A DNA stretch of 64,000 bases from Ophiocordyceps camponoti-saundersi (nom. inval.) (lineage: Eukaryota > Ascomycota > Sordariomycetes > Hypocreales > Ophiocordycipitaceae). Location: contig PDHQ01000054.1 of NCBI GenBank assembly GCA_003339415.1, positions 62,001-126,000 of the forward strand, given 5' to 3'. The notes beneath the pieces were generated by a model, which ran no database searches, was not told the origin of the DNA, and saw nothing but the letters and a program-made list of their open reading frames with translations. Positions 1-64,000 of this stretch are shown here, piece by piece. Numbering within the stretch: position 1 is the stretch's first letter; each line of letters starts with the position of its first letter. The position numbers were made by a program, and so were the translations under genes.

Positions 1-235
1 ACCCTTATATACTAACTATAATTATTACTATTATACCCGCTATAGTTATCTCTTATAGTTATCTCTCGCTGCTATACTCGCCGCTATATATTTACTAAAA
101 AGAGGATTTATAACCCCCCCTTATAAGTCCTATAAGCTAAATTTAAGCGTACTCCTATAAGTATAGCTTAGTCGCAGAACGTGCTAGAAATTAATTACTT
201 TTTATATATAATTTCTATAAAATCAACTTACGCTA
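1..235. repeat. S1 satellite end plus junction unit J, first copy
   Basis: Bases 1 to about 105 are the tail of the ATCTC-type satellite (S1). They are followed by a junction unit of about 130-145 bp that runs directly into the CCGGTGCC minisatellite. The same junction unit recurs at about 2,691-2,822, 6,843-6,985 and 7,105-7,253. This copy is the least RIP-mutated of the four: it keeps a CGCAGAACGTGC segment that reads TA-rich in the others. Confidence 0.7.
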
Positions 236-800
236 CCTAGTGCCTATATATGTGTGCCGGTGCCTATATATGCTAGTACCTGTATATGCCGGTGCCTATA
301 TGTGCCGGTGCCTATATGTGCCGGTGCCTATATGTGTGCCGGTGCTTATATATGTGTGCCGGTGCCTGTGTGTGTGCCGGTGCCTGTGTGTGTGCTGGTG
401 CCTATATGTGTGTGCCGGTGCCTGTGTGTGCCGGTGCCTGTGTGTGTGCTGGTGCCTGTGTGTGTGCCGGTGCCTATATGTGTGTGCCGGTGCCTATGTG
501 TGCCGGTGCCTGTGTGTGTGCCGGTGCCTATGTGTGCTAGTGCCTATGTGTGTGTGCCGGTGCCCGGAGTATATGCCGGTGCCTGTATATGCCTGTGCCT
601 GTGTGTGCCTGTGCCCGGTGTATATGTGCCGGTGCCTGTATATGCCGGTGCTTATATATGCCGGTGCCTATATATGCCGGTACTTATATATGCCGGTGCT
701 TATATATATGCCGGTGCCTATATATATGCCCGTACTTATATATATGCCGCTACTTATATATATATGCTAGTGCCTATATATGCCGGTGCCACTTACTAGT
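236..800. repeat. S2 minisatellite (CCGGTGCC type), array 1
   Basis: Tandem units of about 14-20 bp share a CCGGTGCC core joined by a run of TG or TA dinucleotides of variable length. In the centre (about 320-640) the linkers are TGTGTG. Toward both ends they become TATATA and the core becomes CCGGTACT or CTAGTGCT. Each change is what C-to-T at CpA on either strand would produce. The unit lacks stop codons, so all three forward frames are open, but the cysteine/valine/proline repeats they encode are an artefact. Confidence 0.9.
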
Positions 801-1560
801 AACGGACAGCCCGTCTAACATTACTTTATACCGTCTTTGCTATTATAGCGTTAGTAGCCCGTAATTACCTCTTATTATAATTATAATATATAGAATAGTC
901 CTTATTTTATTATAAATAAAAGCTAAGCTATTAGTATATAAGGTAAGGGTTACTTATAGCTATAGTTTTAAGCTAGCTTTAAGTATTATTAGAGTACTTT
1001 ATAGGAGGCTTAGAGTAGCGTAAATTACTATTATCTATACTAAGTATACTAAGAGCTAGAGCTTATAAAGTTTATTTTAAATAAGATAACGGGCGTAGTT
1101 TAAATATAAAATAAATATAGCGAGGCTATAAGAGGGGAGTAACGCTTAGCTTAAGCTTTTAGGGGGCACTTACTTTACGCTAGCCGCCCCTTTTTATATT
1201 ATTATATATAAAATAGTTACGGTAAAACCGTAAAAGGGGGGCGACGCTTAGCTTAGGCCTCCCTAAGTAAGGCACTTACTTTACGCTAGCCGCCCCCTTT
1301 TAAAATACTTATAAAGAAAGTTTAGGCGCGCTTATATAAGACTAATATTTATTATAAAATATTTTAATATAATTAAATTATATAAGATTTATAAAATAGT
1401 AATACTTATAATAAAATAATTTTAGAAATATTTAGGGGATTAAAGTTAGGAAGCGTAATACTTAATATAGTTATTTTAACTCGTTCTAGTCCTTTACCTT
1501 AAAAATACTTAAGTAATACTTATATATAGGATAATAATATTAAGAATCTTTTACCTTTTT
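801..1560. other. RIP-degraded DNA, no gene
   Basis: No coding frame or full transposon is recognisable. It contains the duplicated GC-ended segment at 1,135-1,303, described separately. The rest is TA-rich decay product. Confidence 0.6.
1135..1303. repeat. Duplicated fold-back segment with G-run and C-run ends
   Basis: Two related segments of about 60-70 bp (near 1,135-1,193 and 1,232-1,303) each begin with a run of G, continue with a CGCTTAGCTTA-like arm and end in a shared ACTTTACGCTAGCCGCCCC. The G-rich start and C-rich end of each are roughly inverted with respect to each other, so each copy could fold back. They could be remnants of a MITE-like element or simply a short tandem duplication. 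Confidence 0.45.
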
Positions 1561-1905
1561 ACTTATTATAGTATACTTTATATCGCTAATAGATATATTA
1601 TTATATAGTATAAAGCTCTCTTACTTATTATAATATACTCTATATTGCTAATAAATATATTATTATATAATATAAAGCCCTCTTACTTATTATAATATAC
1701 TTTATATCGCTAATAAATATATTATTATATAGTATAAAGCCCTCTTACTTATTATAATATATTTTATATTACTAATAAATATATTATTATAAAATATAAA
1801 GCCTTTTTACTTACTATAATATACTTTATATTACTAAAAGATATATTATTATATAGTATAAAGCTTTCTTACTTATTATAATATACTTTAAGCTACTAAA
1901 AAAAT
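1561..1905. repeat. 62-bp tandem repeat, about 5.5 copies
   Basis: The phrase beginning ACTTATTATA recurs at 1,561, 1,623, 1,685, 1,747, 1,809 and 1,871, exactly 62 bp apart each time. Copies differ mainly by transitions. There is no coding potential. Confidence 0.9.
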
Positions 1906-2190
1906 AGTTTTTTATAATAAAAAGTATATATAATTTACTATAAAAAGCTAATAGTTATTACTTACTACTTATAGTATTTATAATACTTAAGTATAGGGTA
2001 GCTTAAGTTAACTTAGCCTTTTAAATAACTTACTACTTACTGCCTACTACTTACTACTTACTACTTACTACTTATTACTTACTAAATATTAATAATACGC
2101 TTAGTATATAAATTTACTTATCGTATACTATTAATAAAATATTATATATAAAGCCCCGTAATATAAAGTAACTTTAATTAAACTATAATA
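1906..2190. other. AT-rich DNA with an ACTT microsatellite
   Basis: No gene is seen. A simple run of ACTT and ACTTACT units lies at about 2,030-2,083. The remainder is featureless RIP product between two tandem arrays. Confidence 0.55.
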
Positions 2191-2690
2191 TACTTAGTAC
2201 CTTAATCTGCTTACTACTAATAATATTTTTAGTATACTCGGCACCTTAATTTACTTACTACTTATAGTATCTTTAGTACACTTAGCACCTTAATCTGCTT
2301 ACTACTTATAATATCTTTAGTATACTTAGTACCTTAATCTGCTTACTACTTATAATATCTTTAATATACTCGGCACCTTAATTTACTTACTACTTACGGT
2401 ATCTTTAATATACTTAGTACCTTAATTTACTTACTACTTATAATATATTCGGTATACTTAGTACCTTAATCTGCTTACTACTTATAGTATTTTTAGTATA
2501 CTTAGTACTTTAATCTGCTTATTACTTATAGTATTTTTAATATACTTAGTATCTTAATCTGCTTACTACTTACGGTATTAATAATATACTTAGTATTTTA
2601 ATCTACTTATTATTTATAATATTTTTAGTATACTTAGTACTTTAATTTACTTACTACTTATAATATTAATAATATACTTAGGAGGGGGAC
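2191..2690. repeat. 44-bp tandem repeat, about 11 copies
   Basis: The phrase CTTAAT followed by YTGCTTACTACTTA recurs at 2,201, 2,245, 2,289 and 2,333, a regular 44-bp period that continues to about 2,690. Copies differ mostly by C/T and G/A changes at former CpA/TpG steps. Confidence 0.88.
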
Positions 2691-2860
2691 TTATGCCCCT
2701 CCCTTATATAAGCTAGGGTTCTAATTTAGCTATATTTTTATAAGTATAACTTTAGTCGCCGAATATACTAAAAATTAATTACTTTTTATATATAATTTTT
2801 ATAAAATTAACTTACGCTATTTAGTATTTATATATACCGGTACTTATATATACTTATACT
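2691..2860. repeat. Junction unit J, second copy, with short S2 tail
   Basis: It matches the junction unit seen at about 106-235 and ends in a few degraded S2 units carrying an ACCGGTAC core (about 2,823-2,855). S1 satellite then resumes. Confidence 0.7.
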
Positions 2861-3900
2861 TAGTTATCTCTTATCGCTATATATATTAGGTAGTTATCTT
2901 CCGCTACTAAATACTTATTATAGTTATCTCCTACCCTTATATGCCCGCTATAATTATATCTTATAAATATCTCTCGCTACTATATGCCCGCTATAGCTAT
3001 CTTTTATAATTATCTCCTACTATTATATTTACTATAATTATCTTCTACTTTTATATACTTATTATAGTTATTATTACTATACTTATTATAGCTATCTTTT
3101 ACTATTATGCTTGCTATAGTTATCTCTTATAATTATCTCTTATTATTATACTTGCTATAGTTATCTCCTACCCTTATATGCTCGCTTTAATTATCTTTTA
3201 TAATTATCTCTCGCCGCTATATACCTGCTATAATAGTTATCTCTCGCTATTATATACCCGCTATAATAATTATTTTTCGCTATTATATTTATTATAATTA
3301 TCTCCTGCCCCTATATACTTATCGTAATTATCTTTTATAGTTATCTCTCGCCGCTATATACTTACTATAATAGTTATTTTTTACCGCTATACTTACTATA
3401 GTTATCTCTTATAGTTATCTCTTACTATTATATTTACTATAGTTATCTCCCGCCCTTATATACCCGCTATAGTTATCTCTTATAGTTATTTCTCACCGCT
3501 ATATACTTATTATAGTTATTATTACTATACTTACTATAATTATTTTCTGCCCTTATATATTTATTATAGTTATTATTATTATACTTATTATAGCTATCTC
3601 CTATTACTATACTTATTATAATTATCTCTTATAGTTATTTCTCGCTACTATACTTATTATAGTTATTTTTTATAGTTATTTCTCGCTGCTATATACCTGC
3701 TATAATAGTTATCTCTCGCCGCTATACCCGCTATAATTATCTCCCGCCCCCGTATACTTACTATAATTATCTCTTATAATTATCTCTTACCTTTATATAC
3801 TCGCTATAGCTATCTTTTATAATTATCTCTCGCCGCTATATTTATTATAGTTATCTCTTATAGTTATCTCTTACTCTTATATACTTATTATAGCTATTTC
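2861..3900. repeat. S1 satellite (ATCTC type), array 1
   Basis: Irregular tandem units of roughly 25-35 bp are built from TATAGTTATCTC and CCCTTATATACTTGC-like segments, with CGCTGCTATAT variants. It is heavily TA-converted. The array is interrupted exactly at 3,900 by an LTR element and continues after it at 5,677, so both sides belong to one array. Confidence 0.85.
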
Positions 3901-5676
3901 TATAAGGGATTAGTCTATAATTAATTATAGCTAGATAGGGGGGATTATAGCGGATATATTTAGGTCTTCCTAATAGCGATTAGTTATCGCGCGGGGTATA
4001 TAGCTAGCTCGGGAAGGGGGCTTCTCTCCCTTCTCCTTCCTCTCTTCGATAGCTTTAATTATAACTCTACTTTAGCTTACTTCTATAATCGCCTTAGTAA
4101 GACTATTATATTAATTAAAGCTCCTCTTACCGCTAACTAAACGTAAGAGTAAGATCTTAGTATAGAACGCCGTTAAATTCTACCTATATTAGAGCCGCTC
4201 TCGGCTTATTCCGGCCTAGATTCTTAGCTAGCCGCTATACGTGCTAAATTTGCGATCGATAGAGCCGTAATTAGGGAATCTAAGTCCTAGTTCTATTATA
4301 TCTTTTCTCGTCTCGGCACTTTCTAATAAACGTTCTTTCCGTATATTATTACGGCTATAGATTTTTCTTACTAGCTTAAAGCCTTTTTAGCGTATATCTC
4401 CGAGCTTCTTAGGGAAAGTTATAAGAAGCGCTAAGCAGGTTTTTCCTTAGTTAGGATACGTTAGGGGCCGTTAGAGCCCCTCGGAGAATACGTTACGAGG
4501 TAGGAATATACCCTCTTCGAGGCCGGACCGTCGTATTAGTCCGACTATACTAGGATTATTCTACTCTTATCCGGGCTATATAAGGAGCTATAAGAGCGCT
4601 TAGATTATAAGAACTAGCTTATAACGTATATAGCCTTCGCTAGCCTTCTCCGAGGCTTTAATAGAGTATTTAGTTCCGGGAATATTCCTAATACGCTAGT
4701 TAATTTGCCGCCCCCCCTTTCTACTAACCCGATAGATATCGCGTCTATATAATCTCGTTCTAGTACTACTAAGCGCCGGCGTTACTATTAGTATAACTAG
4801 ATCGGTTATTTTAAGCGTAACTATCCGAAGCTTCGTAAGTAAATAGGAATATTAAGGTTAGGGCTTTTTACGGGCAGAGCGGGGGGGTTAGAGGTAGATC
4901 CGGAGTATTTTAATTAAGGAGATAATAAGTAAGGAAGGATAAGTATACGCTAAATATTATAGCTTAGGTAATTTCCGGCTTCGTTACGTTACCTTATATA
5001 AGGATAGTCCGCGCGCGGCTTAGGCGCGTAGATTTATTAGTAAGTATATATTATAGTTATATTACGCCCCGGCTTATAAACTAGCGCTAGCGGTATATAG
5101 CGATAAGTATATAGCTAGCTCTGCTATTTACCGCGATCGGGTTATTCTCTAAGCTTCCCGTAACCGGCATAGTGCTACCTAGTCCTATACGCTAGCTATA
5201 TAGGTAAGTTTTTACTACTAGTATATAAGTTTATTAATTCCTACCTTAAGAGGTGCTACGATTCTAGGCTTATTAGAATCTTCCCTATAGGGATCGGGGT
5301 TTAATTCCCTAGGCTATAAGGGAGCCCTTCCGCCCTCTTATCCTTATCTCTATGGAGGCTATTAGGCTATCGGCTAGGGACTATATAGAGTATTTCGCTA
5401 GCGTAGTAGTATATAACTCTTCCGTCCTACGCTCCTGCCTCCTCGGCCGGCCTAAGGAGGGGGCTATATAAGGGATTAGTCTATAACTAATCGTGGCTAG
5501 ATAGGGGGGATTATAGCGGATATATTTAGGTCTTCCCGATAGCGATTAGTTATCGCGCGGGGTATATAGCTAGCTCGGGAAGGGGGCTTCTCTCCCTTCT
5601 CCTTCCTCTCTTCGATAGCTTTAATTATAACTCTACTTTAGCTTACTTCTACAGTCGCCTTAGTAAGACTATTATA
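3901..5676 (+). mobile_element. Non-autonomous gag-only LTR retroelement (TR-GAG-like), copy 1
   Basis: Two direct repeats of 210 bp (3,901-4,110 and 5,467-5,676) start with TATAAGGGATTAG and end with GACTATTATA, a TA..TA pair as expected when TG..CA termini suffer RIP. The 5-bp target duplication ATTTC lies at 3,896-3,900 and 5,677-5,681. A purine tract (AAGGAGGGGG) precedes the right LTR and fixes the + orientation. The 1,356-bp interior holds a gag-like frame but no room for reverse transcriptase or integrase. The organisation resembles the TR-GAG elements described in plants. A second copy of exactly the same length lies inverted at 9,087-10,862. Confidence 0.9.
4111..4860 (+). pseudogene. 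gag remnant with CCHC zinc knuckle
   Basis: Translation of about 4,540-4,850 in one forward frame gives a capsid-like stretch followed by basic residues, with stop codons only as TAA/TAG. At 4,780-4,830 the spacing matches a retroviral-type zinc knuckle (C-X2-C-X4-H-X4-C), with the C and H codons now reading mostly Tyr as expected from RIP at TGY and CAY codons. No protease or polymerase motif follows before the right LTR, so the product could only have been a Gag. The frame is inactive now. Confidence 0.7.
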
Positions 5677-6842
5677 ATTTCTTATAATTATCTCCCGCCC
5701 TTATATACTTACTATAGTAGTTATCTCTTACTATTATACTCGCTGCTATACTTATTATAGCTATTTCTTATAGTTATCTCCCGCCCTTATATATTTACTA
5801 TAATTATTTTTTATAGTTATCTCTCGCTACTATACTTACTATAATTATTTTTTATAATTATTTCTCGCTACTATATGCCCGCTATAATAGTTATCTCTTA
5901 CCGCTATACTTATTATAATTATCTTTTATAGTTATCTCTTACTATTATACTTACTATAATTATCTCCCGCCCTTATATACCCGCTATAATTATCTTTTAT
6001 AGTTATCTTTTACCCTTATATACTTATTATAATTATCTCTTATAGTTATCTCTTACCGCTATATACTTATTATAATTATTATTATTATACTTACTATAGT
6101 TATCTTTTACCCTTATATACTTATTATAGTTATTATTACTATACCTACTATAATTATCTCCCGCCCTTATATACCCGCTATAGTTATTTCTTATAATTAT
6201 CTTTTACCGCTATATACCCGCTATAATAATTATCTCTCGCTATTATATTTATTATAATTATCTCCCGCTTTTATATATTTACTATAATTATCTTTTATAA
6301 TTATCTCCCGCCCTTATATACTTATTATAGCTATTTTTTATAATTATCTCCTACCTTTATATACTTACTATAGCTATCTTTTATAATTATCTCTTACCGC
6401 TATACTTATTATAGTTATCTTTTATAATTATCTCCCGCTCTTATATACCTATTATAGCTATTTTTTATAGTTATCTCCCGCCCTTATATATTTACTATAG
6501 CTATCTTTTATAGTTATCTCTCGCCCTTATATTTATTATAGCTATTTTCTACCTTTATACTTATTATAGCTATTTTTTACTACTATACTTACTATAGTTA
6601 TCTTTTACCCTTATATACTTATTATAGTTATTATTACTATACTTATTATAGCTATTTATTATAATTATCTCCCGCTATTATACTCGCTATAACTATCTTT
6701 TTATAGTTATCTCCCGCCGCTATATTTACCATAACTATCCCTTATTATTATACCCGCTATAATTATCTTTTACCTTTATATATTAACTATAGTTATTATT
6801 ACTATACCCGCTATAGCTATCTCTTACTATTATATACTTATT
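5677..6842. repeat. S1 satellite, continuation of array 1
   Basis: The same irregular TATAGTTATCTC / CCCTTATATA units as at 2,861-3,900 resume directly after the ATTTC target duplication of the inserted element. RIP damage is heavy and evenly spread, and no coding potential is seen. Confidence 0.85.
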
Positions 6843-7253
6843 AAAAAGGGGATTTATAACCTTTTCTTATAAGTCCTATAAGCTAAATTTAAGCGTACTT
6901 TTATAAGTATAGCTTAATTATAGAATATATTAGAATTTAATTACTTTTTATATATAATTTTTATAAAATTAACTTACGCTATTATATATTATTTAAATAA
7001 GAGCTTATATTAATAATATACGCGCTATAATTATCTTTTACTCTTATATATTTACTATAGTTATTATTACTATACCCGCTATAATTATCTCTTATTACTA
7101 TATACTCGCTAAAAGGGGGATTTATAACTTTTTTTTATAAGTCCTATAAGCCGAATTTAAGTATACTCTTATAAATATAGCTTAGTTATAAAATATACTA
7201 AAAATTAATTACTTTTTATATATAATTTTTATAAAATTAACTTACGCTACTTA
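6843..7253. repeat. Junction units J, third and fourth copies, with S1 between
   Basis: Two further copies of the junction unit (about 6,843-6,985 and 7,105-7,253) flank a short piece of S1. The last one runs straight into the long S2 array, as the first copy does at 235. This repeats the order S1-J-S2. Confidence 0.72.
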
Positions 7254-9086
7254 ATACTTATATATATATACCGGTACTTATATATACCGGTGCTTATATA
7301 TATACTAATACTTATATATATACCGGTACTTATATATATATACTAATACTTATATATATATTAGTACTTATATATATATACTAGTGCCTATATATACCGG
7401 TGCTTATATATATACTAGTGCTTATATATATATATTAATACTTATATATATACTAATACTTATATATATACTAATACTTATATATATACTAATACTTATA
7501 TATATACTAATACCTATATATATATACTAGTGCTTATATATACCGGTACTTAGTATATATATATTTATACCTTATATATATATACTAGTGCTTATATATA
7601 TATGCTAGTACTTATATATATACCGGTACTTATATATATATACTAGTACTTATATATATTAGTGCCTATATATATACCGGTGCTTATATATATATACCGG
7701 TACTTATATATATGCCGGTACTTATATATATATACTAGTGCTTAATGCTTATATATATATATTAGTATTTATATATATATATTAGTACTTATATATGCCG
7801 GTGCTTATATATATATACTAATACTTATATATATATATTAATACTTATATATACCGGTGCCCGGTATATATATACTTATACCTTATATATATATACTAAT
7901 ACTTATATATATATACTAGTGCTTATATATATACTAGTGCCTATATATGCCGGTACTTATATATATATACTAATACCTAAAGTATATACTAGTACTTATA
8001 TATATATTAGTGCTTATATATATGCTAGTGCTTATATATATACTAGTGCCTATATATACTAGTGCTTATATATATACTAGTGCTTATATATATATACTAA
8101 TACTTATATATATACTAGTGCTTATATATATATATTAGTACTTATATATATATACTAATACTTATATATATATACTAGTGCTTATATATACTAGTACTTA
8201 TATATATATACTAGTGTTTATATATATATTAGTACTTATATATATACTTGTGCTTATATATATACTAGTACCTATATATATACTAATACTTATATATATA
8301 TATTAATACTTATATATATTAATACTTAGTATATATATACTTATACCTTATATATATATATATAGGTATTTATATATATATACCGGTACTTATATATATA
8401 CTAATACCTATATATATATACCGGTGCTTATATATACTAGTGCCTATATATATGCTAGTGCTTATATATATATACTAGTGCTTATATGTGTGCTGGTGCT
8501 TATATGTGTGCCGGTGCCTGTGTGTGTGCTAGTGCCTATATATATACCGGTGCTTATATATATGCTAGTGCCTATATATATGCCGGTGCTTATATATATA
8601 TACTAGTGCTTATATATGCCGGTGCTTAGTATATATATACTTATACCTTATATATATATACTAGTGCTTATATATATATGCTAGTGCTTATATATATACT
8701 AGTGCTTATATATATATACCGGTACTTATATATACTAATACTTATATATATACTAGTGCTTATATATATATATTAATACTTATATATATACCGGTACTTA
8801 TATATATATACTAGTACTTATATATATATATTAGTATTTATATATATATACTAGTGCTTATATATACTAGTGCCTATATATATATACTAGTACTTATATA
8901 TATATATTAGTATTTATATATACTAGTACCTAGTATATATATACTTATACTTTATATATATATACTAATACTTATATATATATATTAGTGCTTATATATA
9001 TACTAATACCTATATATACTAGTACTTATATATATATACTAATACTTAGAGTATATACTAATACTTATATATATACCGGTGCTTAT
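7254..9086. repeat. S2 minisatellite, long array (left part)
   Basis: About 1.8 kb of S2 units, nearly all converted to TATATATA linkers with CCGGTACT, CTAGTGCT or TTAATACT cores. A short spared core with TGTGTG linkers lies at about 8,480-8,535. A distinct spacer (CTTAGTATATATATACTTATACC or a close variant) recurs near 7,549, 7,863, 8,326, 8,628 and 8,931, giving a higher-order period near 300-310 bp for most intervals. The array is cut at 9,086 by an LTR element and continues at 10,863. Confidence 0.88.
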
Positions 9087-10862
9087 TATAAAGGTCTTAC
9101 TAAAGCGATTATAGAAGTAAGCTAAAGTAGAATTATAATTAAAGCTATCGAAGAGAGGAAGAAGAGGGGAGAGAAGCCCCCCTCCTAAGCTAGCTATATA
9201 CCCCGCGCGATAACTAAGCGCTATCGGGAAAACCTAAATATATCCGCTATAATCCCTCCTATCTAGCTATAATTAGTTATAAACTAATCTCTTATATAGC
9301 CCCCTCCTTAAGCTAGCTAAGGAGGTAGGAATATAAGACGGAAAAATTATATATTACTACGCTAGCGAGATACTTTATATAATCCCTAGCTAATAGCCTA
9401 ATAGCCTCCGTAAAGATAAGGATAAGAGGGCGGAAAAGCTCCCTTATAGCTTAAGGAATTAAACTCCGATCTTTATAAGGAAAATTCTAATAAGCTTAAA
9501 ATCGTAATACTACTTAAAGTAAGAATTAATAAACTTATATATTAATAATAAAAACTTATTTATATAGCTAATATATAAGATTAGATAATACTATACTAGT
9601 TATAGGAAGCTTAGAAAATACTTTAATTATAATAAATAATAAAGCTAGCTATATATTTATCGCTATATACCGCTAACGCTAATTTATAAGCTAAAGCGTA
9701 ATATAATTACGGTATATATTTACTAATAAATTTACGCGCCTAAGCTACGCGCGGACTATCCTTATATAAGGTAATATAATAAAGCTAGAAATTACCTAAG
9801 CTATAATATTTAATATATACTTATCCCTCCTTACTTATTATCCCCTTAATTAAAATATTTTAAATTTACTTTTAACTACCCCGCTCCGCTTATAAAAAGC
9901 TCTAACTTTAATATCCTTATTTACTTACGAAGCTTCGGATAATTACGCTTAAAATAACTAATCTAATTATACTAATAATAACGCTAGCGCTTAATAATAT
10001 TAGAATAAAATTATATAAATACGATATTTATTAGGTTAGTAGAAAAGGGGGGCGGTAAATTAACTAATATATTAGGAATATTCCTAAAACTAAATATTTT
10101 ATTAAAGCCTCGGAGAAAGCTAGTAAAAGCCGCGTATATTATAAGCTAGTTTTTATAATCTAAGCGCTCTTATAGCTTCTTATATAGCCCGGATAAGAGT
10201 AAAATAATCTTAGTATAATTAAACTAATATAATAGTCTAGCTTAGAAAAAAGTATATTCCTACCTTATAATATATTCTCTAAAAGGCTTTAATAGCTTTT
10301 AATATATTTTAACTAAGGAAAAACCTACTTAGCGCTTTTTATAATTTTCCCTAAGAAGCTTAGAGATATACGCTAAAAAGGCTTTAAGCTAGTAAGAAAA
10401 ATCTATAGCTATAGTAATATATAGAAAGAATATCTACTAAAAGGTGCCGAGATAAGAAAAGATATAATAAAATTAGGACTTAGGCTCCCTAATTACGGCT
10501 TTATTAATTATAAATTTAATATATATAGCGGCTAGCTAAGAGTCTAGGTTAAAATAAGCTAAAAGCGGCTTTAATATAAATAGAATTTAATAGCGTTTTA
10601 TACTAAGATCTTACTTTTATATTTAGTTAGCGGTAAGAGGAGCTTTAATTAATATAAAGGTTTTACTAAAGCGACTATAGAAGTAAGCTAAAGTAGAATT
10701 ATAATTAAAGCTATTAAAAAAAGGAAGAAGAGGGGAGAGAAGCCCCCCTCCTAAGCTAGCTATATACCCCGCGTAATAACTAAGCGCTATTAAGAAGACC
10801 TAAACATATCCGCTATAATCCCTCTTATCTAGCTACGATTAGTTATAAACTAATTCTTTATA
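9087..10862 (-). mobile_element. Non-autonomous gag-only LTR retroelement, copy 2 (inverted)
   Basis: This is the reverse complement of the element at 3,901-5,676 and has exactly the same length, 1,776 bp. Its LTRs are 210 bp each (9,087-9,296 and 10,653-10,862). The 5-bp target duplication CTTAT lies at 9,082-9,086 and 10,863-10,867, and belongs to the S2 minisatellite into which it inserted. It is more heavily RIP-converted than copy 1. The gag-like frame lies on the minus strand, roughly 9,900-10,650, with its zinc-knuckle segment near 9,930-9,985. No polymerase is encoded. Confidence 0.9.
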
Positions 10863-10912
10863 CTTATATATATATTAATACTTATATATATACTAGTACT
10901 TATATATACCGG
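10863..10912. repeat. S2 minisatellite fragment between two insertions
   Basis: Fifty bases of S2 separate the gag-only element from Ty3/gypsy element D. They begin with the CTTAT duplication of the former and end with the ACCGG duplication of the latter. Confidence 0.85.
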
Positions 10913-13900
10913 TATTACGCGCTAGGTTTCCTTCCGGATTTCCCTATATCTTTTACGGTAATTTCTAAGGATTTCCGATAACTTATAAGACTTTATATAA
11001 CCCCGGAAATCCTTATCGTAAAATTACCTAGAAAGACCTTAAGGGAAATTACTAGGAAATATAACTATTTACCTACTTAGAAATTACTAAGATTTCTAGG
11101 CAGATTTCTATGCCCTTTCTTATCCTTATTAGCACGTGCCCTTATCTATTCTACTAAGATTCCGCTTACGAGAGTTTTTCCTCTTTTTCTCTTTTCTCTC
11201 CTTAGCTTAGAATCTTTATTTATAGTGCTAATATTATTATTTACTTAATATACTTATAGGCTATAATATTATTTTAAGCTTACTTTTTATTAGTAAGTAA
11301 TTAAGAAGTATATATTTTACTTTTATATCCTCTGTAAAGGATAGAAAAGACCTCGTATATAACTAGATTATAACCGGCCCTAAGATATATATTTAGAGCC
11401 CCTAATTAGACTTTTAGGCGATTAAGGAGACTCGCCTCGGAGACGCCTAACCTTATAGTAAAATAGAGTTCTAAAGAAAACTAAATTATAACTATAGCTA
11501 CCTCCTTTTAAAATATTACTAATATAATTATATTATAAAAATAGCGTATAAAGATAATATAATTATAAGCGTAGATTATAAAACTTTAAGGTTAGTTAAC
11601 TTAGAAAGATTAAGACCTAGATATAGAAAAGACCTATTAAGAAATATCGATAGTATTTAAGATTAGTAAAGAAGCGTTTATCTTAACTAAGAAGGCCGCT
11701 TAGGATATCTTTACGCTAGTTACCTTAGTAAGATAGCTAAACCCCTCCTACTCTAATTTTACGAAAATTCGCTATAAGGAAATAAGTAAGTTTTTAGGAA
11801 AAAAAGAAAACTTTAGTACTTTCTTTATAAACCTAAAAGATAAGATAAGATCCGATAAGATAACCTTCCGTAATAAGTAAGATAAGATAAATATTCTATT
11901 CTATACTCTAAAAGGAAAAGCCCGCTAATTTTTAGAAACTTAATATAACTCGGAGAAATACCTCGTTTCTAAACTAGCTAAGATAATATAATACTTAGAG
12001 TCCGCTTATAGAAACCTAAATAAGTTCGCTAAAGCTATAGATTAGCTTTATAAACTAAACTATTTCTTAAATAGCTAATAGGAAATCTAAAAGTTCCTTA
12101 TAAAATTCGACTACCTTATAGCTAAGATTTAAGTTCCCCTAGCTTATATTAAGTATACGCTTTAAGACTATTTACCCGCTAACTTTAATATAAGCTTTCT
12201 TACGAAAGCTAAGGACTTATATATAATATATAAGGAATTCTATAAGTATATAAAAGATATTATATTTTATAAGAAGAAAGAGTTTACCTACTATAAAATC
12301 GCTTAGAAATCCTAATAAGTTAATAAAATTACTCTAACTATATAGAAGAAAACTATAACTATAACTTAGAAAAGCTAGCCCCTAAGCGAGAATAAGAAGA
12401 AAGTTTATTAGGAAAACGGCACTTATTTTACTTATAATAAGAAAAGCTATATAGCTAAGGACTACCCTAACTAATAAAAGATAAGGAGAGTCCTTATAGT
12501 TTAAATACCCCCGCCTAATTTTATTCGATTAGATAACTCTAATTTAGGAAAAGAATAAGATTATTATAAGGCTTCTTAATAATCCCGAAAATATTATATA
12601 TAAGACGGAAAGTAGGAAAGTCGTTTACTATTAATAGTTAAGTTTAAGTTAATAATATTACTTTTTATACCTTTACCTTATATAATATTAGAGTAGATGC
12701 CCGTCTCCTAGTTAGTTACTATTTTATAAAATAAGTAATAGAGCGACTTAGTGCTAAACTCGTTTTTATTTATCCTATCCCCCTCGTAGATTTCTAAGGC
12801 CGCTAAGCTAGTATAGTCCGCGAGCACCTAATTATTACCTTAGTAATTAATAGATAGTATTTTCCCTAGGAAATCTATTAAGTAACTAACTATACCTAGG
12901 ACCTCTTTATTAGTTTATTTTAGATAGCTAAAAAGAGATTACTATTTAACTACGCGGCCTAGAAACTAATTTAGCTAAATAACCTGCCCGCCTTCGCTAA
13001 ATACTCGCCCTTAATCCTATTATTAAAGAAGCCCCCTTTTTTCGGAAATCTAGATCTAGCTATTTAAGCGGACGCTAAGCGCCGGAACTACCTTCTTTAT
13101 TAGGATAAGCGTAAGTACCGGATCTTTTAGTATTTGCGGAAAAAGAATAACTTTATTTAGCTTATAAGGAAGAAAAAGTAAGCCTAAACCTTAACTTAAG
13201 ATAACCCGGAAACCGATAATACGGATAAAGAAGCTTTAAGAAAGTAACTTATTTATTAAATATAATAAAACCCCCGCTAGATATAATAAGAAGCGATAAC
13301 CTTATTAATACCTATAACCCTTATAAAACTAAAAGATAACCCTAACTCGATTATAATTATAAAGTTAAGCTTAGCTAGCTATATATATATAAGATAGGAA
13401 ATCCTATTTTTTTAAGGAAAAGAACCTAAGTATATTGCTTATATATATAATATAATTCCTCTAGCCCTTACGTACTTTAAAGGATTTTTTAATAAGAAGA
13501 AAGCTTATATTTTAGCTAGTTCCTAACCTAGCTATAATATTACTCTAAAACTTAAGAAGCCCCTAAACCTAATAAGACCTCCTTTTTATAGGACGCTTAT
13601 AAAATACCTATTACTAAAGAAAGAAACTATTAACTACTTACTTAAGATTAAGTTTATTAAGCTAAATATTAGTCTTTACGCCGCCTCTATTCTCTTCGCG
13701 CCGAAGCTATACTTAACGGCCTAGCGCTTTTATATTAATTACCGATAAATAAATAACTACCTAAAAAGTTAAATCTTACCTACTCCCTCCTTAGAAGGTA
13801 TAGCGTTTAGCTACTAGGAAGTAAAATAGTTCTCGAAGATTAATATAATTTAAGTATTTTATCGCTTATATCTTAACCTTAACTTTAAGTACCTTACGGC

Positions 13901-16888
13901 TTTCTATATAAGGTTTAGTATATTCTGCTAGCTTATCCTCTTATTCGGCCTTAAAGTAAAGCCTACTTAGTTTTAGAACTTTATTAACGCCTAGCTTTAT
14001 AACCTCCTTAACTACTATATAAGTATATACGCTAATAACGTATTAATTTACTCGGATAGCGAAGAAGCGAAATACTAAGAGGAATACCGAGAAGTAATCT
14101 AGCGCTTATATTAAGCTAACTTATAAGGGGATATCTAAAAATTAAAGTTTAATATTACGAAAGTTAATTACCTTAGTATAATATTATACGCGGGCTAAGA
14201 AATTAGTATAAACCCCCGTAAAATATAAGTAATCTAAGATTAAAAATTCGAAGATTTCTAAGATTATAAAGCTATCCGCTTATTTATAGGACTTTATAAC
14301 TTTATTAAGATCTTCTATTACTATATAAATATTACGGCTAAGCCCCTAAACCGCCTTTTTAAGAAAGATATTACCTTTAAGCTTAGATTAGAATAAAAGG
14401 AGGCCTTTAATAAAATAAAGAAGCTAGCTATATAAGCCCCGGTACTTACTTTCTTCTACCTAAAACTCCTAACTTACTTTAAGACTAACGCCTCCCGGAA
14501 TATTACCGCTAGTATACTCTAGTAATAATAAAATAACTAAACGTAGAAGCTTATAAGCTTCTTTTTAAAGATAATAAACCCCGCTAAGCGTGCTTACCTA
14601 ATCTAAGACTACGAACTTCTCGCCGTTATATAAAGCCTCGAGAACTTTTACTTAGAGCTACTTAGCTAGAAGTTTAATATAGTTATAGATTATAAAGCTT
14701 TAATTTATTTTATAATAAAAAGGCTACTTTTTATCTATTAAGTCCGATAGTTTAATTTCCTTACTTAGTTTAATATTTATTTCTTATACTAGCCTAGGTA
14801 GCTAAATATAGCCGTAGATATACTCTTATAGAAAATAGCTAAGCTCCTAATAATAAAAGCTTATAAGAAAGAGGAAAGGACTTTAGCTATAATTTCTCCG
14901 AATAGTTTTAGGTTTAAATCCCCGACCTTATTTCTTATAATTACCCCGGTCCGCTTAATAGAAGATTCTATCTTATTAGGGGTAGAGTTAGTATAACTAA
15001 TTTAGGAGAAGAACGTAAACTAGAACCTCGGATTTTACGGTAATCTCCTTATTATCCCTAAGTAAAATAGCTAGTAATATTTCTTCCTCCGTACCGCCTT
15101 AATTCGGAATATATATAAGCCGGCTATTTTCACCTATAAGGGATAAAATAAGATTACTTAGATACTCTAATAGAATTACTATTAGCTTAAGATAAAGTAA
15201 GATATCTGCTAGTTTATTTATAATTATTATAAGTATTAAAGGAATAAAATATTATAAGATAAGACCCCGGGTTTACTATACCTTTTACTTATTCTAATTT
15301 TCGTTTAAGAGTATATTACTTATAACGGGAAAGTAATACTAAAAAACCGCTTTAAGTATAATTATATTTAAACTTTTATCTATAAGTTAAGTAAAATTAT
15401 CGCTACGTTACTTAGTAAGAAGAACGATATAGCTAAGGTGCTTATAGGACGCTATTTCCGATATTTTTATCGTTTCCTAAATATACTAGATATATAGATT
15501 ACTAATAACGCTAGCCTATTTATCTTAGGATTTCTCTAAGAAATTAACTAGCTAACTAATATTAAGTATTATTATAATAACGCCCTCTACCTTTAAATAT
15601 AAAGTAGCGTAGAAGTAACTAATTAATACCTAAACTAAAAGCTTCGGTTTTACGTAAATAAGCGATAAGATAATTAAAGCGCGTTTTTTCCCGCTCTAGA
15701 CTTTACGTATAATTTATTATAGTACGCGTTAATTAGTATAATATTACTTATAGTTACCCTTAGCAAAGATATATATAACCCCTTTTCGCTCCCTAGCCCT
15801 TTAGTTACCTTAAGGGCCTTAGGCCCCGTTACTATTACCCGCGAACTTATCGCCTAAGCGTAAAAAGTATAATAGTAAGCTTAAGCTACGGCCGCTAAAG
15901 CGTAAAGCTAGTAGAAGGCCTAGGCTAATAAGAAACGCCGCCTAGTAGATTTCTTAGTTAGTAATTAAGTATTCCTTAGCCGTAAAGGTTTTATAACTAT
16001 TATACTTACTACGCGCCTTAACGCGTAATAGTCTAGACTTTTTATAATTATTAAGGAATAAGGCTATAGCTATATTCTTAACTTTCTAAGTAGTTACTAG
16101 ATAACGAACTTATTCTATGCTAATTATCTCCGGAAAGCTATTACGGATTCCTTACTTAAATAAGATAGGCCCCTAGCTAAGCTTAAAAATATCGATAATA
16201 TATTAAAGTAAGAAATTAATAAAATCTTTATATCTTATATTACTAGATAATACCGCCGGTTAGAGTATTAAGTTCGGTAATATAGCTATAACTTTAATAA
16301 GATATAATATTTAGCTAGGAATTTCTATTATATATTAATAGCTTTTAAAGAATTTTACTACCACTTTCTAGATATCGCTAGCCCGCTAGTTAATCTTTAA
16401 TATTAGATTAAGGCCGCTACTATAAATTATAATTATAAAGATAATAATTAAGATAATATTATAATTTCCCTTAGGGCTTAGGTATATAGTTACTACTATT
16501 AGTCTTAATAAATATATTAAAACCTTCGTTAGGGGGTAGTATTATACGCTAAGTTTCCTTCTAGATTTCCCTATATCTTTTACGGTAATTTCTAAAAATT
16601 TTTAATAAAACCTTATATAACCCCGGAAATCCTTATCGTAAAATTACCTAGAAAAACCTTAAGGGAAATTACTAGGAAATATAACCGTTTACCTACTTAG
16701 AAATTACTAAGATTTCTAGGTAGATTTCTATACCTTTTCCTATCTTTACTAGCACGTGCCCTTATCTATTCTACTAGAATTCCGCTTATAAGAGTTTTTC
16801 CTCTTTTTCTCTCTTCTCTCCTTAGCTTAGAATTTTTATTTATAGTGCTAATACTATTATTTACTTAACGCACTTATAAGCTATAATA
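10913..16888 (+). mobile_element. Ty3/gypsy LTR retrotransposon D, complete but RIP-inactivated
   Basis: The LTRs lie at 10,913-11,268 (356 bp) and 16,540-16,888 (349 bp), with ends that read TA...TA after RIP. The target duplication ACCGG lies at 10,908-10,912 and 16,889-16,893, inside the S2 minisatellite. A polypurine tract (AGGGGGTAG) abuts the right LTR, giving + orientation. The 5.98-kb length is normal for a fungal gypsy element. The two LTRs differ by a 7-base length difference plus RIP-type transitions. No frame is intact. Confidence 0.93.
11470..16500 (+). pseudogene. gag-pol remnant of Ty3/gypsy element D
   Basis: A CCHC-type knuckle, with C and H codons turned to Tyr, is readable at 12,421-12,470. 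The reverse-transcriptase catalytic box is readable at about 14,024-14,050, where the residues align with Y-A-D-D-V-L-I-Y-S but both Asp codons now read Asn, a change explained by G-to-A after T. RNase H and integrase should follow up to about 16.4 kb, consistent with the order RT-RH-IN of Ty3/gypsy. Stop codons are almost all TAA/TAG at positions expected from Gln or Trp codons. Confidence 0.82.
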
Positions 16889-18150
16889 ACCGGTACTTAT
16901 ATATATATTAGTACTTATATATATATACTAGTACTTATATATATACCGGTACTTATATATATATATTAGTACTTATATATATATACCGGTACTTATATAT
17001 ATATATTAGTACTTATATATACTAGTACTTATATATATATACTAGTACTTATATATATACTAATACTTATATATATACTAGTGCTTATATATATACCGGT
17101 GCTTATATATATACCGGTGCTTATATATATATACTAATACTTATATATACTAGTACTTAGTATATATATACTTATACCTTATATATATATACCGGTACTT
17201 ATATATATATGCCGGTGCTTATATATATATTAATACTTATATATATATATAAGTATTTATATATACCGGTGCCTATATATATACTAATATTTATATATAT
17301 ATACTAGTGCTTATATATATACCGGTGCTTATATATATACTAGTGCCTATATATATATTAGTGCTTATATATGCTAGTGCTTATATATATACCGGTACCT
17401 ATATATATATATTAATACCTATATATATACCGGTGCTTATATATATATACTAGTACTTATATATATACCGGTGCTTATATATATACTAGTGCTTATATAT
17501 ATATACCGGTGCTTATATATGCCGGTGTCTATATATATGCCGGTGCCTATATATATATGCTGGTGCCTATATATATGCCGGTGCCTGTGTTTATATGCCG
17601 GTGCCTGTGTGTATGCCGGTGCCTATATATATGCCGGTGCCTGTGTATGTGTGCCGGTGCCTGTGTGTGTGCCGGTGCCTGTATATGTGCCGGTGCCTGT
17701 GTGTATGCCGGTGCCTGTGTGTGCCGGTGCTTGTGTGTGTGCCGGTGCCTATATATGTGTGCCGGTGCCTATGTGTGTGCCGGTGCCTATATGTGTGTGC
17801 CGGTGCCTATGTGTGTGTGCCGGTGCCTATGTGTGTGTGCCGGTGCTTATATATGCCGGTGCCTATATATGTGCCGGTGCTTATATATATATGCCGGTGC
17901 TTATATATATGCCGGTGCCTATATTTATATACCGGTACTTATATATATACTAGTACTTATATATATACCGGTGCTTATATATATATATTAATACTTATAT
18001 ATATATTAATACCTATATATATATACCGGTGCTTATATATACTAATACTTATATATATATACTAGTACTTAAAGTATATATTAGTGCTTATATATACCGG
18101 TACCTATATATACTTATACTTAGTATATATATACTAATACTTAGCGTATA
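16889..18150. repeat. S2 minisatellite, long array (right part)
   Basis: It continues the array at 7,254-9,086 beyond two insertions. The centre (about 17,580-17,870) is little mutated: linkers are TGTGTG and cores are CCGGTGCC. Both flanks are TATATA with altered cores. Because the spared units lack stops, all three forward frames are open over about 160 codons; these are not genes. Confidence 0.9.
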
Positions 18151-18320
18151 GCTATTATAGTTATTTTCTATAATTTATAATAGCTATTAAATATAAAGCG
18201 CGCTTAAGAAAATTAGGTACTTAGGGATTATAAGTAATATTTTTTTTTTCTAAAACTTTATACTACTATTATATAGTATAGCGTAGGGCGGAAAAAATAT
18301 CTTAGTAATTTAGTATATAT
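18151..18320. other. Short degraded flank between S2 and element A
   Basis: TA-rich sequence without recognisable features ends in TATAT, the probable target duplication of element A (TATAC on the far side at 41,209-41,213, one mismatch). Confidence 0.5.
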
Positions 18321-18506
18321 TATAAGGGTTTAGCCTCTAGGCTATCTGCGAGGAGGTGACTTTATTATTTAGAATAACTATAAAGAATTATAGAAAAGGG
18401 GTCGTAACGCCTAATAGGGGTAGGCGATCTGCGCGCGCGCCGCGCGCGAAAATAACTAATTACCTTACGTAACTTAGCTATTTAAGCATAGCCCGAATCC
18501 CTTATA

Positions 18507-19700
18507 TACTCCGCCGCCCTAGGAAAATAAAAGTTCCGTCCCTAGCGGGGGTATAAGTTAAAATAAAATAAAAATTCCTTTACGTATTCCTCTTCCTTTC
18601 TTTTCTTTTTTTTTCTATATATTACTTATTTTAAAAGTATTAACTTTATTATCTTTATACTATCGCCGCGCCGCCTCCTTACGTTATTTTTTCTATTAGT
18701 ATATTATTTTATTTATTATCTTACTAATATATTAACTACGCCCTTAACGCTAACTCGCGCTATAAGGGAGTACGTTATATAAGGAAATAGCGATAATAAA
18801 AATACTACGCTGCTAATAAAAGTATTATATATATATACGCTTTACCTTAATAACCTTATAAATAAAAGTATAGCTAAATATATTCGCGGCTAGGCGGCGG
18901 CCTACTAAGCGTATTATTCGTAGCGTAAGAGGTGCCTCTAAGAAAGGCACCTCTTTGCTAGGAACGTACGCTTTTAGCGGGCTGCTCGTAATCTATAGAA
19001 TATAGCTACCCGTAATAAAACTATTTAGAAGCCTGCCCGCGCCCGTAAGGGTAATACTCCTAGCTATTATATTATCTTAACGCCTATTTTCTAAGCTTAC
19101 GCTAACCGCTTTAGGATATAGCTTAATATTATATAATTTACCCCTTACGCTATTATTAATATCTTTATATCCCTATCGCTTAAGCTATTTAGCTCTAACG
19201 CTCTTATCCCCTTTAATAGTAATATTATCCTTATACTTATATTATTAATATATTATTATAATATAAGCGGCGCTATAATATAATATTAGTAATATTAAGC
19301 TTAATAGTAAAGGTAAGTTATTATTAGCCTTAACGCGTTCGCCTCCTATTATAAAAAGTCCTTATAGCGGTAAAAGTAAACTTAGTAAAATATTCTCGCC
19401 TTATAGCGGAAAGAGGCGGCCGCCTAGGCTAAGGATTAATAATAGTAACTTAAAGCTAACCGTAATATTTATATAGCCCTTACTAACCTCGCCGCCCTAT
19501 TATCGCCGCCCCGCGCTCCTTATCGCGCCCTAGCCGGGCTAAATTAGCTACTATAATCGCCGTTATCTATAGCTAGAGGTTATAGTTACTTATATAGCGC
19601 GTTAATATCTAAGCTTAGTATATTTCCGCGTAGCTATAATAGTTTAAGCTAGGCGTAGTTAGCTAATAATATTAAGGAAGAAAAAGAGTAATAAAATATA
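18507..19700 (+). pseudogene. Possible antisense open frame in element A
   Basis: Between the 3' LTR and the end of pol there are about 1.2 kb. From about 18,760 to 19,700 the + strand can be read with stops only as TAA/TAG at positions where Gln would be expected, although at least one frame change is needed. The reading is rich in Gln, Ala, Ser and Pro and matches no family that I recognise. It lies antisense to pol, as does the much clearer frame in element B. It could also be non-coding 3' region; the evidence is weaker than for B. Confidence 0.35.
18927..18955. repeat. Hairpin with preserved TG/CA steps
   Basis: A perfect 10-bp inverted repeat, AAGAGGTGCC (18,927-18,936) and GGCACCTCTT (18,946-18,955), encloses a 9-base loop. 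It keeps TpG and CpA where the surroundings have lost nearly all of them. Confidence 0.6.
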
Positions 19701-19749
19701 TTAAATATATTATAATAATAAAAGGAAAGATAAGGACGGGAGGGGGGCG

Positions 19750-22700
19750 GGGTATAATAGGCTAGAAAAAATTTACTAAAAAGGAGGGGGAATTTACTTA
19801 ATTATTTACTTAATTAAGTTTAAATAGGAGAGTATATTTAGGGCTATTATATATATAAATATCTCCTTACCGTAACTTATAATTATTTAAAGTAGCATAA
19901 TATTATAAGCTATCTAGCAGCTCTTAAGTTAGCGTAATATATCTTTTTTATTTTACTAACGCTTAATAATAAGGGGGTTAGCCTTATAAGCGTTACCTAT
20001 AAGCGTTCTTCGTAATAAGGATTTCCTTAATTTTATATTTATTAAAAGATAAGTTATTATTAGAAAGTTATAAAGAAAGTTTAAGATAGCTATTAGTAAA
20101 GGATTATAATAAGAGTAGATTATATATAGTATACTTAAGTAAATTAATATAGAATATAAGATATATACCTTTTAAAATATTAAATATAATAGTTAAAAAA
20201 GATAGGATAGTAATAACTTTATACTTAGCCTTAAAATAATCGAGTTTTTTAAATAGGTAGTTAGAATAAATATAACGAAGATCTAACTATATAAAGTTAC
20301 TAATTTAGAAGTATTTCGTAAAGCGATAAGTATTATTAAAAGCGTCTTACTATTTTTATTAAGCTTACGTAATAGATACCTAAGCTAGCTAGATACCTTC
20401 TTATAAATACTAAGCGAAGGTAATAGCACGCCCCCTTAGGAAGGTAATTAATACGGAAAGCGTAAATAGCTATTAGATAAGGTTTAAGTTATATCTATAT
20501 AGTAAGCGGTTTAGACTTACGCTTATTATAGATAATTCTCTATTATTTAATACGAGTTAGTAAATAAGTAAGTAAGAAGGCTAGTTAAGCTAGGAGAACG
20601 ATATTATATAATAAAAGATAGCTTATATTTTTTAGTTTATTTATTCTATACCGCTATTAGTTTATAAGTAGTAGGCTATTAATATAAGTTATCTAATATT
20701 TATAAGGCGGTAAAAAGTTAACTAAAAGTAACTTATTTAATTTAAACTATAGTTAGATATAATAGCTATAAGAAAGCTATAAAAACGCTACTAAGTATAG
20801 ATAAAATATCTTACGTAATACTTAGCTTTTATAAATATTATTACTTTTAACTATATATATTTTAATAGCTAATTAGTAATAATTATAAGGAAGCGGGGCT
20901 AAGAAGGATTTATAATAGGTAAGTTTATTATAAAGTTTATAAAAATAGTTACTTAGTACCTCTCTAAGGGCGGTAACGGTTATAGTAAGCTTTAGCGATA
21001 ATAGCGTTAAAAGTAATTCCTATAATAATAATAGTTTCGAATAAATTACGCTATATTAGCTAATATATTATCCTAATAATAGTAATAATAGAGTAATATA
21101 AATATAATATTTTTACTAAAGTGCCCTATAAGTAGGGAATTATAAGTTTTTTAGATTAAGGTAGTTATTAAGAGTTCTTAGTTAGGCACCTAAAATCGGC
21201 CCCGGAACTATAGCTAGCTACTAGCGGAAAGGGAATAGTTTACAATTTACTCCTTTATACTCGCTTCGAGAGGGAACTTTTAAGCGCCCTCTTATAGCGC
21301 GGTATATCGTATTATATAGAGCGGATTAAACTATAACGCTATAAGCTATAATTCCCTTAAATATTTATTTACGAAAGGGGCTAATACTATAAAGGTAATA
21401 TTTTAGCTTTAAACTAATCGTAATTTAAAAGAATAAATAAATAAGGGCTATATAATATAGCCGAAACGTAGAGTAGTATATTATTACTCCTAATTATAGC
21501 GAGATAATATATTAGAATAGGTTATATATTTACCTAAGCGGTATTATAAATAAAAGTTAAAAAAAGTAAGTATTTCGGCTTATTAAGCTTAGTATTCTAA
21601 TATAGCTTTTAAAGTAGTAAAATACTTTAAAGCTTTATAATCCGTAAGTATAATAAACGGGGAGGAAATATTATAAAGTTTAGCTAATTACGCCTTAAGG
21701 TAGTAAATAATAGTAAAAAGTTCCTTATCGTAGATTATATAGTTTTATTCCGTAAGCTAAAGCTTTTAAGAAAAATATATTATAAGCTATAAGATTTAAT
21801 CCTAACCGCGCTAGGAGAGATAGCTACTAATTACCTTACTTAAATAATTTACCTTTATAACGGTATTAAGATCGGGGCTCTACTAAGTAAGGGCGGGGGA
21901 GGAGATAAACGTATCTTTTAGTCGCTTAAAGGCGTTTTAATAAGCTAAAGTCTAATTAAAAAGGGTATTACGCTTCGTAAAAGTAATAAGTAAGGTTATA
22001 AGGGAGGAAAACTAAGGGATAAAGTTATAATAAAAGTTTATAAAGCTAATAAAATTACGTATACTTTTTACGTAAGTTAGTGCCTCCTAGTCTCTAATTA
22101 CTAAAATCTTAGCTAAGTCTAAGCGTACTTTTTATTTAGCGTAAATAATAAACTTAAGGTATTTAACTTTATAAATTATAAATATATATTTATTAAAGTT
22201 TAAATATAGTTTAGCTTACTATAATTTTACGAGAATAATACGGACTTTCTTCTAATAGTTTAAAAATAAGCCGCCCGAATAGATAAGAATATTATTAAGG
22301 TAAGTAATAATAAAATCCTTAAAAAAGTCGCTTAGGAAAGTATTAATATATTATTAGAATAAGGCGGGGGCGCTAGTAAGACTAAAAAAGTAGATAAGGT
22401 ATTTAAATAGCCCGAAACGCGTACGGAAAGTAATTAGATATTCCTCGCTTTTCGTAATATATATCTTATAAAAGGCGGCGCGTATATTAAGTTTAATAAA
22501 CTACCGGGCGCCGGAAAGATTACGTAGAGTTTCCTTTATAAGGGGTAAGAGATAGCGGTTTTACTTAGTAAGTTAATTTAAAGCCTAATAATTAATATAA
22601 AATTACTAGCTACCCCTAGGCTTTTTAGCTAAAAGGACTAAGGCGGCTATAAATAACGAGCTTATACGAATCTATCCTTTATCTATTAAATCGGTAATTT

Positions 22701-24621
22701 ACTTCTATATTTCGAGGAGGTATTTACGCGGTATATTATATAATAGCCCTTAAGGTAACGGCGGTAAAGATTTATTAAGCTATTATCGTAAATAGATATA
22801 GTAATTATATATACTACGATAAGGGGGAAAAACGCTCGCTTTTTCTTTATTAAAGAGGTCGCTAAAGTTAGATATTTTAGAAAATAAAGAAACTAGCGGG
22901 GTAAAGGGAGATAATATTTTAATTTATAGAACGCGTAAAATATTCTATAAGCTAGTAATAAGGAAATAATAGCCCGTTTACTAATAGGATTTATATTTTA
23001 TTAGTATAGTAAAAGTTAAGCTTAGGATAGTAACTATTTAATATTTCGGAATTTATATTTTACTATATAAGATAATAAGGTTATCTATAAAGTAGATTAC
23101 GAGATATCGTTATCTTACGTAAAGGGATATATTATACCGCGCTATCTAAAAAGAGCTAAAAATTATATCTTAAATTAAGCTAGGGATTATATATATAATT
23201 ATAAGCGTTTACTAGCTATTAATATTAATAATAAACTAGATAATATAATAAATTAGGGAGGAATCCTTAAAGTAAACCCGCTTCTAATAGCGGATTTAAA
23301 CCGCGGTATAGATTATACGTAAAGTAGGGAGAGGAATATATTAGAGATAGTAATATTATACTTAAAACTTATTTACGGTAGCGTAATAATTATAGCTATT
23401 ATCTACTTATACGTTAATAAAGGTAATAGAATTTATAAAAATAAGGATAAGGAGAGGACTTATATTTATATTCCTTATAATATCTATAAATTAGTTTTTT
23501 AAACTACTATCTATTAAATTAACGCGACTACCTTCCCCCTATAAGAGACTTAGTATAGGGGGGATTCTTTTCCTTAATCTAAATAAGCGTCCTAGTTAGC
23601 CTCTCTTATTTCTACGAAGCGTATAGACGAGGATAAGGGCGAAGATAAGTATATTAGATAATCCCTTATAAAGTAGCTTACTTAGCTATAATATAAATAA
23701 TATCCTTTAACCTAACGCTTACTATATTCCTCCGTAGAAATACGGGGAGCGGAATAGTAAGGTTCTAAACGTTACTTTTTATATCTACCGCGTCTCTAAC
23801 CGCGGGAAGAACGCCCTAAGGTTATATTAATCTAGCGGATATTTATTATAAGTATATTAATATCCTAAGCCGCTAAAAAAGGAGTAAGGGAAAAGGGTAT
23901 TTAACCCTTACTTTTAATTCGGAATAACTTAATATTAATAATAATAAAACGGATACGGGCTATAGCTAAAACGTAATTATTAAGGGGAATATCGCGTTTA
24001 AAATAATAATATTATAACTTAGGGGTAAGTATATAACGTAGATATATTACCTTAATTTTATCTACTTATATAATACCTCCTAAAAGTAATAGTTTTACCT
24101 TAAAATAAATAAGGAAATCGGAGAATAACTTAGAGGTACCTTAAGAAAGCTTTTCTAACTTTATTATAGCTATCTAATAGCGGTAAGGGTTAATAAATAT
24201 TATATCGAAATACTTAAGGAAAGTCTTAACTTAATATTAATATTCCTTACCTTACTTAAAAAATAAGGCTACCTTTAATTAAATAATAGGTAATAAATAT
24301 TAATAAAGGAAAACTTATTAGTTATAATTATTACTAATAAAAGCGTAATTTACCGATAGCTTATATAATATTAGGGCCCGCTAAGCTAGAAAAAAAGTTT
24401 TATTACTATTAAAAAAGGAGCCCGATAAAAAAAGTTTCTAGCGTAGAAGCTATAGCGAGGGCTTTAGCTAAGGTTACCGATATTATATTAAGGAGTAAAT
24501 AATATCGCGTTACGCTCGTAGGACCTCCTATAGCTTAGAAATTATCGCCTATTACTATTATAGCTAGGCGATAATTACCTTTTAAGAGATAGAGTTATCT
24601 ATTATAATAATAATTATTCTA
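19750..24621 (-). pseudogene. pol remnant of Ty3/gypsy element A
   Basis: On the minus strand about 22,276-22,385 reads as the fungal gypsy reverse-transcriptase core: an F-x-L-T-x-A-P-A-x-F-Q-like stretch followed by the Y-L-D-D-I-L-I-Y-S box with both Asp codons now Asn. RNase H and integrase should lie at lower coordinates and gag toward 24.6 kb, but I did not resolve those domains individually. Stops are RIP-type. Confidence 0.75.
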
Positions 24622-25756
24622 TATAAGGGTTCGGCCTCCGGGCTATCTATAAGGAGGTGACTTTATTATTTAGAATAATTATAAAGAACTATAAAAAAGG
24701 GGTCGTGACGCTTAATAGGGGTAGGCGATCCGCGCGCGCGCCGCGCGCAGAAATAACTATAAGGGAAGCCTATATAAGATATACTAAAGAAGAGAGGTAG
24801 CGATAATTAGGTTAGAAGAGAGAAAAAAGAGTATATAAGTATAGTTTGCAGAGGTTTACTTTAAAAGTTATATTAAAAGCAAAGCTAATTCTTACCGAAT
24901 TATAATATTAGAAACTACTACGAACTATATATAAGGGGATTATAACTTAGGGGTAAACTCCTCGTAATACGAACTATAACTCCCGAGGTCTTATCTAGGA
25001 CCTTAGCGTAGTTTAAGGACTTACTTTCTATATCTAATAATTCTATTATAATTAAAAATATATTATATATTTTCCGACTAATTTCGGTATTATATTATAA
25101 TAGCTTTATAATACTTACGTAACCTTATAATTATTTATATATAATTATTTTATAACTTTATTATAACTATTTTTTTATTTTAAATAACTAGATATTTAAG
25201 TAAAATAGTTATAAATTATCGTAGATATATTATAATAAAGTAATAAAGAAAAGGTTATATATAAGGAAAATGCGTTATTAGTTATTAAAGCGCGCGCGTA
25301 ATTATAATAATAGTAATTATTCGTTATTAGTTCGGAGTAAGGTATAAGTAATTTTAAGCGCGTACTATTATTATTATAATTTTTTTATCTTATTATCTTT
25401 AGAAAGATCTTATCTATATCTTTATTTTAAGCTTATTTTACTACGTAACGATACCTCCCTTTAATACTATATTACGTAGTAAAGCTCTTAATAGCTTTTA
25501 TATATATTTTAATAAGAAAGAAAATACTCTTAATAGCGGCTTACTTAATAATAATATTCCGTATATTAATATAGAGATACTTTAAGGAATACTAAAAAAA
25601 ATAAGTATAGTAATATTAAAAAAGATTATAAGGATATTAAGCGGTAAGAGCTTAAAGCGTAAGTAATTTAGTATATATTTATAGAAGATTTACTAATATA
25701 TCGTAAAAATACTAAGTTAAGGTTCGCTAGCGATAATTATTAAAAAGAACGGAGAT

Positions 25757-28540
25757 AGTAAAACGCTAAAAAAAGCGTAAAAGCTAAAATCCGTAATAAC
25801 TAAGATAATTAACGTAGATAAGGAGACGATTATTCGCCTTAAGCTAGAAATAAGTAATAAAACGCTAAAAAAGGCGTAAGAGCTTATATCTAAGGCTAAA
25901 AATAGCCTAGCTAAGAAATAGTATATTAAGAGTAAAAGGGGTAAGGCTACTAGGAAGAAGGTAAAGGCGCTAGCTATAAAAAAGGTAGCTAAGAAAGAAA
26001 AGTTTTATATTAAGGTAAAGTAAGTAAGGTATTTAGCGTTAAAGCGTGCCGGGGTTATTAAGAAAATAAAGATAAAGAAAAAGATTTAAAGTAATAAAAG
26101 TAAGAGTTATAAAACCGATATTAGAATAATATACTAATAAGTTATAAAGGTTAAAAATATTAAATTTATTAAAAACTCTAATAAGGAAAATATAATAGTA
26201 ATCGATATAAAATAATAAGTAAAGGTAAAGGAGTATTATTCTTATATTAACCTTAATAAGTAAACTAAGAAGCGGTTTTTAGATTAGCTTTTCTTATTAG
26301 AAAAAGATAGCGGCTATCTAATAGTAATTAATATAGCGTTAAAATAATATATATTAGATATAATTACTATAAAAGGTTAAGAGAGAGCGGAGATTATAGT
26401 TATAGAATACTATATAAAGAAAATATAACTTATCTTAGCGCTTAGTAAATAAAATTAGCTAAGGTTATTTAGAAATCGATATTAACTTAGTATAATATCT
26501 ATAAAAGCTAAGAAATCGCTACTTAAAACCCGATATAAGAATCGCGGTAAGGGTAAATTTAGTAAGCTATAAAATAAGGAGATAGGAGGCTATATTTCGG
26601 AGAGTAACTTATTATATAAAATAGTCGTAAAAGTAATAATATCTTATAATTAAGATACCTCTATTATTATATATATAATAATATATAGCTATATTAGGTA
26701 AAAAGTAATATAAGAGTAAGTTATAGCGATTTATAAGGATTAGAGTATATTACGTAAAGTTCGTAATATAATCGCTAAGGAGTTTATTTAATATAAGGAT
26801 AAAAGCTAGATCCTTAATTTAGGAAATACTTTAACGTAAAAGACTTAAAGCTAAGTATCGTTAGAAACCCCTAAAAATACTAACGGAGACCTATTAATAA
26901 CTTACTTAGTAACTATTATAAAAAAGATTATTATAGCTTAAAAAGAAAAGGTAATATAGGAAATATATAACTTAATATTAAACTATATAAGTATAGTTAT
27001 AAAAAAAGGTAAGATACGCCTATTTAATAAAAACGCGATTATAATATAAGGAGTTCGTAAAATTATCGTAAAGGAGTTTAATAAGTATTACGTTAAGTAA
27101 GCGACTAAGGCGGAAAAGTCGCTAGGGGCGGCGAAGCTTATTAGAAGCGTAGCCTAAGTAAGGGGGAATTAAGGCTAAGTCGACGGAGATATAGCGGAGG
27201 TTACGGAAAAGTTTATTAAAGTTAAAAAAGAAAAGGACGATACTAACGATAATAAAGCTAACTAGGAGCTATAAATTAAGTATAAAAAGTAAACGGAGTT
27301 ATTTAATAACGAAGAGAAGAATACTAATAAAAGAGAGGTTTACGATAAAAATAATAATAATAATAAGTCTAATAATAAAGATACGCCTAAATAGAAGATA
27401 ACTTATATTTATAGCCGGGGTAAGGCGGGGGCGAAAAAGGAGGGATATACGAAAAGGTTTAAGAAAATATTTTATCTAAAGTAAAAGAAAATTATTTAAT
27501 ATAATCTTAATTAGTATATTAGGTATTTTTAGTTTTACTTAAAGGAATATATATTTCGCGTTATTAAAAATAAGATATTTAGCGTTAAATATTAATATTC
27601 TAAGATTAAAGCTTTTCGGTATAATTTTTATTAAAATAAAAAAGTAACTTATACGCTTATTCTTATTAGTATATTAGAAAATCGGTTTAACTATATAATA
27701 ATAATAAGGGAGCTAGGGTATATTTTTAATATAATATATTATAAGGCCGGTTATATAATTAAGAAAAATAAGTTAGCTTTATTTAAATAAGGGAGACTTA
27801 ACGTAGCTTAGATTACTTAATATTTAGTAGAGTTATTTATAGCGGTATTAACTACTTATATCCGGGAATATAAGCTTACGGGAATAAATAAAGTATTTAT
27901 CGAAGCTAGGGGGTAGTATCGGGGCTTAATATAGTAGTAACGGGCGCTATTAACTGCTAACTATTATACTTTTAAAATAACTACCTTAGAAAGGGGCTTA
28001 GAACTACTAAAGTCTTATCTCGATATAAAGGGGAATTTTTAGCTTATAAGAAAAGGAGAACTTATAATAATATATTAGAAATTATTATTATTACTTTATC
28101 TTCTTTTAGGGGATAAAGAATATATTAAGTAGAAGGCAGCGCTAGCTTATACGCGTAAGCGGATAGAGAGAGTTTTACGTAGCCTTATAAATAAAGAGTT
28201 TAAGCTATAAAAAATATCGATTTATAAATATTTTAATATATATACTTTATATAGTAATATTAACGCTTATAAATATATTCTAGTTAAAAAGATAAAGCGC
28301 GCTATAAAAGCGGAGAAAATAGCTTAGGAGGAGATAGCGTAAGTACTTTAAATTAAGAAAAAGCTACTAATAAGTTAAGAGTTAGGGGTAAAATATACTT
28401 ATAATAAAGATAAAAAAAACGAAGATATTCGATAAGTTCGTTAATTTAAACGGAATAAAAAAGCGTAATAAGAGTAAATATAAAAGTAAATAGCGTAATA
28501 AGTATATAGATAAGTAAGTAAGGTAAATATATAAATTTAA
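25757..28540 (+). pseudogene. Long antisense open frame in element B, unknown protein
   Basis: One forward frame can be followed without a shift from 25,757 to about 28,540, roughly 930 codons. All interruptions are TAA or TAG, which RIP makes from CAA, CAG and TGG. Upstream, about 25,450-25,750, another frame may continue it after a shift. The reading is very rich in Lys, with Arg/Lys/Gln-rich coiled-coil-like segments at both ends and an acidic, Asn-rich middle near 27,230-27,390. I recognise no family; no reverse transcriptase, integrase or recombinase motif is evident. It lies between the end of pol and the 3' LTR on the opposite strand, convergent with pol. Some plant gypsy elements such as Grande carry antisense frames in this place. 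Confidence 0.65.
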
Positions 28541-31042
28541 AAGAATTATACTTTCTTATATTTCTTTATTATTTTTTAAAATTTATTAATAAGTTATAAT
28601 ATATTTACTATATTATTAATATTAACTTATTAATTATACTCTAATAGCTATTTTTTTTATTTAATTAGGAAATAAACTTTACTATTTAGTATTTTTTAGC
28701 TTTTAACTTCTTAAATTTCCTATTTCCTATTATCCTCCTCTAAGTCTAGTATAGGGAGAGAGGTAAATAAGTCTTAGGGGTTTTAAAGGTGCTAAGGTTT
28801 AAAAAGAGAGATATAAAAAATATCGTAAAAATAGGCGTATTTTATAAGTAATACGAGATAGTACGCTTAGAAGCTAATTTTCTAGAGAACGCGAAATAGT
28901 CTTATATAATAAGGTAGGAGTTTTTTTTTCTCGCTTTTAAATTTAATATTCTTAGTTAAGAGGCCTACTAGATCGCCTATCTTAAGTACTAAAAGTATAT
29001 AGTTTTTATTATAATACTTTGCTTATTTTTTAATAGCGTATTTTTAATAATTCGCTAGGTATTAGCGTAAATTTACTATTTTATTAATCTTAGCTTTAGC
29101 TTTAAGGTTTACTTTTAAAGGAGTATCCGCGGAAATATAAAATTTTAAGTAATAACTATAAAATACCTTATTAGGTAAGATACCCGTTATTAAGTACTTT
29201 ACGTTATTAATTATAAATTAAGTAATTAGTAATAGTTAAGGCTATAATATACGTTTATTATTAATAAAGTAACGAAAGTAGTATTATATTACCTAATTTA
29301 TTTATTTTATTTACTTATCGGTTTAGGGGTAAAATATAGTTAATAATTATCTCTTAATCTTAGATAAAAAATAGAGGTTTAACTAAAAATAACTAGTAAA
29401 TAAGCTACCCTTATCGGATATAATACCTTATAAAGGACCGTAGCGAAGTTCTACCTCCTAGTAAAAAAGCTTAGCTAAGTCCCTTACTTTAATTATATCC
29501 GAAACTAAAAATAAGAGCAAAAACTTTATAAATCGATTAATAATTATAAGAATATTATTAACTTATTTATTTAGCTATATAAACTTTAGTAAACTAATAG
29601 TAAAGTTTAGAGATAGTTTAGCTTATAGTTATAATAAAATCGGTAACGAATTTAATTTACTATATAGGCGATATTTTTAGGAAGCGACCCCTTAGTAAAT
29701 TTAATAAGACCTAATATAGGATTTAATATCTTTATATATTACCTCTTAGTAGAATTTCCTAGTAAGGAGGTCTTAGGTACGTTCCGCACTAAAGTAACCC
29801 GTTAATAAGTTATTATAATATAATAATAGTAGTTCTTACTTTAAAGCCGCTTCTTATAGTATTATAATATAGTCCTTTTAATAGATAAGACTATTAGAGT
29901 TAACTATTTAAGGACCTTACTTTCCTTATTAAGTCTCGTTAAGCTTAGTAGCTTTTTAATATTATAACCGGAGATCTTCGCCTTAACTTCGCTATAATAA
30001 AATAAGGAGGGGAGTCGATATATTAGGCTTTAGGGGCTATTTTTATACTAATACCTTTTTTAAAAGTTTAGCCCTTAAGGCGTTAAGTTAAGCCCGAGGT
30101 TATTAAAACCTAATATAAAAAGTATATAGCTATTTTAAGGTAGGGGTTTTAATAGTTAGTTTAGTCTAACGCTATAATATACTTAACGTATAGTATATTA
30201 TTAACTATCTTCTTACGTAGAATATCTAATCTTTTTATTATAAAGCTTAATTTAAGTATATATTATAGTTTTCTTAAGGGGCTATTAGTAGGATTATTAC
30301 GGCCTAGTTTATAGAGAATATAGAAATTAAAAAGTAATAAGTAAATTACTTAATATTATTAATAATAGTTTAAGTCTAATTATATTATAATTAACTATAA
30401 GTTTAAGTAATCTAAAATTACCTTAACCGGGAACGTTAATCTTTTTACGTAATAGCGCTAATACTTAAATAATTTAATAATAGCGAAGAATTCTTTTTTA
30501 GCTACCGTATAGCGTACTTTAAAGCTATTAAATTTTTATAACTAGTAGGCGATAATAAGATATTACCTTTAATTATCGTATTATAAGAGGATATTAGCTA
30601 TAATAAAGTTTAATATATTAGTCTTAATCTTTATTTACTTTTTAAAATTAAAATATATTAGTAAAGGGGCTTTAGTAAATATTTTTTTAAGTTTTAGAAA
30701 GGCGGATTATTAGAGGGCGTTAAGCTCGTATTAGCTTAGTTTCTTCCTATTTTCGCTCCTTTTAAATATATTAATTAGGGGAGCGACGATATTAGAATAT
30801 TAGAGAATAAAACGCTAATAATAGTTATAAAAGCTTAGAAAAATCTAAAAGTTATAAAAAAAGCTTAGTGTTAAGTGGTCTTTATACACGTACGTATAGG
30901 TGAGGGAAAGCAAAAGTAACCTAAATTAAGTATAATTAAAGATAGATACCCTTCCTTTATCGTACGAGGAAGAGCGGCTATATAGCTAAATAATACTCTA
31001 CTTCTATACCCTCCTTCTCCTTATCTGAGCTACCTCCTACCT

Positions 31043-31069
31043 CCTAAGTCGTACGAGGCACGACTTAGG
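31043..31069. repeat. LTR stem-loop of element C
   Basis: CCTAAGTCGTAC (31,043-31,054), loop GAG, then GCACGACTTAGG (31,058-31,069) form a 12-bp stem with one mismatch that is a RIP-type change. The same structure, with a different RIP-type mismatch, is in the other LTR at 38,027-38,053. A conserved hairpin of this sort in an LTR may have acted in the transcript (R region) or in transcription. Confidence 0.6.
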
Positions 31070-32499
31070 TAGTAATATATATTTCGTTAGAGGCTTCCCT
31101 ATATCCGTGCTATCCTCTATATATATATCGTATAGCAGATATAAAGGGGTATAGAGAGATAATATCTAATACTCGACTTTTTCTTTTTATAAAAAGATAT
31201 ACTAAATAAAAAGGTATCGTACGAAGAAAAAAAAACTCCGTCTTCTTAAAGGGTAGACGTTTTTAGAGAAAAAATAGTCGTACGATATTAAACGAGTATA
31301 TAATCGAAAAAAATCTGCAAAGGTAAATAACGCCCGCAGTGCCGTGGTAAAAAGAGATAAAGAAAATAAAGCTGCCGGCCGAAAAATAAAAGTCGGGTTA
31401 TTATATAATCCGATCCGTAATACGTTTTTATAGAGTTTTACTATAAAGGTCTTTTATAGTTATAATACTAAGAAAAATAGGTAGTAAGCCGACTTTCTAT
31501 AACCTTATGCTAAAAATACTAAAAAATATTACGAAAAATAGGAATTAAAAAATCGGATTCTGCCGCCGCTTACCGCCTTTAGAGGGGTATAAAAACCCCT
31601 CCTCGCTCCCTCTCTCTCTCTCTCTCTTTCTCTTTCTTTCCTCTTCTTTCTTTATTAGGCTAATTAACGAAGATAACGACGATAACTAGAAAGATCTTTA
31701 ATAAAGATTAATAAGTTATACGATATACTTAAGTCGTTCTTATTAATAGTTATTAGTTATACGATATACCTCCCTATCCTAATAGCGTTATAGCTTATCG
31801 ACCTAGGTTTTTCTAGGTCTATATACTTTATAGTAAGGAGGATAACTAGCGCTTTATATAGTAGATATCCCTAAATATAAGAAAGAAAAGTCTAGCTATC
31901 GTATAATAGTAGTGCTAATAAGAGAGTAATAAGCGGAGATCCGATTAGCGGCTATACCGTCGTCCGATATTTTTATTCGCTTAGATAATACTTAAGATCC
32001 TAAGCATATTAAGGCGATTATTATCTAACGCCTAAGTTATTTTCTAGCAGTCCTTCTTATAAGTTATAGCAGGGTAGTAGTAGAATTATACTACGTTTAT
32101 ATTAGAAATCCCTACCTATTCGATATATATCGGATAAATAGTAACGGGGCCTATATTACTTATATATAGCGGTCCTATACGATAAGATATTTTTTCGTAT
32201 AACGGGGCTAAGCGTTGCAGACTCCTAGGCCGGCACCTTATACCCTAATAACTACTCCTATAAAGTCGCCCGACGGCCGGCGGCGGGGACGGGTAATAAT
32301 AATATTAAGCGGAGCGCCTCCTAACGCGGAGGAGTATATTACTATCTCGGACGATAAGTAGTAAGGTACGGGGGTAGAAAAGAAGTAATAGTAGGGTCGG
32401 ATAACGAGGAAAAAGAGAAAAGAAAAAAAAATTAGGTATTAGGGACTTATAGCTTTATTTTAAAATTAAGCGTAGGGGTTAGACGATACCTGGAAAAAA

Positions 32500-35400
32500 T
32501 TAATAGTAATTTTCGCATAAGAATAATAGAAAAAAAACGTAAAAATATAAAAAAAATAGGAAGGTAAGGATAGAGGGTCGGACGAAGTAAAGATATAGGA
32601 AAGAAAAGAGTATAAGTTTTATACGACCTAGGTAGGTTATTAGATAGTAGCTTTAATTCGTAACTTATAGGAATTCGTAGAAATTAAGGTTAATAAGGCT
32701 AAGTTAGGGCTATCTTTAGTATAAGCGTCCGCCGGGTTATTCTTACTATTAATTTATCGTATTTCTAAAATTTCCTTACGCTCGTATAACTTACGAATAG
32801 CTATAATATTAATTATTAACCGTTTTTCTATCGTTAAGCTAAGCCGTATTAGGTAGTCGTATAACGAACGTAAGTCTATATAGAGAATAAGGGGGATCGG
32901 AGGCGTGCTTAGGGATCGTACGATAGCCTAAATAGTCGAGTAAAAGGCTAGGCTAATATTAACGCCGTTTACTATACCGTAAAGTTCGCTTATTAGGATA
33001 CTTTAAGTAACCCTTTTACACTTCGTAAATATCTAGTAGAGGATATTACCTTATACGACGAATAAGTTTGAAAACCGGTCTTCTTTACTAAGGATAATTA
33101 AGGTGCTAAGCTATAAGGTAAGGTCCCTATTATTTGCGAACGACCTATCTGTGAAAATAAATAGTTTCGTACGAGATAGGTTAAGTGGAATAAACCGTAA
33201 ACCGCGGGCAGTATTATTAATCTACTATTAGATACGTTTATTAAGGGCTAAAATATCTTACGTAGAAGGATCGGTTACTTAAGCGGCTACCGTAAGGTTA
33301 TATAACGCCTCCGGTTAATAGGTAGAAGTAATATATACTCCCCGGGCTCGCTAGCTAATAAAGTCCTACGGGGCAGTATCGGCGGTTAGGTTAATAATAT
33401 AAAGGCCCTTTACCTATCCTTTCTATATAAGAACGATATTATATAATTCGCGCGTAATATAACTACCGTTAAAGTTAATAGATAAGCTATTAGTAAGGAA
33501 TATTTTAGGTTTCGCACGAAGCTCTGCCCGTTTTAACTTATTATCCTTAAGTTTAAAGAACATATCGGATATAAAAGAGAATATATCGTCCGTTTATAAG
33601 CCCGTTATACTGAATAAGTCGGGGCTAGCTATTATAAATAAAAGATATAGGTCGTACGATAAGGGCGTTATATAAAGGTTTATATAATAATAATTATAGT
33701 ATATCTTAAACTAGTATAATCTTAATTCTACTAGCCCGTATAGCGGCTTTTTAATATATAAAAGAGTATTAGGTAAATATTAATCTTATAGTTTTTTAGG
33801 AAGGTATACGTATATCGTATAACTTAAAGGATCGGCAGACTACGTATACGCTTACGTAATATCTCGCAGTTCGCCTTAGTAGTTATACGACTTTATAAGG
33901 GTAGGTCTAAGGGTAAGAAGAAGGCGCTATAATATGCGTAGAATTATAGGTAATTACGTAAATATTTCTTCCTTGCCGTTATTACTATACCCTTAAACGA
34001 CGAGCTGGGATTTCTCGTAAGGTCTATCGTTTAGATTCTTTACCTCTTATACGAGACGCGTTTTAAAAATACGTTTTATAAGGTCCGAGGAAGGGTTATA
34101 TCGGACAAAGGTAAAGACTTCCTATATAAAAAGGGTATTAATTTCCTTACGGTTAGAGGCCTCGAATAATCGTCCTAGGGTAGTAATAATACCTTATTAT
34201 CGTAGTTATACGGTAAGTGCGTAGTTATCTTTTTCCTTCGTAGTAACGAATACGGAGGGAAAAGCTTCGTACGAGTCTTTATCGTATAGGGGCATAATCG
34301 GGATTTCGAACTATACCTTTTTCTCTATAAGTATAGTAGGGAGGGAGCGGAGATAAGGTTTAACCTATATCGTATAAAATCTAGTTAGTCTTATAGGGAG
34401 TTTAAGGATAACGTCCTAGCCGTCGAAACTAGAAATATAGAAAAGACCTTACTATTTATCTTTTTTACGCTAAATAAGAACTTCGCTTTAAAGGGGAAAT
34501 AATAAGATATCGTATAAGTTAGGTCCGTTTCGGGTATAGAGAGCGCGTAAAATATCCGCTTAAGCCTTAATTTATTATACTTATATTATAGCGCGCTTAA
34601 TCGCTTAGGCTCTTATAGTAATATTAAGGGCTAGGGGCGAGTTATACGAAATATAAGGGTAAGCGCTAAAAATAAAAAATATCGGGATAAGACTATCTAG
34701 TCCGGCTATATTATTAATAGCCTTAACGGCTATCTAAAAGATAGTTATATTATCGGTCTTAGTGCTAATTTCTTATCGTAAGATATTATATACTTGCCTA
34801 AGAGGGGCGTATATACGTTTAACCTTACTAATCGCCTAATACGCTTCGACGGGCACTTCCTTATATATAGTGCCGAGTAGTTTCGCGTTCGTACGAAACT
34901 TTAGAGAGGAAAAGTTAGTTCCGGCGTCGTAAGAGATAATATCTAGTAAGCCTTAGTATATATAAATCTAGCACTTATATAAGGCGTTCTAAGCGTCTAC
35001 CGCTAATATATTTTATACGAAGGCGGCTACTTAGAAAGATATAGCTTCGTTAATAGCGTATAGGACCGGCTTACCGTAAAGGTAAAAAATATTAATAACT
35101 AGTAAGTAGTTAAAATCGCAGTTATCCTTAAGGGAGAATTTAAATCGCCGAGGTTTTAAGTTATATAATTAGTATTAGTAATATAAATATTAGATTAACT
35201 TAAGGGCTATAGGGGTTATATCCGAAAAGCTAGCCTTTTTTAGTAAGTTATAAAGCTATTATATATAGGGGTAGCTAAAATATCGGTAAAGCTATTATAA
35301 CTCTTATTCTATATAGTATAATATAGATTTTTATTTAGAGATATTAAAGAATAGATATCCTTATTTCCTAATAATAGGGATCGTTATACTATCGTATTAT

Positions 35401-37500
35401 ACGATAATATCCCTTATATTATCGTAGAAAGTACGGAGGCGGTTAGTATCTTTAAGATAGAAAAGGAACGGGGTAGTAGTATTAAGAATATAATATAGGA
35501 CTTTACCGAGGGGGTTTTATACGATAATAGTTCCGATCGGCTAAGTAGGTTCTAAGGAGCTAAAACGAATTATATTCTTAGTCGGGGTCTAGTTAATAGT
35601 CGTATAAGGGTATTCCTAGATATAGGCTTCTGCTTATAGTTTACTTACGGTTAAGATTTACGTAGCTCCTATATCTTAGAGCTCGCCTTAATATATTATA
35701 TAATACGTATCGGAAAAGAGGAATTATTCCGCGGGAACCGATAGGGCCTTTAGTTAGTAGATATTATCGCTTATAAGGCGGTATATATAGGCTACTATAG
35801 TGAAAAACAAAACCGCGTTTTCGCCGCTAATAATTTCTTCTTTAATATTAGAGTCTTTATCGTACGATTATAAAAACTAAAAATCTTATTTATTAGAACC
35901 TTTATATAATAGGAGGAATACGCTAAATTCTTCCTCCGTAAGAGGGTCCTAGCTAGTTTTTTTATAACTAGTAAGGTACTGCTTACGTGCGCGTTAGATA
36001 TCGTCTAACTTATAGTTTATAAACTAATATCTTTCCTTTTTATATATAAAGTACCTTCGTATTATACGAGGTTAGAACCGGCGTCGCTATAAGGAAAAAT
36101 ATTATATAGGGGGCGATTATTATTAGCGGGGAGTAAAAGAAGATTATCTAGGGTTTATATAATACTTATTATAATTAAGGTAGCGTTATTCGATAAAGAA
36201 CTAGTTAGTTATTTTATCCGTAGTAATAGTAAAGGAGGAACGAAGGCAATTAATAAATATTTCGTACGATATATCTTAGAATATTATAGCTAATTCGAGT
36301 TCTAAAACGCCGCGATAGGCTCGTACGATAATAGTAAGAAGTTACTTCTCTTCTTAATAGTTAGATCTAAGAGCTTATTAAATAAGTCGGAGTTTATTAA
36401 GGAGGGTATCGAGTAAATTTATTATAGTTTTATCGGGGTTTTCTTATCGTACGATATTAAAAAAAAGAGTGGTCTAATCTATCTAATATAATAAATAGTT
36501 CGTACGAGTATTAAAGTGCGTATCTAAAAAAGTGTAAATTTTATCCTATCTTTTATCTAATCCGATAAAGTATAAATAATAGTCCTAAGCTTTATCTAAA
36601 AAGATATCTAGAAAAATAGCGTAGAATTAATCTTCCGTTATACTAATACGGGAGTAATAGCTAATAAAAATCCTAGCCTTATCGATTAGTATATCGTACG
36701 GCCGCCCTATATAGTTCTAATCTTTTCGCTAACCCTTAAGGAAGGCGGTAACCTTATCTAGGGAGATTAGTCTATTTGCTACCTTTCGTATTAGTAATAA
36801 TATATAGACTTATACGATACCTATTAAGGCTTAATTTATCGGTTCTAGGAGGGTCTAAGTCGGAGTTGCCGAAGGTAGCTATATATTTAAGTCGTATAGA
36901 GTAGTTAACTTCTACGTAAGGGTCGTATAAAATAGGGGTTCTGCTAAGATACTTCGTAGTAGCTATATTAAGATATATCTTAACTTAGGGGGCTATGCTA
37001 AGTATAAAGCTTATATTATACTATCTAAAAGAGTTAGTTCGGAGGAGGGGGGGTAGTCTAACTATATAAAAGGGGCTCCTTGCGGGTTAGGGCGTAAAAC
37101 GTTTTCCGGTTTAGTCTTAAAAAGTCGTATAAAGCGTTTAATTAATATGCCGTTTCCGATAAGCAGGACGTATCGTGCGACTATAATTTAAGTTAGTTTT
37201 TTTAAGAATATATAGTAAATATATTTTAGCTAGTAGTAGGTCTATCCTTAAAGTTCCGATTAGATTATACGAAGAAGGTTTTCCTTATAAAGGTTAAAGT
37301 ATATAATATCGTATATCTACTAAGTAATAAACGTTATTAATTCGATCTTATCGGGAGGTTATATAAGGTTAGGTTATATATCCTAATAGAGCGAGTTCGT
37401 ACTTTAAGTCTAGATATAAGGGTTAACTTTACTTCCTTTTATTATTTCGTCGTACGAAGCTAAAGTCTCGTTTATTACCGTTATTATAGTTAACGTATTT
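32500..37500 (-). pseudogene. gag-pol remnant of Ty1/copia element C
   Basis: The minus strand at about 34,330-34,900 reads as the integrase C-terminal region of fungal copia polyproteins, recognisable by an A-V-K-A-I-N-x-x-A-G block and a later V-K-P-Y-L. About 33,640-34,200 reads as copia reverse transcriptase, with L-R-D-I-T-Q-A-Y and K-K-P-L-Y-G-L blocks. Integrase before reverse transcriptase is the copia order. Stops are TAA/TAG of RIP type throughout. Confidence 0.8.
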
Positions 37501-40500
37501 GCTACTTCCTATTTAACTTCTAAGGTTATAGAAGCTATATTATCGTTATTACGTTTCCGGAACGCTATTAAAAATAATATCGTATAACTAATAAAAAGTA
37601 CTAGGCTAAATATAGCTCTTCGGTAAGGACTTTATTATTAGTAAATATCGTACGTTACCTTAATCTTTTAGTCTTAATAGCAGCGCCGGGCAAAAATAGC
37701 TCTTCGGTAAGAACTAATATTAAGAAGTAGGGTAAAAGTATAGGTATTAGTCGATAGCGGGCATAGGGGCTCTTCGGTGTCGTACGATACCTATCTCGTT
37801 ACTCTTACTAATCTATAGTTAACTAATAATAACTAGTATAACTACTAATTAGTATTAAGTAGTCTTTATATACGTATATATAGGTAAGGGAAAGTAAAAG
37901 TAACCTAAATTAAGTATAATTAAAGATAGATACTTTTCTTTTATCGTACGAGGAAGAGCGGCTATATAGTTAGATAATACTCTACTTCTATACCCTCCTT
38001 CTCCTTATCTAAGCCACCTCCTACCTCCTAAGTCGTACGAGGCATGACTTAGGTGGTGATATATATTTCGTTAGAGGCTTCCCTATGTCCGTGCTGTCCT
38101 CTATATATGTATCGTATAGCAGATATAAAGGGGTACAGAGAGACAATATCTAACACTTAGTTTTTCTTAGTTAGCTATTACTTATATCCTTTTTAAGTTT
38201 ATAGAAATATTATATATACTAACGATATATCTAAAAAACTCGATTATTTCTTAATAAAAGATATATTTAGTAATATTTACGTATAAGTTAGCTTCTCGGA
38301 GTTTTACTAAAATATCGTAAAAATATTAAGTATAATCTTTCTTTATTTTAAAGTAAATTAATATATTATCTAAATAAATAATATAGATAATATTTACTAA
38401 AATTTTAAGTACTTAATTAATATAATATTAGAAAATTACCGGGGCGTTTATTAAGCTAAAAAAAATAATAAGATACTCGAAATAGCCGTATTATAAGCGA
38501 AAGGTAGTTTTCTACTTATTACCTTTTTTAATATAAATATAATAATAGGCGTGCTAAAGGTTAATTTTTAAGAAAATTATAGCGCCTTAAACTTAGTCTA
38601 TAATCTCTAAAATAAGTAGGAGAGGGTAACGATTTTTAATTATTACCTTATTAAGACCCCGGTAATTTATATAAAATTATAGTTCCCTATCTTTCTTAAG
38701 GACGAAGAAGATAAGGGCGCTACCTAGGCTTTAAGATTCTTATATCTAGCTTTTACTTAAAGCGTTATTAAAGTATTCTTAAAGTACTTTAAGTTTAGTT
38801 TAGGAAAAAGGGTAAATAGAACCTTAAGAAAGCGTAGCGTTATTAACTAGATTAATAGCGTAGATAGTATTTTTCTTATTAAGAAGAATTAAAGCCTTAA
38901 ACTTTAAGAATATATCTTCGAATCTTATAAGAGTTAGGGGGATTTCGATTTCTAATATTAGTAATAGCTTAAAGTTTTCTTTATTTATAAATATAGAAAG
39001 TATTAGGTTTAATATAACCTAGAAAATATATAGATATTATTTAGCCTCTTAGATAAATTTCTTAGCGTTAAGGAGGTAAGCTTATAGTAGTTAAGATAAT
39101 TTATATTACTATTTATAAATATTAGAGGATAAGTAGATTTATTTAGCTATTAAAGTAAGTATTTTTAAAATAATAAGGTTATTATTTACTACTATACTAA
39201 GGACGCCGAAATAGTAATAAATTAGCGTCTTTTCTATTTTATTTATATTATAAAAGGTAATTAATACCTCTTAAAGTCTATTAACTAAGGCGTATTTACT
39301 AATACCTCTTACGAGGAGAGAAAAGTTATTATCTAAGAGTAATAATATATATTTTTTTATAAAAGAAATATTAATAAAATCGATTTTATTATAAATATTA
39401 AATTTAATAAATACCGGAAAAGGGGTAAGTCTTATTTAAAATATATTAGAAGTTTTAAAAGTTCCTTCTATCGAGAATATTAGTAGAGAGACTTTTATAT
39501 TAACGTTTTCGAGTTTTTTAAACTTTTCTTTAATAAGCTAGCTTAAGTTTATTTAGTCTTCGCGGCCTTAGCTTTCTCTAAGTATTTTAACTAATAGTTA
39601 GATTCCTTATAGCTTTTCTTTTTATAATAAGAATAAGTTAAAATATCCGATTTTTTATTAAATAGGTTCCTTTTATCCTTATTTTCCCTAAAGCGGTTAA
39701 AACCGCCGTTTTTATTATAAAGCTTTAAGAAACTATTATTATAATAATAACCTAAATTAGAGTTAGTCCGTTATCGTTTTATAAAATCTTTATAGCGATA
39801 TTAGTAAAACTTACCTAAGCTAGAATCCTAAATCTATTAAGCTAAGGAAACTATTTCTTAATAATTAAGAGTATTTAGCTAATATTATTTAAGGATTTTA
39901 GCTTATAGCTAAGGGAGTAATTAGGAGAAGTAATCTAAAGTAAGTTTTTTAGAAAAATAGGCGTTAAAATATCTTTTTAAACTTTCTAAATAAATATAAA
40001 AATTATAAGGTATCTAATTATCTTATTACTTAGTATCTTAGAATATAATAACTATAATTATAATTTAATTTCTAAGATTTTTTAGAAAGTTATAAGATTA
40101 TTTTTTAAAAGTAAGCTAATTACTTATAAGTTACGTTTATTCCTTAATAAATAAGCTATATTTATAAAACTTTTAATAAATATAAAAGTTTAAATATATA
40201 TTATCTAAAGCTTTAAAAATCTTATTTTTATTTTTACGGTATTTCTTAAGTATTATAAGAAAGGAGTTTTTAAGGTCCTTAAGCTAATCTTAGTATTTAT
40301 AAATTATAAGTTACTTTTTTAATTTAATAATATTCGAAAGTTTAATATCTTTATTTTAACTAAAGTCTAATATCGATAAGTAGCGCTTACGCTAGGAACT
40401 TATAGCTAAGTTAGCGGGGTTTCCTCTAAAAATAAGAATATCCCGAGGATTATTAATTCCTCGTTTTTAAAAGAAGTTAGTAATAAAGTTCCGGAATATC

Positions 40501-41208
40501 TCTTCCTAAGAAATAAGACTATATTAAGTAGCTTTTAGGGTTCTAATAAGGGGGGCCGTATTAGTTTAAGCTAAATAATCCGAAAAGGGAGTAGAGGAGA
40601 TATCTAAGAAACGGTCCTTCGCCTATAGAGGTTAGTTCTAGAAGCGAGTTATATAAAGTATAATAAAGCGTATAGGAATCGGTACTAAGTTAAAAAGGAG
40701 AAGTTTAAGCTAAAAATAAGTATCTCTTATAAGAAAAATTAGAGTTATAAGGGAAGCTTATATAAGATATATTAAAGAAAAGAGGTAATAATAATTAAGT
40801 TAAAAAAGAGAAAAAAGAGTATATAAATATAATTTATAAAAGTTTACTTTAAAAGTTATATTAAGAGTAAAGCTAATTCTTACTAAATTATAATATTAAA
40901 AACTATTATAAATTATATATAAAAGGATTATAACTTAGGGGTAAACTCCTCGTAATATAAACTATAACTCCTAGGGTCTTATTTAGGACCTTAGCGTAGT
41001 TTAAGGACTTGCTTTCTATATCTAACGATTTTATTATAATTAGAAATATATTATATATTTCCTAACTAGTTTCGGTATTATATTATAATAGCTTTATAAT
41101 ATTTACGTAACCTTATAGTTATTTATATATAGTTATTTTATAACTTTATTATAATAACTAATTACCTTACGTAACTTAGCTATTTAGGCATAGCCTAAAT
41201 CCCTTATA

Positions 41209-41543
41209 TATACCGCTAATTTTAATAATATTATATCTAATAAGAATAGGTGCTATAGTAAATATAAATACTTTTCTTTAGTATAGGTTTAAGCTTATCC
41301 GATTCTAGCACTATTATGCCGCAGGCAGGCGTCTTACTATTAGATATTTAGAGGCGTAGGAAAAGAATAAGGAAGAGTTAATAGATAGGTTAAAAGACTA
41401 GAAAAATCTTAATAAATTATTTAGTATCTTCTTCTGCAATTAATGCCGCATATATATTACCCCGTAGAGGCTCTGCTATTAGTCTATTGCTTATAAGTTA
41501 TAGGATCACTATATACAGTGTTAAAACTAAGGGGCAAAAATCA
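41209..41543. other. Transition from RIP block to euchromatin
   Basis: The first 250 bases are still TA-rich. About 41,305-41,450 reads on the + strand as a short coding-like relic with charged, helix-forming residues and two or three TAG/TAA stops, but no family can be named. From about 41,460 the composition returns to normal over less than 100 bases. Confidence 0.5.
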
Positions 41544-41629
41544 TGGAGAAACGGGGAATTGAACCCCGGACCTTCTACAGACACTTCGCAAATGCAAAGC
41601 AGATGTGATAACCCCTACACCATTTCCCC
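41544..41629 (-). tRNA. tRNA-Ala(UGC) with 13-nt intron
   Basis: The reverse complement folds as a complete tRNA. The acceptor stem is GGGGAAA/TTTCTCC with the G3-U70 pair that marks alanine tRNAs and discriminator A. The D arm is GTGT...TCAC, the anticodon stem TCTGC/GTAGA, and the T arm CGGGG-TTCAATT-CCCCG. Anticodon TGC is preceded by TT and followed by A37. A 13-nt intron (TTTGCGAAGTGTC) sits at the canonical 37/38 position. The gene is divergent from the MAPR gene that starts 210 bp away, and it lies at the edge of the RIP-mutated block, where a Pol III gene could act as a barrier. Confidence 0.93.
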
Positions 41630-41838
41630 GAAGCAGCTTGGCAGGGGTATTCCTTATTACAAAGTATACGTTCAGTCAACTTTTTCCCATGGAATAAGCT
41701 GAGTTGCATCAGCAACATAAATCCTACCCTACATCGGCTTTTCAGCCCCGTGCTTCAACCTCAACCGGACCTCGGCTCCCAACACCGACCCGACACCAAC
41801 CCATCATCACACACACCCTTCAACAACTACAAGCAACA

Positions 41839-42442
41839 ATGGAATACGTCGAGCACCGACTGAGTCAAGAATCCCTCGAAAGCGCCCAGTACGTCCCTCG
41901 CGCCTCAAATCCAAGAATCGAAGCAAAGCTAACCAAAAACCTCGCCCGAAAGCACAACGGCCATCCTCACACCGCTAAACCTCCTCCTCACAACCGCCCT
42001 CCTCTACACAATCTACAAAGCGATCTCGCCCACAGCAAGCCAGTACTCGAAACCGACTCCGGCGCCTCCACCGATCCTCTTCCGAACCTACACGCCAAGG
42101 ACGCTCCTCCCCTTCAACGGGAAGGACTCGCCGGAAATCTACCTCGCCGTCCGGGGCCGCGTCTTCGACGTCTCCCGCGGGGCCTCCTTCTACGGGCCCG
42201 AGGGTCCCTATGCCAACTTCGCCGGCAGGGACGCAAGCCGTGGCCTCGCCCTCGGGAGTTTCGATCCGGATGTCTTGACGGACGACCTCGACGCCCCGCT
42301 TGACCCCCTCCATGATCTCGATGCCTCTGAGTTGGAGGCTTTGACCGGTTGGGAGGAGAGGTTTTCGGACAAATACCATGTCGTTGGGAGGCTTGTTTCT
42401 GTTGATGACTTTAAAACTTTGGGAAAGGACCGCCCGGCTTGA
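41839..42442 (+). CDS. dap1: Membrane-associated progesterone receptor-like haem-binding protein (Dap1 family)
   Basis: Exons are 41,839-41,888 and 41,953-42,442 (179 residues). The 64-nt intron has a GTACGT donor, a GCTAAC branch site at 41,928-41,933 and an AAG acceptor. An in-frame TAA lies just upstream of exon 2, so the short first exon is needed. After an N-terminal membrane segment and a proline-rich linker comes a cytochrome b5-like MAPR domain, with L-P-F-N-G-K-D, then the F-Y-G-P-E-G-P-Y-x-x-F-A-G-R-D-A-S-R-G block whose tyrosines bind haem axially in the family. Dap1 proteins bind haem and support cytochrome P450 enzymes such as Erg11 of sterol synthesis at the ER. It is convergent with the next gene, 443 bp apart. 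The family assignment is firm; the P450 role is inferred from yeast. Confidence 0.88.
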
Positions 42443-42885
42443 TTGCGGGCCCAACTTTGTTTATCTTCGTCCACGCAGTTACGGCATTATTTACGTTGAT
42501 CATTGCTCTTCCCCCCCTTGTCACGACAATCCAACTTGGCCTCAACAGCATATCCTAGTCATCAGCAAAAAGGTGGAATAGCAAGCTGCTCGCTGTTGAA
42601 CCCGCTATTCACATCGCCACTCTCTGCCTACCTACCACCTAGAAAAAGCTTAAAGCCCTTGGGGGTGCCCCGTAGTCATGTACAACAGAAAATGATCTTG
42701 AAAACGGAAAGCCAACGCCGTGCAATGCTCAATTACAAAACTGGGCCTTTTGAAAACGCTTAAGACCTCCAACGCTATACCAGGTCCAGGCCCAGAAAGA
42801 AAGAAAGATGAGACAAGAAGGGGAAGAGAAGAAGGAGACTGACGCCGCCGACGACGACGACAGGCAGATGAAGACCAACAAACCA
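42443..42885. other. Convergent intergenic region
   Basis: This is the space between the stop codons of two convergent genes, presumably their 3' untranslated ends. It has GACGAC-type triplet repeats near 42,841-42,862. Short open frames here are unconvincing. Confidence 0.6.
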
Positions 42886-45798
42886 TCAACCGACTCTCTC
42901 CTCGTCATCCTCCATCGTCAGCATCGCCGCAGCCCTCCGCAGGATGGCCGCCGTCTTGAGAATGACACGATTCGCCAGCTTCCAGTCGCCGGCATCGATC
43001 GAATCGCGAATGGCCGGAAAGACGGCGACGTCGCGCGTCGACCATAGCTGAGGACCGTAGACGACATGTTTAAACTGCGTACGGTTTGGGATCTGAAGAA
43101 GGGAAAAGGGGGGTTTGGAGATGAGCAAGTCAGCCAGGTGTGTTTTCAAATCGTACATGTGCTCATGGGAGAGAGAGAGAGAGAGAGATAGTGAGGGAGA
43201 TAGAGATGAGGAAAAAGGGAGGGAAAGCCTCACGCCGCCGCCAAGCTCCAAGTCGAGCAAGGCCGTCTCAAAGGCCGCCTTTCTGTCGTTGTACCGAAAG
43301 CGCCGATTCCGCAGTTCGACAGCCTCGCGGCCTTCCGTCGTCAGCATCAGCCGATCCCACTCGCGCTCCCAGCCGTCAAAGACCCGCGCGTTACGGTCTG
43401 CCATGTCAGCAGCGTCTGTCAGCTCCTGCAGAGCCCGCAGCTGCTCTCGCGCCTTGGCTGCGTCTGGTCTCCGCTGTTCGTGCTCATCGTCTTCTTTTCG
43501 TGTTTGTGGAATAGCCCTCGAAGACTCTCCACGTCGCTGCTTCGTCTTCAGCCAGGACTTCAAATCAACTACTCCCTCTTTCAGGCCTTTGCCGTAGGCC
43601 GCCATCCCCAGCGGCACCACGGGCCGGTCGGCCAGGTCGAGGAGTAACACGCCCACCAGCTGTGCCAGCAGCACGTGATTCGAGAACCCCGGGTCGACCA
43701 CGTCCTCGACCAGCGCGAGCCGGTCGAAACTCGAGTGAGCGGCGGAGATGCCCTTGTCGTCTGCGCCGTCGACGAAGGCCAGGTCGAGCGAGCTGGTGCC
43801 AGCCATGTGCTGCAGCGCGGCGTAGTCGCCTCCTGCCCCGAGGCCGGCCAGCCGCTGTCCGCCCCAGGAGGTATTCCACAGCGCGCTGAGCGTCGCGTTG
43901 GCTCGCTGGTCAAAGATGTGCTCCAAAGCCCGCTCCAGCGGCCGCTGCAGCGCCGGCGAGCCCGCCGCCCGTAGACGCGTGCCGGCCACGGCGGCGTCGA
44001 GGTTGATGTAGGCGTATGCCTCGTCCCGTAGCCTCTCGGCCGACTTCTCCACGAACTCCGTCGACCCCATTAAGTTGTACGTCGCGCCGTCCCATGACAT
44101 GAACTCGATGGTTCGCAGCGGCCGCCAGCCGCGCTCCACCAGGCCGCCGAAAATGCGCGCCAGCTCGATCATGACGGCGGTACCGGCGTGCGGATCGGAG
44201 GCTCCGAACGCCCAAGCGTCGCGGTGGTTGCCCAACAGGACTGACCGCTGAGCCTGCTCCTGGCCAATGATCCTCCCGTACACGTTCCAGATGCGTTTGT
44301 CCTCGATCTCGTCTTGCTCGTTACGTATCCGCACCACGGGCGACGTCCGATTGCCAGTCCACCAGCCGCCGTCGCCGAGGTCCGGCACGCCCCCCAGCCA
44401 GCCGGCCGGCACGCGCTCGCCATGACCTTGCAGCCGCCGCAGCAGCTCATGAGCGTCGCGCCAGGCCAACGGCAGGCTCGGGATGCCCACCAGGCCGGCC
44501 GCGTCTCCAACCTTCAGCCGTGGCTCACCCTTTTTGCTCTCCCAACCGGGCGTCAGCACGTCGCCGGCCACCCAGCCCGTGAGGCCGACCGAATCGCGCC
44601 GGACACCGTCGGTGGGCATCCAGCGACCGCGAGGCGCCACGTCGCCCCGCTCGAAGCCATCGTCGGCCGGGTCCGTGTAGATGATGCAACCCGCGAAGCC
44701 GGCCAGCTCGGCCGCCTTGACCTGCAGCGCCGCGACCGACGAGCCGCGGTGACGGCGCACCAGAGCCACGGCGCCGCGCGTGTCTATGCCTCGGGCCTGG
44801 AGGTGGGCAAAGTCGTCACGCGAGCCGTAATTCGCGTACATGAGCGGACCGCGGACGTCGCCCGACCTGGATAGGCCGTGGAAGGCATAAGTCTGCCGGC
44901 CCGCTGTCTCGCCGCCCATCTCGTCTTCGTCCAGCCTGGCGGACCACGGATTGGCGTCGTCGATGATCTGGATATCGCGACCGTCCTTACGTGGGTAGTT
45001 GACGTAGACATTGTACTCGTCCACCTCGATGGCTTCGAGCCCGGCCCGATTGAACATGGTCTCCATATCCAAGGCGGTAGCGTAGTCGCCCTCGGTGCCG
45101 GCGACGTGGGCGTAGTTGGAGTAGTGCAAGACGGAAGCACGCAGCCTCATGGGCTCGACATTGGTGATGATGTGCTGCCGCAGGTCTTCTGGGCTAAAGC
45201 GTGCGTAACGTACGTCAACGGAGCTGGAGAAGTAGATGATGCCAATAGACACGAGAAAGATGCATATCATGAAGAGAATGCCAAACTTGCACAGGCGATC
45301 CTTATCGTCCTCGTTCAGTGTCGGGCGGCTACCGAAGTGAAGGGCACTGTAGTTGTCAACAGCAATTGCGACGACAGCGCGAAGGCGCCGCATCTTGGGC
45401 CAATTCCAGCGCGGCAAGGAGAAGCTGGGGAGCATTTTGGGCCAGGAAGAGCCTCGCGGCGGTGGCGGCTGTTCCTCAATCTCCATCTGCTCCATCTCGT
45501 TCCGCACCGTAATCGCGTCATCGTCGTCGTCGTCGTCATCGTCATCGTCCAAGTTGATTCGGAACCCAAGCACGCTATCCTCGTCATCCGTCTCTACCGT
45601 AGGCGGCCGGTAGCCACGTAGACGGTCAGTGGAATGTCGTGCGGCGGTCGACCCGGCGAGAAGTCGTGACTCGACGTCGTCTTCTTCTTCGTCTTCGGAA
45701 GGGGGGGAGGAAGCGCCATGGCCACGACTGCCACTGGCTAGAGCCTGATCGTAGGATGGAGGTAACGGATGATAGAAGGGCTGCTTCTCCGGAGCCAT
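42886..45798 (-). CDS. Transferrin-receptor/GCPII-family membrane protein, Tre1/Tre2-like ubiquitin-ligase adaptor
   Basis: Exons are 45,798-43,234 and 43,092-42,886 (about 923 residues). The 141-nt intron (GTGAGG donor, TTCAG acceptor) is a multiple of three and has no stop, so the unspliced frame stays open. The N-terminus is cytosolic, with P-P-S-Y at residues 13-16 (the PPxY motif by which yeast Tre1/Tre2 bind the ligase Rsp5), acidic stretches, and eleven Asp in a row (84-94). One membrane segment (about 172-190) is followed by a PA domain, an M28-type peptidase domain and a TfR dimerisation domain. The zinc-ligand positions H-R-D, S-D-P, N-L-D and A-H-S are kept, but the catalytic Glu-Glu pair of GCPII aligns with Ala-Thr in W-D-G-A-T-Y-N, so it is probably not an active peptidase. 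Yeast relatives sort membrane proteins such as Smf1 to the vacuole with Bsd2. Vps70 is the alternative relative. Confidence 0.85.
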   Translation of the reverse strand: MAPEKQPFYHPLPPSYDQALASGSRGHGASSPPSEDEEEDDVESRLLAGSTAARHSTDRLRGYRPPTVETDDEDSVLGFRINLDDDDDDDDDDDAITVRNEMEQMEIEEQPPPPRGSSWPKMLPSFSLPRWNWPKMRRLRAVVAIAVDNYSALHFGSRPTLNEDDKDRLCKFGILFMICIFLVSIGIIYFSSSVDVRYARFSPEDLRQHIITNVEPMRLRASVLHYSNYAHVAGTEGDYATALDMETMFNRAGLEAIEVDEYNVYVNYPRKDGRDIQIIDDANPWSARLDEDEMGGETAGRQTYAFHGLSRSGDVRGPLMYANYGSRDDFAHLQARGIDTRGAVALVRRHRGSSVAALQVKAAELAGFAGCIIYTDPADDGFERGDVAPRGRWMPTDGVRRDSVGLTGWVAGDVLTPGWESKKGEPRLKVGDAAGLVGIPSLPLAWRDAHELLRRLQGHGERVPAGWLGGVPDLGDGGWWTGNRTSPVVRIRNEQDEIEDKRIWNVYGRIIGQEQAQRSVLLGNHRDAWAFGASDPHAGTAVMIELARIFGGLVERGWRPLRTIEFMSWDGATYNLMGSTEFVEKSAERLRDEAYAYINLDAAVAGTRLRAAGSPALQRPLERALEHIFDQRANATLSALWNTSWGGQRLAGLGAGGDYAALQHMAGTSSLDLAFVDGADDKGISAAHSSFDRLALVEDVVDPGFSNHVLLAQLVGVLLLDLADRPVVPLGMAAYGKGLKEGVVDLKSWLKTKQRRGESSRAIPQTRKEDDEHEQRRPDAAKAREQLRALQELTDAADMADRNARVFDGWEREWDRLMLTTEGREAVELRNRRFRYNDRKAAFETALLDLELGGGVRLSLPFSSSLSPSLSLSLSLSHEHMYDLKTHLADLLISKPPFSLLQIPNRTQFKHVVYGPQLWSTRDVAVFPAIRDSIDAGDWKLANRVILKTAAILRRAAAMLTMEDDEERVG

Positions 45799-46661
45799 GT
45801 CGTCTGAAGACCGGATGAATGCGAGAAGGCGTTCGCATCAGCGTCGCCAGAGGAGATGGGGGCGGAAGGGTGTGTGGTGTGGCGAGCGGAGAGTCTGCGT
45901 TTGGTCCTTGGACGGGTGAGTCAGAGGGATAAAGAACGTGTTGAGTGAGGATGTATGTACTCCGTAGGCGACGATGCCTACAGATAGGGAGGTAGACGGC
46001 CAAAAAAAACAAAGAGAGGCGTATCCGTATAGCTACAGCTAGAGCGGATGAGAATGCTGATGCTGATGCAGAGAAGAGGATAGGCGCAGGGGTGCCGAGT
46101 CTCAGCGCGGTTTTGGCCGGGCCAGTGGCGGCGGGTCGCGCCTCGCCGCCCGTAGTAGAGCCGGCTATCCGCTGTAAGGCGCTGCTCACCCCAGCGATTG
46201 AAGGAAAGACCACAGCCACAACGTCCGTACGCCCCAACATCTACGACTGCGCCTCGCCCTCATTTGCAGGTACGAGAAAGAATACCTAAAGAACTTCAAG
46301 AAGGAGGCTAGAGCTAACAGTCCGATTCATATTACAGACAGACGTACGAATAGAGGCTGTCTATCTGTACACCTAGCACTATGATTGCAGATTGGCACAC
46401 TCATCAGTACACACCATCTCCGTGCACATAGCTTGACCCCTTTCTCTTCGCACAGTATCTACTTACACACCTACACGTCGTCCTCCCCCTTCATCCCCTT
46501 TATCGTCAGGGGCTTCCCTCTCACGTCAATGGCAAAAGTCTTGTTCTTCTTCTTTAGCCCCAAGGCACGGAATTCGTACCTACACTCGCATCTACTGGTA
46601 TCATGCACTCGCCATAGTCACCCCCTTCTCTCCTTCGAAAATCAGCAACTCGCCTTCCAAC
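45799..46661. promoter_or_regulatory. Upstream region of the Tre1-like gene and 3' region of VPS35
   Basis: This region must hold the promoter and leader of the minus-strand Tre1-like gene and the 3' end of VPS35. A TACTCCGTA motif lies at 45,958-45,966; it recurs elsewhere in this window. No TATA box stands out. A long minus-strand frame (45,626-46,240) overlaps the Tre1-like gene out of frame and is not considered coding. Confidence 0.5.
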
Positions 46662-49509
46662 CTAGCTCGGATACAGCACCACGCCCTCATACTGCCTGCT
46701 TCGAATATTTTCCAGCGTCTGATGAAAGTGCTTCTTGCTCGTCTCGATCGAGCTTGATTCCTGCTGATTGCCCGCCAGGTTGGAATGAATTAGCTCGATG
46801 AGGCCGTTGAGATACTTGGTCGTAACCTGCCAACGGTGAGCACAATGAACCGTTGTCGATCTTCTAACAACTGGAGAGGACAGTACTCACCGATTCGTTC
46901 TGCTGATCAAAGTAATATACGTAACGGTCCAGTATCTCGACAAACAGCTCAATGGAAGTCGCCGTCTCCATGCACGAGTCGGCCACTCGCAACGCCCGCT
47001 GCAGACACTCGAGCACCCTCTTGCCGTCGCGATAGAGTTGCTGAGATCGTCAGTTAATAGGGGGATAAGATAAGCCTTGTTCTAGTCATCGCAGGGGCCG
47101 CTCACCTCGGTCGCCTCCGATTCGCCGGCGCCGCTCCCCCCGGCCGTCGCCCACCACAAGTGGCTGGCTAGATAAACGGCACGGCACTGGTCTGGCTTGC
47201 GCAGTAACTTGCTTCCGTGCTGGGCGCACTTTGTGATGAGCGTGTCGTAGTTCTCCTTGCCAAAGTTGCGCGTCTGGTGAAGCGATGACGCAATGACGCA
47301 CACGGCCTGGAACTGAGACTTGGAGTCGGATACGGCCTCCTCGTATACGGTAAAAGCCTGCGCGTAGAATTCGTACGCTGCCTCCTCAAAGCCTGTCATG
47401 TCGGCCGTCTGGCCCGCGCTGCAGAAGAGGCGCAGCGCCAGGTCGGCCGCGCCCGAGCCGTTGACGCGCGTGTAAAGGTCGCTGAGCGCAGAATGCACCA
47501 GCTTGAAGAGCACGTTACACTGCGTCTCCCAGTTGTCGTCGTAATGCTCGCGCAACTTGAGGCGCCTCGCCAGCTTGAGGCAGGCCGTCATCAACGGCGG
47601 CGTCGTTATCCTGACCCGGTCGTTGCCCTCCGCTAGGGCCTTGCGCGCCATCTGCACCAGTTCCAGTTGCGTGTCGTTGTCCTCGGCCTGCAGCAGGTGA
47701 ATCATGCGCGCGAGCCAGCCCTGTTCCTCCTGTGTCTCGTCCGTCTCGGCCGCCGCCGCCGCCCGCCGCTGCGGTGCGCCAGGGTACGTCGCTGGCGAGC
47801 CCTCCTTGATGAGGACCGACATGATGTCAAGGATGCTGGCTAGCTGCTGCGTCCGCGAGATCTTGATCTGATCGCGAAGGAGCGTTCGCGCAACCCCGCC
47901 AGCCACTGCCCGGCGTGTGGGATATGACTGGCACTGGAATAGGGGCACGTACGTCGGGAGCGACAACGCCGTGAACATGGAAACGTACCGCGTAAGCGGT
48001 GCCTGTAGGAGCGCCAGGAGGCTCTGCTGCGCCCCGGACGAGTGCAGGTCGGCGTTGTTGATGTTCTCCTTCGTCTTGGTCGTGGCGTAGGCGAGGATCT
48101 GATCGACGTAATCCAATCGATCTGGGTAGTTGTTGAGCGCTAGGTTACAGAGCGACACTAGCAGAGCGATGGTGTCTTGTATGGGGAGATGCTGGGCCTC
48201 GACCAGGTTCTTGACTTGGGTAAAGAAAATATCGTAGAGCTGGACGCTGTTGCCGTCTGCCGCCGCAGCACCCTCCCGTCCGTTGACGGCTTCTGTGGAG
48301 GTGCCGTCACGACCCTCTTGCGGTAACGGCTGCTCCCGCTGCTGCTCCGAATCACCCTCCCGGCTCTCGCCGTTGGCCGGACCGAGGGCGGCAGCGTCTC
48401 CATCTTGCAGTGCCGAGGCGGGTATTTGGGGCGCATCCTTCGGGAGGGTGACGCGTTGCAGCAGGTTTGCCAGCGCCTCGGCCTCAACCTTGGCTTGCTG
48501 GACGGCGTCCTTGTCCTTGTTGGGCCTTTCGCGGTCGGCGTACTCGGATAGACGATCCATGAGGCCGATGACGATCACCTTGACGTCGACGTGAGGATTC
48601 AGTCGCGAGACGGCGGCGAGGAATTGATCGAGTGTATGAAGATGAAATTCGTCCGGGAAGACCTGGGTGATGACCTCAAGTAGATACTCCTGCGCCAGCA
48701 CGTCGCGACACTGCACCACCTGCTCCAGCAGGGGGGCAAGAATCGTGGACTTGTAGGTTTCGAGATCGACCAGCTGGCTCAGACGGACAATGTTGCTGCC
48801 CACTAGCAGTTGCAGCTCCTTGCGCTCACGGATGCGATGCTCGCGCTCTCTGGAATGACCCTGGTGTTGCAGACGTACCCACAGCTTGTTCATCTCGACA
48901 AAGTTGGTGAGTATGAAATTGATGGAGTCGGCGAGGTTGCCGTCGGGGCCCTCGCTGTCGGTGGTTGGCAGGAAGTCGCGGGCTTGCCCCGAAAGATAGT
49001 AACGGAGGAAGAGGCCGCGGATCGGGTGTTGGACGCCGCGGCTCATGTCCATCATGTCCTTCATGAGCTCCTTGACGGGCGCATCGGCGATGGACATGTA
49101 GGCTGTGCCGACGGTGATCATGAGGTACATTCGCGGGATGATATTTCCGGCGTACTGCACAAGCTCGTACAGGTCGGCTAGGTGGTTGACTGGATGGTTC
49201 TCGCGGAGGTGCACCGAGAGGTAGCGCAAGGCGTCGAAGACGGCCATGTAGAGCTCGTAGTACTGCTTGGGGCCGAGGCTACTGGTGCGAAGCTCGGATA
49301 CGAGCGTCGAACTGGCCAGTTCTCAGCAGAGGAAGATCAGAGAGGAGGGGGGGGGGGACAAAGATGACGAACCAGCACTTGAGAGCATCCATGAGCTTGC
49401 CGGGCGTATCGAGGCATTTCCGCATGAGCGACGTTTGCTGCCGCACCGCCGCCAGCGCATCCTCGAGCAGACGTGCCTGATCCTCGGGAAGCGCTGGGGT
49501 GGTCATCAT
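46662..49509 (-). CDS. VPS35: Retromer subunit Vps35
   Basis: Exons are 49,509-49,373, 49,311-47,106, 47,040-46,891 and 46,826-46,662 (885 residues). Introns are 61, 65 and 64 nt, with donors GTTCGT, GTGAGC and GTGAGT. Phases agree across all joins, and the joins restore family-typical sequence such as L-K-C-C-S-T-L and [11 protein letters not shown]. The protein is the HEAT-repeat solenoid that binds Vps26 and Vps29 in the cargo-recognition core of retromer on endosomes, returning receptors such as Vps10 to the Golgi. The Vps26-binding P-R-x-Y-L-M motif is present near the N-terminus. An insert rich in Ser, Glu and Gln in the middle (around 48,250-48,450) looks disordered and is common in fungal orthologues. 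Two ATGs in tandem (49,509 and 49,506) leave the start uncertain by one codon. Confidence 0.95.
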
Positions 49510-50303
49510 GTCTTATGTCGTGTGTTGTCGTTTCGCGGTCGTCGTCGTCGTCGTCGTCAAGGTGGAGGAGCCCAAAGGGAAGGGGAATTTCAGGCCGTCA
49601 TGGATCGCCACGGTGACGAGGCGCTTGGCAGGCAGCAATAAGAGAGCGAATGGCCAATAATAGGGGTTTCTGCAGGAGGTTAGAGACGAGGCTGACGAAG
49701 ATGGCAGACGATAAGGGTGGCGTTGATGGTGGAAAGGTGCTGGCTGAGTCGGATCGAGGGGCTTTGGTCTGACTCTGAGCCTCCGAAGTGCCAATAGCAG
49801 TGGTGGGAGGCATATTGATGTGACGCGCAACGTACCTAGTATCACGTGATAACCGATGTCGACCTCTTTGGACGCGCGCACGTTTAGAATAGATTATCGT
49901 GTCACGCGCGGCGAATCAGCTGCGGATTCCCTTTCTAGATATTCTATGTCTTCAGGATGAACAGAGGGAACGGGTAAGTGTCTAGCATGAAGGACGAGAT
50001 GTAGTAGGAGTAGAAGAAGAAGAAGAGCAATACAGGCTCGTCCTAATATTCAGCCATTCACAGTCTCTCGTCCTGATATCTCGCTACCTGCCAACCTACA
50101 TACATACGGATACATACACCGAGGATATTCTCTCCATCAACGATTCACCCAGTCTGCTAACATCTTCCTTCAAGAGACGAGCAGAAATGACAGGAGAGGG
50201 GAAAAAAAAAAGCTCGACAAAGAAATAATGACGTCAAAGAAAAGAAAAAAACTCCACTCCCTCTCGTCACCGCATCGTAGCGACTCACTGACCACCTGAA
50301 GCA
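49510..50303. promoter_or_regulatory. VPS35 upstream region with CACGTG palindrome
   Basis: It contains a GTC triplet microsatellite in the probable VPS35 leader (about 49,537-49,558), and the perfect 10-base palindrome ATCACGTGAT at 49,841-49,850, the core of sites bound by bHLH factors such as Cbf1. The remainder (about 49,900-50,303) is the 3' flank of the inositol oxygenase gene, with A-rich runs near 50,200-50,250. No gene is seen. Confidence 0.5.
49841..49850. promoter_or_regulatory. CACGTG (E-box/CDEI-like) palindrome
   Basis: The perfect palindrome ATCACGTGAT lies about 330 bp upstream of the VPS35 start. It contains RTCACGTG, the Cbf1-type site of yeasts and other fungi. Function here is inferred from sequence alone. 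Confidence 0.4.
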
Positions 50304-51230
50304 CTACCACTTGATCACCTTTTGCGGGAAAAATTCGTCAATCAGCTCGAGATAGTAAGGCTTCAACTCTTCGACAGACGGTACATCGTCACTCTTGCTG
50401 TACAGGTCGTACGGGTTGAAGGCCTGAACGGCCTTGAGCATCTCCTCGTCCTTTTCGCACATCAGATGCTTGTAGGCGCCCTCGCGGTGCCACGGGTAAA
50501 ATGAGTGGTAGCGGATCATGGCCAGCGCCTCGGCCGGAAGATTAGACTGGTCGCGGACGACGTGGTAGAGGTACTCGTCGTGACCCCAACTGAGCATGAC
50601 GTTGTCGAGCCCGCAGTTTGGCGTGTAGATGCCATACTTGGTGCTGTAGATGGGGTCCCTGCTGTCTGGGTTGCCGGCGAAGGTCTCCGACAGGATGATG
50701 CGCTCGTCGAAAGCACATCCGACGGGGAAGGTATCGCCAACGACATCCCACTGACCCTGCGCATCGAGGTCGGGGAAGAAGAGCATCAGCTTGCCGAGAT
50801 CGTGAATCAGCCCCGTGACCTGCATCCATCGAGGCTTGCCATCACGACGGATCGCCTCGGCCGACTGCAGCAGATGCTCAATCTGCGAAAGCGACGTGTC
50901 CGGGTCCGACTCGTCCACCAGCGTATCGAGTTTCTCCATGGCTTGCCAGATGGTCATCTCGGGCCGGATGCGCAAAGGGTTGTGGAAGCGGTTGCGAGCC
51001 GCCAGGTTGTGAGCCACGGTTTGTCGTTCGTGTTGCGTCCGATAGAAGGCCTTGACACGGTCGCAGGCTTCCTCGTACTGCCGGAAGTTGGTCTTGTCCT
51101 TGTTCGAGTCGAAGGCAGAGGCGGCGTCGTATTTGATGCAGTTGACGTCGTCGATGGCGTCCGAGATGGTATCCATATCGAGGCCGTTACTGACCGAAGG
51201 GGGGGGTTCGACAAGCGCTGCCGGAGCCAT
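50304..51230 (-). CDS. myo-Inositol oxygenase
   Basis: A single exon encodes 308 residues. The enzyme uses O2 and a mixed-valent di-iron centre to cleave myo-inositol to D-glucuronate, the first step of inositol catabolism, in the cytosol. All six iron ligands of the family are present: H119 (I-E-H), H143 and D144 (G-L-I-H-D-L-G-K), H217 (S-W-G-H-D-E-Y), H242 (R-Y-H-S-F-Y-P-W-H) and D275 (N-P-Y-D-L-Y). The C-terminal F-P-x-K-V-I-K-W is typical. The reading frame stays open upstream to 51,569, but that part encodes leucine/proline low complexity from GGA repeats. I therefore start at the ATG at 51,230, which gives the usual family length. Confidence 0.95.
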   Translation of the reverse strand: MAPAALVEPPPSVSNGLDMDTISDAIDDVNCIKYDAASAFDSNKDKTNFRQYEEACDRVKAFYRTQHERQTVAHNLAARNRFHNPLRIRPEMTIWQAMEKLDTLVDESDPDTSLSQIEHLLQSAEAIRRDGKPRWMQVTGLIHDLGKLMLFFPDLDAQGQWDVVGDTFPVGCAFDERIILSETFAGNPDSRDPIYSTKYGIYTPNCGLDNVMLSWGHDEYLYHVVRDQSNLPAEALAMIRYHSFYPWHREGAYKHLMCEKDEEMLKAVQAFNPYDLYSKSDDVPSVEELKPYYLELIDEFFPQKVIKW

Positions 51231-51660
51231 TTCTCTGGTCGGGGTTCTTGTTGTTCCTTGACAGACGGATGATGCTGGAGGATAAGAGGTAGAAAGAGGA
51301 GGAGGAAGGAGAAAAAGCGGAGGAGGAGGAGGAGGAGGAGGAGGAGGAGGAGGAGGAAGAAGAAGAAGAAGAAGCAGATAAAGGTCAGATAAAAACAAAG
51401 AGGAGGAGAATAAAAAAAGAGCCAGAGGCAAGGTGATATAGATAGGAGGCAGATATACCCAGTCGAGTCGAAGGAGGAGGAGGAGGAGGAGGATAAGTAA
51501 CAAGCGGAGCCGGAGTAGCAGCAGCAGCGAGACAGGAAACAAAGCAGACTGATAAGCCCACAGCACCAAGATTGCGCTTCACAACACGAAGATACCACGC
51601 AATCAACGGTGACGCGCAACGGCATCATGCCCGATCTATATATGTATGCACATCCATACA
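51231..51660. repeat. GGA/GAA-rich leader of the inositol oxygenase gene
   Basis: An almost unbroken run of GGA and GAA triplets spans about 51,295-51,375, with another at about 51,468-51,495. In the minus-strand transcript these are pyrimidine (TCC/TTC) tracts, common in fungal leaders and promoters. Confidence 0.65.
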
Positions 51661-54600
51661 TACGGAGGTGACAAAAGGTCGCTTCATCATAGGTTAGTAG
51701 TTTCTTTCTTCCCCTCCATTCCCCCCCCCCCCCCCCTTTTTCCTATCCACACCCCTTATTGCGCCCCCCCTCTACCCCGGGGAGACCCGCAACCATAAAG
51801 CGGCGGACCTCGTCGTCCGAGGCCTCGTTCGCCGGCCCAAACCTCCTCTCCCCATCATCGTCATATGCTTCTTCCGTCTCCTTAGCCCCCTCCCTCTTCC
51901 CTCCCCCCTCCGGTTAGTCCTCGTAGCCGCCAGCCGCTGCAGGTCCCTGTAGCCCCGATGTTCTTGATCCCGCTCGCATGAAAGCCATCCACCCTTCTTG
52001 GTCGTCCCGCGTTGACACCGGCGAGAATTGCCGCTTCGAGATTCACCCCTCCCCCTCCCCCGCTTAACTCTGTCAGGCATCGGTCCCCGGCCCGTGGGGG
52101 GCGAACCGCCGTCCGTTGCCTAATGCGGTATCTTTCGGCGCCTAGTAACGCCTCTACCGTTTGGGAGCCCCACGGTCTTCGGCAGATGTTGTCTCACGAG
52201 CCGCCTGCCGTTGTTTCGTTGTTTCTGCCCTGTACCCTGCGCCTCTGCAGATAGTCTGTGGCTTGGCTTTGTGCTGTCACACGCGTCCATCACAAGAGCT
52301 CTCTTTGTCAAGGACCAGGCCGTTTCGCGAGTCATGGCACATTCTTGCTGAATCGTCGTCTGGGGTATTGCTGATGATGGCTTCCGCGGACAGTGTCATT
52401 GGTCGATGGCCGACTTTTGCTTTCTGGTAATCTCAGTCCGCATGGAAATCTGGGGCATGGCGCGAGTCGCAGTCGCGTTTGACTCTTGTCCTTTTCTCTC
52501 TCAACCCCTTTTCTCCTTTGACGGCTGCCGTCAGTTCTGTGAGTACGAGCACCTATGCATAGGTAGGTAATTTGTGTGTATGTATGTATGTACGGATATA
52601 TCCGTCTCTAATTCTCAGGCATCTCGTGTCTTCGTATGTGGTGTTTTTGTATGGTTGTATAGATGTATGTATGCACGTCTTCTTCTTCCGATGAGATGGA
52701 CGCCTCGCAACTCGTATCGGCCGGTGATGCCGGTATGGGCGAAACCACAGGACTAACGCTCAACGAATGGGAATACGATATGCCCGACAACGAGTCAAGC
52801 GACGACGTGCGGGATTGCGTCCCGGTTCATGACTTGCAATAATTGGTTCAATGACCTCAACGTATGAAGCCGCACGTAAGTCTTGCCGTCCCGCGGCCCG
52901 CTCGGTAAGGAAGCTGATCTATGCATACCATGTTGGTCAACCTCATGGTTGAATGTAGTATTTCCGAGTCATGCTGTCGTCCCCCAGACGGGTGCTACGC
53001 TGATCGATCTACCATGACAAGCCGGGGCTGTGCAGAGCAGGCTGAATCGCGCGGTCTGTTCTTCTAGGCCTTGTACTGATCAACGCGAGTGCCCGCGTGC
53101 CGATCTCGTGGTTTGTTGCCTGTCAGGGTCGGCATGCTCGTTTCGCAAGCGAACGCGATCCTACTTTTGGTGAATAACAATCATGCAGCTTGGAAACCGG
53201 CGTGTTGGTCGCACAACTCGGACTTCTCACCGCACTTGCGGCCGGCCTTGAAGCGTTGCGCTGGAGTGGACCAACGAGTATGCATGTACGGATATATATG
53301 AGAAATCCACTTTCCCTCCGATGGAACAACTCCCCATCACATAGACACATGTATGTATGTATGTAGTCATGTGGCCTGCGATGCGTCGGCAAATGTTGAA
53401 GGAAGGGTATGTGTGTATGTAGTCCAACCTAGTGGCCTTGTCGAGGCCAGCGATCCAGGTATTGTTGTCAACAGCATGCTCTATCGATGCTTCTAGCCGC
53501 AACCAGACGATAATCCGGGGAGTGCAGCATGCGTGGAGGCGGGTGCTTGTTAATGTGGAAACAGCGCGCGTTCTCGTGCGAGTCGGATATTTGGTGGCGA
53601 CAAGAGTCGTCATGCCGAAGGAAACAGCTCTTTAGTCAGCCTCAACGTGATTGGCAACCTGGTGAGCAGGTAGAGCAGGTAGAGCAGGGAGGTAGGTAGG
53701 TAGGCAGGCAAGTTGGTATACCTATTCACCACTGACTGCCAAATGTTCTCGGCGACAAAGACTTGAGAGGACGAGCAGTCTGAAGAGGCATGTAGTTTGT
53801 TTCCATGGGCATCTCCGGACAACCAACCAAGCGGCATCTTTGGACGCGCCATTGGTTGCCACACCCGACAGGCAGGGACCGCGGTGGCTTTCAGGGTCAA
53901 CGATCCGTAGTTGGTTGGCACTCAAGCCATCTGCCGATGATTTGCTACCGAGACGGCGGCGGGGGCTGCCGTGAGACGCAGGAACGGGCAAGGGGGGATT
54001 TAAGGACGACATGGCCAATGCTGGGCCATTTGAGTCGACCAAAACGTTGTCGTCGAGATTAACACGCAAGGAGAAGAAGCAGCCGCGAGATGGGACCAAT
54101 CGCGGGAAGATACGTACTCCGTAGGAAGGGGTTCGAAGGTGAGGGCCATGAGAATCAGTCCTGTCCTTTCGAGAAGTCCAGGATCCGCGGATGAGCGTAC
54201 CGGGGGCAAGGAGTTGGTATCTGTTAATGGTTAATTGATCGGCTAGGATCACGTAAAGCTTGGTCACCTACGGACGATAGTACATACAAGTTGTTGATGC
54301 GCCAAAAACAACAAGTTCACCGCCTCATGGGTTAGCAGTCGTAGTAGGTACGGGGCAGTACGTAGTAGAGGTACGGAAAAGATGGTGGAAGCAATAATAC
54401 AATAAGCGGGCAGTTCTCGGGCTCGGAGCGGTGCCAGGCCTAAAAGGATGGTAAGCAGTACCTGAGAGGCTGCGTACTGATTTGGGTATCTGATACTCCG
54501 TATAGGGCCGACCGCCCAAGGGTTCGTCTGAGTCAGCAGCCACGATAAAAGGACATGAGGCAGTGATCATCATCACTGTGACGATGATCATTAATCAATC

Positions 54601-55600
54601 AATAAATCGATTAGAAAGAAGTAGGATTTCCTTTCGCTAAGCGTCTACGGATGATGGATTACTTACCTACCTACCTACAACCTACATACATTCCGTGGGA
54701 GGTAACGAACTCTACGGGAGATGCCTTGCTGTACCTGCCTGTACCTAGGTACCTATCCATGCACTAGGTACCTACTCCGTACTAGGCAGTTAGGCATTAG
54801 GAGTAGGTAGAGGTAGTTAGGTAGTATCCCCACGAGAAACACCTACCTGCATGCATCTTCCCGCTCGTCGGTGATGAGGATAAGCGGTGCAGTGGTTGCA
54901 CACTGCTACCGGGGAAGCTTGTAGTTGTACGGATACCTGGTACTACTAGTAGGAGGTGATGTACATACCAGGTATGTATAAATACAGATCGCGTTAACAT
55001 ATCGGAGCCGCTGATCATTGAACCCTCCTAACGTGCAGTTCGAGACCACATACATAGGTATGTAGGTAGATTCAAGGTACGGATATGTATTTCAATGTAG
55101 GTGGCCATGTAGGTAGGTATATCATATAGCACATATCAGCTACCGCAAGGGACCGTACGAAACAGCCTGTACGTCCGCATGTAAATGTAAGAAAGATTTG
55201 TATGGAGAGAGCTGTGACGATGCACCTTGCTCTGCCGGCGGTCTCCGGAAGCCTGGAGGTAGTATGTAGGAACCTATCACCAAGATACCTATGCCTGCAT
55301 CCCGCATCCGTACCTATCTTCTAGAGAGGGAAGAAGTGTTAAAAGGAAAAGGAAAAAAAAATCAATGGAGGCCAGAGGCGCGGACAGAGGCAGACAGGGA
55401 GAGAGGAGAGGGAGAGAGAGAATCCGTAGGTACGTATGTAAGCGGCAGCTCGTAAGAACCCCGGTCGTCTCTGAATGCTGAGTGAGGCGTTGAGAGAAGA
55501 TAACGTAACGAGTATCGATGGTAGGTACGAATACCAGGTGCCATGTCGCGTGCGGTGGTAGAGGTGAGGTACTCTTTACCTCTGGGCTAGTGTAGCCCCA
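51661..55600. other. Long intergenic region, no gene recognised
   Basis: About 4 kb contain no convincing coding frame, tRNA or 5S gene. Short open frames of 60-180 codons occur on both strands, but their codons look random and none resembles a family I know. There is a run of 18 C at about 51,721-51,738, many TACCTA/TAGGTA blocks including palindromes (54,740-54,790), three TACTCCGTA motifs (54,115, 54,494, 54,773) and repeated TACGGATA. An unrecognised non-coding RNA cannot be excluded. Confidence 0.55.
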
Positions 55601-56191
55601 TCCCGTCAGTCCTTGCCTGTCGCCTCTTTCTCTCTCTTACCTACCTCCTATCTCGCACTCGCTCGTCTTGCCGCTCTCCCTCTCCCTCCCTCCCTCTCCG
55701 TCTCCTCCTCCGTCTCCTCCTCTTCGTCCCTCTAGCACTCCCTCTCTCTGCCATTGCTTGCTTCGCTCTCATCCGCTGATTACCTACCTACCTAGGTAGG
55801 TAGGTACTCTCTGTCTCTGTCTCTCTCTCCCTTCTCCACTCGTCCTCATCTTCCTCGTTATCCTTGTCATCCTCTGCTCTCTTTCACCACCTCTCTCTCT
55901 CTCTCTGAAAGGTCTTTCGAAAACACGTTCTCTCTCATCTATTTCGCTCCTTCTCCTCCCCCCCCTCCTTTGCGCTTTTCTTGAGCTCTTCTTTTCCTTC
56001 TCTTCCCACGTCGCCTCCTCCGCCTCCTCCGCCTACGGTTCATCCGCTCGCCGCCACTTCGGAGCCTGCCTCGGATTTCTTCTACTCCATTTATCCAATC
56101 CGTCGTCACTCATTCACGAGATTCACAATAGGCTCCTCATTGCCTCTCTCTTTTCGCAGCTCGACGTCCGTCATCGGTCGTGACGCCTTGC
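55601..56191 (+). promoter_or_regulatory. Pyrimidine-rich promoter/leader of the ABC transporter gene
   Basis: About 55,620-55,990 is strongly CT-rich on the + strand, with repeated CTCTCT blocks, in the position of a fungal promoter and leader. A CCTACCTACCTAGGTAGGTAGG palindrome lies at about 55,782-55,805. An in-frame GTG at 56,180 precedes the preferred ATG at 56,192. Confidence 0.5.
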
Positions 56192-59100
56192 ATGGAGATC
56201 GTGACGGAGCCTCAGCAGCCTGCCGTCGTGCCGCTTCTCTACTACCTTTATCCGGCCGTCGTCTTCGTCTATTTTCTCGCTGCCTCTCTCGCCTCGGCAT
56301 GCACTCTCCAGCGCTTCAAGGATGACGCCGACTCTCAGCTCCGCCGTCGCCGCCTCGTCCAGATCATACTCGCTCTGTTTCTCGTAGCCTATCTGGCTCA
56401 ACTCGTCACTTTGATAACCTGCGCGCTCACGGACCACCGCTGGCCCCCCGCCGACTATCAGGTCGTCGGCATCTTGTCATGCCTGCTCATTTTCGGCATC
56501 CAGCTCAGCTGCCTCTCTGGTGCAGACGGACATCGCGTCAGCTTTGCCTTTCATGGTTCCTGGTTCCTGGCCCTGGCCTTTGAGGCCCTCATCGCCGCTC
56601 TTGCTGCGTCTGCCATTGGCCCCAGCCTCCCCGGCCCTTACCAGATAACAGAAATTGCTCTTGCCGCCGTCCGCTGTGCTTTGATGCTTCTTGTCGGAGC
56701 TCCCTACTGGGTTGGCCTTATCACTCCGGCTCACACCCCCGACGAAGAGCGCGAACCCCTTCTTCCCAAGCCCTCAGATGCCGCCCAGCCCGTTGTCGGC
56801 ACCGCAAACGCATCCGGCTATGGAGCTGCCACTTCTGAAGCCGACCAGACGTCTGCCAATGCGGCCGAGTACAGTTGGGAGCGACGAGATCGAGAGGCGC
56901 GCCAGGCCATGGAGAAACGTCTCAAGGAGGGCGGCAATTGGTTCGAGTATTCAAAGGGCTTTATGGTTCGTCCGGCCCACTTCACCCCCCTCTTTGCTTG
57001 GTCTCGCTGACTCCTTTCAGATCCTGTTCCCCTACGTCTGGCCCGTCAACAATTACGCATTGCAGCTGCGCGCCGCCGCGGTCGTCCTCTGCCTCTTCGC
57101 CACCAATGCCCTTCACCTCTTCATCCCCCGCCAGACGGGCATCATCATGGATAGCTTGAGCGGCTCCAGCTCCACCAACCCATGGCTTGCCGTCATCGTC
57201 TTTGCTGTCCTGCGTCTAGCCGCCTCCGAGTCCGGCGTCGAGCTTCTTCGTCAGTGGCTGTGGATCCCCGTCAAGTATTATGCCCACGATTCCATCACCC
57301 GTGCCGCTTATTCGCACATGATGCACCTCTCTGCCGACTTTCACGACTCCAAGAGCTCCTCGGACATGATGATGGCCATTTATGGCGGCAGCGCCGTCTC
57401 CAATGTCGTTGAGAACATACTTCTCCAGGCCGTCCCAATGCTTATCGACATGAGCGTCGCCATCGTCTACCTATCCGTCACCTTTGGCCCCTACGAGGGT
57501 CTCGTCACCGTCGCCACCGGCACCATCTTCTTCATCCTCGCGAGTAGGCTTGTGGCCGAGTCCAAGGCCGTTAGCCGCAAGAGGGTTCATGCACTCTACC
57601 AGGAGCACTACGTCCGCCAGTCGGGACTGCTGGGCTGGCAAACTGTGAGTGCCTTCAATCAGATCGGCTACGAGGACAACCGCCACGCCAACGCCGTGAC
57701 CAACCGCTGGCTTAACGAGCAGCAGTACGTCCTCAGCTGGTACATCTCCATTGCCTTTCAGACGATAATCCTCACCTGCGGTCTGCTCGTGAGCGCCTTC
57801 CTGGCCGTGTCGAGGATTCGGAGCGGACACGCCACGTCGGGCCAGTTCGCCATGCTGCTCATGTATTGGTCGCAGCTCACTTCGCCCTTGCAGTTCTTCG
57901 CAAGGCTGGGCAAGAGCATGAGCGACGACTTCATTGACGCCGAGCGGCTCCTTGACATCATGCGAACCAAGGCCACCGTGGAAAACAAAAAGGGCGCTCG
58001 ACCGCTCAAATTCGTCGCCGGCAACGTCGAATTCGAGGACGTTAGCTTCAGTTACGACGGTCGCAAGGGCACAATCAAAAGCATCAACTTGAAAATTCCC
58101 GCCGGAGAGACCGTGGCCTTTGTGGGCGCCACGGGTGCCGGAAAGTCGACGCTGCTGAAACTTCTCGACCGTTTCTACGACGTGACTGACGGGAGCATCC
58201 GTATTGACGGCCAAGACATTCGTGACGTCGATCTATTCAGGTGAGAGGAAGGTGTCTCTTGAAAAGCTGGAAGGGGGCAGTGGATGTTCAATCGTTGCTG
58301 ACTCCTTGGCAGCTTAAGGGACCGCATTGGCGTGGTCCCACAGAGCCCCATCCTCTTCGATGATACCATCATCAACAATGTGCGCTACGGCAGAATCACA
58401 GCGACCGACGAGGAAGTGTATGAGGCCTGCCGAGCGGCCTGTATCCATGATAAGATCAAGGCATTCACCAACGGCATGTTTCCCAACTTCCCCTTTTCAA
58501 GTATGAGCTCACAGCCTTGCTAGGTTACGAGACGCGAGTTGGTGAGCGCGGCGTGTGAGTTGAACCCACTGAACTTTCAGCGACAAGTACTGACCCCGCC
58601 CAGTAAGTTATCCGGGGGTGAGCTTCAGCGCGTCGCCATCGCCAGGGCCATCTTAAAGCAGCCCGACATTGTTCTTTTGGATGAGGCAACCAGTGCGGTC
58701 GATACCGACACAGAGCAACAGATTCAGGCATCATTCAAGACGCTGTGCCAGGGCCGCACGACTTTTATCGTCGCGTGAGTGTAGACCCAAGCAGGTGGAG
58801 GAGGTCCGTCCGTTGACCTAAACAGCCATCGCCTGTCGACCATTATGAACGCGGATCGTATTGTCGTCGTCGAACATGGTCAAGTCATCGAGCACGGTGA
58901 TCACAGCGAGCTTGTCGCGAAAAAAGGACGCTACGCCGATCTATGGTCGAAGCAAGTTTTCCTGAAGCCTCGCGATAAGGCAGACGTGACGCCGCCTGTC
59001 GACGAGAGGGCCGAAGTCGGAGATGACTCGTCCTCGGCACAGACGGCCGCCGACCCTTACAAGGGCGTAACCACTGATAGCGACAGTGAGGTCTTTTGTC

Positions 59101-59616
59101 CGGATAACGAACAAGTACAAGAAGCGGCGGAAACACCCCGACAGCAGACACTGGAGGTCAGTCCGCCCAGTAAGCACAGGCGGCTGCCCGTTTTGATGCT
59201 CACGCTGGTCACATCAGGTCTCTAAGCTGAACCCCGTTGCACCCGAGTTCACCCCCCGAACACTGACGGGACGTCGATCCGGATCGGACGAGCAGATGAT
59301 TTCCTGTTCAGGAAAAGCCGTTGTCTCAGAAGAGAGTGCGTCGGACGTGGCAACATCGGGACTCTCACCCGGCCGCCCAGAATCGAAGCGTGGCCGAGGA
59401 GACGTGGCCGGGACAGGGTCGCAGACGGAAGCTGACGGCCTGATGGACGTGAAGGATTCGGTCCTATCTAGCAAGAACGGACAAGCCAAGTCAGGAACGG
59501 CAGCAGCAGCGGCTCCAGGCTCGGCGTCGGCAGCGGCTGCCGCTGGCCAGGCAGAGCCTGCGATGACCCGTGACGGTAAGGCTGGCTCCCGGCGACGGCG
59601 TCGGGCCCGGCGCTAA
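56192..59616 (+). CDS. hmt1: HMT1-type ABC half-transporter (ABCB6-like)
   Basis: Seven exons: 56,192-56,965; 57,021-58,240; 58,313-58,473; 58,524-58,554; 58,604-58,774; 58,826-59,156; 59,218-59,616, giving 1,028 residues. All phases agree. The third intron is a 50-nt GC-AG intron (GCATGT donor) and exon 4 is only 31 nt. The N-terminus has five membrane segments (TMD0) typical of HMT1/ABCB6, then a six-helix core. The nucleotide-binding domain has Walker [10 protein letters not shown] (627-635), Q-loop V-P-Q, signature L-S-G-G-E-L-Q (731-737), Walker B with D755-E756, and H787. In fission yeast Hmt1 is vacuolar and moves phytochelatin or glutathione conjugates, giving cadmium tolerance; the same role is inferred here. 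The Ala/Arg-rich tail ends in S-R-R-R-R-R-A-R-R and is poorly conserved, so the last exon is the least certain. Confidence 0.93.
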
Positions 59617-60923
59617 ACAGAGTAGATAATTCTCACGGTGCTTAGAGAGCATCGGGCGAAGTCAACACAGCGCCGGCGGCACAGTTCGTTGGATTGCAGC
59701 ATCCACGATATTCTCGGCGCGTACAGTCTAAGAGCGAACCATGCCAAGCAACGCCCGCTTTAGAGACATTGGCTTCACTTCACACGGTAGAGGAGCTTGT
59801 AGGTAATGGGGGGTGGGCGAAAAGCAGGCTGTGATTGGCGAAGGTTGGCTGACACGGACAGGCGACGCCTCGTCCGATGTCGTCATCGCACATACCCCGA
59901 CCGACTAGCCGTGGGCCGGCGGTTTTGCAGCCGATTTCGGAGGCGAAAGGAGGCAAGGCGGTATCTATCAAGGACGACGTAGGGGTCGCGGCACCCGGCA
60001 TCGAGAACGAGCCTCCGACGAAAAGCGGTCGAGCACCGATGTCGACGCCGACGGGACGAGCCGGCCTCCGGGGGGCCCGCCGCGGTCGGGGTCCATGGCT
60101 TCGCGGACACCGTGGCCGAGGCCCTGCGAGGACGGAGGCGACGGCCAAGTGACGTTACGTACGGTCCGACGGCGGACTGTCGCAACAGCAGCAGCAGCAG
60201 CAGCAGCGATACTTGCCGGTCTCACCACAGCCGCTTGCATTTCCTTTGTCTTGTTGAGTATTTTCTATTATCTTATACGCGGCGTCACACACAACATGAG
60301 GTATGGCGCCACTAACTACGCGGGTAAAATCAACTTGAGACATACATGATTACGGGGTAGCAACGATGATACATGATTGGTATGATATTAAAAACCAAGC
60401 TGAAGTTACGTTCTAAAGCAGGTCTCACGGTCTTAGGTGTGGTTTAGGTGGTGAGAGTAATGGGGGAACAACCGAGTTTATGGCTGTTGATGAGGCAAGT
60501 ATTTAGACTATAGACTTTTATAGAGAGACGACAGACGGCTAGATGCAGATTCATCACCTCTTTTTCTTATTTCCCTTTCAGTTGACGAAGATCTCCCCGC
60601 CGCGGTAGGACGTTGACAAGACAGTCGTCGTCGAAGGGTAATATAACGAGGAGGGGGGTTTTAGGAAACTTGATTGATCTGAAACCGCAATGTGAGAAGA
60701 TGAGGAGGGGGGTATTTTGGGGATGTGGAAGAGGATTAGGATTGCGAGTTGTTGTTGTCATTGTTGTTGTTTCTATTTGGGCCGTTGTTGGGACCTCCTC
60801 CTCCTCCCATGAGGTTGCGTGCCCTTGAAGAAAAGTCAGGAGATGTAAGAAGAGAAGGCAAGGTAGGAGAGATGAAGGAAAGAAGAGCGAAGGAAGGAGA
60901 AGCGAAGAGAAGAGTGGACAAGC
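59617..60923. other. Convergent intergenic region with possible small frame
   Basis: This lies between the stop codons of the ABC transporter and SGT2. A CAG triplet run lies at about 60,184-60,209 and TTG/GTT-rich sequence at 60,745-60,780. Most of it is probably 3' untranslated sequence of the two genes. Confidence 0.5.
59877..60152 (+). CDS. Doubtful small Arg/Gly-rich frame
   Basis: The frame encodes 91 residues and begins at an ATG, with a C-terminal R-G-A-R-R-G-R-G-P-W-L-R-G-H-R-G-R-G run like RGG RNA-binding tails. It lies 260 bp after the ABC transporter stop on the same strand. It could be a small gene, a former extension of the transporter tail or chance in GC-rich DNA; overlapping frames on the other strand are equally open. 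I recognise no family. Confidence 0.2.
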   Translation: MSSSHIPRPTSRGPAVLQPISEAKGGKAVSIKDDVGVAAPGIENEPPTKSGRAPMSTPTGRAGLRGARRGRGPWLRGHRGRGPARTEATAK

Positions 60924-61991
60924 TCACATGTCGGCTATGTTTGGATCAGACATGAGGCTGCTGAAGTCGGGCATGCCGCCTCCTCCCGCTCCTCCGCCGG
61001 CACCGAAAGAATTTGCCATCTCGCGTAGGCGAGGGTTGCTCATGAGGCTGGACATTAGGTCCGGGTTGCTCATCAAGTTCTGGGCCATGTTTGCGAACAT
61101 GGGGTTGCTCATGATGGAGCCTAGATCGGGGAGACCACCGGCACCGGCGGAAAATGGGCCCTGACCACGGGTAGCAGCAGAGTCGTCCGACTCGAGCTCT
61201 TCGACCCTTCTCTTGGCAGTTTCGTAACCCTTTCTCATGGCTTCGGAGCCACCGTTTCCCTCATGCTGGATGCCGCTGGAGTAAGCATCCATAGCACCCT
61301 TTGCATCGCCCAGGGCGAAGCGAGCGAGACCAAGACGGGACCAGGCTTTCGTGTAGGAAGGGTCGGCGGCGACGGCGGCCTCTGCGTCGATGCGAGCTGC
61401 GTCGTGATCCTTTGCTGCCGAGTGGGCTGCTGCGCGGTTGGAGAGGAAGACTGCATTAGAGGGGTCGAGCTTGAGGGCTTGAGTGTAGAGATCGATTGCC
61501 GAGGCGTAATCTTTCTGAGCCATGGCTGCGTTGCCTTTGCTTTTGAGCGATTCGCCTTCTTTCTTTTGCGCCTCTGTCGGTTTCGTCGACGATGCGTCTG
61601 AGGTTGAGGAGGTTGTCGTCGTGGAAGATGATGATGCCGTCGTATTGTTGCCCTTGAGCTTCTCGTACACGGAGTATATCTGAAGCAGAGACTGGGATCC
61701 GATTGCCTGGCGGACGGCATCCTCGTCGCCGGCGTCTACCTTGAAGGTATCGGCTATGCAGCTGACGGCTACGTCGATTGAATCCTTGTCATCGGCAGCG
61801 AGGGTGCCGTCCGAGATGGAGGTGTTGAGGAAGTGGCATATAGCTAGGGCGAGACGCTGTCTCGACGACTGCTGTTGAGGATTCGCCTGTGGGATTTTGT
61901 GTTTTTTATTTTTTTCCACGTGTCAGCTTGGGTGAAGGAGAGAAAGCTTATGAAGCGAAGAGGGGGGAAGGAAAGGGGTGGACGGAACCAT
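60924..61991 (-). CDS. SGT2: Small glutamine-rich TPR co-chaperone Sgt2
   Basis: The main exon is 61,886-60,924. The first exon is probably only the ATG at 61,991-61,989, followed by a 102-nt intron (GTTCCG donor, CCACAG acceptor), giving about 321 residues beginning M-A-N-P-Q-Q-Q. The open frame upstream of 61,886 has only a GTG, so splicing is needed. The N-terminal helical dimerisation domain binds Get4/Get5. A Ser/Thr linker leads to three TPR repeats (about 105-220) that bind Hsp70/Hsp90, and then a Met-rich substrate-binding region with S-N-P repeats (I-M-S-N-P, L-M-S-N-P). Sgt2 receives tail-anchored proteins and passes them to Get3 in the cytosol. The product call is firm. The donor is weak, so the exact start needs transcript evidence. 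Confidence 0.9.
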
Positions 61992-62536
61992 GGCGAGAGG
62001 GAGTTTGTCTTTCAGAACCGGGGTGGTTGTTTGAAGGGCGGCGATGTGCTGATGATGGGGCGTGGATGAGGCTAGAGATGAGATGTGCTTGAGTGTGTGT
62101 CGTTGAGAGAGGTGAGGCGTTGAAAGTTAGGCGCGGGGTTTTTTTTCCTACATACGTCTCAGCCTCTCTCAGTCTTTCAGCCTCGTGCTGGGAGGATCGG
62201 CGTCGGAACATGGGTTGTGCCGGTCGTTTGGCGCTTTCATCACTCGGTGACTCGGTGATGATTGATGAATACCTACTCGAATGAATGCCTCGTCGACTTC
62301 ATCTTGTCTCCCCTTCTCCCCTAATCCTCTGCCCCCCCCTTCCTTCGTCCCCTTTTTGATAGCTCTCTTACACACATTCACCGAGCAGAATCAATCGAAA
62401 ATAGGTAATCATTCATCTATTTCCCCCTTCGCTCAGTGGCAGTTGAAAAAGCTACCTAGCAGTTCGCCTCGCTCAGGACAGTCGAAATCTCATGCTCCGG
62501 GCCCCATTCTCAATTCCCCGGCCTCAAGAAGCGCTT
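61992..62536. promoter_or_regulatory. SGT2 upstream region
   Basis: It presumably contains the SGT2 promoter and leader, and beyond it the 3' end of the RING-CH gene. No clear motif beyond T-rich and C-rich tracts (62,138-62,147; 62,331-62,339) is seen. Short open frames are not supported. Confidence 0.45.
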
Positions 62537-64000
62537 TCACGGCGCCGCGCCGTTGTTTCGCCCCCGCCGATGTCTCGCCACGTTCCGCACTCGTCGTGTC
62601 TCCAACGTCGCCACCCCCCGTGACTTGGTATAGACCCGGGCGGCATCACGAAGCACGACAAATAAACACCCGCCGATGAGGCTGCGCCCCCACTGTTGCT
62701 GCAATAAGCCCGCCCGCTCGACGACGCCGAACCGCCCCCACGGATTCCGCGACCGCGACATTGTCCACGTCCGGGGCAGGGCCAGCCGAAGCAACTCGCC
62801 CATGACCATCGAGACGCCCGGCAAGATCAGTGCGCCGACTATCGTATTGGTCACGCTGCTCAGTACCGTTCCGAGGCCTATCGCTCTAGGAGGCGGGGCA
62901 GGTACTTCGTGGCCTCGCCTCTCCTGGCCGGCGTTATCGTTATTTTCGTCGTTGTCCTCGTCGCCGAAGCCGCCGAGGCCTTCGTCGGCCTGAGCCTCGA
63001 GCTGAGCCGCTTCTACAAGCTCCTGATCCGCCTCGCCTTCCCCGATCTGGACCCGAACCACGATCTCGCCTTCCAGCTGATTTTGCTCTCGGTCATTCTC
63101 ACGAAGTAGCTCGTTGAGACGATTTACCTCGCGACCTTCGTCTTCCGGCTCCAAGGCTTCCAAAAAGGCATGTAAAAGACCCATCAACCCTCCGTTAAAA
63201 TGGGGCGCTCCTTGGGCCCTGTCCCCGACTTCCTGCCGATCGGCGTCGGCCTCGACGATTGGCAGCCCGATGAGTTGCCGGTTGAGCCTCGTCTCGTAAG
63301 GCATTGCATATCTCGTCCACAGGTAGTGATATGTGGCCTGCACATACGGGAAGACGGTCAAGGCGAGCTTGGGCGACGGCGGCCAGGTCAGAAAATTGTC
63401 GTCTTGCATGACCTGATACATGCCGTACTGCGTAGGTGGCCTCGACGTTAGCGAACCCCGGCGCGGCCTTGTTTGAGGGGAGGTGGGAATTGGTGGCTTA
63501 CCATGGAGGCTGTAGGACAGAAGAAGCGACAGCTCAGGCCCGGGAAGAGCTTCACAAAGAGCAGTACGGGGCCAACGTTCATCATGGCCAAGGCTTTCCA
63601 GATGCGATCCATGACGAAACTGCGATGGGCGCCGGCGGTGGCGTCGAGAAACATGTCGGGCCCGAGTATGAAGCGCATCAGTGAGTCCTTGCCGGCAAAG
63701 GCCCACAAAGCCAGACCTCCGTACATTTGGAGGCTGCACTGGAGGCCCAGGGAGACACCAGTAAAAAGCAGCAGAGGGCTCGCGCGGTTAAAGCGACGCC
63801 ATATGGCGCCAGTGGCGGCGACGATGGGATCCCAGGAGTAGTCTAGCTGTATAGCAGACTTGCAAACCGGGCACAGAAGCGGTTTGTTGGACCGCTCGCA
63901 GTTGATGACCCACGAGAGCATACAGTCCTGATGCGCTTCGAGAGTACAGGGACACGGCTCAACCCACGTTTCCGGCGCATCGGCGGGACTCTCATCTGTC
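62537..64000 (-). CDS. MARCHF5-like RING-CH membrane E3 ubiquitin ligase, partial
   Basis: The N-terminus lies beyond the window. The visible exons are 64,000-63,502 and 63,427-62,537, with a 74-nt intron (GTAAGC donor, CGCAG acceptor, phase 0). The remaining part of the RING-CH domain shows P-C-P-C, H-Q-D-C and C-P-V-C zinc ligands; the first pair of cysteines is cut off. Four hydrophobic segments follow, two before and two after a long acidic Glu/Asp/Asn-rich insert. The last segment, R-S-L-I-G-G-C-L-F-V-V-L-R-D-A-A-R-V-Y, resembles the final helix of human MARCHF5, a mitochondrial outer-membrane ligase. This argues for that subfamily over Doa10, which is much longer. Location and substrates in fungi are inferred. 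A basic tail rich in Arg ends the protein. Confidence 0.8.

What the first reader, a model, noticed from the sequence alone, without database searches (positions are those of the whole stretch)
25166..28560. A 930-codon antisense open frame between pol and 3' LTR of a Ty3/gypsy element
The + strand of element B stays in one frame from 25,757 to about 28,540 if TAA/TAG are read as RIP products of Gln and Trp codons. It is antisense to and convergent with pol and makes the element unusually long (about 9.1 kb). The Lys-rich protein matches nothing I recognise. It may be a captured host gene or a retroelement accessory protein.
Basis: partly seen in the sequence, partly recalled or inferred. Interest (0 to 1): 0.75.

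Follow-up and report, generated by a model that had tools for sequence, protein, structure and literature searches.

The report
Antisense gene in a dead retrotransposon
A fungal jumping gene, now destroyed by the fungus's own mutation defence, carried a large extra gene on the opposite strand from its main genes; this layout is already known in fungi and plants, but here two very different versions of the extra gene sit in almost the same jumping gene.

Summary
The observation largely holds. Element B (24758 to about 41153, minus nested element C; about 9.1 kb) is a RIP-saturated Ty3/gypsy retrotransposon with pol on the - strand and a protein frame on the + strand between pol and its 3' LTR. 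Stop counts alone do not prove the frame: two - frames have fewer stops (63 each against 72). Comparison does. Transversions between diverged copies peak at third codon positions; the + frame matches a distant second family as protein; in relics that escaped RIP, 10 of 20 residues opposite window stops are Gln or Trp, against 5 of 378 elsewhere. The frame probably starts about 100 codons earlier. It is no private insertion: 33 of 35 pol places checked have it alongside. The layout is that of antisense aORFs in plant Grande/RIRE2/Retand and of brtn in fungal Boty-like elements; homology to BRTN could not be tested. Unusual here: gag-pol cores only 0.4-0.9% apart in transversions carry antisense genes that do not align as DNA (24-32% protein identity). 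The antisense gene and gag-pol core therefore have different histories. Function is inferred only.

The parts
24758..25165 (-). Left LTR of element B (its 3' LTR, as pol runs on the - strand)
   Evidence: match to 40746-41153; 44 of 408 positions differ, no transversion
25166..25405 (+). Stretch between LTR and antisense frame; candidate promoter/leader (inferred)
   Evidence: still alignable as DNA to the second family (5.4% transversions)
25457..25756 (+).
   Evidence: same-frame protein similarity to L037 (37% over 158) and L036 (38% over 74); no third-position excess of transversions there
25757..28540 (+). Antisense accessory frame, 928 codons with 72 stops
28560..30864 (-). 3' part of pol: RNase H about 30389-30706, integrase zinc-binding about 29707-29847, SH3_Tf2-1 about 28792-28977
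30865..38168 (.). Nested element C, inserted in pol of B; not part of B
   Evidence: 321-base direct repeats, 91.9%
38169..40745 (-). Rest of the gag-pol region; reverse transcriptase about 38248-38670
40746..41153 (-). Right LTR of element B (its 5' LTR)

Best explanation
[quoted passage not shown] Shown: the + frame is a protein frame conserved across families; it is a standing part of this lineage; its stops are largely RIP products; the antisense gene and the gag-pol core have different histories, best explained by recombination between related elements. Inferred: it was transcribed from its own promoter next to the LTR (about 25166-25450) and made a basic, nuclear, nucleic-acid-binding protein that acts on the element's own RNA or DNA. 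The inference rests on its Lys-richness, on an acidic stretch followed by an RG/RGG-rich stretch and a Lys/Arg cluster in a relic that escaped RIP and in a less damaged distant copy, and on analogy with Grande gene23.
For: Pol on the opposite strand. Transversions by codon position 83/88/225 over six diverged copies; third position highest in 18 of 19 aligned pieces of the diverged loci L014-L028. Protein match of the + frame to the second family and to relics, stronger than any - frame. Q or W opposite 10 of 20 window stops in relics against 5 of 378. The same convergent layout in the distant family C133. Frame next to pol at 33 of 35 places. Conflict between gag-pol core and antisense gene. 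RG-rich and Lys/Arg-rich stretch in L032 and P0001.
Against: Stop counts do not single out the frame. In the 12 near copies L002-L013 transversions show no third-position excess. Synonymous fractions tie with one - frame, and mean BLOSUM of the other changes slightly favours that - frame (0.01 against -0.23). No Pfam, PDB or collection relative, so homology to BRTN is untested. Nothing here shows transcription, translation, localisation or binding; RG and Lys/Arg motifs are judged from memory.
Confidence: 0.75

Rival explanations
1. The conserved protein is on the pol strand: an env-like third gene read in the same direction as gag-pol, whose mirror image looks like an antisense frame.
For: Two - frames have fewer stops; one shares the wobble positions, ties on synonymous changes and is slightly ahead on BLOSUM.
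Against: Protein matches to L029, L030 and L031 are clearly stronger for the + frame (107, 107, 94 bits against at best 28, 61, 63); with composition correction only the + frame hits L029 and L030. Purines at codon position 1: 68% in the + frame, 43% in the rival, 51-57% in B's own pol.
Confidence: 0.05
2. A captured host gene, carried antisense.
For: GC-rich fragments that escaped RIP (L031, L032, L034) match the frame and no pol was found beside them in the 0.8-2.2 kb read.
Against: These fragments are short and broken; no full-length unbroken homologue was seen in the genome (six-frame, intron-blind); two ancient versions both sit in the same retrotransposon layout.
Confidence: 0.06
3. The antisense transcript, not the protein, is what matters: it makes double-stranded RNA with the pol transcript and tunes silencing.
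For: Convergent layout; proposed for plant aORFs (PMC7264820).
Against: Amino-acid-level conservation between families whose DNA no longer aligns well shows that the protein was selected; both roles are possible together.
Confidence: 0.1
4. The deep split of the antisense gene is not exchange but very fast divergence in place (arms race).
For: The stretch that does not align (25406-28496) nearly coincides with the coding region, while LTR, upstream stretch and pol end align at 3-5% transversions.
Against: Similarity orders conflict: B is 0.4% from L037 but 4.7% from L015 in core b, whereas its antisense frame aligns with L015 (4.2%) and not with L037. Fast divergence alone does not give that conflict.
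Confidence: 0.2

Closest known systems
Boty-like retrotransposons with the antisense gene brtn (Botrytis cinerea, also named for Sclerotinia; Zhao et al. 2011, seen only as cited in PMC7264820, PMC8365987, PMC4227169)
   Same: Fungal Ty3/gypsy element with an additional antisense frame between pol and 3' LTR; RIP-mutated copies common
   Different: No BRTN sequence was available, so homology is untested; Boty pol has a CHROMO domain (PMC4227169), which here is only a sub-threshold hit in a distant copy
Plant antisense aORF-3R elements: Grande (gene23), RIRE2, Retand (TRP28), PvRetro13
   Same: Position, antisense orientation, presence in most copies, probable nuclear/nucleic-acid role
   Different: No TRP28 (PF04195) or other Pfam domain; chromodomain/Tf2-like pol in a fungus
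Env-like third genes of LTR retrotransposons
   Same: Same position, pol to 3' LTR; exchange of the third gene between backbones (recalled for env)
   Different: Env-like frames run in the sense direction; this one is antisense

Membership tests
Ty3/gypsy LTR retrotransposon | Two LTRs and a short duplicated target | tested here: met
   LTR pair 87.6%; by eye a 5-6 base duplicated target, present once in the uninterrupted LTR of element A
Ty3/gypsy LTR retrotransposon | Pol order reverse transcriptase - RNase H - integrase | tested here: met
   on the - strand; in the C133 copy
Antisense aORF between pol and 3' LTR (aORF-3R) | Antisense, between pol and 3' LTR | tested here: met
Antisense aORF between pol and 3' LTR (aORF-3R) | Present in most copies of the family | tested here: met
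   33 of 35 pol places whose relevant end is covered
Antisense aORF between pol and 3' LTR (aORF-3R) | Conserved as protein | tested here: met
Antisense aORF between pol and 3' LTR (aORF-3R) | Own transcript/promoter (shown for Grande) | not testable with these tools
   No RNA data
BRTN of Boty-like elements | Protein sequence homology to BRTN | not testable with these tools
   No BRTN sequence at hand; three collection searches found no relative at all, without a positive control
BRTN of Boty-like elements | Chromodomain at the end of pol | tested here: inconclusive
   Chromo 14.7 bits, E 0.029, below the 25.1 cut-off in L029; none in the window
Env-like gene | Sense orientation to gag-pol | tested here: not met
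Captured host gene | Homologous stand-alone gene in the host | tested here: inconclusive

The most novel reading that the evidence does not exclude
The antisense gene is an exchangeable, allele-like module: at least two ancient versions (24-32% identical as proteins) ride on the same, recently shared gag-pol core in one genome, kept apart by diversifying selection, for example because the protein marks or protects its own element against related elements or against host silencing.
Probability: 0.25. Interest if true: 0.7.

Novelty: new member of a known kind. Interest (0 to 1): 0.45.

Why it matters
Antisense accessory genes of LTR retrotransposons have no established function (PMC7264820, passages of PMC11963269). 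This case shows, in a fungus with strong RIP, that such a gene is conserved as protein across families and that its history differs from that of the gag-pol core. That points to a separable role and gives a genome with tens of copies of two versions in which to ask why both persist.

Tried and rejected
Stop counting as proof of the frame: rejected, two - frames have fewer stops. Absence of TGA as support: rejected, RIP saturation explains it. Single-transversion synonymous test for the strand: tied, replaced. Captured host gene and private nested insertion: not supported. Homologue searches with an alignment of 8 copies, the least damaged distant copy read and a relic that escaped RIP: no hits; no positive control for that collection was run, so these negatives are weak. 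Viral-contig scan: 25 pattern matches, none a relative. Structure prediction was not run: the tool lists which sequences it takes, the genome copies are not among them, and the one RIP-damaged window sequence alone would fold poorly. The organism could not be named.

Rows left out of counts: the 83/88/225 sum uses six loci (L019, L020, L024, L025, L026, L028) of the fifteen diverged ones; the rest are described in the report. One search used 41 of the 44 rows (three short second pieces left out), 30 of 51 rows and 16 of 58 rows (pieces that repeat the same copy, and small ones), and skipped 6 pol places whose end next to the frame was not covered. One search's Fisher test used 3870 as core length where its own table gives 3862.

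Papers: PMC7264820, parts 1 and 2 of 3 of the text plus passages; PMC8365987, PMC4227169, PMC5987419, PMC3248453 and PMC11963269, found passages only; all others only as search listings. Zhao et al. 2011 was not seen, only its citation. I saw no mention of exchanged antisense genes in the listings; that is not a full literature check.

Full report
What is there. GC content is 21-37% over 6-41 kb of the window and jumps to 56-68% beyond 42 kb. The AT-rich part holds nested LTR elements: A (LTR from 18321; its 3' LTR is split at 24759 and resumes at about 41153), B inside A (LTRs 24758-25198 and 40746-41186, 87.6% identical as matched), and C inside B (repeats 30865-31185 and 37849-38168, 91.9%). 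B without C is about 9.1 kb. L037, a copy of the second family without an inner insertion, spans 473-9722 of its locus. B's two LTRs differ at 44 of 408 positions, none a transversion, as expected if RIP alone changed them after insertion.

Orientation. With X at stops, Pfam finds RVT_1, RNase H, Integrase_H2C2 and SH3_Tf2-1 in - strand translations of B (nine translations) and nothing in nine + strand translations. The + frame at 25757-28540 is therefore antisense to pol and convergent with it.

RIP. The stretch 25199-28640 has 1 CA and 3 TG dinucleotides in 3442 bases; L001-L010 hold 0-6 CA and 0-7 TG in about 2840 bases each. TGA is absent from all six frames, so 'only TAA/TAG' is no evidence for this frame.

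Is the frame more than chance? By stop count, no: 72 of 928, against 63 of 928 and 63 of 927 in two - frames. By comparison with other copies, yes. (a) Transversions, which RIP does not make, fall at codon positions 1/2/3 as 83/88/225 over six diverged loci. Over all diverged loci L014-L028 the third position is highest in 18 of 19 aligned pieces; singly, L015 (34/35/47, p 0.26) is not significant and L014 (26/17/38) is weak (p 0.016). The 12 near copies L002-L013 show no third-position excess, as expected if most of their few transversions arose after the copies died, but this is a result that does not help. (b) Strand: one - frame has the same wobble positions; synonymous fractions tie (0.197 and 0.198) and BLOSUM scores slightly favour the - frame. 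Protein matches decide: + frame 107, 107 and 94 bits against L030, L029 and L031, best - frame 61, 28 and 63; with composition correction only the + frame hits L029 and L030. Purines at codon position 1 are 68% in the + frame, 43% in the rival and 51-57% in B's pol. (c) Of ten copies that span the frame, four have only 3n indels relative to the window (L002, L003, L004, L007), one has compensating indels besides 3n ones (L009), five have frame-shifting indels. (d) GC-rich relics that escaped RIP (L031, L032, L034) have Q or W opposite 10 of 20 window stops, against 5 of 378 other positions, Fisher p 2e-11; two alignments to L031 overlap at residues 740-782, so a few positions count twice. A fourth such fragment, L033, is only a weak match (E 8e-4; not seen).

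Extent. The upstream translation in the same frame matches the second family upstream of its own frame: 37% over 158 residues in L037, 38% over 74 and 51% over 45 in L036. The part from about 25457 on looks like coding sequence; the part before 25405 also aligns as DNA and may be leader or promoter. Against the extension, codon-position counts in 25199-25756 show no third-position excess.

Copies. DNA searches of the genome listed 48 matches to the frame and 44 to pol; both are capped, so lower bounds. Of 35 pol places whose end next to the frame is covered, 33 have the frame within 600 bp on the expected strand: 20 of the window's type (including the diverged group II) and 13 of the second type. 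C9 and C10 do not within that distance; both carry a piece of the frame further away.

Two versions. The second type (C133 = L029/L035/L036, C355 = L030, C399 = L037 and others) has the same layout, with pol domains on one strand and the frame on the other. Its gag-pol core differs from B's by 23 transversions in 3862 bases (14 of 1621 in 29247-30868, 9 of 2241 in 38169-40409). The ends differ by 3.2-7.4%, and between 25406 and 28496 no DNA match was reported at the cut-off used (E 1e-8); as protein the frames are 24-32% identical. Group II copy L015 shows the opposite: 4.7% from B in the part of core b that it covers (824 bases), but an antisense frame that aligns at 4.2%. C210, a copy of B's own type, repeats B's pattern against both L037 and L015. 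Such conflict calls for recombination between related elements. Whether the antisense gene also evolves unusually fast is open: the island that does not align nearly coincides with the coding region.

What it does. No Pfam, PDB or collection relative was found, with the weakness that no positive control was run for the collection. The window's protein is Lys-rich (160 of 928). In the relic L032 and the less damaged C133 copy an acidic stretch is followed by an RG/RGG-rich stretch and a Lys/Arg cluster, motifs that I recall as typical of RNA-binding and nuclear proteins. I favour a nuclear, nucleic-acid-binding accessory protein with its own antisense promoter, as reported for Grande gene23 (PMC7264820). 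My confidence is about 0.9 that it is an antisense accessory gene of the element and about 0.4 in that function.

Comparison with the known. [quoted passage not shown] the Boty gene is brtn (PMC8365987, PMC4227169), and similarity to BRTN is mentioned for a Monilinia transcript (PMC5987419). The layout is the same; sequence membership in brtn could not be tested, and the chromodomain that Boty pol has is only a sub-threshold hit in L029. I file this as a new member of the antisense-aORF class, with the mosaic of two antisense genes on nearly one gag-pol core as its unusual feature.

Noticed in passing
25199-28640 and loci L001-L010: RIP is close to complete: almost no CA or TG dinucleotide is left, and copies differ in which strand lost further C.
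   Followed up: partly
L031 (C722), L032 (C111), L034 (C177), weakly L033 (C110): Short GC-rich fragments related to the antisense gene that escaped RIP, with no pol found beside them; old relics or remnants of something else.
   Followed up: partly
41000-42500: Sharp border from AT-rich (about 23% GC) to GC-rich (56-68%) DNA.
   Followed up: no
1492-1965 and 2057-2725: Tandem arrays with 62-base and 44-base units.
   Followed up: no
3885-5130 and 9633-10878: Long inverted repeat, 1246 bases per arm, 83% complementary.
   Followed up: no
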